Below, piece by piece: positions 1-64,000 of a DNA stretch of 64,000 nucleotides (position 1 is its first letter; each line of letters begins with the position of its first letter). The stretch comes from Pseudomonas viciae (lineage in GTDB: Bacteria; Pseudomonadota; Gammaproteobacteria; Pseudomonadales; Pseudomonadaceae). Made by a program: the position numbers and the translations under genes. The stretch is taken from NCBI RefSeq assembly GCF_004786035.1, contig NZ_CP035088.1, forward strand, positions 5,344,001 through 5,408,000, read 5' to 3'. A model generated the notes under the pieces. It was not told the DNA's origin, did no database searches, and was given only the letters and a program-made list of their open reading frames with translations.

Positions 1-333
1 CCGATACAGGCTGTAGCGCGTCATTTCATCGTCGAAGCGCAAGGTGTTGTAGCCGGCGCCACAGGTGCCGGGGGCGGCCAGTTGCGCGTGGACCCGGGTC
101 ATGAAATCGGCTTCGCTCAAGCCTTTTTCGGCCAGGCATGCCGGGGTGATACCGGTGATCGCACAGGCTGCCGGATGGGGCAGAATGTCATCGCTGGGCT
201 GGCAGTAGAGATTCACCGGCGCGTCGATTTCATTGAGTTCGAAATCGGTACGGATACCTGCCACCTGCAAGGGCCGATCGCAACGCGGGTTGATACCGGT
301 GGTTTCGTAGTCGTACCAGAAGATGGAAGTCAC
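1..333 (-). CDS. sbcB: Exonuclease I, N-terminal part (cut by window edge)
   Basis: Single-strand 3'-5' DNA exonuclease used in recombination and mismatch repair. The 111 visible codons start at GTG (333); the rest lies left of the window. Seen: the DEDD-family first exonuclease motif YDYETTG with acidic residues D8 and E10, then a conserved stretch (TGITPACLAEKGLSEADF) and GYNTLRFDDE, where motif II falls. The GTG is the only good start because the frame before it lacks a better codon. Its position next to the MoxR operon matches the P. aeruginosa sbcB locus as I remember it. The identification rests on the N-terminus only but the motif is distinctive. Confidence 0.93.
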   Translation of the reverse strand, partial: MTSIFWYDYETTGINPRCDRPLQVAGIRTDFELNEIDAPVNLYCQPSDDILPHPAACAITGITPACLAEKGLSEADFMTRVHAQLAAPGTCGAGYNTLRFDDEMTRYSLYR

Positions 334-466
334 GGGCAGTTCCTGAGCTGAAGACTGGCGAAGTCTAGGCGCTCGCACCTGCCTGCGGCCAGCGCTCCTG
401 TAACTTTTGAAATCAATCCGGGACCTGGGGCAAGCGCAAGATCCATAAACACCCGAGGACCCAGTC

Positions 467-550
467 TGGGAGCGAGCTTGCTCACGATGACGCCTGCATA
501 TTCAACATCGATGCAAACTGACCCACCGCTATCGCGAGCAAGCTCCCACA
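467..550. repeat. REP pair (BIME) between sbcB and the RDD gene
   Basis: Two inverted copies of the Pseudomonas REP core (GGGAGCGAGCTTGCTC and GAGCAAGCTCCC) face each other about 45 bp apart. They fill much of the 411-bp divergent gap 334-744. I see no gene in that gap; the promoters of sbcB and of the RDD operon must lie beside the repeat. Confidence 0.85.
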
Positions 551-744
551 GGGGGACCTGCGGTGAATGCAGGGTCTGTGGACTCCCGAGAACAAGGCTG
601 CTGGAGGCTACAGACTGTGCTCGCCCGCTCAATCCCGTTGAATCCATAAAATGACATACACAGTTATATCGTTTGCCCGCGCGAAGGCTGCTAGCATCGA
701 TGCCGACATTGAACCTTCGAACCGGCCCATCACTCAGGTTGCCC

Positions 745-1470
745 ATGCTCGAGACACCAGCACTGCAAAGGAACGCGACGCTGCCCGTGCCACTGGACAC
801 GCGGTATCAGGTTGAGACGCCCGAAGGCATCGACCTGCCACTGCGCCCGGCGGGGTTGATGCCTCGTTCACTGGCCTTTGCCATCGACCTGGGCATACGC
901 GGGCTGGTGCTGGGCCTGCTCTTTCTCATCCTGGCGTTTTTCGGTGAACTGGGCATGGGCCTGGGTTCCATCCTGCTCTTTATCATCAGTTGGTGGTACA
1001 TGGTGCTGTTCGAGGTGCTGAACCAGGGGCGCTCTCCCGGCAAGCAGATCATGGGGTTGCGCGTGGTGCAGGACGACGGTCGCCCCATCGGCTGGTCCGC
1101 CTCATTGATCCGCAACCTGTTGCGCTTCGTCGACATGCTGCCCTTCGCCTATGCCTTCGGGGCAATCAGTTGCCTGCAACATCCGGCCTTCAAACGCCTG
1201 GGCGACCTCGCGGCCGGCACGCTGGTGGTGTATCGCGAGCAACCGGTCAAGCGCCCCGCATTGCCATTGATACAACCGATACGAGCACCGTTTGCCCTGA
1301 GCCTGAACGAGCAACGCGCGGTACTGAGTTTCGCCGAGCGCCAAGCCCAGCTTTCCCCTGAACGAGTCAACGAACTGGCTGCCATCCTGGCCGCGCCATT
1401 GAAGCTGCAGGCGCCCAACGCCGTGGCCGAACTCAATGGCATTGCCCGCGGTCTGTTGGGGCCGACATGA
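745..1470 (+). CDS. RDD family integral membrane protein, first gene of the MoxR operon
   Basis: A 241-residue membrane protein. The RDD signature is seen as an Arg-rich entry to helix 1 with an Asp inside it (RSLAFAIDLGIRG), followed by two hydrophobic segments and a conserved loop (NQGRSPGKQIMGLRVV) typical of the family. The last 60 residues are soluble. I start at ATG 745 rather than the longer frame at 673, because the extra residues look like translated intergenic DNA. Its stop overlaps the next ATG (ATGA at 1467-1470), so it is translationally coupled to the SpoIIM-like gene. The biochemical function of RDD proteins is unknown; some have been linked to ion transport. Confidence 0.85.
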   Translation: MLETPALQRNATLPVPLDTRYQVETPEGIDLPLRPAGLMPRSLAFAIDLGIRGLVLGLLFLILAFFGELGMGLGSILLFIISWWYMVLFEVLNQGRSPGKQIMGLRVVQDDGRPIGWSASLIRNLLRFVDMLPFAYAFGAISCLQHPAFKRLGDLAAGTLVVYREQPVKRPALPLIQPIRAPFALSLNEQRAVLSFAERQAQLSPERVNELAAILAAPLKLQAPNAVAELNGIARGLLGPT

Positions 1471-2441
1471 AGCAAAGCCTGTTCGAAAGCCGCCACCAAG
1501 GGGAATGGGAAGATTTGTCGCGCCTGCTCGATCAACTGGAGCGCAGCCGCAACGTTTCCCAGAGCAGCGATTTTCCTCCTGCCTATCGACGGCTTTGCCA
1601 CCATCTGGCGCTGGCCCAGGCCCGGGGCTACAGCAGTTTGCTGATCGACACCCTGCAACAACTGGCGCTGCGCGGTCACCAGCAACTCTACCGGGACCGC
1701 AGCCGCCCCTCGGCCAGTCTCTCGGCTTTTATCCTCGCCGGTTTTCCTCGACTGGTCCGCGAACAATGGCGCTTCGTACTGGCCGCCAGCCTGATGTTCC
1801 TGGGCAGCCTGGTGGGCATCGGGCTGTTGGTCTACCTGTTCCCCGAGTTGGTCTACAGCTTGCTGAGCGCCGAAGAAGTCAGCCAGATACGCAGCATGTA
1901 CGACCCGGCCGCCGGGCACCTGGGGCGCTCGATCGAACGAGCCGCCAGCGAGGATTGGGTCATGTTCGGTTACTACATCATGCACAACATCGGCATTGCC
2001 TTTCAGACGTTTGCCAGCGGCTTGATGTTTGGCCTGGGCAGCGCGTTCTTCCTGTTCTTCAATGGCCTGACCATTGGCGCGGTGGCCGGGCACCTGACCC
2101 AGATCGGTTCGGGAGGAACGTTCTGGTCGTTCGTCATCGGCCACGGCGCCTTCGAACTCACCGCCATCGCCCTGGCCGGCGCCGCGGGCCTGCAACTGGG
2201 CTGGGCCTTGATCGCGCCGGGGCGCCTGACCCGGGGCGAGGCCTTGCGGCTGGCGGCGGGCAAAAGCGTGCTGATGGTCGGCGGGGTGATACTGTTTTTG
2301 CTCATCGCCGCGTTCATCGAGGCCTACTGGTCTTCCAGCGCCGTGACGCCCGCCACCAAATACACAGTCGGCGCGTTGTTGTGGCTGCTGGTGATCAGTT
2401 ATCTGCTGTTTGCCGGACGGGTCCGCCATGCGCCTGAGTGA
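1467..2441 (+). CDS. Stage II sporulation protein M-like (SpoIIM/DUF95) membrane protein
   Basis: A 324-residue protein with a soluble, helical N-terminal part (about 1-95) and at least five hydrophobic segments after it. Seen: FILAGFPRLVREQWRFVLAA leading into the first membrane helix, and the family segment GHGAFELTAIALAGAAGLQLG. Despite the name, non-sporulating bacteria carry this family mostly beside MoxR ATPases, as here, so it has no sporulation role. It starts inside the RDD stop codon and its end overlaps the DUF4129 start by 14 nt. Role inferred: membrane partner of the MoxR/DUF58 machinery. Confidence 0.87.
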   Translation: MKQSLFESRHQGEWEDLSRLLDQLERSRNVSQSSDFPPAYRRLCHHLALAQARGYSSLLIDTLQQLALRGHQQLYRDRSRPSASLSAFILAGFPRLVREQWRFVLAASLMFLGSLVGIGLLVYLFPELVYSLLSAEEVSQIRSMYDPAAGHLGRSIERAASEDWVMFGYYIMHNIGIAFQTFASGLMFGLGSAFFLFFNGLTIGAVAGHLTQIGSGGTFWSFVIGHGAFELTAIALAGAAGLQLGWALIAPGRLTRGEALRLAAGKSVLMVGGVILFLLIAAFIEAYWSSSAVTPATKYTVGALLWLLVISYLLFAGRVRHAPE

Positions 2442-3966
2442 CGCCACGGTCGTTATCCGCCCGCGCACCACCTGGGAAGCCATGGACCTCGGCGTGCTGA
2501 TGAGCCAGCAACATCGACGGCTGCTGATGACCAGTTGGGCCATCGTCACGCTGCCGGTGTATCTGCTGCTGGCGCTGTTGCTGTGGGATTCGCCGTCCCT
2601 GGTCGTGGTGGTGTTCTGGTGGTTGAAACCGGCCTTTGATCGTCTGCCGTTGTACATTCTCTCCAAGGCGCTGTTTGGCGAAACGCCCACTTTGAAACAG
2701 GCCTTGCGACAGTGGCCCGCGCTGCTCAAGCCCCAGTTGTTGGCGAGCCTGACCTGGCGCAGGTTTAGCTTGAGCCGCAGCTTCCTGATGCCCGTGGTGC
2801 AACTGGAGGGCCTCGCCGGTGAGGCACGGGAGCAGCGCCTGCGGGTCCTACTGCAACGCAGCGGCGGCGCGGCGCAATGGCTGACCATCATCGGCATGCA
2901 CCTGGAAACCGTCCTCTGGTTCGGCCTGATGGCCCTGTTCTATCTGTTCGTGCCACAACAAGTCGAACTGGAATGGGACTGGCAGATGCTGGTCGCAGCG
3001 GCCGAGCACGATTGGTTGTGGTTCGAACACCTGGTCAACCTCCTCTATCCCCTGCTGTTGATCGTCTGGGAGCCGATCTATGTCGCCTGCGGCTTCAGCC
3101 TCTACCTGAACCGACGCACGATCCTCGAGGGTTGGGACATCGAACTGGCGTTCCGACGCCTGCGCCAGCGCCTGAGCGGCATAGCCCCGATGCTGATGTT
3201 GCTGGCACTGATGCTGCTACCACTGGCCCCCCCGGCATGGGCCGACGAGGACAGCATCGGCCCCGACAGCCCCCGGTTGCTCAATCAGCCCCTCACCAGC
3301 GAAGCCTCCCGGGACAGCATCAAGACGATCCTCGATGCCCCACCGTTCAAGAACCCGGAAGCAGTCACCCATTATCGTTTCGGCGAAGAAACCACCGACG
3401 CTCCCGAGAAGGGCGAAGCCCCAGGCTGGTTCAAGTCGTTGTTCAAATGGATGAGTGGCCAACGCTTCGACATCGCCGCCACACTGATCCAGATCGTGCT
3501 CTGGGCCTGCCTGGTGGGCGCGATTGTCTGGCTGGCCTGGCGCTATCGTGAACGGCTCAAGGCCCTGGTGAATCGCCGACCGACGCAACGCCTGCCGGTG
3601 GAACGGCCTGTACCTGCGCAGATGTTCGGCCTGGATATCCGTGAAGAAAGCCTGCCGGTCGACGTGGCGGCCAGCGTCGAGCAGTTGTGGTCCAGCAACC
3701 CCCGCGAGGCCCTGGGCCTACTGTACCGGGCCCTGCTCAGTCGCTTGCATCACGACTTCAAGGTCCCCTTGAAACCCGCCGACACTGAAGGCCAGGTACT
3801 GCAACGCGTCGAACAGCTTCAACAGGAAAACCTGCTGGGGTTCAGTAAAAGCCTGACCCTGCATTGGCAGAACATTGCCTATGGGCATCGTGCGCCGCCG
3901 CCCCATTTGCAACAGGAACTGTGTGACCGCTGGCGCGGGTTGTTCGGTCCGGGAGTGTCTCGATGA
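2428..3966 (+). CDS. DUF4129 domain membrane protein
   Basis: 512 residues. Membrane segments are visible near residues 40-60, 150-170 and 205-225 and just before the domain (IVLWACLVGAIVWLAWRY); a periplasmic-type linker rich in Asp, Pro and Ser sits between the last two. The C-terminal domain (EQLWSSNPREALGLLYRALL, then LHHDFKVPLKPADTE) is DUF4129, usually found with MoxR and transglutaminase-type proteins. I prefer ATG 2428 over an upstream TTG in frame at 2410. It overlaps the SpoIIM gene at its start and the DUF4350 gene (ATGA) at its end. No known enzymatic activity. Confidence 0.86.
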   Translation: MRLSDATVVIRPRTTWEAMDLGVLMSQQHRRLLMTSWAIVTLPVYLLLALLLWDSPSLVVVVFWWLKPAFDRLPLYILSKALFGETPTLKQALRQWPALLKPQLLASLTWRRFSLSRSFLMPVVQLEGLAGEAREQRLRVLLQRSGGAAQWLTIIGMHLETVLWFGLMALFYLFVPQQVELEWDWQMLVAAAEHDWLWFEHLVNLLYPLLLIVWEPIYVACGFSLYLNRRTILEGWDIELAFRRLRQRLSGIAPMLMLLALMLLPLAPPAWADEDSIGPDSPRLLNQPLTSEASRDSIKTILDAPPFKNPEAVTHYRFGEETTDAPEKGEAPGWFKSLFKWMSGQRFDIAATLIQIVLWACLVGAIVWLAWRYRERLKALVNRRPTQRLPVERPVPAQMFGLDIREESLPVDVAASVEQLWSSNPREALGLLYRALLSRLHHDFKVPLKPADTEGQVLQRVEQLQQENLLGFSKSLTLHWQNIAYGHRAPPPHLQQELCDRWRGLFGPGVSR

Positions 3967-5122
3967 GCCGGAGCCCGGGGTTGCTGGCCGGGGTAGTACT
4001 GGCCGCGCTGATGTGCGCATTGGGCGCTTACCTCTACGTCAAGGCCGTGCCCTATCAGGAGACCGTCGATCACGGCCCCTCTCCCGAAGCCCGGGCCAAC
4101 CCCTACCTGGCCGCCGAACACTTCCTGCGCAAGCAGGGTATCAACGTCGAGCACGTCAATAACCTTGGCGTGCTACCCAACCTGGAGCCGCACCAGCGCA
4201 GCCTGCTGTTGCTGGGTGAACGAACCAACATGACGCCACGGGAAGTCGATCAGTTGATGAACTGGACCCGGGCCGGTGGGCGCCTGTTGTTTGTCGCCGA
4301 GGCCCTGTGGGATGACAGCACCGGCAGCAGCGGCGACTTGCTGCTGGACCGCGTGCGCCTGCGTCAACTCTTGAGTGAGGACCTCAAGGAACCGCCAGCG
4401 GAACTCATCAAGGATCGTTACCCCAAGCTGACCAAGTTGTACCTGGAGGACGAAGAGGCGCCGGCGTATATCGGCTTCGATACGGATTTCCACCTCGAAG
4501 ACCCGCACAACCTCGCCCAGGCCTGGGCCAACAGCGAACTGGCGACTCACATGATGCAGCTGACCCTCGGCCTGGGCTCGATCACCGTGATCACCGACGC
4601 CGAGCTGTGGAAGAACGAGCACATCGACCAATACGACAACGCCTGGCTGCTCTGGTACTTGAGCGCCGACACGGACGTCACGCTGCTGTTCAACACCGAC
4701 CACGACAACCTGCTGACCTTGCTGCTGCGCTATTTCCCCCAGGCATTGGTGGCGCTGCTGGCGCTGATTGCCCTGTGGCTCTGGCGCTCGGCGGTACGCC
4801 ATGGCCCGCTGCAACAACCGGCCCCCAAGGCGCGGCGTCAGTTGGAAGAACACTTGCAGGCCAGCGCCGGTTTCCATCTGCGCCATAACGGCCAGCAGCA
4901 GCTGTTGCAGACGTTGCAACAGGACGTGCTGCGCCGGGCCCGCCATCTTCATCCCGGCTTCGAACAACTGGTCGTCGCCGAACAATGGCAGGTGCTCGCC
5001 CGCCTGACCCGCCAGCCCACGCGAGCCATCAGCCAGGCCTTGAGCCCCCGACCGAAACAGCGCATGTCCCGCGCTGAGTTCTGCCGCCAGGTCGCCCATT
5101 TGCAAACCCTTAGGAATGCCTT

Positions 5123-5126
<4 letters not shown>
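3963..5126 (+). CDS. DUF4350 domain protein
   Basis: 387 residues with an N-terminal membrane anchor (about 8-27), a long extracytoplasmic domain, a second membrane segment (LLLRYFPQALVALLALIALW) and a basic cytoplasmic tail of about 110 residues. The sequence ANPYLAAEHFLRKQGINVEH followed by LLLLGERTNMTPREVDQL and GGRLLFVAE is the DUF4350 glutamine-amidotransferase-like fold without a visible catalytic cysteine. Coupled by ATGA overlaps on both sides (3963 and 5123). Placed by context in the MoxR complex; function unknown. Confidence 0.84.
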
Positions 5127-6127
<1,001 letters not shown>

Positions 6128-6134
6128 TGAGGCC

Positions 6135-7466
6135 ATGAAACCCTCCCGCCTGCTGTTGACCTGGCTCGCCATCCTCCTGGCCCTCGGCATCGCGCTGGGC
6201 ACGCTGCGGGCGTTGGGCATTGCGCTGCCATCGACGCTGCTGTCGATCAACTGGTGGTTGATGCTGGCGCTGCTGGCCCTGGCGCTGCTCGACGCCGTGC
6301 GCCTCAGGCGCTTGCCCTCGCCCCGGGTGCGACGGCAGATGCCCGGCAGCCTGGCACTGGGTCGATGGGGCGAAGTTCGCCTGGAAATCGGCCACGACTT
6401 TGCGCAGCCGCTGAACGTCCAGGTCTTCGATCACGTACCCGACGGCCTGGATTTCGAAAACCTGCCCCTGTCCGTCGCGCTTCAACCCGGCCAGCACAAT
6501 CAGGTCGGCTACCGCCTGCGTCCGCTCAAACGCGGTCACTTCACCTTCGCCCAGTGCGAAATCAACCTGCCGAGCCCGTTGGGCCTGTGGACCGACAAGC
6601 GCCTGCTGGACGCGATCGATGAGACTCGGGTCTACCCGGATTTCGCCAGACTCTACGAAGGCCAGCTATTGGCGGTGGACAACTGGCTGAGCCAGCTCGG
6701 TATCCGTCAGCGGCAACGGCGCGGCCAGGGCCAGGAGTTCCATCAACTGCGCGAATTTCGCGAAGGCGACAGCCTGCGTCAGATCGACTGGAAGGCCACC
6801 GCCCGCCATCGGACACCGATTGCCCGGGAATATGAGGACGAGCGCGACCAGCAGATCATCTTCATGCTCGATTGCGGCCGGCGCATGCGCAGCCAGGACG
6901 GCGAGCTGTCGCACTTCGACCACGCCCTCAACGCCTGCCTGCTGCTCAGCTACACCGCCCTGCGCCAGGGCGACGCCGTGGGCCTGGGCACCTTCGCCAG
7001 CGAACAGCCGCGCTACCTCGCACCGGTCAAAGGCACCGGCCAGCTCAACGTCTTGCTCAACACCGTGTACGACCTCGACAGCAGCCAACGCCCCGCCGAC
7101 TACCAGGCGGCCGTGACTCAACTGCTGGCCCGGCAAAAACGCCGGGCGCTGGTGGTGCTGGTGACCAACCTGCGGGACGAGGACGACGAAGAACTGCTGG
7201 CCGCCGTCAAACGGCTGGGCCAACACCACCGGGTACTGGTGGCCAGCCTGCGGGAAGAGGCGCTCGACCGCTTGCGCCAAGTGCCGGTGCAAACACTGCC
7301 TGAGGCCTTGGCTTACTGCGGCACGGTGGACTATGTGAATGCGCGGGCCGAACTGCATCAGCAACTGGGCGCCCATGGCATCCCGACCCTGGATGCGCGC
7401 CCCAGTGAATTGGGGGCGCAATTGGTGACGCAATATCTGGCCTGGAAAAAGGCGGGGACCGCCTAG
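6135..7466 (+). CDS. DUF58 domain protein (vWA-like partner of MoxR)
   Basis: 443 residues: two N-terminal membrane helices (about 5-27 and 36-57), then a beta-rich region with LRPLKRGHFTF, then the DUF58 core FREGDSLRQIDWKATAR. The C-terminal half (FMLDCGRRM, TNLRDEDDEELLAAV) looks like a vWA fold with a partly preserved metal-binding DxGxx motif. DUF58 proteins are the standard partner of MoxR ATPases. Last gene of the six-gene unit starting at 745; no clear rho-independent terminator follows it. Confidence 0.9.
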   Translation: MKPSRLLLTWLAILLALGIALGTLRALGIALPSTLLSINWWLMLALLALALLDAVRLRRLPSPRVRRQMPGSLALGRWGEVRLEIGHDFAQPLNVQVFDHVPDGLDFENLPLSVALQPGQHNQVGYRLRPLKRGHFTFAQCEINLPSPLGLWTDKRLLDAIDETRVYPDFARLYEGQLLAVDNWLSQLGIRQRQRRGQGQEFHQLREFREGDSLRQIDWKATARHRTPIAREYEDERDQQIIFMLDCGRRMRSQDGELSHFDHALNACLLLSYTALRQGDAVGLGTFASEQPRYLAPVKGTGQLNVLLNTVYDLDSSQRPADYQAAVTQLLARQKRRALVVLVTNLRDEDDEELLAAVKRLGQHHRVLVASLREEALDRLRQVPVQTLPEALAYCGTVDYVNARAELHQQLGAHGIPTLDARPSELGAQLVTQYLAWKKAGTA

Positions 7467-7676
7467 GTCCTACAGCGAACAAGCAGAGGTCCGGCTGACT
7501 ACAGCGCCTTGCGCAACGGACTACAGATCCGCCAGAATCCGCCGGCTTGTGCACCTTGGTCTTGCCCCGTAACTTGATTCGCGTCGCTGATATCCAGCGA
7601 TCGGGTTTAGTCGCCCGGCGGTTTGACACGATGTGCACAAGCGTCATCCAGTGGGGTTCCCCTATCCCTTACTTGA

Positions 7677-7757
7677 TGGTGGCTGTACGCAGGGCGCCCC
7701 CGGGCGCGCCGGACTTCGTGTCTCCGCCGGTCGACTAACCTGCGTCCAGCCGCCACC
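7677..7757 (+). promoter_or_regulatory. Structured leader upstream of the DUF6124 gene
   Basis: Within the 343-bp gap 7467-7809 a long stem is formed by 7677-7693 and 7739-7757. It includes a perfect 7-bp inner part (ACGCAGG with CCTGCGT) and an outer part with one mismatch and one G-U pair. Between the arms a perfect 6-bp hairpin (GCGCCC/GGGCGC, 7694-7707) and a CCGG/CCGG pairing fit a three-way junction. TTTAGTCGC occurs on both sides of the stem (7606 and 7768). I recall very similar leaders before other DUF6124/DUF3077 genes of Pseudomonas, but have no search to prove it. Nothing else gene-like lies in the gap. Confidence 0.6.
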
Positions 7758-7809
7758 CTACATTCGTTTAGTCGCGAACCGGGTGGAGGCCCCATTAAGG
7801 AGACCTATC

Positions 7810-8178
7810 ATGTTCAAGGCTACACCCAACCCACCACACACCGACCCACTATCCCCCCACGAAACCCTCGACCCCGAAAAACTCGAACAGGCCGCCCAAA
7901 GGGCCCTGGACTACTACCTCAAGCCGGACAACGGCCAAGCCGACAAGAAAACCGACAAGCAACTGGACTACTTCATCGTCGCCCCCGACGCCGACCCCGA
8001 AGGCATGCTCGCCCACAGCTACGAAACCTTCTGCTCGGTGAGCACGCTGATCCTGGATTTATCCGAAGACCTCGAAGGCGCCCCGCGCAACCTGGCCCTG
8101 GCGATTCACCAGATGGGCGAGATGGGGGTGTTGTTGCTGGAGAGGCTGCTGGATAACGAGGCGAAGATTCAGCGCTGA
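7810..8178 (+). CDS. DUF6124 family small protein
   Basis: 122 residues, cytosolic, no signal peptide or membrane segment. The opening (MFKATPNPPHTDPLSPHETL), the ALDYYL segment, a Lys/Asp-rich linker, FIVAPDADPEGMLAHSYET and a final helix (IHQMGEMGVLLLERLLDN) are the pattern of the Pseudomonas DUF6124 proteins, small paralogous proteins of unknown function. Start chosen at ATG 7810 because AAGGAGACC sits 8-10 nt upstream and the frame before it is the structured leader. Single gene, separate from the MoxR operon. GC and codon use look like the neighbours. Confidence 0.82.
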   Translation: MFKATPNPPHTDPLSPHETLDPEKLEQAAQRALDYYLKPDNGQADKKTDKQLDYFIVAPDADPEGMLAHSYETFCSVSTLILDLSEDLEGAPRNLALAIHQMGEMGVLLLERLLDNEAKIQR

Positions 8179-8220
8179 AGGCCGAATGACCTGTAGAACT
8201 ACAGGGTGCATAAAGGACCC

Positions 8221-8309
8221 GTGGGAGCGAGCTTGCTCGCGATAGCGGTGGATCAGCTTGCATCAATGCTGAATGTGTCGCCGCCTTCGCGAGCAAGCTC
8301 GCTCCCACA
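8221..8309. repeat. REP pair (BIME)
   Basis: Head-to-head REP copies (GTGGGAGCGAGCTTGCTCGC and GCGAGCAAGCTCGCTCCCAC) with about 48 bp between them. They lie between the convergent DUF6124 and PilZ genes, a usual REP site. Confidence 0.92.
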
Positions 8310-8332
8310 GTTGGATTGAGTACACCCGCGGT

Positions 8333-8692
8333 TTAAGCCGATTCCGGCAACGGATAAAAACTGAAATATTGCTGCAACGCACTGATCAGTTGCAGGTACT
8401 CCGGCGGCGTCCAGTGCAGTCTGAAGCCGGCATCGAAATGCATCGGCGTCACGTCTTCATGGCACCACAGGCAGTTGGCTTTCAACTTGATGTTTTGTTG
8501 CGGTCCCTCGTCGGAAGGGATTTTCAAGTGCAGTTCAAAGTCGGCGCCAACCATCAAGGGCAGATGACTGATCAGCATCAGGCCATTTTCAGAGACATTG
8601 CCCAGAAAACCGATGGGCCTGTCATTGACGCCGTTGAACACGCGCAGGAAGCACGGCAACTGGTGCCGTTCGATTCGCCTTTTTTTGTACAT
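8333..8692 (-). CDS. PilZ domain protein, probable c-di-GMP receptor
   Basis: 119 residues, a single PilZ domain. Both c-di-GMP contact motifs are present: RxxxR at R5-R9 (RRIERH) and the N-x-S-x-x-G motif (NVSENG) about 25 residues later. The rest is a beta barrel ending in an aromatic tail. The open frame extends far upstream, but the ATG at 8692 puts RxxxR at the usual place near the N-terminus; no strong ribosome site marks it. By position it corresponds to PA4324, one of the PilZ proteins of P. aeruginosa (from memory). The gap 8693-8967 upstream is non-coding and would hold its promoter. It probably binds c-di-GMP, which the SadC-type cyclase 4 kb away could make. Confidence 0.85.
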   Translation of the reverse strand: MYKKRRIERHQLPCFLRVFNGVNDRPIGFLGNVSENGLMLISHLPLMVGADFELHLKIPSDEGPQQNIKLKANCLWCHEDVTPMHFDAGFRLHWTPPEYLQLISALQQYFSFYPLPESA

Positions 8693-8967
8693 GTCTTGTA
8701 TCGCTTTTAAACGACCCCGGACAGGGGAAACGAATACTTCGGAACGAACCTTATACCAGTCCGCTCTCCCCGATCCCGGTGCCAGACACTTGACAGCGTC
8801 CAGGCCATACCTCTGCCGGTCACAGGTGCTTCTTAACATTAGAGACTCAGCTCTAATACGACTTGTACAAATATAGCTCAAGGTTTGGCGACAGCCAGCC
8901 CAGGTACGCACCTTTCATCTACCCCAACGCAATCACCTGCCGATGGCAAAGGGTTGGACGAACGGTC

Positions 8968-9342
8968 TCAGGACGCGGAGGGGCGGATCGCCGAGGCGCT
9001 GCGGGTCGGGTAATGACCCAGGCTCTGCAAGGTTTCGAGCCGCGCGCGGGCACGGTAAGCGTATTCGCTGTTAGGGTATTGGGTGAGGATGAACTGGTAG
9101 GTCTGCGCCGCATCGATGAACAGCTTCTGCCGTTCCAGGCACTGGCCGCGCAGCATCGAGACTTCCGGCTGCATATAGCGGCGGGCACGGCTGGCGCGGT
9201 CGACCTGGGACAATTCGAGCATCACTTGCTCGCAATTACCGCGGTCATAGGCCTTGTAGGCCAGGTTCATGTGATGGTTCATCGACCAACGGGTGCAGCC
9301 CGTGACGCTCAGGGCCAGGGCAACGAAAAGCACGAATCGCAT
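8968..9342 (-). CDS. Small lipoprotein with TPR-like repeats
   Basis: 124 residues. The N-terminus MRFVLFVALALSVTGC is a lipoprotein signal with lipobox SVTGC, so the protein should be anchored in the envelope. The mature part has helical TPR-type repeats (HMNLAYKAYDRGNCEQVMLEL and YQFILTQYPNSEYAYRARARLETL). A GGAGAA stretch precedes ATG 9342; a longer frame from 9384 adds residues without sense. Found beside pykA. Function unknown, probably a scaffold. Confidence 0.83.
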   Translation of the reverse strand: MRFVLFVALALSVTGCTRWSMNHHMNLAYKAYDRGNCEQVMLELSQVDRASRARRYMQPEVSMLRGQCLERQKLFIDAAQTYQFILTQYPNSEYAYRARARLETLQSLGHYPTRSASAIRPSAS

Positions 9343-9570
9343 GGGGAGGTTCTCCTGTCTTGAGCTCTGTATCGACCTGGGCAAGAAAATCTTCAGCCCG
9401 AAAACGCTTGCCTCGCCACAAGAGCGATGTTCGGCTTTAGCGGTTAAAGACGCAAAAATTTTCAGGAATGTTCATTTCGAAAAACAAACGAAAAAGTAGT
9501 GCATATGAACAATGACTACACCCAAAGAGCATAGTAGCCTTCGCTGGCGCTTGAACTTGAGGAGTCTTGC

Positions 9571-11022
9571 ATGTCCGTCCGTCGCACCAAAATCGTCGCT
9601 ACCCTTGGCCCGGCCAGTAATTCGCCGGAAGTTCTTGAACAGCTGATTCTGGCTGGCCTGGACGTTGCCCGTCTGAATTTCTCCCACGGCACCCCCGAAG
9701 AGCACAAGGCCCGTGCCAAGCTGGTGCGCGACCTCGCCGCCAAGCATGGCCGTTTCGTTGCCCTGCTGGGTGACCTGCAAGGCCCGAAGATCCGTATCGC
9801 CAAATTCGCCAACAAGCGCATCGAGCTGAAGATTGGTGACACCTTCACCTTCTCCACCAGCCATCCGCTGACCGAAGGCAACCAGCAAGTGGTCGGCATC
9901 GACTACCCGGACCTGGTCAAGGATTGCGGCGTGGGCGACGAGCTGCTGCTCGACGACGGCCGCGTGGTAATGCGCGTCGATACCGCCACCGCCACTGAAC
10001 TGAACTGCACCGTGACCATCGGTGGCCCGCTGTCGGACCACAAAGGCATCAACCGTCGCGGCGGTGGCCTGACGGCGCCGGCCCTGACCGAGAAAGACAA
10101 GGCCGACATCAAGCTGGCCGCGGAAATGGAAGTCGACTACCTGGCCGTGTCCTTCCCGCGTGACGCTGCTGATATGGAATACGCCCGTCAACTGCGCGAC
10201 GAAGCCGGCGGTACTGCCTGGCTGGTGGCGAAAATCGAACGCGCCGAAGCGGTGGCCGACGATGAAACCCTCGACGGCCTGATCAAGGCGTCCGACGCCG
10301 TGATGGTGGCCCGTGGCGACCTGGGTGTGGAAATCGGCGACGCCGAGCTGGTGGGCATCCAGAAGAAAATCATTCTGCATGCACGCCGCCACAACAAAGC
10401 GGTGATCGTCGCGACCCAAATGATGGAGTCGATGATCCAGAACCCGATGCCGACCCGCGCCGAAGTGTCCGACGTAGCCAACGCCGTGCTCGACTACACC
10501 GACGCCGTGATGCTCTCGGCCGAAAGCGCCGCCGGCCTCTACCCGCTCGAAGCGGTGCAAGCCATGGCGCGCATCTGCACCGGCGCTGAAAAGCATCCGA
10601 CCAGCAAGACCTCCAGCCACCGTATCGGCAAGACCTTCGAGCGCTGCGACGAGAGCATCGCCCTGGCGACGATGTACACCGCCAACCACTTCCCGGGCGT
10701 GAAGGCGATCATCGCCCTGACCGAAAGTGGCTACACGCCGCTGATCATGTCGCGCATCCGTTCCTCGGTGCCGATCTACGCGTTCTCCCCGCACCGCGAA
10801 ACCCAGGCCCGCGCCGCCATGTTCCGTGGCGTCTACACCGTGCCATTCGACCCGGCCGCCCTGCAACCGGGCGAAGTCAGCCAGGCGGCGGTGGATGAAC
10901 TGGTCAAGCGCGGCGTGGTGAAAACCGGCGACTGGGTCATCCTGACCAAAGGCGACAGCTACCACACCATCGGCGGCACCAACGGGATGAAAATCCTGCA
11001 CGTTGGCGACCCGATGGTCTGA
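9571..11022 (+). CDS. pykA: Pyruvate kinase
   Basis: Makes pyruvate and ATP from phosphoenolpyruvate and ADP, last step of glycolysis. 483 residues, normal for a type II enzyme. Seen: RRTKIVATLGPAS at the N-terminus, LNFSHG, the substrate-site motif VAKIERAEAV, MVARGDLGVEIG, TQMMESMIQNPMPTRAEVSD and the C-terminal regulatory domain ending KGDSYHTIGGTNGMKI. A GGAG lies before ATG 9571. Monocistronic: a 228-bp promoter region upstream and a terminator downstream. By synteny the PA4329 equivalent. Confidence 0.97.
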   Translation: MSVRRTKIVATLGPASNSPEVLEQLILAGLDVARLNFSHGTPEEHKARAKLVRDLAAKHGRFVALLGDLQGPKIRIAKFANKRIELKIGDTFTFSTSHPLTEGNQQVVGIDYPDLVKDCGVGDELLLDDGRVVMRVDTATATELNCTVTIGGPLSDHKGINRRGGGLTAPALTEKDKADIKLAAEMEVDYLAVSFPRDAADMEYARQLRDEAGGTAWLVAKIERAEAVADDETLDGLIKASDAVMVARGDLGVEIGDAELVGIQKKIILHARRHNKAVIVATQMMESMIQNPMPTRAEVSDVANAVLDYTDAVMLSAESAAGLYPLEAVQAMARICTGAEKHPTSKTSSHRIGKTFERCDESIALATMYTANHFPGVKAIIALTESGYTPLIMSRIRSSVPIYAFSPHRETQARAAMFRGVYTVPFDPAALQPGEVSQAAVDELVKRGVVKTGDWVILTKGDSYHTIGGTNGMKILHVGDPMV

Positions 11023-11046
11023 GTGACCTGCTGCTCGAAAAACAAA

Positions 11047-11076
11047 AGCCCTGCCATGTGAATGGTGGGGCTTTTT
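11047..11076 (+). terminator. Rho-independent terminator of pykA
   Basis: An 11-bp stem (AGCCCTGCCAT with ATGGTGGGGCT, two wobble pairs) with a GTGA loop is followed by five T, 25 nt after the pykA stop. Confidence 0.85.
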
Positions 11077-11114
11077 GGTTTCTACCTGATGCACAGGTAT
11101 CACCTCGTCGGCAG

Positions 11115-11138
11115 CTATCGCGAGCAAGCTCGCGATAG
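11115..11138. repeat. Single REP palindrome
   Basis: Near-perfect palindrome around GCGAGCAAGCTCGC in the convergent space between pykA and the enoyl-CoA hydratase gene; the flanking GTGGG part of a full REP is missing. Confidence 0.75.
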
Positions 11139-11160
11139 GGCCAGCCCAGGCACTACAAAG

Positions 11161-11910
11161 TTAATGCCTGTTGATAAACCCCGACAACGCCTCTAACGCC
11201 TCGGGCGAGCGCAGGCGTTGGGTGAACAGTTTGCCCTCCTCTTCGATCACCCTGCGCAGTTGTTCCCGATCCGGTGCTTTCATCAGTTGCTTGCTGACGC
11301 GCACCGCGTCAGGCGGCAGCGATTCGAAGCGCAGCGCCGCCTCCCGAGCCTTGGCCAATGCCGCTTCACCACTGCCCAACGCCTCGGTGGCGATGCCCCA
11401 GGCGACCGCCTGTTCGCCGCTGAAGCCCTCGCCCAGCAGCAACAATTGCGCCGCCCTGGCCTGGCCGAGCAGGCGCGGCAGGATCAGGCTGGAACCGAAT
11501 TCCGGGCACAGCCCCAGGTTAACGAACGGCATGCGCAGCCGCGCATCCCGGCTGACGTAGACCAGGTCGCAATGCAACAGCAAGGTCGTGCCGATCCCCA
11601 CCGCCGACCCGGCCACCGCGGCGATCACCGGTTTGCGGCAATCGAGCAAGCTGAGCATGAACTGGAACACCGGGTTATCGAGGTCGGCGGGTGGCTGTTC
11701 GAGGAAGTCGATGATGTCGTTGCCAGCGGTGAAGCAGTCACTGGAACCTGTGAGCAGCACCGCACGGATCTGCGGATCGGCATCCGCCATCGCCAGGGCC
11801 TGCGCCAATTGACTGTACATCGCCCGGGTCAGAGCGTTTTTCTTGTGCGGGCGGTTCAAGCGCAAGGTCAGCAGACCGCGTTCGCGTTCCAGCAGCAGGG
11901 TTTCGGTCAT
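11161..11910 (-). CDS. Enoyl-CoA hydratase/isomerase family protein
   Basis: 249-residue crotonase-fold enzyme, probably acting on enoyl-CoA esters in fatty-acid or amino-acid breakdown. Seen: LNRPHKKNALTRAMY, the oxyanion-hole segment SSDCFTAGNDIIDFL, CRKPVIAAVAGSAVGIGTTL and the second catalytic region FVNLGLCPEFGSSLILPRLLG. One of the two usual acidic catalytic residues is kept (E in CPEFGS). Downstream of the ferredoxin reductase gene with a 28-nt gap, so likely one transcript with it and the GGDEF gene. Synteny equals PA4330. Exact substrate not readable. Confidence 0.88.
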   Translation of the reverse strand: MTETLLLERERGLLTLRLNRPHKKNALTRAMYSQLAQALAMADADPQIRAVLLTGSSDCFTAGNDIIDFLEQPPADLDNPVFQFMLSLLDCRKPVIAAVAGSAVGIGTTLLLHCDLVYVSRDARLRMPFVNLGLCPEFGSSLILPRLLGQARAAQLLLLGEGFSGEQAVAWGIATEALGSGEAALAKAREAALRFESLPPDAVRVSKQLMKAPDREQLRRVIEEEGKLFTQRLRSPEALEALSGFINRH

Positions 11911-11938
11911 GGTCGGTCTCGCGTCTGAAGATCAGCGC

Positions 11939-12874
11939 TCAACCACGGGGCAGGAAGACGTCGGCCAGCAGTTGATTGCGCGGCAGGCCGGCCAGGTACA
12001 AGCGCTTGGCAAAGGCTTCGACCCGGTCGGGATGGCCGCAGAGTAAGGCTTGGGTTTGCCGGGAAACAAGCCGCAGTTGCGCCAACGCAGGCGGCGCCTC
12101 GGCCGCGGTCAGCAGCTCGACGCAGAGGTTTTCATGCTTGGCCGCCAGCGCCGCCAGGGGTTTGGCCAGGTAATGCCCGGCAGCATCATGGGCCACGTGA
12201 ATAAGGCGAATCGAGCCTTGGTGATGCTGGCGCAGGGCTTCGCGCAGGATGCCGAACAGTGGCGCCAGGCCGGTGCCGGCGGCCAGCAGCCACAGGGGTT
12301 TGGCGTGCCAGTCGGGGTCATAATGCAGGGCGCCGCCGCGCAACTCACCGAGGCGAATCGGGTCGCCGCCTTTCATTTTTCGCGCCGCATCGATGAATCG
12401 GCCGGGCTCACGGCAATCGAGGTGGAACTCCAGGAAGCGGTCTTCCTCGGGCAGGCTCGCCAGGGAATAGGGCCGGGCCACGTCACCGGCCCATAGCACC
12501 AGATGCTGGCCAGCCTGGTAACGTAGCGCCCGCTCTGGGGTGACGCGCAAGCGCAGCACATCAGGGCCCAGCCAATCCACCGCCGCCACTTGGGCTGCCT
12601 GGCCGTCGCGTTGCGGGTCGAACGTATGAATCTGCACATCCTCGACCACCTGGCACTGGCAGGCCAGCCGCCAGCCTTGATCGCGCTGCGCAGGGCTCAG
12701 TGCGTCGGGCCGACTGTCGCGCACATCGCCGTCCACGCATTGCACCAGGCACGCGTGGCAACTGCCGGCGCGACAACTGTAGGGCACCGGCACGCCGGAC
12801 TGATTCAACGCGTCCAGCAAGTTACTGCCTGCCGCCACCGTCCACTGCTTGCCGGCGACTGTCAGTTCAGGCAT
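11939..12874 (-). CDS. 2Fe-2S ferredoxin-NAD(P)H reductase fusion
   Basis: 311 residues: an N-terminal plant-type ferredoxin domain with the Cys pattern C-x4-C-x2-C and a later C (SCRAGSCHACLVQC, then LACQC), followed by FAD-binding (RPYSLASLPEE) and NAD-binding (LLAAGTGLAPLFGILREAL) domains. It should pass electrons from NAD(P)H to an unidentified partner. I use ATG 12874: GGGAGA lies 6 nt before it, whereas it directly abuts the ATG at 12880. The start overlaps the GGDEF gene's stop by 8 nt, which suggests coupled translation. Equivalent to PA4331 by position. Confidence 0.87.
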   Translation of the reverse strand: MPELTVAGKQWTVAAGSNLLDALNQSGVPVPYSCRAGSCHACLVQCVDGDVRDSRPDALSPAQRDQGWRLACQCQVVEDVQIHTFDPQRDGQAAQVAAVDWLGPDVLRLRVTPERALRYQAGQHLVLWAGDVARPYSLASLPEEDRFLEFHLDCREPGRFIDAARKMKGGDPIRLGELRGGALHYDPDWHAKPLWLLAAGTGLAPLFGILREALRQHHQGSIRLIHVAHDAAGHYLAKPLAALAAKHENLCVELLTAAEAPPALAQLRLVSRQTQALLCGHPDRVEAFAKRLYLAGLPRNQLLADVFLPRG

Positions 12875-13988
12875 CGACATTCTCCCAGGCCGCGGCGCAT
12901 CGATTGCGGCCGTCTCGCTTGGCTCGGTACAAAGCCTGGTCGGCACGCTGCAAGGCGTTGTCCAGGTCATCGCCCACTTCCAGCAGGGTCAGACCCGCCG
13001 ACAGGCTGAGGGGGCCGACCTGCAGGCCAATCAGTTCGACTTCAGTAAATGCCAGCCGCAGCCGCTCGCAACAGGCGGTCAGGCGCGAGGGATCACAGGC
13101 GGGCAACAACATGACGAACTCTTCACCACCGTAACGGGCCAGCACATCGCCTTCGCGCAGACAGGCCGTGGCAACGCCAGCGAAGGCCTGGAGCACCTGA
13201 TCGCCAGCGGCGTGGCCGTGCAGGTCGTTGATGCGCTTGAAATGGTCGAGGTCGATCAAGGCCAGGCCATGGGCGACGCCAGGCCTGAGGGTGTTGAGCT
13301 CGCGGGACGCCAGGCGCAGAAAGTGCCGGCGGTTGAACAGGCCCGTCAGTTCGTCGGTGGCCACCAGGTCTTCGAGCTGGCGCATCATGCCGCGCAGGGT
13401 GTCCTGGTGCGCTTGCAGGGCAAACCGTCGCTGGCGCATGCGTTGGCGTGAGGTCTGGACATAGCGGGCGTAAAACACCAGCCACACCAGCACGAGAAAC
13501 AGCACGCACACCTGCAAGCCGGCCAATGTGGGGTCGGGAAGCTGGAAGAAATAGCCGTCCCAGAGGGTAATGCCAGTGAAACCGACAAACACCAGCATCG
13601 CGCAGCGCACGAAAGCCCGGCGCGACAGATGGAACAGGCCGAACAGCAGGATCAGCACATAAAACACCAGGAACACGCCCCGCGCCTGATCCAGGTGCGC
13701 CATCATCCAGGTCTGCCAGCCCAGGCCGATCAACACCTGTATTTCAGTGAGGCTGGGATCGGCGAAGCGCAGGTTGCGGTCGGTGATAAACAGCGCGAAC
13801 AGCCCTGCCTGGCACAGCACCACCAACACACTGCCGATGATGACATCGCGCAACGAATCGAGGTAATGACCACTGAAAAATGCCAGCCACAGCAACACCA
13901 ATGCCAGCGCGTAAGTGGCAGCTGCCAAGGCGAAGCGTTTCAGCAAAAGACGTTGGATGGCGTTATGGGTCAATCGTTGACTCACCAT
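12867..13988 (-). CDS. SadC-type membrane diguanylate cyclase (GGDEF)
   Basis: 373 residues: six membrane helices (within 20-175), a short coiled linker and a C-terminal GGDEF domain. The active motif is GGEEF (287-291) with the product-inhibition site RxxD at R278-D281, five residues before it, so it should make c-di-GMP from two GTP and be feedback-inhibited. It lies between the fumarase and ferredoxin-reductase genes, the place of sadC (PA4332) in P. aeruginosa. SadC there is, as I recall, clearly longer (near 490 residues), so the sensory part is shorter here. In Pseudomonas SadC promotes surface attachment. Confidence 0.9.
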   Translation of the reverse strand: MVSQRLTHNAIQRLLLKRFALAAATYALALVLLWLAFFSGHYLDSLRDVIIGSVLVVLCQAGLFALFITDRNLRFADPSLTEIQVLIGLGWQTWMMAHLDQARGVFLVFYVLILLFGLFHLSRRAFVRCAMLVFVGFTGITLWDGYFFQLPDPTLAGLQVCVLFLVLVWLVFYARYVQTSRQRMRQRRFALQAHQDTLRGMMRQLEDLVATDELTGLFNRRHFLRLASRELNTLRPGVAHGLALIDLDHFKRINDLHGHAAGDQVLQAFAGVATACLREGDVLARYGGEEFVMLLPACDPSRLTACCERLRLAFTEVELIGLQVGPLSLSAGLTLLEVGDDLDNALQRADQALYRAKRDGRNRCAAAWENVDA

Positions 13989-14142
13989 GGGAAAGGAACT
14001 GACAGGAGGCGTCCTACGCTACAGGCCAGACGCCACTTTAGTGGCGTGCAGGGCAAATGACCATTCAATTCTGGAGCAGAAAAATGGCGTCAAAGCAATG
14101 GCCAAAATTGACGCAGTTGTCTGATGTCCCTGGCGAGCGTTT

Positions 14143-14232
14143 ACCTGTGGTGAGGGAGCTTGCTCCCTCACCACAGGTTTCCACATCCGACCTCATCAAT
14201 CCGTCGCTATCGCGAGCAAGCTCGCTCCCACA
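14143..14232. repeat. REP array in the divergent gap before the fumarase gene
   Basis: A perfect 17-bp hairpin with a 2-nt loop (arms 14143-14159 and 14162-14178, core GAGGGAGCTTGCTCCCTC) is followed by a second REP copy of the GCGAGCAAGCTCGC type (14203-14232). They sit in the 391-bp gap 13989-14379 between divergent genes, an unusual place because REP is commoner after genes. The fumarase promoter should lie between 14232 and 14360. Confidence 0.85.
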
Positions 14233-14379
14233 GGGTGCCCGCCTGCGATATACTGCCGCGCCTTTTTAGTGTCGCGCCAGCATGCCCGGCGTGCCTTAAG
14301 AGGTGCCGCCCGTCGACCGATGCACCCAAACGGCCGGCACCTTATTGAATGTTCCCGTCTTTAGAGAGGAGCGCGACTC

Positions 14380-15903
14380 ATGACCGTGATCAAGCAAGAC
14401 GACCTGATTCAGAGCGTTGCCGACGCCCTGCAGTTCATTTCCTACTACCACCCCGTGGATTTCATCCAGGCGATGCACGAGGCCTACCTGCGCGAAGAAT
14501 CGCCGGCGGCCCGTGACTCCATGGCGCAGATCCTGATCAACTCGCGCATGTGCGCCACCGGCCACCGGCCGATCTGCCAGGACACCGGCATCGTGACCGT
14601 GTTCGTGCGCGTGGGCATGGACGTACGTTGGGATGGCGCAACCATGAGCCTGGACGACATGATCAACGAGGGCGTACGCCGCGCCTACAACCTGCCGGAA
14701 AACGTCCTGCGTGCGTCGATCCTCGCCGACCCGGCAGGCGCGCGCAAGAACACCAAGGACAACACCCCGGCGGTCATCCACTACTCCATCGTCCCGGGCA
14801 ACACCGTGGAAGTGGACGTGGCAGCCAAGGGCGGTGGTTCCGAGAACAAGTCGAAAATGGCCATGCTCAACCCGTCCGACTCCATCGTTGACTGGGTGCT
14901 GAAAACCGTTCCGACCATGGGTGCCGGCTGGTGCCCACCGGGCATGCTGGGCATCGGCATCGGCGGCACCGCCGAGAAAGCCGCGGTGATGGCCAAGGAA
15001 GTGTTGATGGAGTCCATCGACATCCACGAGCTCAAGGCACGCGGCCCGCAGAACCGTATCGAAGAGATGCGCCTGGAGCTGTTCGAGAAGGTCAACCAAC
15101 TGGGCATCGGCGCCCAGGGCCTGGGTGGCCTGACCACCGTGCTCGACGTGAAGATCATGGACTACCCGACCCACGCCGCCTCCCTGCCGGTGTGCATGAT
15201 CCCCAACTGCGCCGCCACCCGCCACGCCCACTTCGTGCTCGACGGCACCGGCCCGGCGTCGCTGGAAGCGCCACCCTTGGACGCCTACCCGGAAATCGTC
15301 TGGGAAGCCGGCCCATCGGCTCGTCGCGTGAACCTCGACACCCTGACCCCGGAAGACGTGCAAAGCTGGAAACCGGGCGAAACCGTGCTGCTCAACGGCA
15401 AGATGCTCACCGGTCGCGACGCGGCGCACAAGCGCATGGTCGAGATGCTGAACAAGGGTGAAACCTTGCCGGTGGACCTCAAGGGTCGCTTCATCTATTA
15501 CGTTGGCCCGGTTGATCCGGTGGGTGACGAAGTCGTCGGCCCGGCCGGCCCGACCACGGCCACGCGGATGGACAAGTTCACCCGCCAGATCCTCGAGCAG
15601 ACCGGCCTGTTGGGCATGATCGGCAAATCCGAGCGCGGCCCGACCGCCATCGAAGCGATCAAGGACAACAAGGCTGTCTACCTGATGGCCGTCGGCGGTG
15701 CCGCTTACCTGGTGGCCCAGGCGATCAAGAAATCCAAGGTATTGGCCTTCGCCGAACTGGGGATGGAAGCGATCTACGAGTTCGAGGTCAAGGACATGCC
15801 GGTGACCGTAGCGGTCGATAGCAAAGGCGAGTCGGTGCACATCACAGGTCCAGCCATCTGGCAGAAGAAGATCAGTGACAGCCTGGCGGTGGAAGTGCAG
15901 TAA
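14380..15903 (+). CDS. fumA: Fumarate hydratase, class I (iron-sulfur)
   Basis: Interconverts fumarate and malate in the TCA cycle with an oxygen-sensitive [4Fe-4S] cluster. 507 residues, single-chain class I form with both alpha- and beta-type domains. Seen: RMCATGHRPICQDTGIVTVF with candidate cluster cysteines, the glycine-rich GIGIGGTAEKAAVMAKEVL, MIPNCAATRHAHFVLDG, and the C-terminal domain (PVDPVGDEVVGPAGPTT, MIGKSERGPTAIEAIKDN). GAGAGGAG precedes the ATG. Monocistronic with its own terminator. PA4333 equivalent. Confidence 0.95.
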   Translation: MTVIKQDDLIQSVADALQFISYYHPVDFIQAMHEAYLREESPAARDSMAQILINSRMCATGHRPICQDTGIVTVFVRVGMDVRWDGATMSLDDMINEGVRRAYNLPENVLRASILADPAGARKNTKDNTPAVIHYSIVPGNTVEVDVAAKGGGSENKSKMAMLNPSDSIVDWVLKTVPTMGAGWCPPGMLGIGIGGTAEKAAVMAKEVLMESIDIHELKARGPQNRIEEMRLELFEKVNQLGIGAQGLGGLTTVLDVKIMDYPTHAASLPVCMIPNCAATRHAHFVLDGTGPASLEAPPLDAYPEIVWEAGPSARRVNLDTLTPEDVQSWKPGETVLLNGKMLTGRDAAHKRMVEMLNKGETLPVDLKGRFIYYVGPVDPVGDEVVGPAGPTTATRMDKFTRQILEQTGLLGMIGKSERGPTAIEAIKDNKAVYLMAVGGAAYLVAQAIKKSKVLAFAELGMEAIYEFEVKDMPVTVAVDSKGESVHITGPAIWQKKISDSLAVEVQ

Positions 15904-15926
15904 CACGCACTTTGCTGCTGTGAAAA

Positions 15927-15961
15927 AGGCCGGTGGGCGACAAGCTCACCGGCCTTTTTTT
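15927..15961 (+). terminator. Terminator of the fumarase gene
   Basis: Stem GGCCGGTG/CACCGGCC, closed by A-T pairs, with a seven-T run, 24 nt after the stop codon. Confidence 0.9.
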
Positions 15962-15996
15962 GTGCTCACAACATTTGATGTCCACCACAGATCCCT

Positions 15997-16073
15997 GTGG
16001 GAGCGGGCTTGCTCGCGATAGCGGTGGGTCAGCTTGCATCCATGTTGGATGGGCAGCCGTCTTCGCGAGCGCC
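15997..16073. repeat. REP pair with one degraded half
   Basis: The left copy is complete (GTGGGAGCGGGCTTGCTCGC). The right copy keeps only CTTCGCGAGCG and then diverges into the sequence just before the sensor kinase start. Confidence 0.8.
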
Positions 16074-16115
16074 ATGCTATCGTGCCCGCCCGACTGTCTA
16101 CCTGTTTATGCCAGT

Positions 16116-17882
16116 ATGCTGCCGACTACCCGTACCTTGCGCCTGTCGTTGTACACCTTGCTGATCCTTGCCGGCGCAGCGGTTGCCGCCACCCTGGCCG
16201 TGCGTCACGCCGAACGCGAGGCCCTGGAGGAAGACGCCAGCCGGGCGAACCAGCAGTTGGCGCTGTACGCCAATTCATTGCACACCCTGATCGAACGCTA
16301 CCGCGCCCTGCCCGCCGTGCTGGCGTTGGACCCGGAGTTGCGCGCGGCCCTCAAGGGGCCCGTCAACGCGGTGCAGCAGGACGCCTTGAACCGCAAACTG
16401 GAACAGATCAACGGCGCCGCGCAATCTTCCACACTGGAACTGCTCGACCACACCGGCCTGGCCGTGGCGGCCAGCAACTGGCGTCTGCCCAGCAGTTATG
16501 TCGGGCACAACTATGGCTTTCGCCCCTATTTCCTCCAGACCCGCACCCAGGGCACAGGAAGGTTTTATGCGGTGGGCGTGACCAGCGGCATCCCGGGCTA
16601 TTTCCTCTCCAGCGCGGTGACCGGCGATAACGGCGAGTTCCTCGGCGCAATGGTGGTGAAGCTGGAGTTTCCGGAGCTTGAGCGTGAGTGGCGCCAGGGC
16701 AGCGACACCCTGCTGGTCAGCGATGCCCGAGGCATCGTCTTCATCGCCAATCGCCCAGGCTGGCGTTATCGCCACTTGCAGCCCCTGACCGACAGCGACC
16801 GCGCCGAACTCAAGACCACTCGCCAATACGACAAGCAACCGTTGCAACCCCTGGCCTATGAACCGCTGCGACGCTTTGACGACAACAGTCACCTGGCCCG
16901 GGTCGAAGCCCCCGATGGCCCGGCCGATTACCTGTGGGAATCCCTGCCGCTGAGTGCCGAAGGCTGGACGCTGCACTTGCTGCGCCGCCCGCAAATCGCC
17001 TTCGAAGACCGTCGCAATGCCGGGCTCGCCGCCGCCGGATTGTGGCTGACCCTGGTGTTCCTGCTGCTGTTTCTCAACCAGCGTTGGCGCCTGGCGAAAC
17101 TGCGTCAGCGCAGCCGCGAAGAACTTGAACGATTAGTAGAAGAGCGCACCCGGGACTTGCGCACCGCCCAGGACGGCTTGGTGCAATCGGCCAAGCTTGC
17201 GGCGCTGGGGCAGATGTCGGCGGCCCTGGCCCATGAGATCAACCAGCCGCTGACCGCCCAGCGCATGCAACTGGCAACCTTGCGCTTGCTGCTTGATCAC
17301 GGCCGGGTCGACGATGCCTACAAAGCCCTCAAACCACTGGACGACATGCTGACGCGCATGGCCGCCCTCACCGGTCACCTGAAAACCTTCGCCCGTAAAA
17401 GCCCCAGCGGCCTGCGCGAACGCCTGGACCTGGCGGCGGTGGTGGACCAGGCGCTACAACTGCTGGACACCCGCCTGCGCGACGAACAGGTCAGCACTGT
17501 GCTGCACCTGACGCGCCCGGCGTGGGTACGTGGCGATGCGATCCGTCTCGAACAGGTGTTGATCAACCTGCTGCGCAATGCTCTCGACGCCATGGCCGGC
17601 CAGCCCCTCAAGCGCCTGGAAGTGCGCCTGGAAGCCGATGATCAATTGTGGCGCCTGACGGTCAGTGACAGCGGCAGCGGCATCGCCGAGGAACACCTGG
17701 CCCAGGTCTTCGATCCGTTCTTCACCACCAAGGCGGTGGGCGATGGCCTGGGCTTGGGCCTGGCGGTTTCGTTTGCGATCATTCATGAATCCGGTGGACG
17801 GCTGTCGGCGGACAACCATGAGCACGGCGCGGTGTTCTGCGTGACCTTGCCCATCGATCAGGAGGCGCAGTTGCATGCTTGA
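16116..17882 (+). CDS. DctB/MifS-type sensor histidine kinase
   Basis: 588 residues. Membrane helix 1 (about 8-28), a periplasmic double-PAS-type sensor domain (30-310) with the DctB-like segment [15 protein letters not shown] and [17 protein letters not shown], membrane helix 2, a coiled linker, H-box [13 protein letters not shown], then HATPase ([42 protein letters not shown]). Such kinases sense C4/C5-dicarboxylates. ATG 16116 opens at a signal-anchor; the longer frame before it is REP sequence. It overlaps the response regulator by 8 nt. With the alpha-ketoglutarate permease next door it most resembles MifS of P. aeruginosa. Confidence 0.9.
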
Positions 17883-19200
17883 CTCAGTGATAGTGGTCGA
17901 CGACGAAGGCAGCATCCGCAGCGCCGTCGAGCAATGGTTGAGCCTGTCGGGGTTCCAGGTGCAGTTGTTCAGCCGCGCCGAGGAATGCCTGGCGCACTTG
18001 CCGGAACATTTTCCTGGGGTGATCCTGAGTGACGTGCGCATGCCCGGCCTCAGCGGCCTGGACCTGCTGGCCGAAGTGCAACGGCGCGACCCCGACCTGC
18101 CAGTGATTCTGTTGACCGGTCACGGCGATGTACCGATGGCCGTGGAAGCCATGCGCGACGGCGCCTACGATTTCCTGGAAAAACCCTTCAGCCCCGAAGC
18201 CCTGCTCGGCAGCCTGCGCCGGGCCCTGGACAAGCGCACCCTGGTATTGGAGAACCGTCGCTTGCATGAACAAGCCGACGCCAAGGCCAAGCTCGACACA
18301 ACGCTGTTAGGGGTTTCCCGGGCCCTGCAAAACCTGCGGCGCCAGGTGCTGGACCTGGCGACACTGCCGGTCAACGTGTTGATCCGCGGCGAAACCGGCA
18401 GCGGCAAGGAATTGGTCGCTCGCTGCCTGCACGACTTCGGCCCGAGGGCGAGCAAACCCTTCGTCGCGTTGAACTGCGCGGCGATTCCCGAGCAGTTGTT
18501 CGAGGCGGAACTGTTCGGCCACGAAAGCGGCGCCTTCACTGGCGCCCAGGGCAAGCGCATCGGCAAACTCGAATACGCCGACGGCGGCACGCTGTTCCTC
18601 GATGAAATCGAGAGCATGCCCCTGGCGCAACAGGTCAAGCTGCTACGGGTGTTGCAGGAGCAGAAACTCGAACGCCTGGGCTCGAACCAGAGTATCCCGG
18701 TGGACCTGCGCATCATCGCCGCCACCAAGCCCGATCTGCTGGACGAAGCTCGGGCCGGACGGTTTCGTGAAGACCTGGCCTATCGCCTGAACGTCGCCGA
18801 GTTGCGCCTGCCGCCGCTGCGTGAACGCCGCGAGGACATTCCGCTGCTGTTCGAACACTTCACCCACAGCGCCGCCGAACGCCTGGGCCGCCGCGCCGCG
18901 CCCCTGAGCGGCCCGCAATTGAGCCACCTGCTCAGCCACGACTGGCCGGGCAACGTGCGAGAACTGGCCAACGTGGCCGAGCGCCAGGTATTGGGGCTCG
19001 ATCAACCCCACACCCTGGAAACAGAACCTGGGCAGTCCCTCGCCGCCCAGCAGGAAGCCTTCGAAGCCCAATGCCTGCGCGCCGCCCTGACACGGCACAA
19101 AGGTGATGTGAAAGCGGTGCTCGAAGAACTGCAACTGCCGCGCCGCACCTTCAATGAAAAAATGCAGCGGCATGGGTTGAGTCGGGAGATGTTCTTGTAG
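17875..19200 (+). CDS. Sigma-54-dependent response regulator (DctD/MifR type)
   Basis: 441 residues: receiver domain with phospho-acceptor D53 (ILSDVRMPG), central AAA+ domain with Walker A GETGSGKE, the sigma-54 contact loop GAFTGA and Walker B GGTLFLDEIES, then a Fis-type helix-turn-helix (ALTRHKGDVKAVLEELQLPRR). It should activate sigma-54 promoters from upstream sites after phosphorylation by the overlapping kinase. The closest fitting target is the permease gene at 19509, whose upstream DNA holds two palindromes and a -24/-12 promoter. No terminator before the REP at 19233. Confidence 0.93.
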   Translation: MLDSVIVVDDEGSIRSAVEQWLSLSGFQVQLFSRAEECLAHLPEHFPGVILSDVRMPGLSGLDLLAEVQRRDPDLPVILLTGHGDVPMAVEAMRDGAYDFLEKPFSPEALLGSLRRALDKRTLVLENRRLHEQADAKAKLDTTLLGVSRALQNLRRQVLDLATLPVNVLIRGETGSGKELVARCLHDFGPRASKPFVALNCAAIPEQLFEAELFGHESGAFTGAQGKRIGKLEYADGGTLFLDEIESMPLAQQVKLLRVLQEQKLERLGSNQSIPVDLRIIAATKPDLLDEARAGRFREDLAYRLNVAELRLPPLRERREDIPLLFEHFTHSAAERLGRRAAPLSGPQLSHLLSHDWPGNVRELANVAERQVLGLDQPHTLETEPGQSLAAQQEAFEAQCLRAALTRHKGDVKAVLEELQLPRRTFNEKMQRHGLSREMFL

Positions 19201-19232
19201 TGCCGCTGAATTTTCTGTGCCGGTCCCGGCCC

Positions 19233-19310
19233 CATCGCGAGCAAGCTCGGCGCCCACATTTTGACCTGCGTACACATACCCTGTGGGAGCTGAGCTTGCT
19301 CGCGATGAGG
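19233..19310. repeat. REP pair (BIME)
   Basis: Two head-to-tail-inverted REP cores (ATCGCGAGCAAGCTCG and GAGCTTGCTCGCGAT) separate the two-component operon from the promoter region of the permease. Confidence 0.88.
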
Positions 19311-19342
19311 CCAGCCCAGACAGCACATCTGCCCCACGGATA

Positions 19343-19388
19343 AGCGGATTCCCGCTCACACCCAATCCAGAACAAGCGGATTTCCGCT
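19343..19388. promoter_or_regulatory. Two tandem palindromes, probable binding sites of the NtrC-type regulator
   Basis: AGCGGATTCCCGCT (19343-19356) and AGCGGATTTCCGCT (19375-19388) differ at one base and are spaced 32 bp centre to centre, three helical turns. They lie 45-90 bp upstream of a sigma-54 promoter and directly after the response-regulator gene. Enhancer sites for NtrC-type proteins have this form, so MifR-like binding is inferred. Confidence 0.7.
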
Positions 19389-19430
19389 CACTCAACGCCG
19401 CAAACCCCTCTAGCCCGGCCTTCCAGCAGC

Positions 19431-19446
19431 TGGCACAGCTCCTGCT
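19431..19446 (+). promoter_or_regulatory. Sigma-54 (-24/-12) promoter of the permease gene
   Basis: TGGCACAGCTCCTGCT has GG (19432-19433) and GC (19444-19445) exactly 10 nt apart, as the sigma-54 consensus TGGCACG-N4-TTGCW requires. The start codon is 63 nt downstream. Confidence 0.75.
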
Positions 19447-19481
19447 ATAGCCCTGTCAGGCTGCGTTCCCACGCGCTCCAC

Positions 19482-19490
19482 AAAAACAAT
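19482..19490 (+). promoter_or_regulatory. Catabolite-activity (CA) motif before the permease gene
   Basis: AAAAACAAT fits AANAANAAN, the Hfq/Crc target, 18 nt before the ATG in the would-be mRNA. Suggests translation is repressed while preferred carbon sources last. Confidence 0.5.
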
Positions 19491-19508
19491 TAAACGAAGG
19501 ATCCTTCA

Positions 19509-20828
19509 ATGGATAACTCCAACGCCCTGCCCCTTGGGTCGGCTGCCGTGCCCGCCCGTGAAAGAACCACCGCCAGCCGGATCAAATCGATCTTCAGTGG
19601 CTCGGTCGGCAACATGGTCGAGTGGTATGACTGGTACGTCTACGCCGCTTTCTCGTTGTACTTTGCCAAAGTCTTTTTCCCCAAAGGCGACACCACCGCC
19701 CAACTGCTCAACACCGCCGCGATCTTCGCCGTGGGCTTTTTGATGCGCCCGATCGGTGGCTGGCTCATGGGCCTGTACGCTGACCGCGCCGGCCGCAAGG
19801 CCGCGTTGATGGCTTCGGTGTACCTGATGTGCTTCGGCTCGCTGATCATCGCCCTGAGCCCCAGCTATGAAACCATCGGCGTCGGCGCGCCGATCCTGCT
19901 GGTGTTTGCCCGCCTGCTCCAAGGCCTGTCGGTGGGTGGCGAGTACGGCACGTCGGCGACCTACCTGAGCGAGATGGCGACCAAGGAACGTCGCGGCTTC
20001 TTCTCCAGCTTCCAGTACGTGACCCTGATCTCCGGCCAGCTCATCGCCCTCGGCGTGCTGATCGTGCTGCAACAGTTCCTCACCACCGAACAGCTGTATG
20101 CCTGGGGCTGGCGCATTCCGTTCGCCATCGGCGCATTGTGCGCGGTCGTGGCGCTGTACCTGCGACGCGGCATGGAAGAAACCGAGTCGTTCACCAAGAA
20201 AGAGAAGTCCAAGGAAAGCGCCATGCGCACCTTGATGCGCCACCCCAAGGAACTGATGACCGTGGTCGGCCTGACCATGGGTGGCACCCTGGCGTTCTAC
20301 ACCTACACCACCTACATGCAGAAATACCTGGTGAACACCGTCGGCATGAGCATCTCCGACTCCACCACCATTTCCGCCGCCACGCTGTTCCTGTTCATGT
20401 GCCTGCAACCGGTGATCGGCGGGCTGTCGGACAAGGTCGGTCGCCGGCCGATCCTGATTGCCTTCGGCATCCTGGGTACGCTGTGCACCGTGCCGATCCT
20501 CACCACCCTGCACACCATCCAGACCTGGTGGGGCGCGTTCTTCCTGATCATGGCCGCGCTGATCATCGTCAGCGGCTACACCTCGATCAACGCCGTGGTG
20601 AAGGCCGAGTTGTTCCCCACCGAAATCCGCGCCCTGGGCGTCGGCCTGCCGTACGCACTGACCGTATCGATCTTCGGCGGCACCGCTGAATACATCGCGC
20701 TGTGGTTCAAGAGCATCGGCATGGAGACTGGCTACTACTGGTACGTGACGGCGTGCATCGCGGTCTCGCTGCTGGTGTACATCACCATGAAAGACACCCG
20801 CAAGCACTCGCGGATCCTCACCGACTGA
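19509..20828 (+). CDS. kgtP: MFS alpha-ketoglutarate/dicarboxylate permease
   Basis: 439 residues, 12 membrane helices, metabolite:H+ symporter subfamily. Seen: the opening SGSVGNMVEWYDWYVYAAFS, typical of KgtP and ShiA-type symporters, the loop motif GLYADRAGRKAAL, GGEYGTSATYLSEMA with the conserved acidic residues, and the repeat GGLSDKVGRRPIL. Adjacent DctB/NtrC-type regulators, a sigma-54 promoter and the P. aeruginosa MifSR precedent favour alpha-ketoglutarate as substrate. AAGGATCC-type ribosome site before ATG 19509; strong terminator after the stop. Confidence 0.88.
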   Translation: MDNSNALPLGSAAVPARERTTASRIKSIFSGSVGNMVEWYDWYVYAAFSLYFAKVFFPKGDTTAQLLNTAAIFAVGFLMRPIGGWLMGLYADRAGRKAALMASVYLMCFGSLIIALSPSYETIGVGAPILLVFARLLQGLSVGGEYGTSATYLSEMATKERRGFFSSFQYVTLISGQLIALGVLIVLQQFLTTEQLYAWGWRIPFAIGALCAVVALYLRRGMEETESFTKKEKSKESAMRTLMRHPKELMTVVGLTMGGTLAFYTYTTYMQKYLVNTVGMSISDSTTISAATLFLFMCLQPVIGGLSDKVGRRPILIAFGILGTLCTVPILTTLHTIQTWWGAFFLIMAALIIVSGYTSINAVVKAELFPTEIRALGVGLPYALTVSIFGGTAEYIALWFKSIGMETGYYWYVTACIAVSLLVYITMKDTRKHSRILTD

Positions 20829-20846
20829 CATACGAGTCGTACAAAC

Positions 20847-20882
20847 AAAAGGGGCGAACCTGAACAGGTTCGCCCCTTTTTT
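20847..20882 (+). terminator. Strong terminator after kgtP
   Basis: A perfect stem (GGGGCGAACCTG/CAGGTTCGCCCC) flanked by A and T runs, 19 nt after the stop. The AT-rich DNA from 20883 to 21128 carries no convincing gene; it should hold the promoter of the repeat-protein gene. Confidence 0.95.
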
Positions 20883-21128
20883 CGTTCCATGTCTGAAGAT
20901 TTATCTGACATTAATCTCTGGTTAATGCCTGCTCTTCATTCTCACTCTCAACCAAACGCAATTCGATACGTCCTGTGATGAGGTTTCCAAACCGCTCTGA
21001 GGCGACCACAAACACATCGAATTGATAGATTGGTTTAAGCGTTTTTTTGCGCTTTTTAATCAAATTAACCAGCGTAATATGAATTCCACACCCAAGGCAC
21101 TTAACGCCAACCACTCTGGAGCACGACC

Positions 21129-21539
21129 ATGAAAACCAAACTGATCCTCGCCCTGACCCTGTCGGTACTGGCTGCCAACACTTTCGCCGCCGATGGCTTC
21201 GACCGCACCAGCTCGGCTATTGCCGCTGATGGTTACAACCGCACTGGCTCTGCCACTGTTGCTGCTGATGGTTACGACCGTACTGGTGGCGCCGCTGTCG
21301 CTGCTGATGGCTTCGATCGCACTAACGGCGCTACCGTTGCCGAAGATGGTTTTGACCGCACTGGCGGCGCTACCGTTGCCGAAGATGGTTTTGATCGCAC
21401 TGGCGGCGCTACCGTTGCCGAAGATGGTTTTGATCGCACTGGCGGCGCTACCGTTGCCGAAGATGGTTTTGATCGCACTGGCGGCGCTACCGTCGCTGAA
21501 GATGGTTTTGATCGCACTAACACTGCTGCCATCAGCTAA
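21129..21539 (+). CDS. Secreted 13-residue-repeat protein (DGFDRT repeats)
   Basis: 136 residues. A Sec signal peptide (MKTKLILALTLSVLAANTFA) is followed by nine near-identical units with the core DG(F/Y)(D/N)RT and a Gly/Ala/Thr/Val spacer. The mature chain is only these units and ends NTAAIS. No cysteines, no membrane segment. Small secreted Pseudomonas proteins of this kind are sometimes labelled 'phage infection protein' in databases, as I recall, without evidence of function. GGAGCACGACC precedes the ATG and a terminator follows. The regular acidic DG-x-D spacing could bind metal, but this is only inference. Confidence 0.8.
   Translation: MKTKLILALTLSVLAANTFAADGFDRTSSAIAADGYNRTGSATVAADGYDRTGGAAVAADGFDRTNGATVAEDGFDRTGGATVAEDGFDRTGGATVAEDGFDRTGGATVAEDGFDRTGGATVAEDGFDRTNTAAIS
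21328..21522 (+). repeat. Five 39-bp tandem DNA repeats inside the repeat-protein gene
   Basis: Units begin with GCGCTACCGTTGCCGAAG (last unit slightly changed) at 21328, 21367, 21406, 21445 and 21484, exactly 39 bp apart. Neighbouring units differ by only a few bases, whereas the four earlier units of the gene have drifted, so copy number has probably changed recently by slippage or unequal crossover. Confidence 0.92.
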
Positions 21540-21559
21540 TCCGATAACCCCACCCTCAC

Positions 21560-21590
21560 AGCCCGGCTTCGGCCGGGCTTAGTTGTTTTT
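21560..21590 (+). terminator. Terminator after the repeat-protein gene
   Basis: Stem AGCCCGGC/GCCGGGCT with a TTCG loop and a T-rich tail, 20 nt after the stop. Confidence 0.88.
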
Positions 21591-21737
21591 AGGGCATGGA
21601 AAAGGAAGGCGGACACTGGTTTCGTAGTCGCCACGAATCAAGCCCGCTCCCACAAGATGCTACGGTGCTGACAAAAACAGCGGGGACCTGCACTATCCTC
21701 AACTCCCTATATACCCAACGAAGGACCGCCTTCAGCT

Positions 21738-22358
21738 ATGCCCGACGACATCCACTACTACGAACCCGCCCTAGGCCACGGCCTGCCCCACGACCCGTTC
21801 AACGCCATCGTCGGTCCGCGTCCCATCGGCTGGATTTCGTCACAGGACGCCGAAGGCCGCCTGAACCTGGCGCCTTACAGTTTCTTCAACGCCTTCAACT
21901 ACATTCCGCCGATCATTGGTTTTTCCAGCGTCGGGCGCAAAGACAGCCTGAACAACATCGAACAGACCGGCGAGTTCGCCTGGAACCTGGCCACCCGCCC
22001 GCTGGCCGAGCAGATGAACCAGAGCTGCGCGATGGTCGCACCTGAGGTCAATGAGTTCGAACTGGCGGGTTTGACGCCGGCGGCGTCACGGGTGATCCAG
22101 GTGCCGCGCGTAGCGCAAAGCCCGGTGTCCTTCGAATGCAAGATCACTCAGATCATTCAGTTGCAGCGAGCAGACAAAGGGCTGGTGCCGAGCTGGCTGA
22201 TCCTAGGCGAAGTGGTCGCCGTGCATATCGCCAAGTGGCTGTTGAAAGATGGGGTGTACGACACCGCTGCCGCCGAGCCGATCTTGCGCGGTGGCGGGCC
22301 GGCGGATTATTTCCAGTTGGGGCCTGAGGCGTTGTTCAAGATGCATCGCCCTCGATAG
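21738..22358 (+). CDS. Flavin reductase family (FMN-binding split barrel) protein
   Basis: 206 residues of the flavin-reductase-like split-barrel family, which binds FMN and reduces flavin or passes electrons to a monooxygenase. Seen: NAIVGPRPIGWISSQDAEGRLNLAPYSFF near the N-terminus, GFSSVGRKDSLNNIEQTGEFAWNLA, and GEVVAVHI in the core. Length is normal. It stands alone, with a REP palindrome after it, so its partner is not clear from context. No signal peptide. Confidence 0.86.
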   Translation: MPDDIHYYEPALGHGLPHDPFNAIVGPRPIGWISSQDAEGRLNLAPYSFFNAFNYIPPIIGFSSVGRKDSLNNIEQTGEFAWNLATRPLAEQMNQSCAMVAPEVNEFELAGLTPAASRVIQVPRVAQSPVSFECKITQIIQLQRADKGLVPSWLILGEVVAVHIAKWLLKDGVYDTAAAEPILRGGGPADYFQLGPEALFKMHRPR

Positions 22359-22376
22359 AAGCAGCGCTATCCTCCG

Positions 22377-22400
22377 TGGCGAGGGAGCAAGCTCCCTCGT
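22377..22400. repeat. Single REP-like hairpin
   Basis: GGCGAGGGAGC/GCTCCCTCGTC with a 2-nt loop directly after the flavin reductase gene. Confidence 0.75.
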
Positions 22401-22427
22401 CACAAAAGCAATCCCATCGATGCTGGT

Positions 22428-22661
22428 TTACCAGACCAACCCACCCTCGTCGTCAACACCCTTGAGATGCGTCAACTGCACAGCAGCTGCATCGTCGGCT
22501 TCGGTAGCAGTCTTGAAGCTGTGCTCTTCAAGCACCTTGTTAAAGCGCGGCGCACCGGAGCCGCCAATGGCTTTGGTGGCAATAGCGGCGAAATAACCAC
22601 CGCCCTCCCGGGGAACGACTGCGGAAACAGCTTCAAAGGTTTCAAAGGCTTTGCGTGCCAT
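22428..22661 (-). CDS. Small conserved-looking hypothetical protein, 77 residues
   Basis: Not recognised. A small soluble protein with a mixed composition (EAVSAVVPREGGGYFAAIAT, then GSGAPRFNKVLEEHSFKTAT, then an Asp/Ala-rich helix). The first residues MARKAFETFEAV and the Gly-rich middle look like a beta-rich single domain. A GGATGC lies about 9 nt before the ATG. It sits 42 nt downstream of the ABM-domain gene on the same strand, so the two may be co-transcribed. Codon use looks like Pseudomonas coding DNA. Real gene likely, function unknown. Confidence 0.65.
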   Translation of the reverse strand: MARKAFETFEAVSAVVPREGGGYFAAIATKAIGGSGAPRFNKVLEEHSFKTATEADDAAAVQLTHLKGVDDEGGLVW

Positions 22662-22703
22662 GTTTGTGCATCCTGGCGGTGAAAAATGACCGCCATTAAA
22701 CCT

Positions 22704-23057
22704 TCAACCAGCCAGTTTGTGTACCTTCGCCAGACACCCTTCGGTCGCCTGGGCGGCGGATACGTCCCTGAAGGTGTGGAAGTCCAGGCTGCTGACCACC
22801 AGGTCCTGCACCAGCTCGGCGAAAATCGCCATGGCCGGAGAGTTGAAGTAGGCATCCATCGCCGACTGATTGAACCAGAGCCCGGACACCAGCCACAGAT
22901 CCGCATCACACTGGGAATGTTGCAAGGCAAAGTGCAGGCAACCGGGGGCCTGGCGCGAAGGCGCGATCAGGGTACTCAGGCGTGCCCCCAATTGCTTCGA
23001 GCAACCGGCACGGGCGCGGACAAAAGCCATGTGACTGACGGGGATCTGTGTAGACAT
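22704..23057 (-). CDS. Antibiotic-biosynthesis-monooxygenase (ABM) domain protein
   Basis: 117 residues of the dimeric ferredoxin-like ABM fold. Seen: HMAFVRARAGCSKQLGARLS, the middle APGCLHFALQHSQCDADLWLVSGLW and the helix FNSPAMAIFAELVQDLV. Members act as cofactor-free oxygenases of quinol-like compounds or have no known activity. Start at ATG 23057 (GGGAGGG upstream); the frame extends to 23114 without a better start. Divergent from the AraC gene at 23385, which could regulate it. Confidence 0.8.
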   Translation of the reverse strand: MSTQIPVSHMAFVRARAGCSKQLGARLSTLIAPSRQAPGCLHFALQHSQCDADLWLVSGLWFNQSAMDAYFNSPAMAIFAELVQDLVVSSLDFHTFRDVSAAQATEGCLAKVHKLAG

Positions 23058-23384
23058 GTTCAACCCTCCCAGGTAATCCGTTGTGCAGCCGGGGACAGGC
23101 TGCGACAGGATCAAAGGTTAAGCGTCGCCACGCCAGCCTGGTTAGTCGATTCCTGCCGACCCATTGCACAATCCTGCCCACCGACGTAACAAAACTCGAC
23201 ATGGATAGGGCTGGAATCCGGATAGTTGAAACAAAAGGTTTCAAGCAAGTTTCAGCAGCATTGTCCGGCCCTGATCCGAAGTACCGTGCAGGATCAGGCA
23301 AGCTTTCAACAGGATGTGGCTATCGCTGCATCTTGCACAAACTTAAGCTTTGTTCATCGCTCCCTATTTCCTGAGGATTCCGGC
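23058..23384. other. Divergent promoter region, ABM gene and AraC gene
   Basis: 327 bp without a gene. AT-richer than the flanks. It contains runs such as AAACAAAAGGTTTCAAGC but no operator I can name; both divergent promoters must be here. Confidence 0.5.
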
Positions 23385-24314
23385 ATGTCGCCGCTCGATC
23401 ACGCCCACGTCCCGCTGGACACGTACCTGGAACAACAGCGCGCCGAACTGGCATCGATCATCGACCGTAACACCAGCGAAGATGGTAGCTACGCCACGGC
23501 CATCGGCTCGCTGAACCTGTCGCGTCACAGCAAGCCTCATAAATTTGCCCCCGTGCTGGCACAACCGGCGCTGTGCATCATGGCCCAGGGCAGCAAGCAG
23601 GTGCACCTGGCGGACGAACTGTTCAACTACGACCCGCTCCACTACCTGGTGGTCTCGGTGTCGATGCCATTGAGTGGGTGCGTGACCGCCGTTTCGCCCG
23701 AACAGCCGATCCTGGCCCTGCGCCTGGACATCGACCCGGCGGAAATCACCGCGCTGATCGCCGACGCCGGCCCCTTGGGCGTGCCGACCCGCCCCACGGG
23801 GCGAGGCCTGTACGTCGAGCGCCTGGACACGCCGATGCTCGATGCCGTACTGCGCCTGGCGCGGCTGCTGGACAGCCCGAAAGACATCGCCATGCTCGCG
23901 CCGTTGGTGCGCAGGGAGATCCTGTACCGCCTGCTGCGCAGTCCACAGGGCTATCGCCTGTATGAAATCGCTATCACCAACAGTCAGAGCCATCGCATCA
24001 GCCAGGCGATCAAATGGCTCAACGGCCATTTCGAACAGCCGTTGCGCATCGATGACCTGGCTCGGGAAGTGAACCTCAGCGTCTCGACCTTGCATCACCG
24101 CTTCAAGGCCATGACCGCCATGAGTCCGCTGCAATACCAGAAACAATTGCGCCTGCAGGAGGCCCGACGGCTGATGCTGGCCGAAGGGCTGGAAGCTTCG
24201 GCGGCTGGGTATCGCGTGGGTTATGAAAGCCCTTCGCAGTTCAGCCGCGAATACAGCCGGCTGTTCGGCGCGCCGCCGCTGCGGGATCTGGCGCGATTGC
24301 GGATGACCGTCTGA
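23385..24314 (+). CDS. AraC family transcriptional regulator
   Basis: 309 residues: an N-terminal AraC-type effector domain (FAPVLAQPALCIMAQGSKQVHL, then YLVVSVSMPLSGCV) and a C-terminal double helix-turn-helix (IDDLAREVNLSVSTLHHRFK, then AAGYRVGYESPSQFSREYSR). It is of the AraC_N/CmrA type, common near small oxidoreductase genes. Start at ATG 23385 with GAGGA upstream; the 53 extra codons before it lie in the promoter region. Divergent ABM gene is the most likely target. Confidence 0.9.
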   Translation: MSPLDHAHVPLDTYLEQQRAELASIIDRNTSEDGSYATAIGSLNLSRHSKPHKFAPVLAQPALCIMAQGSKQVHLADELFNYDPLHYLVVSVSMPLSGCVTAVSPEQPILALRLDIDPAEITALIADAGPLGVPTRPTGRGLYVERLDTPMLDAVLRLARLLDSPKDIAMLAPLVRREILYRLLRSPQGYRLYEIAITNSQSHRISQAIKWLNGHFEQPLRIDDLAREVNLSVSTLHHRFKAMTAMSPLQYQKQLRLQEARRLMLAEGLEASAAGYRVGYESPSQFSREYSRLFGAPPLRDLARLRMTV

Positions 24315-24335
24315 TCCGTTTTTTTGTTGACTGGG

Positions 24336-24442
24336 CCGGCCTCATCGCGAGCAAGCTCGCTCCCACATTGGGTCTGTTGTGAACAGAGAATCTGTGTTCA
24401 CTGAAGATCCCCTGTGGGAGCGAGCTTGCTCGCGATGGGGCC
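24336..24442. repeat. REP pair (BIME)
   Basis: Two full REP copies in inverted order (GCGAGCAAGCTCGCTCCCAC and GTGGGAGCGAGCTTGCTCGC) between the convergent AraC and ABC ATPase genes. Confidence 0.92.
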
Positions 24443-24467
24443 AGTAGAAGCGCCTCATCTCTTGAAC

Positions 24468-25523
24468 TCAGGCACTGAGCAACCGACACGCCTGCGCCGG
24501 TATCGTCACCGACACCGCATGCCCGATCCCCAGGTCCATGCCCTGGCAAGGCGTACTCAACGCCGTGAACGAAATCCCGGAACACTCCACCGTGGTCTCG
24601 ACGGTCGCGCCGATGTCCCGCACGAACGTCACCTTGCCCAGCAACCGATTACCCGCCGCGACCTGGGGCGCGGACAGTTGCAGGTCTTCGGGGCGCACCA
24701 GCAACTTGATCTTCTCGCCGACGACGGTGCTATGGCTGGCCGGCACTTCCAGAGAATCCCCGCCCGGCAGCCCGACCCGCCCGTTGCCCAGCGTGGTCGC
24801 GGGGAAGATGTTGCCTGAACCGATGAAATCGGCGACAAATTCATTGGCCGGGTGCCGGTAGATCTCAATCGGCGTACCGACCTGTTGCACCCGATGCTCA
24901 CCCAGTACCACCACGATGTCGGCCATGGTCATGGCTTCGCGCTGATCGTGGGTCACCAAAATGGTGGTGATGTTCAGCCGCTGTTGCAGTTGGCGGATTT
25001 CCACTTGCATCGATTCGCGCAACTTGGCGTCCAGGGCCGACAGCGGCTCGTCCAGCAGCAGGATTTTCGGCCGGGCGGCAATGGCCCGGGCAATCGCCAC
25101 GCGTTGGCGCTGGCCGCCAGAAAGCTTGGCCACGGGCCGATCGATCATCGCCTGGAGCTGGATCAGTTCCAGCAACTCCACCACCCGCGCCTGTTGCTCG
25201 GCCTTGCTCACGCCCCGCAGCTTCAGCGGATAGGCGATGTTCTCGCCGACGGTCATGTGGGGAAACAACGCCAGCGATTGAAACACCATGCCGAAGTTGC
25301 GCAGGTGCGCCGGGGTATGGCCGATGTCTTGGCCATCCAGGCGGATTTCGCCACCGCTGAGGCTTTCCAGGCCAGCGATCATACGCAGCAGCGTGGTCTT
25401 GCCACAGCCCGAAGGCCCGAGGAAACACACCAGCTTGCCCTCGGGCAAATGCAGGTTAACGTCCGTTACCGCGCAGGCCGAGCCGTAATGTTTCTCGACG
25501 TTTTCCAGTATCAGTCCAGTCAT
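24468..25523 (-). CDS. ABC transporter ATP-binding protein (PotA-like)
   Basis: 351 residues, ATPase of a spermidine/putrescine-type importer. Seen: Walker A GPSGCGKTTLL, Q-loop MVFQSLALFPHMTV, signature LSGGQRQRVAIARAI, Walker B ILLLDEPLSALD, H-loop VTHDQREAM, and a C-terminal TOBE domain (LLVRPEDLQLS). Last of four genes with two permeases and a binding protein; 15-nt gap to the permease gene. The order behind the AruI-like decarboxylase suggests import of a basic amine or guanidino compound. Confidence 0.92.
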   Translation of the reverse strand: MTGLILENVEKHYGSACAVTDVNLHLPEGKLVCFLGPSGCGKTTLLRMIAGLESLSGGEIRLDGQDIGHTPAHLRNFGMVFQSLALFPHMTVGENIAYPLKLRGVSKAEQQARVVELLELIQLQAMIDRPVAKLSGGQRQRVAIARAIAARPKILLLDEPLSALDAKLRESMQVEIRQLQQRLNITTILVTHDQREAMTMADIVVVLGEHRVQQVGTPIEIYRHPANEFVADFIGSGNIFPATTLGNGRVGLPGGDSLEVPASHSTVVGEKIKLLVRPEDLQLSAPQVAAGNRLLGKVTFVRDIGATVETTVECSGISFTALSTPCQGMDLGIGHAVSVTIPAQACRLLSA

Positions 25524-25538
25524 GTCTTCACCTCGAAA

Positions 25539-26387
25539 TCAAAAGGAAACGCCGCCCTCGCCCACCAGTTTCTCCAACGCCCAGATCAGCACGAAGTCGA
25601 TCAGCACGATGAGCACGGCAAACGAAAAAACGGTGGGGTCCAGGGACGACACGGTGCGGCTGTACATCCAGATCGGCACGGTCATGACATCGATGGTGTA
25701 GAGGAAATAGGTCACGGTGAATTCGTTGAACGAGACAATGAACGCCAGCAGCATCCCGGCGAGAATTCCCGATTTCATCAACGGCACCACCACATCGACG
25801 ATGGCCCGCTGCGGTGTGGCCCCCAGCATTCTCGCGGCCTCTTCAACTTCACTGCCGATGCCGAGCATGGCGGCGGTGCAGTTCTTCACCACGAACGGCA
25901 AGGCCAAAATGACGTGGGCAATGACCAGCCGCGAGGTGCTCATCTGGAACGGCAGGCTGTCGAACACCAGCAGCAACGCCAACCCCAACACCACCATGGG
26001 AAACACCAGTGGTAGCGACATCAGTTGCAGCGCCACGGCCTTGCCACGGAACTCGCAACGGGTCAGCGCGTAGGCCGCCGGCACCGCGATCAGCGTGGCG
26101 AAAATCATCGTCAGGCAGGCCACCAACAGGCTGGTCCCCATTGCCTGGCCCAGGCTCAACACGTCGCTGGCATCCGGCGAGACGAAGGTATGCCAGGCGG
26201 CCCGATACCATTGCAGGCTGTAGCTGCTCGGTGGGAAATCCAGGTTCGCGGCGCCGCTGAAGGACATGACGATCATGGTCAGGATCGGCAGTACCGCCAA
26301 CAGCAGGATGAAGCCCGATAGCAGCCCAACGCCTCGCCCGGTTTCACCGGGCAACAGCGACTGGCGTTTTTTAGTCAGCGCACTCAT
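25539..26387 (-). CDS. ABC transporter permease (PotC-like)
   Basis: 282 residues, six membrane helices. The EAA loop, which docks the ATPase, is visible as EEAARMLGATPQRAIVDVVVP. It overlaps the other permease gene by ATGA (26384-26387), showing tight coupling. With its partner it forms the membrane channel of the importer. Confidence 0.9.
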   Translation of the reverse strand: MSALTKKRQSLLPGETGRGVGLLSGFILLLAVLPILTMIVMSFSGAANLDFPPSSYSLQWYRAAWHTFVSPDASDVLSLGQAMGTSLLVACLTMIFATLIAVPAAYALTRCEFRGKAVALQLMSLPLVFPMVVLGLALLLVFDSLPFQMSTSRLVIAHVILALPFVVKNCTAAMLGIGSEVEEAARMLGATPQRAIVDVVVPLMKSGILAGMLLAFIVSFNEFTVTYFLYTIDVMTVPIWMYSRTVSSLDPTVFSFAVLIVLIDFVLIWALEKLVGEGGVSF

Positions 26388-27292
26388 TGAGAAGCCTCCA
26401 GCATCCGCCGACGACGGCCGGTGAAATATTCGGACAGGGTCATGATCATCAGCGTCGTGACGATCAGCACCACCCCGGCGGCGGACGCGGCCGGCCAGTT
26501 CATCAACGGGGCGATCTGGTCGTGGACCATCACCGCCAACATTGGCACCCGTCGACCACCCAGCAGCAGCGGCACGACGAAACTGCTGGCGTTGTAGGCA
26601 AACACCAATGTCGCGCCGGTGATGATGCCCGGCAGACTCATGGGCAGCACCACTTGGCGAAACACCTGAAAACGGCTGGCGCCGAGGGTGGCGGCGGCCT
26701 CTTCATAACTGCGGGCAACGCCACGCATGGCGCTGGCGATGGGCAGCACGGCCAGTGGAAATGCCGTCTGGACCAGACCCATCAACACACCATTCTGGTT
26801 GTACAGCAGCATGATCGGCCGCTTGATCAGGCCCAAGCCCATGAGCGCCTGATTGAGCATGCCGGCAGGACCAAGGATCACCAGCCAGCCATAGCTTTGC
26901 AGCAGCAGGTTGACCAACAACGGCAACAGCACCGCCGCCAGGAACACCCGCCGCAATAATGGCGAGGCCAGGCGCGACATGGTGTAGGCCACAGGGATCG
27001 CCAGCAGTACGGCGATCACCGCGCTAATCAACGCAAGGCGCAAGGTCAGCAGCAGGGACTTGAGGTAATAGGGCTCCAGCAACTGCCCGTAACTGGCGAG
27101 ACTGAACCCACTCCACTCCGCGCCCTTGGTGCCGACACTCATGCGCAGCACCAACAGACTGGCAGCGATCAGCACACCGAGAAACAACATCGACGGCGAC
27201 AGGAAAAGCCAGGCCCGGCTGGTGGGTGAAATACCCCGGGTGACACGCATGGGCGCAACACTCTGGGGATGAGCTAACGGTTGGTGTTCCAT
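26384..27292 (-). CDS. ABC transporter permease (PotB-like)
   Basis: 302 residues with a cytoplasmic N-terminus of about 30 residues and six membrane helices. EAA loop: YEEAAATLGASRFQVFRQVVLP. Pairs with the PotC-like permease. A 143-nt gap with a single REP half separates it from the binding-protein gene upstream, which may lower its expression relative to that gene. Confidence 0.9.
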   Translation of the reverse strand: MEHQPLAHPQSVAPMRVTRGISPTSRAWLFLSPSMLFLGVLIAASLLVLRMSVGTKGAEWSGFSLASYGQLLEPYYLKSLLLTLRLALISAVIAVLLAIPVAYTMSRLASPLLRRVFLAAVLLPLLVNLLLQSYGWLVILGPAGMLNQALMGLGLIKRPIMLLYNQNGVLMGLVQTAFPLAVLPIASAMRGVARSYEEAAATLGASRFQVFRQVVLPMSLPGIITGATLVFAYNASSFVVPLLLGGRRVPMLAVMVHDQIAPLMNWPAASAAGVVLIVTTLMIMTLSEYFTGRRRRMLEASQ

Positions 27293-27397
27293 GGCAAGGT
27301 CTCGTCAGTGGAAAACGACAGAACAAACACAATTTCAGATCCACTCATTTCCGATGAGGGCAAGGCACAGTCAATATCTCCATCGACTGCTCCACCG

Positions 27398-27423
27398 CCT
27401 TCGCGAGCAAGCCCGCTCACACA
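27398..27423. repeat. Half REP within the ABC operon
   Basis: CTTCGCGAGCAAGCCCGCTC with only one copy, located between the binding-protein gene and the first permease gene, where REP hairpins often stabilise upstream mRNA. Confidence 0.75.
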
Positions 27424-27435
27424 GTGGAGTTCGAA

Positions 27436-28539
27436 TCAGGAAGAGAAGATTTCCGTGTACCGGCGAATCCATTGGTCATGCACCGTCGCCAGGAACGCGT
27501 TGTCGTGCATGATCGCCTTGTCGGCGATTTGCTCCGGGGTGAGGATGTACGGGCTCTTGCGCGCTTCGGCGGAGATGATGGCCTTGGCGTTGACCGGGCC
27601 GTTGAAGATGTCTTCGGCCATCTTGCCCTGCACCAGCGGGTCGAGGGAGTGGTCGATGAAGGCGTAGGCCAGGTCGGTGTCGCCCGGGCGGTTTTTCGGC
27701 ATGACCGAGAGCATCAGGTCGGTGTAGAACCCCTCCTTCATGCCAAACGTCGCCCCCAGGCCGTAAGCCGGGTCGCGGATCTGCTTGGGGAAAAACGCCG
27801 GCGCGTACAACCCGCCCATGTCCAGGGAACCGGTGCGAAACAGCTCGGCGATCTGGTTCGGGTTTTCCCCCAGGGTCACCACCCGGTCCTTGAGCTCGGC
27901 GAGTTTCTTGAAGCCGGGTTCGATGTTGTGCTCGTCACCGCCGGCCAGCTTGGCGGCGATGATGATCAGGTCCATGGCCTCGGTCCAGTTCGGCGGCGGC
28001 AGGAAAATATTCGGCGCCAGGTCCGCATCCCAAAGCGCGGCGTAGCTGCCCGGCGCCTGCTGTAAGGTCCGGGTGCTGTAGACCAGGCTGTTGCACCACA
28101 ACAGGTAACCAATGCCATGGCCGCCGGCGCCCGTGCGGTATTGCGCCGGCACATCGGCCAGGTTGGGAATGCGATTGAGGTCGGGCTTTTCCAGCAGCCC
28201 GGCAGCGGCCAGGCCCTCGGCGCCGACGCCTGCCAGGGTGATGATGTCGTACTGCGGTCGGTCGCCACCGGCCTTGAGCTTGGCGACCATTTCCGACGTG
28301 CTGCCGGTGCGGTCGGCAATGACCCTGGCCCCGGTCTTGGCCTCGAAGGTCGCCGCGATGTTGCGCAACGCCGCCAGACCGGTGTCGTCGGACCAAGTGA
28401 GCAGGCGCAAGGTCTTGCCGACGAACCGCGTATCACTGGCCCGAGCGCTGATGAAGGGCACGCTCATGGCGGCCGCCGCTACCGAAACCACACTTGCGGT
28501 CTTGATGAATTGACGTCTGTTCAGATCATGCTCGCCCAT
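27436..28539 (-). CDS. ABC transporter substrate-binding protein (PotD-like), Tat-exported
   Basis: 367 residues. A twin-arginine signal is seen (NRRQFIKTASVVSVAAAA, R8-R9) with cleavage expected after SARA, so the protein is exported folded to the periplasm. The mature part is a type 2 periplasmic-binding fold (RLLTWSDDTGLAALRNIAATF, then IADRTGSTSEMVAKLKAGG, LAYAFIDHSLDP). This group binds polyamines or related cations. First of the four transporter genes, 216 nt after the aldehyde dehydrogenase gene. Confidence 0.9.
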   Translation of the reverse strand: MGEHDLNRRQFIKTASVVSVAAAAMSVPFISARASDTRFVGKTLRLLTWSDDTGLAALRNIAATFEAKTGARVIADRTGSTSEMVAKLKAGGDRPQYDIITLAGVGAEGLAAAGLLEKPDLNRIPNLADVPAQYRTGAGGHGIGYLLWCNSLVYSTRTLQQAPGSYAALWDADLAPNIFLPPPNWTEAMDLIIIAAKLAGGDEHNIEPGFKKLAELKDRVVTLGENPNQIAELFRTGSLDMGGLYAPAFFPKQIRDPAYGLGATFGMKEGFYTDLMLSVMPKNRPGDTDLAYAFIDHSLDPLVQGKMAEDIFNGPVNAKAIISAEARKSPYILTPEQIADKAIMHDNAFLATVHDQWIRRYTEIFSS

Positions 28540-28550
28540 GGAGGACTCCC

Positions 28551-28559
28551 TTTATTCTT
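28551..28559 (-). promoter_or_regulatory. CA motif (Hfq/Crc site) before the binding-protein gene
   Basis: On the minus strand AAGAATAAA fits AANAANAAN, about 12 nt before the ATG and overlapping the ribosome site region. Confidence 0.5.
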
Positions 28560-28755
28560 TTAAGTATGAGGTGGGTAAAAACCGCTGCGCCCGCACCGTT
28601 CGACGTCGAGCAAAGCCCCGTACTGCCTGGGCTTTGCCGCCGCCTGCGGCCATCCTGGGGTTGTGCAAAATCCCTGACTATCGAAAAAAACTCATTGAAG
28701 CCATGTTCCTGGCGCATGCCTTTTTTCGAGGCATGCGTGACCTGATAACGCGCCT

Positions 28756-30204
28756 TCAGACCGCCCGGATCACATGCTTGATTTCCTGAAACGCCGCCAA
28801 TCCCCAAGGCCCCAATTCGCGGCCGAGACTGCTCTGCTTGTAACCGCCCCAAGCCGCCTGGGGGAAAATCACCTGGGGGGCGTTGATCCACACCAGTCCT
28901 GCCTGTAAGGCGTTGGCCACCTGTTCGGCAGCCGTCGTATCACGGCTGACCACACTGGCCACCAGGCCGAAACGACTGTCGTTGGCCAAGGCGATGGCCT
29001 GCGCCTGGCTGCTGAAACGGCGTACGCACAGCACGGGCCCGAAGATCTCCTCGCACCACAACGCACTGTCCAGGGGCACGTCAGTGAAGATTGTCGGCTG
29101 TAAAAAAAAGCCGCGCGGCAAATGCGCCGGTCGCTGCCCACCACTCACCAGCGTCGCTCCGGCGCTCAAGCCTCGGTCGATGTGCCCCAGCACCCGCTGG
29201 TATTGCGCCTGGTTGACCAGCGCGCCCATCTCCACATCCGGGTCGAACGGGTCGGCCACGCGGATCGCCTCGGCGCGGGCCTTGAGCCGTTGCAGGAACT
29301 CATCGGCCAGCTCATCGGCGACCAACACGCGACTGGTGGCCGAACACATCTGCCCGGCATTGAAGAAACCGCCGCCACAGGCCAGTTCCACCGCCAGGTC
29401 CAGGTCGGCATCGGCCAGCACCAGTAAGGACGATTTACCGCCCAGCTCCAGGCTCACGCCCTTCACCGTTTCCGCCGCCCGCTGCATCACCTGCACGCCC
29501 ACCGCATTGCTGCCGGTGAAGGAAATCTTCGCCACCCGTGGGTCCGCCGCCAGCGGCGCCCCGACTGCCAGGCCTGTGCCGCACACCAGGTTGAACACCC
29601 CGTCCGGCAAACCGCAGCCGGCGATGATCGCGGCCAGTTCCAACTCCGGCAACGGCGTGACTTCCGAAGGCTTGAGCACCACGCAACACCCGGCAGCCAA
29701 AGCCGGAGCGAGTTTCCAGGCGGTGGTGACCATCGGAAAATTCCACGGCACGATCAAGCCGACCACGCCGCAGGGTTCGCGGCGCAGGCGTGCGCTGAAA
29801 TCATCGCTGGGCAATGCCAGCGGACTGTCCTGGCGGGCGTCCAGACCTTCGGCCAGCTCGGCGTAGTACTCGAAGGTGGCGACCACATCGTCGACATCGA
29901 TGGCCGCTTCGAACAACGGTTTGCCGTTGTTGCTCGATTGCAGCTGTATCAGCCGCTCACGAGCGGCCTGCACGCCAGCGGCAATACGGCGCAAAAGTGC
30001 GCCGCGCTCGGTGCCAAGGGTGTTCGACCATGGGCCGAAAGCCTGGGTAGCGGCACTCAAGGCTTGATCGACAGCGTGCTCATCACCGCCATAAACGGTG
30101 GCCAGCAGCGCCTCGGTCGCCGGGTTGATCACCCGCAGCGGTTGATCACCGGCCAACCATTTACCGTTGATGTACAGCCCGTCTTGCGTGGTGAGGAAAC
30201 TCAT
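28756..30204 (-). CDS. NAD(P)-dependent aldehyde dehydrogenase
   Basis: 482 residues. Catalytic Cys in FNAGQMCSATSRV, general-base Glu in SLELGGKSSLL, nucleotide-binding VPWNFPMVTTAWKLAPALAAG. Starts inside the stop of the AruI-like gene (ATGA, 30201-30204). If that gene makes 4-guanidinobutanal, this enzyme would oxidise it to 4-guanidinobutanoate, the KauB-type step. It could also serve gamma-aminobutanal or betaine aldehyde; sequence alone does not decide. Confidence 0.88.
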   Translation of the reverse strand: MSFLTTQDGLYINGKWLAGDQPLRVINPATEALLATVYGGDEHAVDQALSAATQAFGPWSNTLGTERGALLRRIAAGVQAARERLIQLQSSNNGKPLFEAAIDVDDVVATFEYYAELAEGLDARQDSPLALPSDDFSARLRREPCGVVGLIVPWNFPMVTTAWKLAPALAAGCCVVLKPSEVTPLPELELAAIIAGCGLPDGVFNLVCGTGLAVGAPLAADPRVAKISFTGSNAVGVQVMQRAAETVKGVSLELGGKSSLLVLADADLDLAVELACGGGFFNAGQMCSATSRVLVADELADEFLQRLKARAEAIRVADPFDPDVEMGALVNQAQYQRVLGHIDRGLSAGATLVSGGQRPAHLPRGFFLQPTIFTDVPLDSALWCEEIFGPVLCVRRFSSQAQAIALANDSRFGLVASVVSRDTTAAEQVANALQAGLVWINAPQVIFPQAAWGGYKQSSLGRELGPWGLAAFQEIKHVIRAV

Positions 30205-31838
30205 TTCGACACCTCTGCCATCCAGCCTGCCTGATCGATTTCGATCAGGGTCGGACCTTGCCGATCACTGGCAGCGAGCAATGCACCGTGCAGTTGCTCC
30301 ACGCCATCGATGGCTTGTGCAGCGCAACCCAGCGCCTTGGCGACGCCGATGAAATCCGGGGTGTAGATGTCCACGCCCACCGGTTCGATGGCGCGGTTGA
30401 CCATGTATTTTTTGATCTCTTCATAGCCCTGGTTATTCCACAGCAGCACGATCACTGGCGTACGCGCTTCCACCGCGCTGGCCAGCTCCGGCAGGGTGAA
30501 CTGCAACCCGCCATCGCCGATCAGGCACACCACCGGCGGGCGACCGTGCCCCAGGTCCCTACCGCCGAGCCAGGCGCCGATGGCCGCCGGCAACGCATAG
30601 CCGAGGGTGCCGTAGCCGGTGGACGAGTTGAACCAGCGGCGCGGCTGCTCCGGGTTGAAGGTCAGGTTGCCGGTGTACACCGGTTGGGTGGAGTCGCCGA
30701 CAAATATCGCCTCGGGCAACGCCTGCAGGACAGTGTCGAGGAAGAGGGTTTGGGCGCGGGTCGCAGCGTCCCAGCTCCCTGCCAGATCGGCCCGCAACCG
30801 CGCAGCGCGAGCCGCGCCCCAATCGTTGCGGCGCTCGGCCAAGGGTTGCGCGTTCAACGTGTCGAGCAAGGCCCGGGCGGCGGTGCGAGCATCGGCCACC
30901 AGCGCCAGATGCGGCGGATAGTTGCGCACGGTCTGGTCCGGGTCGATGTCGATACGCAGCAACGCGCCGGGGATCTCGAAACCGCCGGCAAAGGTGATGT
31001 CGTAGTCGGTTTCGGCCAGTTCGGTGCCGATGGCCAGCACTACATCAGCCTCGGCCACCAACGCCCGGGTGGCGACCAGGCTCTGGGTCGAGCCGATCAG
31101 CAGAGGATGCCGGGACGGCAATAGCCCCTTGGCGTTGATGGTCAACGCCACTGGCGCGCCGAGGCGTTCGGCCAGTTCGGTCAATTCGACCGCTGCGTCG
31201 ATGGCGCCGCCACCGGCCAGGATCAAGGGCCGCTTGGCCGTCGCCAGCATGGCCGTCATTTGCTCCACGGCATACGGTGCAGCGCCAGCACGGCTGATGC
31301 TCACCGGTGTGCTGGCGAGCAAAGCGTCAGCGTCTTCGACCAAAACATCCAACGGAATTTCGATATGCACCGGCCGCGGACGCCCGGCCTGGAACAAAGC
31401 GAAAGCCCGGGCCAGCACGCCGGGCAATTCGGCGGCGGACATCAGCGTGTGGGAAAACGCCGCCACCCCGCCCACCAACGCACCCTGGTTCGGCAACTCA
31501 TGCAACTTGCCGCGTCCGCCGCCCAACTGGCTGCGCGATTGCACGCTGGAGATCACCAGCATCGGGATCGAGTCGGCGTAGGCCTGGCCCATGGCGGTGG
31601 TGATGTTGGTCATGCCGGGGCCGGTGATGATGAAACATACGCCGGGCTTGCCGCTGACACGGGCGTAGCCGTCAGCCATGAAGCCTGCGCCCTGTTCGTG
31701 ACGCGGGGTCACATGGCGGATGCTGGAACGGGCCAGCCCGCGATACAACTCGACGGTGTGCACGCCGGGAATGCCGAATACCTGCTCCACGCCATACGCT
31801 TGGAGTAACTTGACCAATACTTCGCCGCACGTCGCCAT
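30201..31838 (-). CDS. aruI: ThDP-dependent 5-guanidino-2-oxopentanoate decarboxylase (AruI-like)
   Basis: 545 residues, three-domain thiamine-diphosphate enzyme. Seen: the catalytic Glu in TPRHEQGAGFMADGYARVS, the middle domain RPLILAGGGAIDAAVEL, and the cofactor motif GDGGLQFTLPELASAV ending LLWNN. In the arginine transaminase route it would decarboxylate 2-ketoarginine to 4-guanidinobutanal. Start: ATG 31838 rather than 31844, because AAGG lies at normal spacing only for the second ATG. No AruH transaminase gene is in the window. Divergent LysR gene at 31987 is the probable regulator. Acetolactate-synthase-like alternatives are less likely because of the aldehyde dehydrogenase partner. Confidence 0.75.
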   Translation of the reverse strand: MATCGEVLVKLLQAYGVEQVFGIPGVHTVELYRGLARSSIRHVTPRHEQGAGFMADGYARVSGKPGVCFIITGPGMTNITTAMGQAYADSIPMLVISSVQSRSQLGGGRGKLHELPNQGALVGGVAAFSHTLMSAAELPGVLARAFALFQAGRPRPVHIEIPLDVLVEDADALLASTPVSISRAGAAPYAVEQMTAMLATAKRPLILAGGGAIDAAVELTELAERLGAPVALTINAKGLLPSRHPLLIGSTQSLVATRALVAEADVVLAIGTELAETDYDITFAGGFEIPGALLRIDIDPDQTVRNYPPHLALVADARTAARALLDTLNAQPLAERRNDWGAARAARLRADLAGSWDAATRAQTLFLDTVLQALPEAIFVGDSTQPVYTGNLTFNPEQPRRWFNSSTGYGTLGYALPAAIGAWLGGRDLGHGRPPVVCLIGDGGLQFTLPELASAVEARTPVIVLLWNNQGYEEIKKYMVNRAIEPVGVDIYTPDFIGVAKALGCAAQAIDGVEQLHGALLAASDRQGPTLIEIDQAGWMAEVSK

Positions 31839-31848
31839 TGCCATTACC

Positions 31849-31857
31849 TTTTTTCTT
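31849..31857 (-). promoter_or_regulatory. CA motif before the decarboxylase gene
   Basis: AAGAAAAAA on the minus strand fits AANAANAAN and lies beside the ribosome site of the operon's first gene. Confidence 0.45.
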
Positions 31858-31986
31858 GTCTTGGACTGAGCCCTGCGAGGCTCTTTTTGTCCTTGGAATG
31901 GCGTTATTGGAACGGGCCGGCCATAGCCGCAACAATGGATAAAAAGTCATACTAGCCATGTCCTCACGTCATGGCTTGGATCCGAA

Positions 31987-32868
31987 ATGAAACGACTTCC
32001 CCCACTGCCGGCACTGCACACGTTTCTGATCACGGCCCAATGCTGCAACTTCACCCGGGCCGCCGAACAACTGCACATTACCCAAGGCGCGGTGAGCCGG
32101 CAGATCGCCGGGCTGGAAGATCATTTGGGTTATGCGCTGTTCCAGCGCCAGGCCCGTGGCCTGAGCCTGACCGCCGAGGGCCAGGCTTGGCTGCCACGGG
32201 TACAGCAGGTGTTCAGCCTGATCGACGAGGCGGTGGAGCAGATCGGCGAAAAGCGCCAGACCCTGCAACTCAAGGCGCCGACCTGTGTGATGCGCTGGTT
32301 GCTGCCACGCCTGTTGCAATGGCAAAAGGAACGCCCGGACGTGCCGGTGGAACTGACCACTACGGTCAGGCACGGTGTGGACTTCCAGCGCGAAGCCTTC
32401 GACGCCGCGGTGGTCTATGGCCCACCACCCGACGCCTCACTGGCGTGCCTGCACCTGTTTGATGAACAACTGACCCCCGTGTGTTCCCGCCCGATACTGG
32501 AAGGCTCCGTGCCGCTGCGTGAACCCGCCGACCTGCAACAACACCTGCTGTTGCACCCCACCCGTGACGAGCGCGACTGGAACGCCTGGCTGGAGGTGGC
32601 GAATGTGCACTTGAGCAACGTCAGCAAGGGTCAGCATTTCGAAACCCTCGACCTGGCAATGTCCATGGCGTCCCAGGGCACGGGCGTGGCGATTGGCGAC
32701 TGGTCGCTGATCGGCGACGACCTGAGCGCCGGGCGGCTGGTGATGCCGTTCGAGCTGAAGGTCAAGACCGGCTTGGGTTATCACCTGGTGCACCCGCGCA
32801 AACCCGAGGCGTCGGAACCGTTGCAGGAGTTGATGGGCTGGTTGGTGGAGCAGGCCCGAGCGCGGTAG
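31987..32868 (+). CDS. LysR family regulator (GcvA-like)
   Basis: 293 residues. N-terminal winged helix ([20 protein letters not shown], then [19 protein letters not shown]) and a LysR substrate domain containing [11 protein letters not shown], the GcvA-type pattern. Divergent from the decarboxylase operon with a 148-bp gap, the classic LysR arrangement, so it probably controls that operon. A perfect REP hairpin follows the stop. Confidence 0.9.
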
Positions 32869-32880
32869 CCGCTTCGCACA

Positions 32881-32922
32881 GCCCTCTGTGGCGAGGGAGC
32901 TTGCTCCCTCGCCACAGAGGGC
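32881..32922. repeat. Perfect 20-bp REP hairpin
   Basis: Arms 32881-32900 and 32903-32922 are exact reverse complements around a TT loop (core GCGAGGGAGCTTGCTCCCTC). Between convergent genes, so it may also act as a bidirectional transcription barrier. Confidence 0.9.
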
Positions 32923-32945
32923 AAGCTTTTAGAAAGAGTGTTTTA

Positions 32946-33965
32946 TCAGAGCAGATTCGGCGCCTGTACCGGCTCGATCTGCGCCCAGTGCGAGGTGTCT
33001 TCGCGGTGTTGCTGCAAGTAAGGCAACACCGCCCCCAGCAACGGTGCCTTGAACGCATCCTGGAAACGATGGGCCAGGCCCGGGATCAGCTTCAACTGGC
33101 TGCCTTGGATGTGCGCCGCCAGATGCACACCATGCATCACCGGCAACAACGGGTCAGCAGTGCCGTGAACGACCAGGGTCGGTACCCGCAGTTGATTGAG
33201 CAGCGCCACCCTGCTCGGCTCGGCCATGATCGCCATGATCTGGCGCTTCACGCCCTCGGGGTTGAAGGCCCGGTCATAGGCCAGTGCCGCCTGATGCAGC
33301 AGCACCTGGCGGTCGTCGACCACCATCGGGCTGCCCAGGGCGGCCAGCAGATCGGCCTGCTGCTCAAGGGCCATTTCGCGATTCGGCGCACCGCGCCGGG
33401 ACAACAGTTGCACCAGCCTTTCGCTGGGCGCCGGCAGGCCTGCGGCGCTGGAACTGGTCATGATCAGGGTCAGGCTTTCAACCCGCTCGGGTGCCATGGC
33501 CGCCATGTGCTGGGCGATCATCCCGCCCATGCTTGCCCCCAGTACATGGAAGCTTTGCACGTGCAAGGCGTCCATCAGCCCCAGTCCGTCGTCAGCCATG
33601 TCGGTCAAGGTATAGGGCGCGGCCACGGGCAAGCCGAGTTTGTAGCGCAGGGCTTCGAAGGTCAGGTTGGCGCTGCCCGGCGCCTGGCGCCAGGTGGACA
33701 AGCCCACATCGCGGTTGTCGTAGCGGATCACCCGGAAACCTTGCTCGCACAGGGCAACCACCACCTCATCCGGCCAATGGATCAGCTGCCCGCCCAGCCC
33801 CATCACCAACAGCAACGCCGGATCCGAGGCACGGCCGATGCTCTGGTACGCCAGGCTGACCTGCTCCAGATCGACCCGTTGGGTCGCAACATTGACGTCA
33901 CACCGAGACGCCGCAATCGACGGCAGGCCGAACAACAACGCGGCCAGGAAAATGAATACACGCAT
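32946..33965 (-). CDS. Exported alpha/beta hydrolase
   Basis: 339 residues. A signal peptide is visible ([20 protein letters not shown]), so it is periplasmic or secreted. Hydrolase core: oxyanion region [24 protein letters not shown], nucleophile elbow [13 protein letters not shown] with the catalytic Ser, a late Asp ([11 protein letters not shown]) and His (GLAHRFQ). Similar to the 3-oxoadipate enol-lactonase/esterase group, but export argues for an esterase. Stands alone next to the catabolic region. Confidence 0.86.
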
Positions 33966-34334
33966 GAAGAAACACCGAAACGCAGAACCCCAGTAGAGCG
34001 CGAGTCTGATGAAGTTTGTTCAAGCGCGCTGCCACAGTTTCGTGACAGTTTGATGAAGATTGCCCAGTGGTTGCCAGCCGGATCGATCGAGGTGCTGGCC
34101 GAGGATACCCGGCGGCCGGGTTCGACGTGTTCTTCCGGGCCGAGAGCAAATCTCGTCAAGCATGTTGTTTAGTGATACCTGCCAACAGAAACACCGATTG
34201 GTTATCGGGGCTTTTTTCGACTTATCGTTCATGTCTGAAAAAGTCTTACGGTGCATACCTTCTGAAAAAACCGCATTCAGTGTTTAGAACGACAAAAACA
34301 ATTTAATTAAACCCTGCCAGACGCGAGAGTCATC
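33966..34334. other. AT-rich gap at the left edge of the catabolic region
   Basis: 369 bp without a convincing gene. GC falls clearly after about 34150. A short hairpin (CCGAT/ATCGG, 34195-34209) precedes GGCTTTTTT and could be a weak terminator. AAAAACAAT at 34294-34302 fits the CA motif and is identical to the one before kgtP; it lies 33 nt before the EthD start. No nod-box-like element found here. Confidence 0.5.
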
Positions 34335-35069
34335 ATGATTAAAATGCTAGCCGCCGTACGCCGAAAACCCGGAATGACCCACGCTGAGTTTTTGGATTAT
34401 ATAGAGCACCAGCACGGAAAAATCGCTCGAGCCAAACCCTTGGGTGTCAAACGATACGTGCAGAATCATGTCATCGACGCGGCGTTCGGAGTTGACGCCG
34501 ACATGACCTACACAAAAACCTTCCACAGGGATTCCATCACGGAGTTATTTTTTGACGACATGTCAGGTTTGATTCAAACCTTCAGCGATCCCTATACCCA
34601 ACAAACCGTCGGACCTGATGCAAGAAATTTCGCTGACCTGGCCAACCAGGCCGCTCAGTTGATGGATGAGCTAGAGACCTCCAACGCCGGTGCCGCCCCC
34701 CTCGAATGGAAGGCGATGGTCTTCCTGAAAAAGAACCCGGCTGTGACCCTGGATACCTTTTTCACCCAGTGGGACCTGGCCCACGATGCGATCACCAATC
34801 AATACCCAGATTTCCAAAAGGCGCTACGCCGACATGTGCGTTCCAGGTACCTGCCCGAAGGTGACCGAGTGACCTCCTACTTCGGACCAGACATCGCGGT
34901 ATACGAAGGGGTTTGCAGCATGTGGTTTGAACATGAAGCCGACTTTTCTATCTTTCGCCAATATCAGCGAGCACTGTTCCAACAGCTTTCTGACGAAGGC
35001 GTCGTGCTGTCCTCAGAGTCTTTTTTCGTGTATGTCAAAGAGGTGGTCATTATGGATCTGAGCCAGTAA
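34335..35069 (+). CDS. EthD domain protein, probably two tandem domains
   Basis: 244 residues built of two ferredoxin-like halves: MIKMLAAVRRKPGMTHAEFL (1-20) with EHQHGKIARA, and the second half from WKAMVFLKKNPAVTLDTFF with QWDLAHDAITNQ. EthD proteins are small companions of aromatic or ether degradation and include hydroxylated-ring decyclases and dehydratases. Codon use is less GC-rich than in neighbours (TTATTTTTTGAC runs), a sign of acquired DNA. It is the only plus-strand gene at the left end of the cluster and converges on the flavin monooxygenase gene. Confidence 0.78.
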   Translation: MIKMLAAVRRKPGMTHAEFLDYIEHQHGKIARAKPLGVKRYVQNHVIDAAFGVDADMTYTKTFHRDSITELFFDDMSGLIQTFSDPYTQQTVGPDARNFADLANQAAQLMDELETSNAGAAPLEWKAMVFLKKNPAVTLDTFFTQWDLAHDAITNQYPDFQKALRRHVRSRYLPEGDRVTSYFGPDIAVYEGVCSMWFEHEADFSIFRQYQRALFQQLSDEGVVLSSESFFVYVKEVVIMDLSQ

Positions 35070-35088
35070 CAACTTAATCAATGGGGCG

Positions 35089-35130
35089 GCTGTTCTACAT
35101 CACTTCAATGCCGGTTAGATGTAGAACAGC
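35089..35130. terminator. Inverted repeat between convergent genes, possible bidirectional terminator
   Basis: A perfect 12-bp stem (GCTGTTCTACAT/ATGTAGAACAGC) with an 18-nt loop lies in the 73-bp gap between the EthD and monooxygenase stops. There is no T run after it, so termination is inferred from position. Confidence 0.5.
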
Positions 35131-35142
35131 GACTCATTTAAC

Positions 35143-36276
35143 TCAGATTGGCTCAGCCAACGTAGCAGTGGACTCGCGCATGATCTGAGCATGCTCTTCC
35201 TTGTCACCCCCACTTTTTTCTATCTCGCACAGCCGTGCGGAATTCTCGACCACCAGTTGGCAACGTTCCCAACGCCGCGCTTCAAACCGGCTCAGGGCCG
35301 CCTGTAGATCGTGACCTGCGAACAGTTCTTCGGCGAGCACGATGGCGCTCTCGATGCCAATGCCAGCCCCGGAAGCCAGATGTGGCGTGGTGGCATGCAC
35401 CGTGTCCCCGATCATCACGATGCGGCCTTTGTGCCAGGGCAGCGGGACCAACAGATTGGCCAGCGGGCGGTAGTCGATATTGGCGCCCGGCTCGGACAGT
35501 TGCGGCACCAGCGTTTGCAGGATCGGGGCCGGGAACTCGCCCAGAAGACGTGCCATTTCGCTTGCCCAATTGGCCGGGTCAATCCATTCGGAAAAATCGC
35601 GGCTTTCCATGAGGAACATATACATGTGCGTTTCGGAAATCGGATTGACGCCGACCTTGGTGCGTCCCAGCCAATGACTGGGCCGCACGATTTCCGGCGG
35701 GCGCTTGAGCACCGCACGCCAGACACTCTGGTGAATGGGTTTTGGCGAGGGTGCTTCTGGAAAAAAGTCCGTTCGCATACGCGAATGCACGCCATCGGCG
35801 GCAATGACCAGGTCGTAGCGCCCGCAAGTACCGTCGGTGAAAGACACTTCAACGCCATCCACGTGCTCGACGATGCTGTCGAACGTAATGCCCAGGCGCA
35901 CGTTAGTGCCGACTTCCCGGGTCTTATCGGCAAAAATTCGCGCCAGCACTGGGCGCAGGATGCCGCCGCCACAGGGAATCTGTTTATCGCTGACCGGAGG
36001 TCGCAGCGCCAACTGCACGATCAGGTCGCCTGCGGGTGAAAACACATCGAAATCGGTCGACAGATACCCTTCGCTGGCCACCCTTTCAAGGATGCCGACC
36101 GTATCAAGCGCTCGCAACGTCGGCCCACTGAGCGTAATACCAGCCCCCAGGGGACACCACAAAGGATCTATTTCGACCAGGTCGACTTCGACGCCCTGAC
36201 GGGCAAGCTGGATAGCCGCGGTCATGCCGGAAAACCCTCCTCCGATGACCAGGACCTTATTGACTGCTGCAATCAT
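35143..36276 (-). CDS. FAD-dependent aromatic monooxygenase (second copy)
   Basis: 377 residues, group A flavin hydroxylase. Seen: GxGxxG dinucleotide site VLVIGGGFSGMTAAIQLARQ, the DG motif IAADGVHSRMRTDF, and the flavin-ribityl GD motif IVMIGDTVHATTPHLASGAG. Clearly paralogous to the enzyme at 54885, sharing the same motifs and the tail segment (ARRWERCQ here, ARRYERCKF there). I use ATG 36276 with AGGAG 8 nt upstream; the codon before it is an in-frame GTG. A nod-box-like element lies 158 nt upstream and a CA motif just before the ribosome site, so it heads its own unit. Confidence 0.88.
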   Translation of the reverse strand: MIAAVNKVLVIGGGFSGMTAAIQLARQGVEVDLVEIDPLWCPLGAGITLSGPTLRALDTVGILERVASEGYLSTDFDVFSPAGDLIVQLALRPPVSDKQIPCGGGILRPVLARIFADKTREVGTNVRLGITFDSIVEHVDGVEVSFTDGTCGRYDLVIAADGVHSRMRTDFFPEAPSPKPIHQSVWRAVLKRPPEIVRPSHWLGRTKVGVNPISETHMYMFLMESRDFSEWIDPANWASEMARLLGEFPAPILQTLVPQLSEPGANIDYRPLANLLVPLPWHKGRIVMIGDTVHATTPHLASGAGIGIESAIVLAEELFAGHDLQAALSRFEARRWERCQLVVENSARLCEIEKSGGDKEEHAQIMRESTATLAEPI

Positions 36277-36289
36277 CACGCTCTCCTAA

Positions 36290-36300
36290 TTATTCTTATT
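36290..36300 (-). promoter_or_regulatory. CA motif (Hfq/Crc site) before the flavin monooxygenase
   Basis: AATAAGAATAA on the minus strand is a perfect AANAANAANAA, ending 13 nt before the ATG. Confidence 0.65.
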
Positions 36301-36433
36301 TCAATCGGGCTGACATTGCATGGCGCACCGACGAGCTCTGCAGCACTATCGACTCAATGCCGCAAGTTCATGAAATTCCGACTGACAAAGCCGGATCAAC
36401 GACGAGACTATCGAATCGGCTATCCGCGCTGAA

Positions 36434-36470
36434 ATCGCTTTCCACAATCCGAGGTATCGCTGGAGAAGAT
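36434..36470. promoter_or_regulatory. Nod-box-like operator, block 4
   Basis: ATC-N9-AAT at 36434-36448 and ATC-N9-GAT at 36456-36470, start to start 22 bp, the same architecture as the three blocks at 56144, 57663 and 60879 (11 of 12 fixed bases kept). The distance to the start codon (158 nt) equals that of the block before the dioxygenase gene (159 nt). Confidence 0.55.
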
Positions 36471-36500
36471 GGCTGTCGCTGTGCCCTCCACACACCCAAT

Positions 36501-36650
36501 GTGGAAGCGGGCTTGCTCGCCATAGCGGAGGGTCAGTTGACGGTGATATTGGGTGTGCCTACGCCTTCGCGAGCAAGCCCGCTCCCACAGGTTTTTGTGT
36601 TGTGTGCAGATGCGGTGAACACCCACAAACCCGATGTGGGAGCGGGCCTC
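36501..36650. repeat. REP pair plus a third partial copy
   Basis: An inverted pair (36501-36589; GAAGCGGGCTTGCTCGC and GCGAGCAAGCCCGCTCCCAC) and a partial copy GTGGGAGCGGGC at 36635-36650. With the operator these occupy the 397-bp gap 36277-36673. It is the last REP before a stretch of about 25 kb without any. Confidence 0.85.
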
Positions 36651-36673
36651 CAAGGGCCTTTAACTCCATTAGC

Positions 36674-38143
36674 TCAAACGCTTTCCAAGCCATCCCAACA
36701 GAGGTATTTCACCTCAAGGAACTCATCGATCCCAAGGTGGGATCCTTCCCGACCAAGACCGCTCTGCTTTACACCACCGAAGGGGGCGACCTCGTTCGAG
36801 ATCAACCCGCAGTTGATCCCGACCATGCCCGATTCAATGCGCGCGGCGTTACGCCAGATCCGCGCCGCATCACGGCTGAACAAGTAGGCGGCAAGGCCAT
36901 ACTCGCTGTCGTTGGCCATGGTGATCGCCTCGTCATCCGTCTCGAAACGCAACAGTGGCATGACCGGGCCGAAGATCTCCTCCTGGGCAACCTTCATCGT
37001 ATGTGTCACATCCGCCAGCACCGTAGGCTGGAAGAACCCGCCACCGATTGCATGACGGCTACCGCCGGCCAACAGGCGGGCACCGTGCGCCAGCGCATCA
37101 TCGACCAGCGCTTGGGATTTCTGCACCGCGGCGGCGTCTATCAACGGCCCCACCTGCACACCGGGCTCCAGACCGTTGCCCACTTTAAGCCGTGCCACGC
37201 GTTCGACAATGCGCTCGGCCAGTGCGTCATACACCCCAGCCTGCACCAACACCCGATTCGCGCCGATGCACGACTGGCCGCCGTTGCGAAACTTGGCCAA
37301 CATCACTCCGTCGGCAGCCGCATCAAGGTCAGCATCGTCAAAGACGATGAAGGGTGCATTGCCGCCCAGCTCCATCGAGCATTTCTTGACGGTCTGCGCC
37401 GCTTGCGCCAACAGCAGTCGGCCCACTTCAGTGGAACCGGTAAACGTAAGCTTGCGCACCAACGGGTTGGCCGTGAGTTCCCCAGCGATATCCCGGGTGT
37501 CATTACCGGTGATCACACTGAAGACACCCGCTGGCACTCCGGCACGCTGGGCAAGTTCGGCGAGGGCAAGCGCCGTCATCGGCGTCTGGCTTGCCGGTTT
37601 CACCACCATCGTGCAGCCCGCGGCGAGTGCCGGAGCGGCCTTGCGGGTGATCATGGCGGCCGGGAAGTTCCACGGCGTTATGGCGGCGCAGACTCCGATG
37701 GGCTCACGCAATGCGACGATACGCTGGGTGTCTTTCACACCGGGGATCATGTCACCGCGCACCCGCGTGGCCTCTTCCGAAAACCAGCGGACGAAGGAGG
37801 CGGCGTAATCGACTTCACCACGGGCCTCCTCCAGTGGCTTACCCTCCTCCAGGGTAATCAGCGTGGCAATGTCCTCACGGTGTTCGACCATCAACTCATA
37901 CCAACGGCGCAGCACCTCGCCACGGCGTTTAGCCGTCAAGCGTCGCCATGGACCAAAGGCCTCATGCGCCGCATCGATTGCCCGGCGTACTTCGGGCACG
38001 CGGCAGCGCGGCAGCTCGGTGAGCACCGCTTGATCCACCGGATTACGCAGGGTGTACTGACCGTGCGGTGTCTCGTTCAGCCACTCGCCAGCGATGTAGG
38101 CACCGGTACGCCACAGCGTGGGGTCTTTAAGTAAATGCTTCAC
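36674..38143 (-). CDS. NAD(P)-dependent succinate-semialdehyde-type dehydrogenase
   Basis: 489 residues. Catalytic Cys C292 in NGGQSCIGANRV, Glu E258 in MELGGNAPFIVF, nucleotide site TFTGSTEVGRLLL, N-terminal RNPVDQAVLTELP. It belongs to the GabD group, but in this setting it may oxidise a semialdehyde released by the aldolase encoded just upstream (16-nt gap). Part of the minus-strand run 36674-40214. Confidence 0.87.
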   Translation of the reverse strand: MKHLLKDPTLWRTGAYIAGEWLNETPHGQYTLRNPVDQAVLTELPRCRVPEVRRAIDAAHEAFGPWRRLTAKRRGEVLRRWYELMVEHREDIATLITLEEGKPLEEARGEVDYAASFVRWFSEEATRVRGDMIPGVKDTQRIVALREPIGVCAAITPWNFPAAMITRKAAPALAAGCTMVVKPASQTPMTALALAELAQRAGVPAGVFSVITGNDTRDIAGELTANPLVRKLTFTGSTEVGRLLLAQAAQTVKKCSMELGGNAPFIVFDDADLDAAADGVMLAKFRNGGQSCIGANRVLVQAGVYDALAERIVERVARLKVGNGLEPGVQVGPLIDAAAVQKSQALVDDALAHGARLLAGGSRHAIGGGFFQPTVLADVTHTMKVAQEEIFGPVMPLLRFETDDEAITMANDSEYGLAAYLFSRDAARIWRNAARIESGMVGINCGLISNEVAPFGGVKQSGLGREGSHLGIDEFLEVKYLCWDGLESV

Positions 38144-38159
38144 TTGGCAATCCTCGTAA

Positions 38160-39176
38160 TCAGCAAGGGTGACGCCCGATCATGAAGGCGCTATCGGGAT
38201 CGGCAGTCACCGGCAGGCCCGCCGCAACCAGCCCTTGACGCAGGGACTTCATCAGGCGATCCGGCACGCGCATCGCCGGGGCACGCAGTGGGCCGCCGTT
38301 GAAGCCGGCGAGCCAGTCCTGGTATTTCCACATCGTGCGATTGAGCACCCCGGTACCGCCGGCATAGGTTTGCGCGGCGGCGCCGTTGGCGCTGCGTGCC
38401 GGATTGACCTTCCAATACAACTCCATCGCCTCCTCGAACCGCCCCGTGCGTGCCAGTTCGAAAGCTTTCGGGTAGTAGTCGCTCATCCAGGCGGTGTTGC
38501 TGGTGCCGGAAAACTGCAGCTTCATCAGGCTCATCAACGGAATGGCATCACCTTCAATCGGGCAACTGATCACGACCTGATCACGGAAGTGGTAATACAT
38601 TTCGCAAATGCCCGCCGGCAGCGGAAACCCTTGCTCCGACTTGATGGCCGCGATATTCGGACAATCGGCCAACAGACGACGAACCAACTCCAGCGACATC
38701 CCCGCCGGATGCACGCGCTCAAAGCCCCATAGCGGAATCGGGAACAACATGACGGCAAGCTCGGTCGCATCGCAGAATGACTTGGTGTAGTCGTAGATTT
38801 CCTGCTCGCTGGTCGGCCAGAACTGCGGTGGATAAGAGAGCAGGACGATGTCGGCACCGGCATTCTCGGCGAGCTTCACCGCCTCGATGTTCTCCGCCAG
38901 CGTGCCAAACGCCGCGTGGAAAAACAGGATCAGGTCTTTCCCCGACTCACGGGCCCAGGCGGTGAATTGCGCGTTTTCCTGGGCAGAGATCGCCAGCTCG
39001 CTGCACAGCAAGGTGCTGCTGTAGCCCAGCCCAACCGTGTGCTCGATATCGTGGCGAATGCCACGTTCATTGAGCCGCTTGAGATCAGCACTGAAGCTTG
39101 GGATGGTGACCGCCGAGCAGCCCACCAGGTTTTCACGGGCCCAGGCACGGGCATCAGCTTTCTTGTAAGTGGCCAT
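38160..39176 (-). CDS. Dihydrodipicolinate-synthase-family aldolase or hydratase-aldolase
   Basis: 338 residues, (beta/alpha)8 barrel. Schiff-base Lys K179 in NIAAIKSEQG and the partner Tyr Y115 in LLSYPPQFWP are present. The usual GTTGE pyruvate-binding loop is replaced by LLCSELAIS, so the substrate is not that of DapA. Longer than DapA (about 290). Family members that split ring-cleavage products into pyruvate and an aldehyde fit both this context and the downstream dehydrogenase. Assignment by context; substrate unknown. Confidence 0.75.
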   Translation of the reverse strand: MATYKKADARAWARENLVGCSAVTIPSFSADLKRLNERGIRHDIEHTVGLGYSSTLLCSELAISAQENAQFTAWARESGKDLILFFHAAFGTLAENIEAVKLAENAGADIVLLSYPPQFWPTSEQEIYDYTKSFCDATELAVMLFPIPLWGFERVHPAGMSLELVRRLLADCPNIAAIKSEQGFPLPAGICEMYYHFRDQVVISCPIEGDAIPLMSLMKLQFSGTSNTAWMSDYYPKAFELARTGRFEEAMELYWKVNPARSANGAAAQTYAGGTGVLNRTMWKYQDWLAGFNGGPLRAPAMRVPDRLMKSLRQGLVAAGLPVTADPDSAFMIGRHPC

Positions 39177-39203
39177 GATGATTTCCTTCGATCAGTGGAG
39201 GGG

Positions 39204-40214
39204 TTATTTCGAGACAGGGACAATGCTGGCAGGCAGCTCGATGCCGAGGCCTTGTTGCCTGGCGCGTTCGTACAGCGCTTGTGCGATGACGACATCCTGT
39301 AGCGCCGAGCCGACCGATTTGTAGAGAACGATGTCGCTTTCGTTTTGGCGCGCAATGACACGCCCCGCCACCAGATCCGCCAGCGCGACTAATTTGTCGG
39401 CGACATAAACACCGGCGCTGATCGCGGCAATCGCGTCGCCGGTGTCGTGAAGCACCTCTTGCGGCATATCCGCGACGATGCAAACGGCTCGCTCCATCGT
39501 GGCCGGGTCGACCTCCCGTTGCTCAGGCAAGGTGGAACCCAAGGACACGACCGTAGCGCCCGCAGAAAGCCACGCGCCTTGCAGCACCGGAGATTCGTCA
39601 CGACTGCGTGCGGCACAAATCACTACGTCACAGTCCTGCACGGCCTCTTGCGCAGTGTTCACCGCTTGGATATCCAGCCCAGGCCTGAAGCTTTCGGCAA
39701 ACCGCTCACGGCTTGCCGGCGTTGGACTGAACACCCGCACCTGGGCGACATCCCGCACCGACTTAAGGCAGTCCAGCGCGCCACGGGCTTCAAACCCGGC
39801 CCCAATCACGCCCACCCGCAGCGCTCGTTGCGGCGCAAGTAAATCGACCGCCAACGCAGCGGTTGCAGCGGTGCGCAGGCCCGTCACCCGATTGCCGTCG
39901 ATCAGCGCACTGAGGGCCATGGTTTGCTGATTGAACAAGGCGATCAGGTAGCTGGCGCAGCGTGCCCGCATGGAGGCTGCGATCAATTTGCAACCCATAT
40001 GACCGCCAGCGGGAGGTACGGCAGTCAAGCTGCGCAGCCAGATACCGTCGCCCCGCGCCATGGAACGCGGCGGCACCATGGCATCCGATGTCGGGCAGGC
40101 ATACGCCTCGGCGAGCGCGGCAACGGCTACGCGCCAGTCGGCGAGCGAAGCGACATCGGCGTCGCTGAGAAAGAGCGTCGGGGCAACTACTGGGGGCACT
40201 GGGGAGTCATGCAT
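39204..40214 (-). CDS. Ornithine cyclodeaminase/mu-crystallin family protein
   Basis: 336 residues, NAD(P)-binding: the Rossmann segment RVGVIGAGFEARGALDCLKS and the upstream GNRVTGLRTAATAALAV are typical. Members include ornithine cyclodeaminase, imine reductases and opine-type dehydrogenases; the substrate residues do not let me choose. Start at ATG 40214 (GAGG eight nt before) instead of the longer frame from 40259. 27-nt gap to the aldolase gene. Odd in an aromatic pathway: it may reduce a cyclic imine or keto acid. Confidence 0.78.
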   Translation of the reverse strand: MHDSPVPPVVAPTLFLSDADVASLADWRVAVAALAEAYACPTSDAMVPPRSMARGDGIWLRSLTAVPPAGGHMGCKLIAASMRARCASYLIALFNQQTMALSALIDGNRVTGLRTAATAALAVDLLAPQRALRVGVIGAGFEARGALDCLKSVRDVAQVRVFSPTPASRERFAESFRPGLDIQAVNTAQEAVQDCDVVICAARSRDESPVLQGAWLSAGATVVSLGSTLPEQREVDPATMERAVCIVADMPQEVLHDTGDAIAAISAGVYVADKLVALADLVAGRVIARQNESDIVLYKSVGSALQDVVIAQALYERARQQGLGIELPASIVPVSK

Positions 40215-40313
40215 GTCGCTAACCTCGCAATCGGGTATCAGCCATTGATTGACTGACACCCTACGAGGCGCGCACCACGCCGAATACTGCTGGGGATCGA
40301 AAGCAGCTATCGC

Positions 40314-41222
40314 TCAAATCGATGGCATGGACAGATTGCAGATCAACCGTCGCACTTCACGGGAGGCACGCGTCACAGGACGACGGGGAGACTCGACAAG
40401 CACGACAAAACGCTCGAGAACGGGCTCGACGATGCGCGATGAAATCAGCCGTTGATCCAGCGAGCCCGGTAGCACAGAGGCAATCGCATAACCTCCGCCT
40501 GCCGCAACCACTTCGTACTGGAGCTGGACGGAGTCGGCCTCCACGGCAACGCTCAGTTCCATGAAGTGCTCGAGCGCCAGGTGATCGAGCCTGGCTCGCA
40601 ACAAATGGGGACGCCCGGGGACCACCAACGGCAATCCGGATAATTGCTTCAATGCAATGTCCCGCTCAGCGAGGACTGGATCACTGGCCGGCCCGATCAA
40701 ATGCAGCGGCAACCTGGCCAGCAGATACGCCTCGCCGATGCTCGCTTCGTTCTCGCGCAACACGAGCGCCATGTCGAGACGCCCATCCTGCAACTGCTCT
40801 TCGAGCTGAGCACTCGCGCCCTCGATCAAGTGCAACCTCACCCCCGGCATCTGCGCCTGCACCGCCGCAAAAAGCGTACCGGCAAACCGCCGTACCGCAG
40901 ACGGCAGCATCCCTACGACCACCTCCCCCACCGGCTTGCCACGCCGGGTACGAATGTCGTCGGCCAGGCCTTCAGCGTCCGCGAGAAGACTCGATACGCA
41001 TGGCAGCAACTGCTCGCCAAACTCAGTCAGGACCACCCCACGTCCGGTACGCTGGAACAGCCGCTCGCCACACTGCGCTTCAAGCTGAGCGATATTTCGA
41101 CTCACCATCGACTGGGGCATATCCAGTAGAACAGCCGCTTTGCTCAGGCTTCCAGCCGCCGCGACCCGTACGAACAATGTCCATCGAGGATCGACAATCG
41201 TCAAAGCAGTGGCCACAGGCAC
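40314..41222 (-). CDS. LysR family transcriptional regulator
   Basis: 302 residues, starting at GTG 41222 with GAGGA 6 nt upstream; the frame runs on to 41777 but those codons belong to the shadow of the cyclase gene. Helix-turn-helix: FVRVAAAGSLSKAAVLLDMPQSMVSRNIAQLE. Substrate domain includes LDMALVLRENEASIGEAYLL, common in LysR proteins of aromatic pathways. It overlaps the cyclase stop region on the same strand, so it is co-transcribed inside the catabolic run rather than divergent, which is unusual. Confidence 0.86.
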   Translation of the reverse strand: MPVATALTIVDPRWTLFVRVAAAGSLSKAAVLLDMPQSMVSRNIAQLEAQCGERLFQRTGRGVVLTEFGEQLLPCVSSLLADAEGLADDIRTRRGKPVGEVVVGMLPSAVRRFAGTLFAAVQAQMPGVRLHLIEGASAQLEEQLQDGRLDMALVLRENEASIGEAYLLARLPLHLIGPASDPVLAERDIALKQLSGLPLVVPGRPHLLRARLDHLALEHFMELSVAVEADSVQLQYEVVAAGGGYAIASVLPGSLDQRLISSRIVEPVLERFVVLVESPRRPVTRASREVRRLICNLSMPSI

Positions 41223-41224
41223 GC

Positions 41225-42010
41225 TCACTCCTCGAAAATCGCCACGGCGCGGACGAAACCGGCGGAGGCGTGCCGGATCTTGTAGGGGAAACAGGACACC
41301 TGGAAACCATGGGCCGGCAAGCACTCCAGGTTGGCCAGTTTCTCCATCTGCCCGTAACCGATGTCGCGCCCGGCCTTGTGTCCTTCCCAGATGATCGAGG
41401 CGTCGCCCGTGGCCGCGAAGCGTTCGCGCGTGTACTTGAAGGGCGCATCCCAGCTCCAGGCATCGGTGCCGACCACGCGCACGCCATGCTCCAGCAGAAA
41501 CAACGTGGCTTCGCGGCCGATGCCAACCCCGGCATCCAGATAGCCCGGCTGACCAAACAGCGCCCCGGCGCGGGTGTTGACCAGGACGATGTCCAGCGGC
41601 CGTAGCACGTGACCGATGCGCTCCAGCTCCGCTTGCACTTCGGCGGCGCTGACCACATGGCCATCCGGCAAGTGACGAAAATCCAGCTTCACGCCGGGTT
41701 GCAGGCACCAATCCAACGGCAGCTCGTCGATGCCGAAAGCCGGCTTGCCGCCGTCGGTCGTCGAGGCGTAATGCCAAGGGGCATCCATATGAGTACCGCT
41801 GTGAGTGGTGATCTGCAGGCGTTCGGCGGCCCAGGACTCATTGCCCGGCAGCTGTTCCTTGGACAGCCCGGGAAACATCGCGGCCATTTCCGGCCAGCCT
41901 TGCTGGTGATCCATGTAGTCGATTTTCGGCAGCAACGGTGGTGGATCAGTGTACGGGTTGTTGTCCAGGGTCACGGACAGGTCCACCAGACGGCGTTTAG
42001 TCGATTGCAT
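41225..42010 (-). CDS. Cyclase family (kynurenine-formamidase-like) metal hydrolase
   Basis: 261 residues with the family's metal motif HSGTHMDAPWH (H70-H80) and a later conserved His/Asp region (LVNTRAGAL, GYLDAGVGIGREA). Members hydrolyse amides or lactones with Zn or Mn, as KynB does. Here a lactone or enol-ester intermediate is plausible. Its start overlaps the epimerase gene by 14 nt. Confidence 0.84.
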   Translation of the reverse strand: MQSTKRRLVDLSVTLDNNPYTDPPPLLPKIDYMDHQQGWPEMAAMFPGLSKEQLPGNESWAAERLQITTHSGTHMDAPWHYASTTDGGKPAFGIDELPLDWCLQPGVKLDFRHLPDGHVVSAAEVQAELERIGHVLRPLDIVLVNTRAGALFGQPGYLDAGVGIGREATLFLLEHGVRVVGTDAWSWDAPFKYTRERFAATGDASIIWEGHKAGRDIGYGQMEKLANLECLPAHGFQVSCFPYKIRHASAGFVRAVAIFEE

Positions 42011-43004
42011 GTTCGCTCACTCCAAGCGCCACCCGCCCACGCGCACGACGCGCAGGGGTAGCAGCATTCAAACTATTACGGATCAACGCGCCGGCAGAGC
42101 CGTCATGACGAAAGCCAAGGGCACGGGCAAGGGGGGTTTTCATCGCCGGGAAATTGCCGAACAACGCTTGCAGGCCAGCATCCGGTGCGAAGCTGATCAA
42201 CCCGCGGCGCTCTTGGCCGTAGGCTACGGCCAGGGCATCGATGACCTGGGCAATGGACAGGTGCAACAGCGGTAATTGCCAGACCCGTGAGTCGCCGAGC
42301 TCGGCGACTGGCAGCTCGGCGGCCCGTAGCAGGTTATCCACGCAACACTTCACCGACATCCACCATGCCTGCGCCTGCGGCGAAACCGGACAGCAATACG
42401 GCTGGCCTTCGGCGAAGGCATGCAGCAGATCGCTCATGAAAGCCGAACGCAGGCCATTGGGTTCACGTGGACGCGCAACGATGCCGGGCAGGCGCACCGC
42501 TCGGCCGTCCACCTCGCCTCGGCGGGCAAGGTCGTTGAGTGCCATTTCCACCATCGCCTTGTGCGTACCGTAGCTCAGCTGCGGGCGCGGCGCGGCGCGC
42601 TCATCGATGCGCGCCGGCAGGTCGCCACCGTACACCGCCACGCTGCTGGCATACACCAGCACCGGCCGGCCGGGCTGTTCGCGCAGCTGGTCAAGCAACT
42701 CCAGGCTCGCCTGCAGGTTGACCTGATAGCCCAGTGAATAGTGCTGCTCGGCCGCCCCACCGGGGATACTCACCAAGTGAAAAACCACATCGATGCCATC
42801 GGCCAGCGCACGACGCAACAACGCAGCGTCAGTCACGCTGCCGCAATGCCGGCGCAGGCGCTTATCTTGTGCAAACCCCACCAACTCTTTATCCAGCAGG
42901 ATCAACGCGCTGATCGGCTGGCCTTGTAATTCATTGGTTTCGAGCAATCGTTGCACCAGCGCCCGCCCGACAAAACCATTGGCCCCGGTAATCATCACGC
43001 GCAT
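41997..43004 (-). CDS. NAD-dependent epimerase/dehydratase (extended SDR)
   Basis: 335 residues. Rossmann GxxGxxG in MITGANGFVGRALVQ, DVVFHLVSIPGG, and the YxxxK catalytic pair in LSYGTHKAMVEMAL. The overall pattern resembles D-erythronate dehydrogenase (DenD)-like SDRs that oxidise hydroxy-acids. ATG 43004 has GGAGG 6-10 nt upstream. It overlaps the FAA-hydrolase gene by 10 nt. In this pathway it could oxidise a side-chain alcohol. Confidence 0.83.
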   Translation of the reverse strand: MRVMITGANGFVGRALVQRLLETNELQGQPISALILLDKELVGFAQDKRLRRHCGSVTDAALLRRALADGIDVVFHLVSIPGGAAEQHYSLGYQVNLQASLELLDQLREQPGRPVLVYASSVAVYGGDLPARIDERAAPRPQLSYGTHKAMVEMALNDLARRGEVDGRAVRLPGIVARPREPNGLRSAFMSDLLHAFAEGQPYCCPVSPQAQAWWMSVKCCVDNLLRAAELPVAELGDSRVWQLPLLHLSIAQVIDALAVAYGQERRGLISFAPDAGLQALFGNFPAMKTPLARALGFRHDGSAGALIRNSLNAATPARRARGRVALGVSEHAID

Positions 43005-43987
43005 GGGAGACCTCCGCACACGACACGCTGGTCTATCGCCCCGAATACCGACTGCCCTTGTTGATCGAAGACTTCCATGCGCACGCGATCACCGAAGCGC
43101 ATGAAGGGCGTGTGCGGGGCACCCTGCTCAATCATCTCAACCGCACGACGCTCGGCGATGCAGGCCGCGCCAACACTGGGGTCGGCATTGGAAACGGTGC
43201 CGGAACCGATCAGGCAGCCCGCCCTGAGGCGTCGGGTCAGTGCCGCGTGAGCAATCAGTTGATGAAAGCCGAAATGCATGGCGCCGCCATTGGCGTGACC
43301 AAACCACTGCCCGTTCCGATCCACCCGCAACGGCAAATGCACCCGCCCACCACGCCAGGCTTCGCCCAGTTCGTCAGGGGTCACCGCCACCGGGGCAAAA
43401 CTTGATGAGGACTTGGCCTGGATAAAACCAAAGCCGGTCTTCATTTCACGTGGTGCGAGCCCTCGCAGGCTGACATCGTTGACTTGCACAATGAGCCGGA
43501 CATGGCTTGCGGCCTGTTCTGCCGAGCAGCCCATGGGCACGTCATCGACCAACACCGCGAACTCCCCTTCGAAGTCGATGCCATGGGCTTCACTCGGTAG
43601 AACGATGTCATCGTGGGGGCCCAGGAAATCATCGCCACAGCCCTGATACATCAGCGGAGTGTGTTCAACACCTTCAATTGGATCGAGCCCAAAAGCCTTC
43701 TGCATCCGCTCCCCATGGCTGAGAAAAGACGAGGCATCCAACCACTGCCAGGCACGCGGCAACGGCGCAGCGGCTTGCTGCGGATCGAAAGCAAAGGCAC
43801 CGGCCTGGGAGCCCGCATTCAAGGCCTCATACCGCGCGCGCAACGCGCCCTCGACGTCGGACCACCGATCGATGGCGTCCTGCAGCGTCGCGGCAATATC
43901 ACCGGCATCCACCGCCCAGGCCAAGTCGCGCGACACCACCAGCAGGCGACCGTCGCGGCTGTGATTCTTGAGGGTACTGAGCTTCAT
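42995..43987 (-). CDS. Fumarylacetoacetate hydrolase family protein
   Basis: 330 residues. FAH fold with acidic metal ligands in GIDFEGEFAVLVDDVP, the region VQVNDVSLRGLAPREMKTGFGFIQ and LIGSGTVSNADPS near the C-terminus. Enzymes of this type cut C-C bonds of beta-diketo acids formed after ring cleavage. Overlaps the cupin gene by ATGA (43984-43987). The N-terminal 100 residues are the usual FAH accessory domain. Confidence 0.88.
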   Translation of the reverse strand: MKLSTLKNHSRDGRLLVVSRDLAWAVDAGDIAATLQDAIDRWSDVEGALRARYEALNAGSQAGAFAFDPQQAAAPLPRAWQWLDASSFLSHGERMQKAFGLDPIEGVEHTPLMYQGCGDDFLGPHDDIVLPSEAHGIDFEGEFAVLVDDVPMGCSAEQAASHVRLIVQVNDVSLRGLAPREMKTGFGFIQAKSSSSFAPVAVTPDELGEAWRGGRVHLPLRVDRNGQWFGHANGGAMHFGFHQLIAHAALTRRLRAGCLIGSGTVSNADPSVGAACIAERRAVEMIEQGAPHTPFMRFGDRVRMEVFDQQGQSVFGAIDQRVVCGGLPCA

Positions 43988-44556
43988 GCCTGCTCTCCTT
44001 GCAGCTCGGGGGCGAAGCGGCCATCGAGCAGGACAAACAGCATGCGTGCCATCTGCTCGGTGCGATTACTCCAGGCGTGGTTGGTGCCTCGCTGCACGAC
44101 GATGTCACCGCGCTTGAGATGCACCTCCTCGCCATCGAGCACCAACCAGACCTCGCCCTCGGTGACCACGCCATAATCGAGCGTTTCGGTGCGGTGCATC
44201 AGCTTGTGCTTGGAATCCGCCTGCCCTGTCCCGGCATGGGCCTGGCCAATTTCGGCGAAGGCCGCCGCGGCATCCTCGGCACTGACCTGGTTCTGCACGC
44301 TGTCCGGCGGAATATCCACCACGCGGATGACACTGCCCAACGGTGCCGGGCTCAGTTGAAGCGGCTTGCTGGTGGGGTCGTCACCGTTATCCAGCACGGC
44401 CGGGCTGGCGCCACTGTTCCAGATCTCATGGAAGACCGTACCGGGTACCGCCTTGAGCGGGAAGCTATTGGGCGTCGGTCCGCTGAGCGCGACCACCGCC
44501 CGGCCCTGGGCATCGTGCCCGGTGACTACGCGTTTGAAACCAGGAAGTTGTTGCAT
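43984..44556 (-). CDS. Cupin domain protein
   Basis: 190 residues; the C-terminal half is a cupin barrel with motif 1 (HRTETLDYGVVTEGEVWLVL) and motif 2 (GDIVVQRGTNHAWSNRT) keeping metal-type His and Glu. The N-terminal half (GFKRVVTGHDAQGRAVVAL) is shared by cupins found beside VanAB-like genes. ATG 44556 has GAGGAG upstream. Could be a dioxygenase or an isomerase; not decidable. Confidence 0.82.
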   Translation of the reverse strand: MQQLPGFKRVVTGHDAQGRAVVALSGPTPNSFPLKAVPGTVFHEIWNSGASPAVLDNGDDPTSKPLQLSPAPLGSVIRVVDIPPDSVQNQVSAEDAAAAFAEIGQAHAGTGQADSKHKLMHRTETLDYGVVTEGEVWLVLDGEEVHLKRGDIVVQRGTNHAWSNRTEQMARMLFVLLDGRFAPELQGEQA

Positions 44557-44619
44557 GTTCGACTCCTCAATCAGTTGGCGAAACGCGACAGCGGGTAAAG
44601 ATGGATTCATGAAAAAACC

Positions 44620-45576
44620 TTAAAGATCGAGCACCAGTCGGGCGCTCCTGGCACGCGAGCAGCACGGCGTGAACTGGTCGTTGCGGGCTCGTTCGGCATC
44701 GGTCAAGAACATGTCGCGGTGGTCCGGCTCGCCTTCCAGCACGCGCGTGATACAGGTGCCACAGATGCCCTGCTCGCAGGACAACGGGATGTCGATACCG
44801 GCCTCCAGCAGCACCTGCGCCACGCTGCGATCGGCAGGTACCTGCAGACACAGCCCCGAACTGGCGAGCTGCACCTCAAAGCCCCCCGCCTCACTGGCCG
44901 GGGCTGCGGCGGCGGCGGCAAAGTACTCACGGTGCAATTGCGCCTCGGCCCAGCCCCGCTCGCGCGCCGTACCGAGCACGTGTTCCATGAAGCCGTTAGG
45001 GCCACAGACGTACAGATGACGGTCATCGGCTGGCATGGATAAAACCTGGGCGGCGTCAAGACGCTGGGACTCCTCGCCATCGTCCACATGGACATGCACA
45101 CGGTCGGCGAATGGCGAATGGCGGATGTACTCGATAAAAGCCATGCGCCCGGCCGAACGACCACAGTAGTGCAGCTCAAAAGGTGCGCCGATCCGCGCCA
45201 GGCGCTCGGCCATGCAGAGGATCGGGGTAATACCGATACCGCCTGCGAACAGCACGCTGTACCCCGCCGCATGCTCCAGCGGGAACAGGTTGCGTGGCTC
45301 GCTGATGCGCAGCCGGCTGCCTTCGTGCACGTGTTCGTGCATGGCCTGCGAACCGCCGCGAGACGCCGGGTCGAGCAACACGCCCAACAGGTAGCGGTGG
45401 CATTCTTCCGGGTGATTGCACAGCGAGTACTGGCGCACCAGGCCATTGGGCAGGTGCACGTCGATATGCGAGCCGGCACTGAAAGCAGGCAGCATGGATC
45501 CCTCTACCGGGGCCAGTTCAAAACTGTAGATGCCTTCGGCTTCGCGATGCTTGCGGGTAACGACTACCTCGATCAT
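44620..45576 (-). CDS. VanB-like oxidoreductase (FMN/NAD/2Fe-2S)
   Basis: 318 residues, class IA reductase: FMN/NAD domain ([11 protein letters not shown], then [17 protein letters not shown]) followed by a C-terminal ferredoxin with C-x4-C-x2-C ([18 protein letters not shown]) and a last Cys (FTPCCSRA). It should feed electrons from NADH to the Rieske oxygenase encoded directly upstream; the two genes share ATGA at 45576. The real start is ATG 45576, not the frame extension to 45633. Confidence 0.92.
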
Positions 45577-46613
45577 CACGGGGTACCCACTGACTGCTCG
45601 GCGGCGATCAATCGGCGCAGAACCCGTCGGCAACGCACGGCCCCGGCATCGACTGGCAGCAACACAGGGTTGAGGCCGAGCAGATCAACCTCGCCAATCT
45701 GGCGCTGTTGTGCCTCGACCATGGGTTTGTCTTCACCGGCGAAAATGCCGATCAACATGTTCTGGATGAAGGCATTCAACTGCTCATTGTGCTGCTCGAA
45801 ATTGCGCGTATTGGCGAAGAAGTAATGGGTATTCGCCGCGTCCTGCGGGGTCATCAGATGCAGGTTCCATGTCACGGGCCCCTCCTCCCTCGGGCGCCCT
45901 GGCGCAGTGGCGCCGCTGCCCAGCAGCATCAGGCCAGGGGCGTGCCAGATGACCTCGGCCCACACGTCCGCTCGAGTCGGGTCTTCAAGATGAGCGCCGA
46001 AAGCCGGCGGGGGAACGTCATCAGGCGCCCACCAACTGATGCGCACGCGATCGTTGGGCAACTCCTCGATGCTGGCGCGCGTGCGTGACAACGCTCCCCC
46101 ACCGAGCGTATCGGGGTGCAGGAAATCAACGTGGCTCAGGTCCATGATGTTGTCGGACAGCAGCTCGTAGTGCGCGCGGGTTGGCAAATACCCATGTCCC
46201 TTGGCATGGGGGAGTGCCTGCTCAAAAAAGGAAAAATCGGGGATCAGCGCATCGCTGGCCAGGGCCGGGTCGCCAGGCCAGACCCAGATCGCCCCATGGC
46301 GCTCAACGGCGGGGAAGGAACGAACACAGGCGGCCTTGGGGATATTCCCATCGCCGTGGGGATTGTCCGTACATTGGCCACTGCCATCGAAACGCAAGCC
46401 GTGATACGGACACTGAACGCTGTCGCCGACGATCTTGCCCATGTGCAGCGGGGCAAAACGGTGAGGGCAGCGATCAGCCAGAGCCTGGAGGGTGCCCTGG
46501 CTGTCGCGAAAGAACACAATGGGGCGCTCGACAATGGTTCTGCCCAGCATCCCCCCTGGCGCCAGCTCGTCTGCCCACCCAGCGATGTACCAGGTGTTGA
46601 GCAAATAACTCAT
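45576..46613 (-). CDS. VanA-like Rieske oxygenase (aromatic O-demethylase type)
   Basis: 345 residues. Rieske centre C49-x-H51 ... C68-x2-H71 ([22 protein letters not shown]) and mononuclear iron motif [14 protein letters not shown]. The size and split with a VanB-type reductase are those of vanillate and dicamba O-demethylases, so removal of a methoxyl group is the best guess; sequence is not close enough to name it vanA. GAGGAG before ATG 46613 and a CA motif upstream. Confidence 0.88.
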
Positions 46614-46626
46614 GATGTTCTCCTCG

Positions 46627-46637
46627 TTGTTCTTATT
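46627..46637 (-). promoter_or_regulatory. CA motif (Hfq/Crc site) before the Rieske oxygenase
   Basis: AATAAGAACAA on the minus strand is a perfect AANAANAANAA 13 nt before the ATG, in the 49-bp gap after the MFS gene. Confidence 0.65.
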
Positions 46638-46662
46638 TTGATAAAACGTCGAATGGGCCAGA

Positions 46663-47865
46663 TCAGCGCTCAGGGTCCACGGCGACAGAGGCGGGAAAAG
46701 CTGCCCCGCGGCCACGCAACCGAATGCATGCCAAGGCCACCAGTATTTGGAAGGCCGCAACGATCCCCAGCGCAGCAGGCAAAGCGCTGCTCACCCCACC
46801 GGTAATCGCCAGCACCACCAGCGGGCTGGCGAACTCACCGGCAAAGAACATCGCCGTGAAGCCGCCGGCGGCGCGACCACGCTGCTGGAAGTCGATCTGG
46901 GCCATGATCCAGGTGAGCAGAGTCGGCATCATCAAGCCGATGCCCAGGCCGTTGATCAGCACGGCGATCACCACCCATCCATGACTGTCGGCCACCGCCA
47001 GCAACCCGCCACCGATACCGGCCGCGACGAAGGCCAGGAGCACCTGTCGGTACGCCGCTACCCCCCTGAACAGACGGAAACTCAGGGCGCCGACCAGCAC
47101 GCCGAACTGACTGGCGCCCATGGTCATGCCGATCTGCTGCGACCCTTCGACATGCAGCAGATTGAGCAGGTAACCGACTTGTACCGGCACGATAAACAGG
47201 CTCAAGCCGGCCAGGAATGACAGGGCATACAACGGTGCCAGGGGGCGCCAGGGGAATGCCCTCCTCACCGCCGTTGTCGCCGTGACGACATGTGCGCGTG
47301 GCTCCCACAGCAACCAAAGCATCAGTGGCAGGAACACCAGCCCCACCCCATACAGGGCGAACGGGGTGCGCCAGCCGTGCTCGCCGAGCACGCCGCCGAC
47401 GGAAATGAAAATCGCCGCCGACAACGAGGTCGCAACCATTTGCAGGGCGAACATGCGTTCACGTCGCGCGCCGCTGTAGTAGTCGCCCATCATCGTGGTG
47501 CAACAGGTCATGATCGCCGCCTCGGCCACGCCGATACCGGCGCGGCTGATAACGATGACCTGCAGCGACTCCAACCAGAGCGGCAACACGCCACAGACGG
47601 TGTAGAGAAACATCGCGCCGATCAGCAATGGCTTGCGCCCGAGCCGGTCGGCGATGATCCCGGCCACGGGTGCCAACAGCGCAATCATCAACGCCGGGAG
47701 CGTCAGGGCAATGGGCACCAGCACGGCCACACCCGGTGTATCCGCGAAGTGCTCCTGCATCCGCGGCAGTATGGGGGCCAGCAGCACCGCACCGAGCACC
47801 GGCAGGCAACTGCCGAGCAACAGCAACAACGACTGTGGCAAACCGGCCTGGCGTTCAACACTCAT
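46663..47865 (-). CDS. MFS transporter
   Basis: 400 residues with 12 hydrophobic segments and the loop motif GIIADRLGRKPLLIGAMFLY. Most like drug/proton-antiport or aromatic-acid MFS carriers. Placed between the Rieske oxygenase and the RND genes, it may import the aromatic substrate or export a toxic product. Its ATG overlaps by 11 nt the 38-codon open frame at 47855-47971, which suggests coupled translation. Confidence 0.87.
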   Translation of the reverse strand: MSVERQAGLPQSLLLLLGSCLPVLGAVLLAPILPRMQEHFADTPGVAVLVPIALTLPALMIALLAPVAGIIADRLGRKPLLIGAMFLYTVCGVLPLWLESLQVIVISRAGIGVAEAAIMTCCTTMMGDYYSGARRERMFALQMVATSLSAAIFISVGGVLGEHGWRTPFALYGVGLVFLPLMLWLLWEPRAHVVTATTAVRRAFPWRPLAPLYALSFLAGLSLFIVPVQVGYLLNLLHVEGSQQIGMTMGASQFGVLVGALSFRLFRGVAAYRQVLLAFVAAGIGGGLLAVADSHGWVVIAVLINGLGIGLMMPTLLTWIMAQIDFQQRGRAAGGFTAMFFAGEFASPLVVLAITGGVSSALPAALGIVAAFQILVALACIRLRGRGAAFPASVAVDPER

Positions 47866-47971
47866 CGTCCACCTCCGATGCTTGGGCTGCGCAGAACGCC
47901 ATGCCGAAGGCGCTCAGGCCGGCTATAAGGTCAAGCCATAGAGGCTGCTGGAACAGATACATACGAGGCAT
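47855..47971 (-). CDS. Possible 38-residue membrane or leader peptide
   Basis: A short frame beginning MPRMYLFQQPLWLDLIAGLS and ending EVDDEC. It has AAAGGAC 7 nt before its ATG, a perfect CA motif upstream, one hydrophobic helix (about 11-30), and a stop overlapping the MFS start. Because the MFS gene has only a weak ribosome site of its own (GGAGGTGGACG lies inside this frame), translation of the peptide may open the MFS start. Not recognised; could be a micro-protein or a coupling leader. Confidence 0.5.
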   Translation of the reverse strand: MPRMYLFQQPLWLDLIAGLSAFGMAFCAAQASEVDDEC

Positions 47972-47982
47972 GGCAACGTCCT

Positions 47983-47993
47983 TTCTTGTTGTT
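47983..47993 (-). promoter_or_regulatory. CA motif before the 38-codon frame and MFS gene
   Basis: AACAACAAGAA on the minus strand is a perfect AANAANAANAA. It begins in the stop codon of the RND gene and ends 11 nt before the small ATG. Confidence 0.6.
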
Positions 47994-50520
47994 ATGGCGC
48001 GACCGGATTAGCCGCCGCAGAGACTGTTTTCTTGCACGCTGAATGCTGCACCCTGGTTACCTGCTCGGCGGTGACGGGCACCTGCGGCACACTCGTCAGG
48101 CCATGGCTTTCATCCCAGGGTTGGTGCTCGGCCTGTCCCTTGCACACCCGCTTGCTTGGCAACAGGAAGTGGGCCAGGGCCGGCAACAGAACCAGCGCAC
48201 CGACCATGTTCCAGACGAACATGAAGGCCAGCAGCACGCCCATGTCAGCCTGGAACTTGATTGGCGAAAACATCCAGGTGGCCACGCCGATCGCCAGGGT
48301 CACACCGGTCAGCATCACCACCTTGCCGGTGGACAGCAGTGCCTGGTAATACGCCTGCGACAAGCTGGTGCCCTGGCGCATATGGCCGAGCAGGATGCTC
48401 ATCACATACAGCGCATAGTCGACGCCGATGCCCACGCCGAGGGCGATCACCGGCAGGGTCGCGACCTTGACGCCGATGTTCAGCCAGACCATCAGCGCCT
48501 CGCAGAGGATCGATGTGAGCATCAGCGGGATCACCGCACAAATCGTCGCGCGCCAGGAGCGGAAGGTGATCAGGCACAGCAAGATCACTGCGCCGTAGAC
48601 CCAGAACAGCATTTCGCGATTGGCCTGCTTGACCACGATATTGGTCGCCGCCTCGATCCCGGCATTGCCTGCGGCCAGGAGGAACTGGACCTCGTCGGTA
48701 TTGTTCGCCGCGGCGAACTGTTCGACGTGCTCCACCAGGCGGGTCAGCGTTTGCGCCTTGTGGTCGGAGAGGTAGACGTACAGTGTCAGCAGGCTACAGT
48801 CTTCGTTGTACAGCCCGCGCGGCGCCCCGGCGGTGACCATGTTGAGCATTGCCTGGTTGTTCTGCAGCTCGTACCACTTCGGGCTGCCTTCGCTGAGGCC
48901 GACCAGCATCCGGCGATTGAGCAGCGCCAGCGAATTGGTCGAATCAACCCCTGGCAAGGTGCGCAATTGCCAGTCGAGCGCATCGACCTTGCGCAGGATG
49001 TCGTAACGCGAACAGGCGCTGGCGGGCGTCTTGATCATGACCGCGAACAGATCGCTGCTGGCGCCGTAATGATGGGTAAGAAACGCATCATCCTGGTTGT
49101 AGCGCGAGTCGGCCCGCAGCTCGGGTGCGCCCGCATCCAGATCACCGATTTTCAATTGCAGGCTGACCACGAAGCCGGCGGTAGCCAGTGCCAGGCTCAG
49201 CGCAATGCACAATGCAGCCCAGCGACGCTGGGTGAACAGGTCGAGGAAACGCCAGAACCCGTGGCGACTCTGGCCAGCTTGTTCAGCGTGCTCGCTTTTC
49301 AGACTCAGTCGCGCAGCGTGGCGGCTGACACCAACATAGGAGAGCAGTACCGGCAGCAGGATTAAATTGGTGAAGATCAGCACGGCCACGCCAATGCTGG
49401 CGATCATCGCCAGATCCTGGATCACCTGGATCTTGATGATCATCAGCACCGCAAAGCCGACCGCGTCGCAGAGCAGCGCGGTGAGACCGGCGAGAAACAG
49501 GCGGCGGAAAGTGAAACGCGCGGCGACCACACGGTGCATGCCCCGACCGATGTCTTGCATGATGCCGTTCATCTTCTGTGCGCCATGGCTCATGCCAATG
49601 GCAAACACCAGGAACGGCACCAACACCGAATAGGGATCCAGTTGATAGCCCAGCAGCGGCAGCAGGCCGAGCTGCCAGACCACCGCCACCAACGAGCAGA
49701 ACACCACCAGCAAGGTGCTGCGGATGCAGCGGGTGTACCAGTAGAGCACCACGGCGGTGATCAGAATGGCCACGGCAAAGAACATCAGGATCTGCCGCAG
49801 ACCGGCGATCAGGTCACCGATTTTCTTGGCGAAACCGGTGATGCGAATGTCGATGCTATCGCTCTGGTATTGGCTGCGCAGCGACTCCAGTTGTTGCGAC
49901 AGCCTGGTGTAGTCCAACGGTTGGCCGTCGGGGGTGCGCTGCAGCAGGGGCACATGGATGATGCTCGATGCCTGGTCGAACGCCACCAACTGGCCGATTT
50001 CGTTGGACAGTTGCACATTGCGTCGCAGTGCCGCGAGGCTGGCGGCGCCGCCATCGTAGTTATCCGGAATGACTGGCCCACCGTCCAGGCCTGCTTCGGT
50101 CACCGCCACCCAGCGCGTGGCCGGCGTCCACAGCGACTTCATGTACGCACGGTCGACACCGGGCAGCAGATAGATCTTGTCGCTCAACGCCTGGAGGGTC
50201 TTGAGGTAGGCGCTGTCGTAGATGTCGCCCCGCTTGTTGACCACCGCGATGCGCACCGCGTTACCCAGCCCGCTCAACTCCTTCTGGTGCTCAAGGTAGT
50301 TGGCGATATAGGGGTGATGGGTGGGGATCATTTTTTCGAAACTGGCGTTGAGCTCGACACGACTGGACTGCCAACCCAGCACCAGCGTGGTCGCCAGGCA
50401 CAGCAGCAACACCCATAGGCGATGGTTGAACAGTGCTCGCTCAAGCACCGAGCCGGAACGCGGATCAAAGTCATCGAACGCATTCGCAGGAGACTGGGGG
50501 AAATTACCAGGGGACGTCAT
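47992..50520 (-). CDS. RND/MMPL family transporter (HAE3-like)
   Basis: 842 residues, two repeats of one membrane helix, a large periplasmic loop and a five-helix bundle. Seen: HRLWVLLLCLATTLVLGWQS helix 1, VPFLVFAIGMSHGAQKMNGI and its later counterpart VIALGVGIGVDYALYVMSIL, the second helical half. These RND proteins move hydrophobic compounds. It belongs with the YCF48-like, DUF1329 and DUF1302 genes directly upstream. ATG 50520 follows GTGAGG; the YCF48 stop is 4 nt away. Confidence 0.88.
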   Translation of the reverse strand: MTSPGNFPQSPANAFDDFDPRSGSVLERALFNHRLWVLLLCLATTLVLGWQSSRVELNASFEKMIPTHHPYIANYLEHQKELSGLGNAVRIAVVNKRGDIYDSAYLKTLQALSDKIYLLPGVDRAYMKSLWTPATRWVAVTEAGLDGGPVIPDNYDGGAASLAALRRNVQLSNEIGQLVAFDQASSIIHVPLLQRTPDGQPLDYTRLSQQLESLRSQYQSDSIDIRITGFAKKIGDLIAGLRQILMFFAVAILITAVVLYWYTRCIRSTLLVVFCSLVAVVWQLGLLPLLGYQLDPYSVLVPFLVFAIGMSHGAQKMNGIMQDIGRGMHRVVAARFTFRRLFLAGLTALLCDAVGFAVLMIIKIQVIQDLAMIASIGVAVLIFTNLILLPVLLSYVGVSRHAARLSLKSEHAEQAGQSRHGFWRFLDLFTQRRWAALCIALSLALATAGFVVSLQLKIGDLDAGAPELRADSRYNQDDAFLTHHYGASSDLFAVMIKTPASACSRYDILRKVDALDWQLRTLPGVDSTNSLALLNRRMLVGLSEGSPKWYELQNNQAMLNMVTAGAPRGLYNEDCSLLTLYVYLSDHKAQTLTRLVEHVEQFAAANNTDEVQFLLAAGNAGIEAATNIVVKQANREMLFWVYGAVILLCLITFRSWRATICAVIPLMLTSILCEALMVWLNIGVKVATLPVIALGVGIGVDYALYVMSILLGHMRQGTSLSQAYYQALLSTGKVVMLTGVTLAIGVATWMFSPIKFQADMGVLLAFMFVWNMVGALVLLPALAHFLLPSKRVCKGQAEHQPWDESHGLTSVPQVPVTAEQVTRVQHSACKKTVSAAANPVAP

Positions 50521-50524
50521 AACC

Positions 50525-51628
50525 TCACTCCGAAGCGGCAGTGGACGGCTGCGCAATACGCTGCAGCCCGGTGAAACCGGCAACGACCAGGCTGCCATCG
50601 GCGGCCTCGATCAGACTTGAAACAGGCTTACCCAAGGGCTTGCCCAGTGGCAGCAGCGCCGCCCCGGTCTGCTCACCGTTGAGAAACAGTGCGCCGCCCT
50701 GGTTGACCAGCAACACCTGGCCGTCGGCCAGGCGGGTGGCGTCGTTGAAGGCAATCGGCATGGGGACTGACAGGCGCTGGAAGCTTTCGCCACCGTCATT
50801 GGAGATAAAGGCATTGCCCCTCAGGCCGCCAACCAGCAAGGCGCCATCGGCGCGGCTCTGCAAGGTGAAAAAACTGCCTTCATAGGGGCTTTCCAACTGG
50901 CTGAACGAAGCCGCGTCGTCATCCGAGCGCGCCAGGTAACCCTGCTCGCCCGCCAGGAACCAGCGCGCGCCTTGGTGACTGATGGCGTACAAGTGCATCC
51001 CGTTCGGGTTGGCGATGTGCCCCATCAGCGACTGCCACGTGGCACCGCCATCGGAGGTCCACAGCGCCAGCCCGTAGGCGCCGACGATCAGCCCGTGTTG
51101 GGCATCAATGAACTCGAACGCCAGGAAGGGTTTGTCCGCCCCATCGGCGACGAGACGCTCGGCACTTTGTACGCGTGCCAATGCGTCATCCGGGTTGGCA
51201 GCGTTGGGCTGGTCAGCCTTCGCTGCGTCCAGTTCGAGCTGGGCCGCACGGGCGCCGTCGAGTTGCAGCGTCCAATGCTCGCCACCGTCACGCGTGGCCA
51301 ATACCACGCCCGCGTGACCGACGGCCCAGCCCTTTTGCGCATCAACGAACTGCACCGCCGTCAGGCTGACCGAAACCGGCACCGAGGCCTGACGCCAGCT
51401 TTGCCCATTGTCGTCGGAGAGCAGCACCAGGCCGCGCTCGCCCACGGCCACCAGACGTGTGCCGGCACGCGCCAGGTCGATCAATACGCTGTTCTGCGCA
51501 GCCGGTACCCGCATGGCCGGGGTACTGAGCGGCACGTCCACCGCAGCCGGCCCGGCCAGGCACACGCTCGTGGCGAAGGGCAAATACAGGGCCAAGAGCA
51601 CAGTGCCCGCCTGACTGATTCTGTTCAT
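50525..51628 (-). CDS. YCF48-like beta-propeller protein, exported
   Basis: 367 residues. Signal peptide MNRISQAGTVLLALYLPFA, then repeated bladed motifs with SDDNGQSWRQ, TRDGGEHWTLQ, TSDGGATWQSL and SNDGGESFQRL, the Asp-box/YCF48 pattern of sialidase-like propellers. Such proteins in this gene order are thought to help the RND pump and porin-like partners. Periplasmic. Tightly linked to the RND gene. Confidence 0.88.
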   Translation of the reverse strand: MNRISQAGTVLLALYLPFATSVCLAGPAAVDVPLSTPAMRVPAAQNSVLIDLARAGTRLVAVGERGLVLLSDDNGQSWRQASVPVSVSLTAVQFVDAQKGWAVGHAGVVLATRDGGEHWTLQLDGARAAQLELDAAKADQPNAANPDDALARVQSAERLVADGADKPFLAFEFIDAQHGLIVGAYGLALWTSDGGATWQSLMGHIANPNGMHLYAISHQGARWFLAGEQGYLARSDDDAASFSQLESPYEGSFFTLQSRADGALLVGGLRGNAFISNDGGESFQRLSVPMPIAFNDATRLADGQVLLVNQGGALFLNGEQTGAALLPLGKPLGKPVSSLIEAADGSLVVAGFTGLQRIAQPSTAASE

Positions 51629-51699
51629 AACCTACCTCGGAAAAACACTCGCACCTCAAGGGCAAGCCGACAGGCCTGCCCTTCACGCTCAGCTCAGAC

Positions 51700-53064
51700 T
51701 CAACGCACGCCGCGCCCGGCCATCGCCGCTGGCGAGAACTCGGAGGCCTTGTAGCGATCGACCGCGTGATACTGCTCCGGCAATCCGGCGTAGACGTTCT
51801 GGATAAACCACGCCCCCGAAGTCAGGTCATAAAAACCGGCAGACAGTTGCACCACGGCTGGCAAGTCGGGCAGTACGGAAGGCAGGGACCAGAGGGTCTT
51901 GGCCAGTTGGCCGCTGGCGTCCCAACGGTCGCCGAGCAGGGCTTGCCAGCTGTCTTCGTCGAGGTAGTAGCGACCTTTGGGCAACTGGTGACGCTTGCCG
52001 GCGGCCAACGTCGACTCGACTACCCAGACGCGGTGCAACTCCCAGCGCACGTAGTCAGGATTCAGATGGTGCTTGGCGAACAGGTCTTGCGGCTGGGCGG
52101 CGGCCTGCATCTTGTTGGTGTTGTAGGGAACATACATTTCCTGCTTGCCCACCAGTTTCCAGTCGAACCGGTCCGTACGTCCCTGCCACACGAACAGTTC
52201 GTCGAAGGACATGACCCCGGCAGTGGACGGCGTAGGGGTATCGCAGCAAGCGTTGGGCAGCGTGCGCACCCGGCGCTGGCCGCTCAGATAGACATGGGCC
52301 TGGGATTTGTCGCCGTTGATGTTCTCGCGCCCCAGGATCTGCTCGCCGGCACGAATCGCCGGGCCGAGATTGACAAAGCGCACCTGCCAATAATCACCCG
52401 AGTAGTTTTCAGGGCTGCCTTCCTCGAAGTAGTAGGGCATTTCCTGGGTCAACAGGCCGTCGCTGGTCATCACCTGGTTACCGTCGGCCGTCATCAGATA
52501 ATGGCGAAAATGCCCCGCCACCGAGGTGCCGCGCCAGTTCAGCAAGTGATTCCAAATGGCTTCGGTACCATTCTGGGGAATCGGAAACGGGATCCCGCCA
52601 AAGGCACCGTCAGGGATCAGGCCGGCGCTGCTGTCGACCAGTTTGGCGCGGGTCGCATTCTTGAACGTGTTGTCATAGACCCACTGTGGCGCGGCCGCCG
52701 TGCGCCGGGTCGGATAGACGTCGATGCGATAGGTGTCCGGGAAACGCTTGAACAGCTCCTTGGTGCCGTCGCTGAGCTTGTCGGCGTACTTCGCCACGTT
52801 CTGCGCGGTGATGCTGAACAAAGGTTTGTCCGCGGCAAACGGATCGCCGCGCTTGCCGCCCGGTGTGTAGGCCGGATCAACCTTGGTGTAGCCACCGTCC
52901 CAGGCCGGAATGCTGCCGTCGGCATTACCGGCTTTCTCGGCACCGAAGGGCGTCAGGGTCTTGCCCAGCGCGGCCGCTTGTTCGGCGCTGGCGGCCAAGG
53001 CCATCGGCGCGGCGGCGGCCAGCAGGGTTAAGCACAAGGCCTTTAGAGTGAACTGAATGGTCAT
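51700..53064 (-). CDS. DUF1329 outer-membrane/periplasmic protein
   Basis: 454 residues with a signal peptide (MTIQFTLKALCLTLLAAAAP). Core features: GKTLTPFGAEKAGNADGSIPAW, PFPIPQNGTEAIWNHLLNWRG, YLSGQRRVRTLPNACCDTP and RYYLDEDSW. DUF1329 belongs to the LolA/LppX-like lipid-carrier folds by what I recall. It is nearly always next to DUF1302. ATG 53064 with AGAGG upstream; the frame extension is a TTG. Probable carrier of a hydrophobic compound across the periplasm. Confidence 0.9.
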   Translation of the reverse strand: MTIQFTLKALCLTLLAAAAPMALAASAEQAAALGKTLTPFGAEKAGNADGSIPAWDGGYTKVDPAYTPGGKRGDPFAADKPLFSITAQNVAKYADKLSDGTKELFKRFPDTYRIDVYPTRRTAAAPQWVYDNTFKNATRAKLVDSSAGLIPDGAFGGIPFPIPQNGTEAIWNHLLNWRGTSVAGHFRHYLMTADGNQVMTSDGLLTQEMPYYFEEGSPENYSGDYWQVRFVNLGPAIRAGEQILGRENINGDKSQAHVYLSGQRRVRTLPNACCDTPTPSTAGVMSFDELFVWQGRTDRFDWKLVGKQEMYVPYNTNKMQAAAQPQDLFAKHHLNPDYVRWELHRVWVVESTLAAGKRHQLPKGRYYLDEDSWQALLGDRWDASGQLAKTLWSLPSVLPDLPAVVQLSAGFYDLTSGAWFIQNVYAGLPEQYHAVDRYKASEFSPAAMAGRGVR

Positions 53065-53076
53065 GCGCAAATCCTC

Positions 53077-54756
53077 TTAGAACGTGGTCTTGACGGAGAA
53101 AGCCAGGTAATCCCGGTCCTTCAGCGACTGCTTGTAATTGAACTGGTTGGCGGCGTTGAGGCTGGTGTCCTCGGGCCCGTAGAAGTGGGTGTAGGTCAGC
53201 CCCACAGTCACTTGGTCCAGGTAGGTGGCGGAGACACCGATGTTCATATCCCCCCCTCTGTCGGGGCCGAACCCGCTGATCACAGCCGACTTGCCCATGG
53301 GGAAATAACTGATGCCCAGCGGCACGCTGATATCCACGCCCGGGAAGAACTGGCGATAGGTGGGCGTGTAAACCAGTTTCAGGCCCAGGGCGTCGTCGGT
53401 GGCGTTAGGATCAAGGGCTGCGCGGTTCTTGGTCACGGCGAGCAGGCGGTTCCAGGCCACTTCCCCTGTCAGGCTGGCTTCATTGGCGACGAAGGAAGGG
53501 CCCAGCGATGCCAGGACGTTGAGGTTGACGTGAGCCGTACGGCCGACGGCGTACAGGGCATCATCGTTGTTGTCCGCCTCGACGCCCGGCAGGACGGTCT
53601 GGGCGTTGGACACCAACGGCATGTTCCAGCGCATCGATGCCTCGCCGGCAAAGCTGTACTCGTCCACGGAGGTGGCGAAACTGGCCCCCAGGACACGGAT
53701 ATCTTCCGGATAGACCCAGGAGTACTCGCCGACTTTGCCAGTACCGAAATCCGGCCCGGTGGCATTCGGCTTCAAGTACAACGTTGGGGTTTTCTCGTGA
53801 TATTGGAGCGCGTACAGACCGTAGTCCGTCGTCCCGGTGTTGTACTTGAGCTGCAGGCCGCCCTGACCGGAGCTCCTGGCTTTCTTGTCCTTGCCATGGA
53901 AAAACGCAGCCGGGCTATTGGCATTACCGCCCAGGAAATCCGGAAACGGTCCGCCAGTGATCAGCCGTTCATTGCCGTCGCCGATGGTATCGCTGGTGGA
54001 GAAGTAGCTGCCGGCGCCCGGCAAGCGAGTGGCTTCCCACTCCAACTGGTAGAAGGCGCCCAATGACACATCGTCGGTCAGTTGGTAGGCGGTCGAGAGC
54101 TGGTTGACCGGCCGGGTGATTTCCTTGAATTGGGTGTTGGGCACCGATTGCGCCTTGACCACATCCACCGGTGCCATGGCACCGGCAATACCGTTGCCGC
54201 CGAAAAACAGGCTCTCGCCCCAGATCAGGCCGTGGCGCCCGGCGCGAATCGATAAGGCACGGTCGGCCAACTCACCGTTCCAATAGACAAAGGCATCCAG
54301 CAGTTCACCGTCACCACCGTGCAGTTGACGGGTGTCGCTGGTGAACTCGTCGAAGCCCACCGAACGTTGGTTGGCACTGGCCGCGTCGTTGTTGTCGTTG
54401 CGGTCCTGGTAGACGGTGTCGTACCACGCGGCACCGCTCAAACGGGCACCGAAGTTGTGAAAACCAATGTCCAGTTCGGAAAGAATATCCAGCCGATTGG
54501 AGATCAACCCCTTGCCGAAGTTGTGATCGCCGTCATTCTGGTTCAGCGCCGTCTGGCCCTCGCTGAGTTTGCTGCTGGGCTCCTTCAGGCGCCAGGCCGC
54601 GCTGTACTTGAGCGTGTTGTCCCAGCGCAAACTGAGATCGGGATTGCCGGTATCGATCTGAAAGGCCTGGGCAACCGAAGCGCCAAGCCCCAGGCTGGCC
54701 GCCAGGGTCAGGGTGAAGGGGACGCGCCGCGACGCAGCGATCTTGCGAGTAGCCAT
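53077..54756 (-). CDS. DUF1302 outer-membrane beta-barrel-like protein
   Basis: 559 residues. Signal peptide (VPFTLTLAASLGLGASVAQA), then FQIDTGNPDLSLRWDNTLKY and many alternating-residue strands; the last residues DYLAFSVKTTF end in aromatic F, the outer-membrane barrel signal. DUF1302 partners DUF1329 and RND proteins in uptake or export of hydrophobic substrates. 12-nt gap to DUF1329. A CA motif lies before the ribosome site. Confidence 0.9.
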   Translation of the reverse strand: MATRKIAASRRVPFTLTLAASLGLGASVAQAFQIDTGNPDLSLRWDNTLKYSAAWRLKEPSSKLSEGQTALNQNDGDHNFGKGLISNRLDILSELDIGFHNFGARLSGAAWYDTVYQDRNDNNDAASANQRSVGFDEFTSDTRQLHGGDGELLDAFVYWNGELADRALSIRAGRHGLIWGESLFFGGNGIAGAMAPVDVVKAQSVPNTQFKEITRPVNQLSTAYQLTDDVSLGAFYQLEWEATRLPGAGSYFSTSDTIGDGNERLITGGPFPDFLGGNANSPAAFFHGKDKKARSSGQGGLQLKYNTGTTDYGLYALQYHEKTPTLYLKPNATGPDFGTGKVGEYSWVYPEDIRVLGASFATSVDEYSFAGEASMRWNMPLVSNAQTVLPGVEADNNDDALYAVGRTAHVNLNVLASLGPSFVANEASLTGEVAWNRLLAVTKNRAALDPNATDDALGLKLVYTPTYRQFFPGVDISVPLGISYFPMGKSAVISGFGPDRGGDMNIGVSATYLDQVTVGLTYTHFYGPEDTSLNAANQFNYKQSLKDRDYLAFSVKTTF

Positions 54757-54770
54757 CGAAGTAACCCTCT

Positions 54771-54781
54771 TTATTGTTGTT
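54771..54781 (-). promoter_or_regulatory. CA motif before the DUF1302 gene
   Basis: AACAACAATAA on the minus strand is a perfect AANAANAANAA; GAGGG follows it and the ATG is 14 nt on. Confidence 0.65.
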
Positions 54782-54884
54782 GTATGTCAGCTCTTCTGGT
54801 GAAACGGCGCCCGCAGTCCAACCGGGCCAAGCCTGCACAGGCATGAAACATCCATGGGAGAGCGAATTCAGTCTTGCCGGCGCC

Positions 54885-56009
54885 TCAGATGGGCTCTGCC
54901 GTGACCTCGAGCATCCGCCTGACCAGGCCGATCCGGTCGAAACTGCTGTCGTGGGCCATTTCCTTGTCACCGGCCAGCACCGAGCTTTCGCTGATGAATT
55001 TGCAGCGCTCGTATCGGCGCGCCATGAAGCGTTCGAGCTGCTGTTCGACGCTGCCACCGGCGACCAGCTCTTCGCCGAGCACGACAGCATCTTCAATGGC
55101 CATGCCAGCGCCCTGGCCCAGGTGCGGCGTCGTGGCGTGCACCGCGTCGCCAATCAGCACGACACGGCCGCGGTACCAGGGCTCACTGACGAACACCACC
55201 TCCAACGGCTTGTAGACCACCTGGTCACTGTCGAGGATCTGCTCGCGCAGTTCACCGATCAGCCCGGTAAAACCACTCAGGCGCTGGCGCATCTGGGTCG
55301 CCAGCGTGGCGGCATCCATCCGGGGGTTGGCGGGTTCATGGGAGGTGACGAACATGTACATCTGGTCACGACCCAGCGGCACCAGTCCGGCATTGCCAGC
55401 AGGGCCTTGGAAGGTAGCCAGGTGATCGATTCCAGCGGCGCGTGGAAAGTTGTAGCGCCACACCGACTGGCCGGTGAAACGCGGCCGGTACTGCTCGCCG
55501 AACAGCAAACCGCGCATTTGCGAGTACAGGCCATCGGCCCCCACGACCAGGTCGTAACAACCGCGACTGCCGTCGGTGAACAGCACATCAACGCCCTCGT
55601 CCACCTGCTCCAGGGTTTGCACGCTCAGGCCCAGGCGAATCGAGGCACCCAGGGCAATGGTGGTTTCGCAGAGGACTTGATGCAGGGCCAGGCGCGAGAT
55701 GCCGACGTTGGCCGGGTATTCGGGGCCGGCCAGGCGCTGGCCGGGTATTCGCGCCAGCTGTTCACCCGCTGTGGTATTGATGGTCACATCCTCGAACGCG
55801 TAGGCAGCATCCAGGTAGCCGTCCAACACACCCAACTTGGCCATCTCACGCACGACGTTGCTCTGCTGGATGATGCCGACGCCGTAGACTGTCCATTGCG
55901 TCTTGAGCTCGACAAGTTCGACTTCGATGTCCTGGCGACGCAAAGCGATCGCGGCGCACAGACCACCGATACCACCACCGACGATAAGCACTTTTTTCAC
56001 TGCTTTCAT
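54885..56009 (-). CDS. FAD-dependent aromatic hydroxylase (FdeE-like)
   Basis: 374 residues, group A flavoprotein monooxygenase. Seen: VLIVGGGIGGLCAAIALRRQ at the N-terminus, VGADGLYSQMRGL (DG motif), RVVLIGDAVHATTPHLGQGAG (GD motif). Start: ATG 56009; the frame continues to a GTG at 56039, but those codons spell the A-rich CA motif and have no ribosome site. Together with the Rieske ferredoxin, VOC dioxygenase and NodD-like regulator it recalls FdeE, which hydroxylates the naringenin A-ring in Herbaspirillum (family knowledge from memory). A nod-box-like block lies 135 nt upstream. Confidence 0.85.
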   Translation of the reverse strand: MKAVKKVLIVGGGIGGLCAAIALRRQDIEVELVELKTQWTVYGVGIIQQSNVVREMAKLGVLDGYLDAAYAFEDVTINTTAGEQLARIPGQRLAGPEYPANVGISRLALHQVLCETTIALGASIRLGLSVQTLEQVDEGVDVLFTDGSRGCYDLVVGADGLYSQMRGLLFGEQYRPRFTGQSVWRYNFPRAAGIDHLATFQGPAGNAGLVPLGRDQMYMFVTSHEPANPRMDAATLATQMRQRLSGFTGLIGELREQILDSDQVVYKPLEVVFVSEPWYRGRVVLIGDAVHATTPHLGQGAGMAIEDAVVLGEELVAGGSVEQQLERFMARRYERCKFISESSVLAGDKEMAHDSSFDRIGLVRRMLEVTAEPI

Positions 56010-56022
56010 GCTTGTCTCACTC

Positions 56023-56036
56023 TTATTCTTGTTATT
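56023..56036 (-). promoter_or_regulatory. CA motif, longest in the window, before the flavin hydroxylase
   Basis: AATAACAAGAATAA on the minus strand repeats AAN without a break for 14 nt, 13 nt before the ATG. Confidence 0.7.
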
Positions 56037-56143
56037 CACGCAAGCTTTCTGCCGGAGCGATCCGAGGCCTCACTACCGGCTGTTTCTGCACGCATTCGCT
56101 ACCGCGTTGTGCTCACTTTCTCGGCAAAGCAGGCGTTTGACTA

Positions 56144-56180
56144 ATCGCATGTAGGGATACGATGTATCAGCAACCGCGAT
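56144..56180. promoter_or_regulatory. Nod-box-like operator, block 1
   Basis: ATC-N9-GAT at 56144-56158 and again at 56166-56180, 22 bp apart, all 12 fixed bases kept. The surrounding 47 bp match block 2 at 37 positions. It lies upstream of the flavin hydroxylase and overlaps the last codons of the Rieske ferredoxin gene. Confidence 0.75.
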
Positions 56181-56550
56181 ACGTTGATTCAGGTGCACAC
56201 GCCTCCAATTGACCCGCTTCGAGCACCAGCCAATCAGCCTCCGCATGCCATTGCAGAGCACTCAGGCTTTCCCCCAGGCACGGTCCGTAGATGCACAGGC
56301 CACTGTCCGGAAGGAACCGGGCACCGTGGGCGTAACAGACAATCTGGCTGCCATCGACACTGAGAAAACGATCCTTGCGGTACTCCAGGCGCACCTGCAG
56401 ATGCGGGCAACTATTGCGATAGACCCGCACCTCGCCGCCATGGCGCAGGGCAAACACGCTGTCCTTCCCTGTGTCCAGAGGATCGAATCCGCGGGCCTGC
56501 CCTTCGAGCAATTCATCCAGGCGACATAGCGCAAGGGCGTCGAGACTCAT
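56167..56550 (-). CDS. Rieske [2Fe-2S] ferredoxin-like protein (FdeD-like)
   Basis: 127 residues. Rieske ligands C-x-H and C-x2-H are seen as SCPHLQVRLEY and CYAHGARF, 20-odd residues apart, with no oxygenase domain. A stand-alone electron carrier or redox chaperone for the ring-cleaving dioxygenase, as small ferredoxins are for extradiol enzymes. Start ATG 56550 with GGAG upstream, 15 nt after the dioxygenase stop. The operator (block 1) for the next unit overlaps its 3' end. Confidence 0.83.
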   Translation of the reverse strand: MSLDALALCRLDELLEGQARGFDPLDTGKDSVFALRHGGEVRVYRNSCPHLQVRLEYRKDRFLSVDGSQIVCYAHGARFLPDSGLCIYGPCLGESLSALQWHAEADWLVLEAGQLEACAPESTYRGC

Positions 56551-56565
56551 GGACAAACTCCGCAC

Positions 56566-57504
56566 TCAGGCCTGCTTGGGCGGCGGACCGCTCGGGAACC
56601 ATTTTTCCCGGGAAGTGAACAGGAACAGCTGCGAGTTATCCGCCGACAAAGGCGCCTGACGCGCTTGCCAGGCATCATCGTGCTTGTCCATGTCGGCGTC
56701 GTATTCGATGTGGCAGCCCAATGGGCTGTTGAAGTACCAGAACCAGTTGGAGCCAAAGAGGTGACGGCCTGGGCCCCAGAAGCTGGTCCAGCCTTGCTGT
56801 TCGAAGCGTCGCCCGGCCAGCAGCACTTCCGTGCCGCTGCCCATGTGAAAGGTAAAGTGCTCGCAACCCTTCATGTGCGGTGGCGTCTGGATCATGAACA
56901 GGCAATGATGGTCATCGGAACCGGCTGGACGCATGAACGGGCCAGCACCAACGAAGGTATCGGTGGTCATGAAGCCCAGGCGCTTGTAAAAGGCCTCGGC
57001 CTTCAGCGCATCCGGCACGAAATACACCACATGAGACAGGGTGCGCGGCAGGGCCTGCATATCGGGGGTGATACCCGGTTGATTGACCGGGCGCTGGGGG
57101 GCATGGCCCGGCGCATTGGTCAGGTCGGCTGGCGCGCTGTACGGACGCCGCACACTGATCTGAAAACCAATGGCGAACCCCATATCGTCAACACTGTGCA
57201 CGGAGCCATCGGCACCACGGATCACCAGGCGATCGCGCCCCAGCTCATCGGCGATGGCCTCGAGATCCGCACCGCTGGCCACGCCATAGATGGTTTCACG
57301 AATCGAGGGTGCAGGCCCGATGGCCGCCGGCAGACTGGCATCGTCAGCCCGGCGGATAATCACGGCAGTGCCGTCGAGGGCTTCAAAACGACCGCCCTCG
57401 CTGTCGACATCGACAGGTTGCAGGCCGTAGTCACGCAGGCAATGGGTACAGGCTTGAATGTCGTCGACGCCAAAAATCAAGGCATCAAGGCCAATGATGT
57501 TCAT
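56566..57504 (-). CDS. VOC extradiol ring-cleavage dioxygenase (FdeC-like)
   Basis: 312 residues, two-domain type I extradiol dioxygenase. Iron ligands H158 (TLSHVVYF), H216 (GCEHFTFH) and E267 (GCHIEYD) are all in place in the C-terminal domain; the N-terminal domain (LDALIFGVDDIQACTHCLRD) is the degenerate copy. It should open a catechol-type ring next to its hydroxyls. Divergent from the NodD-like regulator with a nod-box-like block between them, and followed by the Rieske ferredoxin gene. Substrate inferred as a trihydroxy flavonoid-like A-ring. Confidence 0.87.
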   Translation of the reverse strand: MNIIGLDALIFGVDDIQACTHCLRDYGLQPVDVDSEGGRFEALDGTAVIIRRADDASLPAAIGPAPSIRETIYGVASGADLEAIADELGRDRLVIRGADGSVHSVDDMGFAIGFQISVRRPYSAPADLTNAPGHAPQRPVNQPGITPDMQALPRTLSHVVYFVPDALKAEAFYKRLGFMTTDTFVGAGPFMRPAGSDDHHCLFMIQTPPHMKGCEHFTFHMGSGTEVLLAGRRFEQQGWTSFWGPGRHLFGSNWFWYFNSPLGCHIEYDADMDKHDDAWQARQAPLSADNSQLFLFTSREKWFPSGPPPKQA

Positions 57505-57519
57505 TGAGTTACCACTCCA

Positions 57520-57530
57520 TTGTAATTATT
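57520..57530 (-). promoter_or_regulatory. Imperfect CA motif before the dioxygenase
   Basis: AATAATTACAA on the minus strand matches AANAANAANAA with one mismatch; GGAG follows. Confidence 0.4.
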
Positions 57531-57662
57531 CAGCGCAGGCCAGCACCCCGCTTACGGGAGCCGTGCCAGGCGAAGCGCTGCCGAGGCGGGTCTTGGAGTC
57601 GATCAAGCGTCACGGCCAACCGACTGTGGGTCGATACTGAAGTGGCGAAAACGCACTGACTA

Positions 57663-57699
57663 ATCGCTTGTCGGGATGCGACCTATCGGTAAACGCGAT
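57663..57699. promoter_or_regulatory. Nod-box-like operator, block 2 (divergent promoter)
   Basis: ATC-N9-GAT at 57663-57677 and 57685-57699, 22 bp apart, 12 of 12 fixed bases. Sits in the 327-bp gap 57505-57831 between the dioxygenase and regulator genes, 159 nt from the dioxygenase ATG and 133 nt from the regulator ATG. No other gene is in the gap. Confidence 0.78.
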
Positions 57700-57831
57700 A
57701 CCTGGCTGCGCAGCGCCAAACGACGTGAAAAATCGCAAAGACATCGGTCGACGCACCTCTTCACGGGGCTTGACGCCGCGATAGGAAGGTCGGAAGGTAT
57801 TTACAAAATAAATACAAAAATCGAGACCGCC

Positions 57832-58743
57832 ATGCGTTTTAACCACCTGGATCTCAACCTCCTGGTGGCGCTTGATGTGTTACTGGAAGAGCAGAACATC
57901 ACCCGCGCCGCCGAACGCCTGCACATGACCCAATCCGCCACCAGCGGCGTACTGGGCAGGCTGCGGGTCTATTTCGAAGACGAACTGCTGGCGCAGGTCG
58001 GGCGCAAGATGCAGCCCACGCCCTATGCCCGTGAACTGGCGGCGCCAGTGCGCCAGATACTGCTGACGATCCAGTCCTCGATCACCGCCAAACCGGTGTT
58101 CGACCCCGCCACCAGCAAGCGCCATTTCCGCCTGATCACCTCGGACTATCTGATCAGCGTCCTGTTTGCCCGGGTGATCCAGAAGATCTCCCTGGAAGCT
58201 CCGCACATCACCTTCGAGCTGCTTGGCCCCGGCGACACCTCAACCGAGCTGCTGATGCGCGGCGAGGCCGACATGATGATCGTGCCTGAGCGCTATCTCA
58301 TTGAAGGCCACCCATCGCAGTTACTGTTCGAAGAAGAGCACGTTTGCGTTGTGTGGGACGGCAACACCCAAGTGGGCGATAGCATCACCCTCGATCAGTA
58401 CATCGAGATGGGTCATGTCTCGGTGATTTTTGGTCGCAACCGACAACTGAGCGTCGAAGAATGGCTGATGGCCCAGTACGGTTTCACGCGTCGCATGGAA
58501 GTGGTGACCCACGACTTCAACACCTTGCCGCAGTTGATCGTCGGCACCCAACGCGTCGCCACCATGCTCCAGCGCATGGCCAGGCTCTACGCCAACTACC
58601 TGCCGCTGCGCATCTTGCAGCCGCCGGTGAAAATCCCGGTGATGCGTGAGTTCATGCTCTGGCATCGCACCATGGACGGGGATCCGATGCACCGTTGGCT
58701 GCGAGCGAAAATCAGTCAAATCATCAATGAGCTGGAGCAGTAG
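57832..58743 (+). CDS. NodD/FdeR-like LysR transcriptional activator
   Basis: 303 residues. The N-terminus MRFNHLDLNLLVALDVLLEE with ITRAAERLHMTQSATSG reproduces the NodD pattern (MRF-x2-LDLNLLVALD), and the effector domain keeps RHFRLITSDYLISVLFARVI, FELLGPGDTSTELLMRGEADMMIVPE and the late GTQRVATMLQRMA. NodD and FdeR answer to flavonoids and bind ATC-N9-GAT pairs; four such blocks are found here. ATG 57832 was chosen because upstream codons lie in the operator region. It converges with the chemoreceptor gene. Confidence 0.88.
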   Translation: MRFNHLDLNLLVALDVLLEEQNITRAAERLHMTQSATSGVLGRLRVYFEDELLAQVGRKMQPTPYARELAAPVRQILLTIQSSITAKPVFDPATSKRHFRLITSDYLISVLFARVIQKISLEAPHITFELLGPGDTSTELLMRGEADMMIVPERYLIEGHPSQLLFEEEHVCVVWDGNTQVGDSITLDQYIEMGHVSVIFGRNRQLSVEEWLMAQYGFTRRMEVVTHDFNTLPQLIVGTQRVATMLQRMARLYANYLPLRILQPPVKIPVMREFMLWHRTMDGDPMHRWLRAKISQIINELEQ

Positions 58744-58766
58744 CCGCTCCCTTGCCCGGAACCGGG

Positions 58767-60698
58767 TCAGGTGCGGAAATGCCCGACGGCCGCCTTGAGT
58801 TCACCGCTAACCTGTTGCAGGTCGGCCGTTGAGACTTGCAGTTGCTGGCTTTCCCTGGCGCTGCCCTCGGTCACTTCGCGCACCCGCGTCATACTCTGGC
58901 TGACTTGCTCGGCCACCACACTCTGCTGCTCGGCGGCTGCGGCAATCTGCTGGTTCATCTGCTCGATGCTGGACACCGCCCGGGTGATCCGCGCCAGTGC
59001 CTGGGAGGCTTGTGCGGCAAGCACCACCGTTTCATCGCTCAACACATGGCTGCCTTGCAAGCGCTCGGCGGCTTGTTGGGCAACGCTGCTCAGACGAACG
59101 ATCAACCCTTCGATTTCCGTGGTCGAACGCTGTGTACGCCGTGCCAGGCCGCGCACCTCGTCGGCGACCACGGCGAAACCGCGACCATGCTCGCCAGCCC
59201 GCGCCGCCTCGATGGCGGCGTTGAGCGCCAGCAGGTTGGTCTGCTCGGCCACCGCCTTGATGACATCGAGCACGCCACCGATCGCTGCGCTCTCCACCAG
59301 CAACGAGCGCATGGCTTGCGCACAACCACTCATCTCCACCGCCAGATGGTCGATCTTGCCCCCCGCCTGGCGCACCAGTTCATCACCCTCACGCGCCTGT
59401 TCGTCGGCATGCGCCACCGCTGCGCGGGCCTCACCCGCGTTGCGGGCAACCTCCTGCGCCGTGGCGGCCATCTGTTGCATGGCGGTGGCGGCCAGTTCGG
59501 TTTCCTGGCGTTGGTGCTCGACACCACGGCTGTTGCTCTGGGTCACTTCGGCCAGGCTGCCGGCCATGCCGTTGAGCGAGCCGACCCCACGGTCGATGCG
59601 CCCGACCAATCCGCGCAGGCTGCCCAGCATGCTGCTCACCGCGCCCAACAACTGGCCCAGTTCATCGCGACGAACACGGCCTGACGGCGGATCGCTCAGA
59701 TCTCCCGCTGCCACCCGCTGGACCAGCTGCACGGCCTGGCGCAGCGGCTGCACTATCAACTGACGGATCAGCAGGCTGGCCCCGATGCCCAAGGCGAGCG
59801 CCAGAAAAGTGATCAAGCCCAATTGGCGATCGGCGCGGCGATTATCATCCAGCACCGCCTGCCTTTGCTGTTCATCGGCCAGGGCCAGCAGCTTGCTCAC
59901 CTGCTCGGTTTGCGCGTTCATCGCCGCACTGCTTTGCGCGCTTTGCCCACGGCTGGCGACAAACTCGACGAAGGCCTTGCGGTAGTCGCCCAAGGCTGTG
60001 CTCGCCTCCTGCAGCGACTCGCCTTGCTGCTCGCCAAGATCGAGCGCCTGCATGGCGGCCAGCAGGTCACTCATGCTCATTTCCCAGTCGCTGCGGTAAC
60101 GCTCCTCACCATCGAGCGAGTAGTACAGTTCGCTGTCACGCAGCTTGGCGAGTTTGTCGCGCAATGCAGCGGTCTGCTCAAGCAGCACCATCTGATTGCT
60201 GGTCGGGGGTGTGCCCTGCCCCAACCGGGTATTCAGCGCATCCAGTTGATCGAGAAACAGCAGGGTAAAGCTATCGCCTGCCGTCTGCGCCAGCGTCTGC
60301 ATGCGCAAGCGGGCTTCGCGAGCCCGACGCAACGAATCGGCATAGCCGAGAAACTGCTCCAGGTAAGCACTGACCGCCGTGCGCACCGTGGCGCCCGATG
60401 CGCTATTGGCCGGTTCCTCATCAAGTTGCTGGTTCAGCTTGCCGATTGTCTCGCGCACCTGCTCCAGGCCCTGCGGAGCAAGATCCAGGGCAAATGCCTT
60501 TTCGGCGATGCGGGCACGCAGGATCAATGCCTGGATCGACGACTCCTGACGCGATTGCTCACCGCGCTGCTGCAACACACCCAGAGAGTGAAAAGCCGTG
60601 GCCGCCACCCCCAGGGTAACCAGCAACACCAGGCCAAAACCCAGCGACAGCTTGGCACCCACCGACAGATTGCCAAGCACACGGCTCAGTACAGGCAT
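58767..60698 (-). CDS. Methyl-accepting chemotaxis protein, possible HBM-type sensor
   Basis: 643 residues. Membrane helix 1 (about 12-35), a long all-helical periplasmic domain of roughly 250 residues ([20 protein letters not shown] onward), membrane helix 2 ([19 protein letters not shown]), HAMP ([20 protein letters not shown]) and the signalling hairpin tip [20 protein letters not shown]. The sensor length fits the helical bimodular class that binds organic acids, but I cannot confirm the fold. ATG 60698 has GGAGG upstream. Next to the regulator, it may steer cells to the substrate or its products. Confidence 0.9.
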
Positions 60699-60878
60699 GT
60701 CCAATTCCTCCCACGGTAGTGGAAACACATCCTGCCCTTGGCGCCCAGGCTGATCGCAGTGCCGGAATTAGACTCACTCATTTGCCGATACCTTGTTCTT
60801 GTTGTTGTGCGCGCCCGGGACTCCAGCCAACGGCGCGGTGTAGCGCCAACTCTAGTGAGTCGTACCTCAACGACACCA

Positions 60879-60915
60879 ATCGCATCCCGCGTTATGAGCA
60901 ATCGCAAAGTACGAT
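60879..60915. promoter_or_regulatory. Nod-box-like operator, block 3
   Basis: ATC-N9-GTT (60879-60893) and ATC-N9-GAT (60901-60915), 22 bp apart, 11 of 12 fixed bases. In the 432-bp gap 60699-61130 between the divergent chemoreceptor and hydrolase genes, 216 nt before the hydrolase ATG. The rest of the gap shows no gene. Confidence 0.62.
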
Positions 60916-61120
60916 GATAGGTATCTGGATTTGCTGCTTGATCTGTGAGTAGAAAACCCCTAGGCCAATGACACACATACGCTCCATCACCGTTCGCAAT
61001 ACCTCCCATCCCGACTTGCGATTGGCCAAACAATTGCCCTCCCCTTAGCCTGCTTCGAACCGCCAGGTCAGGCTGTCATCCGCTCCGGACCTGGCTGCCT
61101 GCCTTTGTTTGCACAAGGAC

Positions 61121-61128
61121 AATAACAA
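61121..61128 (+). promoter_or_regulatory. CA motif at the hydrolase start
   Basis: AATAACAA (AANAANAA) lies between the AAGGAC ribosome site and the ATG at 61131, so Hfq/Crc binding would block initiation directly. Confidence 0.55.
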
Positions 61129-61130
61129 TC

Positions 61131-62288
61131 ATGTTCCGCTACTTCCCGACCAACTACGTGTGGAATCTTTCCGTCGACCTCGCCATTGAAATGGGCGCCC
61201 GCATCGGCGAAATCGAAGAAATGTGCGCGCCGCTGCAAGAGGCCGCCAAGCAGCCGGATGCCGCCGGCAGCAAGGCCTTCCGTGAAACCTGGGCGAAAAT
61301 GGCCGACAAGCTTTGCGGCTTGGCCGAGGAAGATGAAGCCAAAGGTCGAATGTTGTCAGCCGGCGAAAAATACAACCGCGCCGCGACCTATTACCTGAGC
61401 TGCGAACGCCTGCAGGCCCATGGCGCCCCTGGCCGTACGGAGCTGTACCAGCGCTTTTTACACACCTTCCAACGCGGTATCGAACTGGCGCAGGAAAACT
61501 GCGAGCGCGTTGAAATCCCTTACGAGGGCAAACACATTTCCGGTCTGCTGGTCCGTGCCGAAGGCGTCGGCGGCCCAGCGCCGATTCTGGTGCAGGTCAA
61601 CGGACTGGACTCCACCAAAGAAATGAAATACCGCGTTGGCCTGCCCGCCTGGCTGGCCAAACGTGGCGTGTCATCGTTGATCATCGACCAGCCTGGTACC
61701 GGCGAAGCCCTGCGCCTGCATAACCTGACTGCGCGCTTTGACAGCGAACATTGGGCCAGTCGAGTGGTGGACTGGCTGGAAACCCGCAGCGATATCGACG
61801 CCAAACGCATCGGCATGGAAGGCGTGTCGCTCGGCGGCTATTACTGCCCCCGCGCGGTAGCCTTCGAGCCGCGCTTTGCCTGCGGGGTAGTCTGGGGTGC
61901 CAACCATGACTGGCGTGATGTACAGAAGCGGCGCATGGAAAAAGAAGGCAGCTTCCCAGTTCCGCATTACTGGTCGCACGTAGCCTGGGTATGGGGCGCC
62001 AAAGACACCGATGAGTTCATGACCATCGCCGAGAATGTCCACCTGGACGGCATACTGGATCGCATCAAGGTGCCGTTCCTCGTCACCCATGGTGAGAAGG
62101 ACTCGCAGATTCCATTGAAGTGGGCGCACCGTACCTACGAGCAGTTGGTCAACAGCCCTAAGCGCGAGCTGAAAATATTCACCGAACGCGAAGGCGGCGT
62201 CCAACATTCGAGCTTCGATAACAGTATCAATGCCGGCCAGTACATTGCCGACTGGGTCGCTGAAGTGCTTGGAGGGCGGACTGCCTGA
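61131..62288 (+). CDS. Alpha/beta hydrolase of the dihydroxypseudooxynicotine-hydrolase type (C-C hydrolase)
   Basis: 385 residues: a helical N-terminal cap (1-130) and an alpha/beta-hydrolase core. Nucleophile elbow GVSLGGYYCPRAVA with Ser, acid in THGEKDSQIPLKWA, His in REGGVQHSSFDN, oxyanion residues near VQVNGLDSTKEMKY. This cap-plus-core form is that of 2,6-dihydroxypseudooxynicotine hydrolase and fungal Ayg1, which cut C-C bonds beside carbonyls. After ring cleavage of a hydroxy-flavanone such a step is needed. Preceded by operator block 3 and a CA motif. Confidence 0.82.
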   Translation: MFRYFPTNYVWNLSVDLAIEMGARIGEIEEMCAPLQEAAKQPDAAGSKAFRETWAKMADKLCGLAEEDEAKGRMLSAGEKYNRAATYYLSCERLQAHGAPGRTELYQRFLHTFQRGIELAQENCERVEIPYEGKHISGLLVRAEGVGGPAPILVQVNGLDSTKEMKYRVGLPAWLAKRGVSSLIIDQPGTGEALRLHNLTARFDSEHWASRVVDWLETRSDIDAKRIGMEGVSLGGYYCPRAVAFEPRFACGVVWGANHDWRDVQKRRMEKEGSFPVPHYWSHVAWVWGAKDTDEFMTIAENVHLDGILDRIKVPFLVTHGEKDSQIPLKWAHRTYEQLVNSPKRELKIFTEREGGVQHSSFDNSINAGQYIADWVAEVLGGRTA

Positions 62289-62333
62289 GGGGGTGCTGCA
62301 GAATCCGGCAGGGCTGCGAGGAGATGAGGATTG

Positions 62334-62444
62334 TGTAGGAGCTGCCGAAGGCTGCGATCTTTTGATCTTGTTTTGCTGATCTTCATTCAAGACCCAATTG
62401 TCTGGGGAAAGATCGCAGCCTCGCTTCGCTCGACAGCTCCTACG
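62334..62444. repeat. REP-like inverted repeat of a second family
   Basis: TGTAGGAGCTG...GCTGCGATCTTTTGATC faces AAGATCGCAGCC...CAGCTCCTAC. A different consensus from the GCGAGCAAGCTCGC REPs, also common in Pseudomonas. Located between the convergent hydrolase and metE genes at the right edge of the catabolic region. Confidence 0.85.
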
Positions 62445-62450
62445 CGGCTC

Positions 62451-64000
62451 TTACGCCAACTGGCTTCTCAGTTGCCGCGCCGCCGCCACCATGTTCACCA
62501 ACGCCGCTTCCGTCTCCGGCCAAGCCCGGGTTTTCAGCCCGCAGTCGGGGTTGATCCACAACCGCTCGGCGGGGATCCGCTTCACTGCCTTGCTCATCAG
62601 CGCGACCATCTCAGCCGTGTCCGGCACCCGTGGCGAGTGGATGTCGTAGACGCCCGGCCCGATGTCGTTGGGGTAGTCGAATGCCTCGAACGCGTCGAGC
62701 AGTTCCATGTCCGAACGCGAAGTTTCGATGGTGATGACGTCAGCGTCCATGGCCGCGATAGCCTGGATCACGTCGTTGAATTCGCTGTAGCACATGTGGG
62801 TGTGGATCTGGGTTTCGTCGCTCACCCCCGACGCGCTCAAGCGGAAGGCCTCCACGGCCCAGTCCAGGTACTCCCGCCATTGCCCGCGACGCAGCGGCAA
62901 ACCTTCGCGGAACGCCGCCTCGTCGATCTGCACGATCTTGATTCCGGCCTGTTCCAGGTCCACTACTTCGTCGCGCAGGGCCAGGGCCAGTTGGCGGGCC
63001 TGGACTTGACGCGAGATGTCCTCACGGGGAAACGACCACATCAGCATGGTCACGGGACCGGTGAGCATGCCCTTCATGACCTTGTCGGTCAGGCTTTGCG
63101 CGTAGCGGATCCAGTCGACGGTCATGGCTTTCGGCCGGCTGATGTCGCCGTAGATGATCGCCGGTTTCACGCAACGCGAGCCGTAGCTCTGCACCCAACC
63201 GAAACGGGTGAAGGAGTAGCCGTCCAGTTGCTCGGCGAAATACTCCACCATGTCGTTGCGCTCGGCTTCACCGTGCACCAGCACATCCAGACCCAGGCGT
63301 TCCTGGATCTGCACGGCATGGCGGATCTCGGTGTGCATGGCGTCCTGATAATCATTGGCCGACAGCTTGCCTTGCTTATATGCCTGACGCGCCAGGCGAA
63401 TCGCCGGAGTCTGCGGGAAGGAGCCGATGGTGGTGGTGGGAAACGTGGGCAGTTTCAACCGGGCATGCTGCTGTTCGATGCGCTTGGCAAACGACGAACG
63501 CCGCTGGCTGTCCTGTGGCCCGATGGCGGCCAGACGAGCCTGGACCTCGGCTTTGTGAATGCGCGTCGAGTTGGCGCGACGGGCCTGCACCTCGCGGCTG
63601 TCGGCCAAGGCCTGCTGTACGCCGGGGGCCTGCGGATCGTTGAGCGCATCGCGCAACACCGCCACTTCACCGCACTTCTGCACGGCGAAGGCCAGCCAGC
63701 CCTTGAGTTCCGGATCGAGCCGGTCTTCGCGCTCCAGATCCACCGGGCTGTGCAGCAATGAACAAGAAGTGCTGACCCAGAGGTTATCGCCAAAACGCTC
63801 CTGGGCCGGTTGCAACTGCGCCAGTGCCTGTTCCAGTTCGCAACGCCAGACATTACGGCCATTGACCAGCCCCACCGACAGAATCTTGTAGGTGGGCAGG
63901 CGGTCCAGTACCTGGCCCAGTTGCTCCGGCGCACGCACGGCGTCGATGTGCAAACCGTCCACCGGCAGGCTCACCGCCAGGCCGAGGTTGTCTTCCAGGC
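62451..64000 (-). CDS. metE: Cobalamin-independent methionine synthase (C-terminal part, cut by window edge)
   Basis: Transfers methyl from methyltetrahydrofolate to homocysteine. The visible 516 codons cover the C-terminal catalytic domain and part of the N-terminal one; the start lies right of the window. Zinc ligands are all present: His and Cys in HTHMCYSEF, Glu in [12 protein letters not shown] and Cys in NPDCGLKTR. Also seen: [14 protein letters not shown] and the folate/homocysteine region [16 protein letters not shown]. Core metabolic gene, marking the return to conserved chromosome. Confidence 0.97.

Follow-up and report, generated by a model that had tools for sequence, protein, structure and literature searches.

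A probable flavonoid-type catabolic regulon in Pseudomonas viciae, with a NodD-like LysR regulator and paired operators phased like nod boxes

Does a NodD-like protein of Pseudomonas viciae govern catabolic genes through sites that are phased like the nod boxes of rhizobia? An earlier note on this locus proposed such a flavonoid-sensing circuit from three blocks of the form ATC-N9-GAT-N7-ATC-N9-GAT, that is, two ATC-N9-GAT pairs in tandem, 22 bp apart. We searched for this pattern in the window (the whole stretch of 64,000 nucleotides analysed), in the remaining genome and in related loci. The following sites in the window are considered here.

57663..57699, minus strand: operator, perfect, between the divergent dioxygenase and regulator genes (between 57504 and 57832)
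56144..56180, minus strand: operator, perfect, before the flavin hydroxylase gene and the genes downstream
60986..61022, plus strand: one-mismatch operator, 108 nt upstream of the probable C-C hydrolase gene
60879..60915, minus strand: one-mismatch operator upstream of the divergent chemoreceptor gene
36434..36470, minus strand: one-mismatch operator, 154 nt upstream of the gene for the second FAD monooxygenase
34162..34198, plus strand: probable operator with two mismatches, 136 nt upstream of the EthD-domain gene

The pattern search recovered the three blocks of the earlier note with their phasing, two of them perfect (56144 and 57663) and the third (60879) with GTT instead of GAT. They had been described as three tandem operators; it is the ATC-N9-GAT pairs that are tandem within each block, and not the blocks themselves. 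The count of three was also too low, as the sites at 60986, 36434 and 34162 had been missed, and each of these likewise precedes a gene and is conserved in near relatives, bringing the predicted operators in the window to at least five and probably six. The distances to start codons given previously (133-216 nt) hold when ATG 56009 is taken as the start of the flavin hydroxylase; its listed reading frame begins at GTG 56039. Sites with two mismatches were additionally seen at 40296 and 62745.

We identified five sites with at most one mismatch in the window, against 0.09 expected, and eight with at most two, against 1.07 expected, and none of 100 dinucleotide shuffles reached either number. 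The whole 6.70-Mb genome holds three perfect matches, two of which are in the window, and 14 matches with at most one mismatch, five of them between window positions 36434 and 61022. The nine further one-mismatch matches are about as many as expected, as they would be if such matches simply arose in AT/GC-balanced DNA; the excess in the window, and the conservation of the operator in 76 of 80 related loci, leave chance with next to no credibility as an account of these sites. The operators are real, and a chance origin is already refuted for 56144, 57663 and 60986.

The related loci (the best 80 of 94, picked by similarity of the regulator) contained 204 perfect and 60 one-mismatch sites, none of them inside a gene recognised by homology to window proteins, although only 28 proteins of the window served as tblastn queries for naming the genes of these loci. 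Perfect matches were concentrated at a spacing of 7 bases between the two pairs (204, compared with 11 at 6 bases, three at 15 and none at any other spacing from 0 to 19). Thus the 22-bp phasing, whose loss in homologous clusters had been named as evidence against the proposal, was retained. The site between the dioxygenase and regulator genes was perfect 61 times and had one mismatch six times in the 80 loci, and that before the flavin hydroxylase was perfect 55 times and had one mismatch three times.

A longer, extended pattern was derived from the related loci and, with at most three mismatches, it occurs at only three places in the genome, which are 56144, 57663 and 60986. The search of related Pseudomonas that the earlier note had suggested was carried out in a sample of 398 genomes of the genus: the extended operator was found in 54 genomes, all 54 of which carry the regulator, and in none of the 332 genomes without it, a co-occurrence that is partly circular, since the extended pattern was built from loci selected by the regulator. 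Twelve of the 66 genomes with a regulator match did not have the extended operator, and in five of the twelve the regulator is 76-79% identical. In two loci (L065 and L070) the regulator, at 75-76%, is accompanied by neither the cluster nor the operator within the locus stretch examined.

The regulator gene is the following.

57832..58743, plus strand: NodD-like LysR-type regulator of 303 aa, with Pfam HTH_1 and LysR_substrate domains

Among PDB entries its strongest match is 9iib (E 1.3e-48), a NodD ligand domain; this reproduces without change (100% identity) a stretch of the R. leguminosarum bv. viciae 248 NodD whose gene adjoins nodABC. The earlier description of the protein as NodD-like is supported by this match and by the LysR domains; membership of the NodD group itself is ruled out by the phylogeny, which places it outside. 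In the tree the regulator resolves in a clade of its own (15 rows, support 96/99) beside NodD and the fde-type regulators, while the seven NodD rows form a separate group without it (support 100/99), although the deep branch order is unsettled. It also falls outside the fde-type rows sampled, and the fde-like proxies are themselves not one group. Identity to NodD is 42-44%, and the closest paralogue in the genome is 33% identical, leaving one NodD-like regulator in this genome.

The nod-box phasing ATC-N9-GAT-N7-ATC-N9-GAT was found, with at most two mismatches, near six of seven rhizobial nodD genes, in agreement with the claim that the operators share it; no site at this threshold was found near the nodD of L140. 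At another nodD locus, L081, gaps of 5 and 8 match as well as the gap of 7. Both systems have a LysR protein that serves several operators, and they differ in that the predicted targets here are catabolic and not nod genes, in that the regulator has its own clade, and in the sequence between the half-sites, which is of the ATCCAAACAATCGAT type in nod boxes and has GCGAT-type arms in the consensus of the operators here.

The phasing might be merely the general layout of LysR sites, two T-N11-A boxes two helical turns apart, with likeness to the nod box not reflecting any special kinship. ATC-N9-GAT does contain T-N11-A, which has been put forward as a motif of LysR proteins generally (PMC5002191), and fde-type regions of other taxa match weakly: L137 and L153 have one mismatch and L154 and L083 two, and the other eight such regions have three to five, some no better than shuffles. 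The one-mismatch match of L137 and L153 is weakened further, as the same intergenic stretch is also perfect at a gap of 12; L083 has two mismatches at gap 7 but one at gap 3; and the best gap-7 match of L084, L085, L087 and L142 has three. (L137, L153 and L154 are near relatives of one another.) Against this, the regions upstream of eight LysR paralogues of the genome reach only four to five mismatches at best, and the nodD loci do come near the pattern. We therefore consider a purely general LysR layout unlikely. That such sites lie at every LysR gene of the genome is ruled out by the same eight regions.

With the extended weight matrix 56144, 57663 and 60986 pass, whereas 34162, 36434 and 60879 score below zero, so that the working operators might be the first three only, the others being conserved for some other reason. 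However, their half-sites are kept while the neighbouring columns change. In footprints that rest on near relatives, and in which gapped columns are counted as variable, two of 12 half-site columns vary at 36434 (other columns, 278 of 360), two of 12 at 34162 (304 of 335), and two of 24 in the stretch with 60879 and 60986 (207 of 408). The site at 36434 is kept in 13 of the 14 loci examined, 146-155 nt upstream of the second FAD monooxygenase, and at the position of 34162 each of 10 relatives has a two-mismatch site. A perfect operator also lies close to relatives of the chemoreceptor in six loci (L015, L017, L019, L028, L031 and L050). We accordingly think it improbable that only three of the sites function.

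The earlier note had assigned 60879 to the C-C hydrolase. A site matching 60986 precedes the hydrolase gene in all 12 loci with a regulator at least 95% identical, and 60986 is the predicted operator of that gene. Block 60879 was found in all five near relatives that carry the chemoreceptor gene at this position and was absent from all seven that do not. Because the site accompanies this divergent gene in relatives, we infer that it most likely serves the chemoreceptor and not the hydrolase; operators here travel with their genes.

58767..60728, minus strand: methyl-accepting chemotaxis protein with a helical-bimodular-like sensor, MCPsignal and HAMP domains

Its fold model is of low confidence (mean pLDDT 66); the sensor part, the only part used, matches the McpS ligand domain (TMt 0.80). 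The protein has relatives at 94-44%. Chemoreceptor relatives elsewhere have an operator close by in 12 of 14 loci; no operator was found near the similar genes of L044 and L076.

The genes of the remaining units predicted to be controlled, and one neighbouring group (36674..40259), are as follows.

54885..56039, minus strand: FAD-dependent aromatic hydroxylase, probable IfcA/FdeE-like role (NCBIfam PRK06847, 499 bits; Pfam FAD_binding_3)
56167..56550, minus strand: Rieske ferredoxin-like protein (Pfam Rieske, 4e-9)
56566..57504, minus strand: glyoxalase-fold extradiol dioxygenase, FdeC/IfcB-like (Pfam Glyoxalase)
61131..62288, plus strand: alpha/beta hydrolase, probable C-C hydrolase (best PDB match 2,6-dihydroxy-pseudo-oxynicotine hydrolase, 4.8e-21)
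41225..54756, minus strand: probable remaining operon behind 56144, all on one strand, with no gap above 128 nt
35143..36279, minus strand: second FAD monooxygenase, of the family of the first (PRK06847, 479 bits)
34335..35069, plus strand: EthD-domain protein (Pfam EthD, 1.3e-24)
36674..40259, minus strand: succinate-semialdehyde dehydrogenase, DHDPS-family and ornithine-cyclodeaminase-family genes

The dioxygenase matches 3b59 (1e-11) and a 2,3-dihydroxybiphenyl dioxygenase (2.6e-7) in the PDB, and shares 62.7-66% identity with the VOC genes of similar clusters on five plasmids. The segment 41225..54756, which probably forms one transcript with the genes behind 56144, encodes DUF1302, DUF1329, YCF48, MMPL and MFS proteins, a VanA-like oxygenase and reductase, a cupin, a FAH hydrolase, an epimerase and a cyclase. 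For the genes at 36674..40259 no operator of their own was found at one mismatch. In Bradyrhizobium elkanii these gene types are grouped with VOC, Rieske and FAD monooxygenase genes. No nod gene family was found among the 30 ORFs of 27.4-64 kb searched against Pfam or NCBIfam.

The co-occurrence of genes for FAD monooxygenase, glyoxalase-type dioxygenase, hydrolase and cupin resembles the published ifc/fde flavonoid pathway, in line with the catabolic regulon proposed earlier. The fde/ifc A-ring pathway employs a FAD monooxygenase together with a glyoxalase-type dioxygenase (PMC10799723, PMC11069340), and the fde operon of Herbaspirillum seropedicae adjoins its NodD-like LysR protein, FdeR; as at 57663, between 57504 and 57832, the operator occupies the gap between the regulator gene and a divergently transcribed pathway gene. 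For FdeR, many T-N11-A boxes are reported within a single intergenic region (PMC10799723), whereas at least five dispersed blocks are present here; our comparison used fde-like proxies in place of FdeR itself, and these lie outside the regulator's clade. The ifc isoflavone cluster of Variovorax and relatives shares the FAD monooxygenase, glyoxalase, DHPON-type hydrolase and cupin, and differs from the present locus, which has two FAD monooxygenases, a VanA-like oxygenase and a chemoreceptor. Pseudomonas is among the genera with IfcA homologues (PMC11069340), and the hydrolase matched above is the enzyme that the same paper names for the ifc hydrolase; its Results section describes neither an operator nor NodD-like control for ifc. 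Disrupting the ifc hydrolase gene left daidzein degradation unaffected (PMC11069340), which counts against our preferred explanation.

An fde-like Pseudomonas cluster is already in print, that of Pseudomonas thivervalensis SC5 (CE140_08155-08295), with high identity to naringenin genes (PMC8515041). The type strain's locus (L002) carries the cluster seen here, and the SC5 cluster and our locus are likely the same. The passages of PMC8515041 consulted name no regulator or operator for it, and literature searches did not find the operators described here.

The regulator and operators may work as proposed with a different natural inducer or substrate, either a different polyphenol from plants or microbes or a product formed downstream by ring cleavage, in place of the intact flavonoid. 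FAD monooxygenases, VOC dioxygenases and alpha/beta hydrolases are generic enzymes of aromatic degradation, and two different flavin hydroxylases with a VanA-like oxygenase suggest more than one substrate. The match of the regulator to the NodD ligand domain argues against such a shift, as does a gene combination shared with the ifc/fde clusters, whose action on flavonoids has been studied with mutants and enzymes (PMC11069340, PMC10799723), and we give it a low probability.

We favour, with a probability of about 0.78, a flavonoid-type catabolic regulon of six transcription units under one NodD-like LysR regulator. The regulator would sit on the paired ATC-N9-GAT operators before its own gene and the dioxygenase/Rieske unit divergent from it, before the first flavin hydroxylase with the long transport and catabolism operon, and before the genes for the C-C hydrolase, the EthD-domain protein, the second flavin hydroxylase and the chemoreceptor. 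Binding of a flavonoid or close product to the regulator would activate these units, and the cell would oxidise and then cleave the A ring, and may additionally follow a related compound by chemotaxis. The sites, their conservation and position, and their occurrence together with the regulator are direct observations; homology is what points to the binding, the activation, the inducer, the ring chemistry and the chemotaxis.

More tentatively, and with less confidence than we place in the regulon itself, the nod box may predate nodulation, NodD and its phased ATC-N9-GAT operator having been recruited from flavonoid-catabolism circuits in which the switch drives degradation and a dedicated chemoreceptor; the bacterium would then both eat and track the plant signal. 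If the regulon is as proposed, a widespread plant-associated group within Pseudomonas senses flavonoid-type signals through a NodD-like protein and nod-box-like sites, using the switch for feeding, and perhaps chemotaxis, rather than symbiosis. It would offer a defined regulon with six testable sites and a candidate inducible chemoreceptor, the regulator and operators could furnish a new biosensor pair, and there would be a concrete route to ask whether the nodulation switch arose from a catabolic one.

We identified five matches to the operator pattern ATC-N9-GAT-N7-ATC-N9-GAT with at most one mismatch in the window, where 0.09 are expected; no shuffle out of 100 gave as many. The three blocks of the earlier note (56144 and 57663, both perfect, and 60879, with one changed base) were found as described, and three further sites were added to its count.

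Operator sites in the window (start position, mismatches to the pattern)
56144, no mismatch
57663, no mismatch
60879, one mismatch
60986, one mismatch
36434, one mismatch, 154 nt upstream of the second flavin monooxygenase gene
34162, two mismatches, a probable operator, 136 nt upstream of the EthD gene

The perfect pattern occurs three times in the whole 6.70-Mb genome, and allowing one mismatch raises the count to 14. Five of these fall within 25 kb, in the window, and the other nine look like background. The operators are real. A two-mismatch match at 40296-40332, just 5' of the cyclodeaminase gene, overlaps the end of a LysR ORF.

In the best 80 of 94 loci encoding a relative of the regulator (57832..58743, forward strand) in a genome collection, 204 sites match perfectly and a further 60 with one mismatch; no site falls within a gene that homology to the proteins of the window identifies. 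At least one operator was present in 76 of the 80 loci, and at least one perfect operator in 73. The phasing, whose loss from homologous clusters had been proposed as a refuting outcome, is retained: all 204 perfect sites have gap 7, with 11 perfect matches at gap 6, three at gap 15 and none at other gaps from 0 to 19. Sites lie between the regulator and dioxygenase genes, upstream of the flavin hydroxylase and upstream of the hydrolase. The consensus, read toward the gene, is close to ATCGCGtttggCGATAc.TCgCATCCc.ActcgCGATTrGyCA, indicating that orientation relative to the target gene is conserved, and a weak -35 element could overlap with its final portion. Perfect operators also occur ~130-170 nt upstream of a gene for a ~450-residue protein (L015 11082, L020 10612, L035 12154, L050 9400) that, judged from its sequence, looks like an amidohydrolase, possibly a further regulon member.

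The site at 36434 is kept 146-155 nt upstream of the second flavin monooxygenase gene in 13 of 14 loci examined, the sole miss being L172 (55% identical), and all 10 relatives compared retain a counterpart of 34162. Variable columns number 2/12 in the half-sites of 36434 versus 278/360 elsewhere, and 2/12 versus 304/335 for 34162. Under the extended weight matrix, 34162, 36434 and 60879 all score below zero, which counts against the first two as operators.

The earlier note gave 60879 to the C-C hydrolase. Among 12 loci with a regulator at least 95% identical, five (L001, L003, L004, L009, L060) have the chemoreceptor (MCP) gene, all with both 60879 and 60986; the seven without it (L002, L005-L008, L010, L011) have a site near the hydrolase only. 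Across six sequences of the chemoreceptor-hydrolase interval, 2/24 columns vary in the half-sites of both blocks, compared to 207/408 elsewhere (p 3e-5). At other places, 12 of 14 loci with an MCP relative carry an operator no more than 400 nt from it, the exceptions being L044 and L076. Because of this presence in relatives, half-site conservation and MCP linkage elsewhere, 60879 most likely serves the chemoreceptor, whose gene it tracks, and 60986, the hydrolase-linked site, replaces it as the probable hydrolase operator.

In a survey of 398 genomes of the genus, the extended operator (up to one mismatch) was found in 54 and a regulator match (E 1e-100 or better) in 66; all 54 were among the 66 and 332 had neither, although this co-occurrence is partly circular, as the extended pattern derives from loci chosen by similarity to the regulator. 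Twelve genomes had a regulator match without the extended operator, and in five of these the regulator is 76-79% identical. Two loci with regulators at 75-76% identity (L065, L070) had neither cluster nor operators within the stretch covered. The window's genome encodes one NodD-like regulator, the next paralogue being 33% identical, and the best match in the 400 nt upstream of each of eight paralogues carries 4-5 mismatches. The regulator is very likely the partner of these operators.

The proposal of a NodD-type regulator is supported by operator phasing and by the best PDB match, ligand domain 9iib, whose sequence agrees with that of NodD from R. leguminosarum bv. viciae 248, encoded beside nodABC, at every one of 204 residues. 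It is qualified by a tree of 36 rows, in which the regulator falls in its own clade of 15 rows (96/99) beside, not inside, the NodD clade (100/99); the tree does not fix the deep order, and the fde-type rows do not form a single group. Nod boxes share the phasing: six of the seven nodD loci compared have a same-phase site with two mismatches at most, and that of Microvirga has none. Regions of fde-type clusters in other taxa varied. The best site had one mismatch in two Bradyrhizobium plasmids, where gap 12 gives a perfect match as well; a third plasmid and Burkholderia anthina each had two mismatches, and the remaining regions had 3-5. Several Pseudomonas encode a second NodD-type regulator that shares ~37% identity with the first. 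Its gene lies close to DUF1329-type or other genes and has a separate operator, which follows the pattern ATCGCAT....CGYTA....ATC.

Loci of the second NodD-type regulator
L012, 13713-14663
L020, 12604-13614
L024, 12164-13096
L051, 13048-13974

The literature searched, with partial coverage, yielded no report of these operators, or of flavonoid catabolism under the control of a NodD-like circuit in Pseudomonas. PMC8515041 reports that P. thivervalensis SC5 has an fde-like cluster, and FdeR is described in the introduction of PMC10799723. For isoflavone degradation by the ifc cluster, PMC11069340 describes an FAD monooxygenase, a glyoxalase, the same hydrolase type and cupins, all types found in the window, and it places Pseudomonas among the genera having IfcA homologues. 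The window encodes two PRK06847-type FAD monooxygenases, a glyoxalase-type dioxygenase, a Rieske protein, a hydrolase nearest to 2,6-dihydroxy-pseudo-oxynicotine hydrolase, cupin, FAH, epimerase and cyclase proteins, and a DUF1302/DUF1329/YCF48/MMPL transport set. A VanA-like Rieske oxygenase (45576-46760) and ferredoxin-type reductase (44620-45633) inside the probable operon are perhaps an O-demethylase acting on methoxylated substrates. Bradyrhizobium plasmids L137 (8934-17158), L153 and L154 have VOC, Rieske, cyclodeaminase, DHDPS-family and SSADH genes beside a LysR gene, with an FAD monooxygenase gene also in the L137 cluster, matching the gene types of window 35143-40259 and 56167-57504.

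These genes are likely to function in flavonoid catabolism. A flavonoid would be the inducer, and the circuit may have a chemotactic role.
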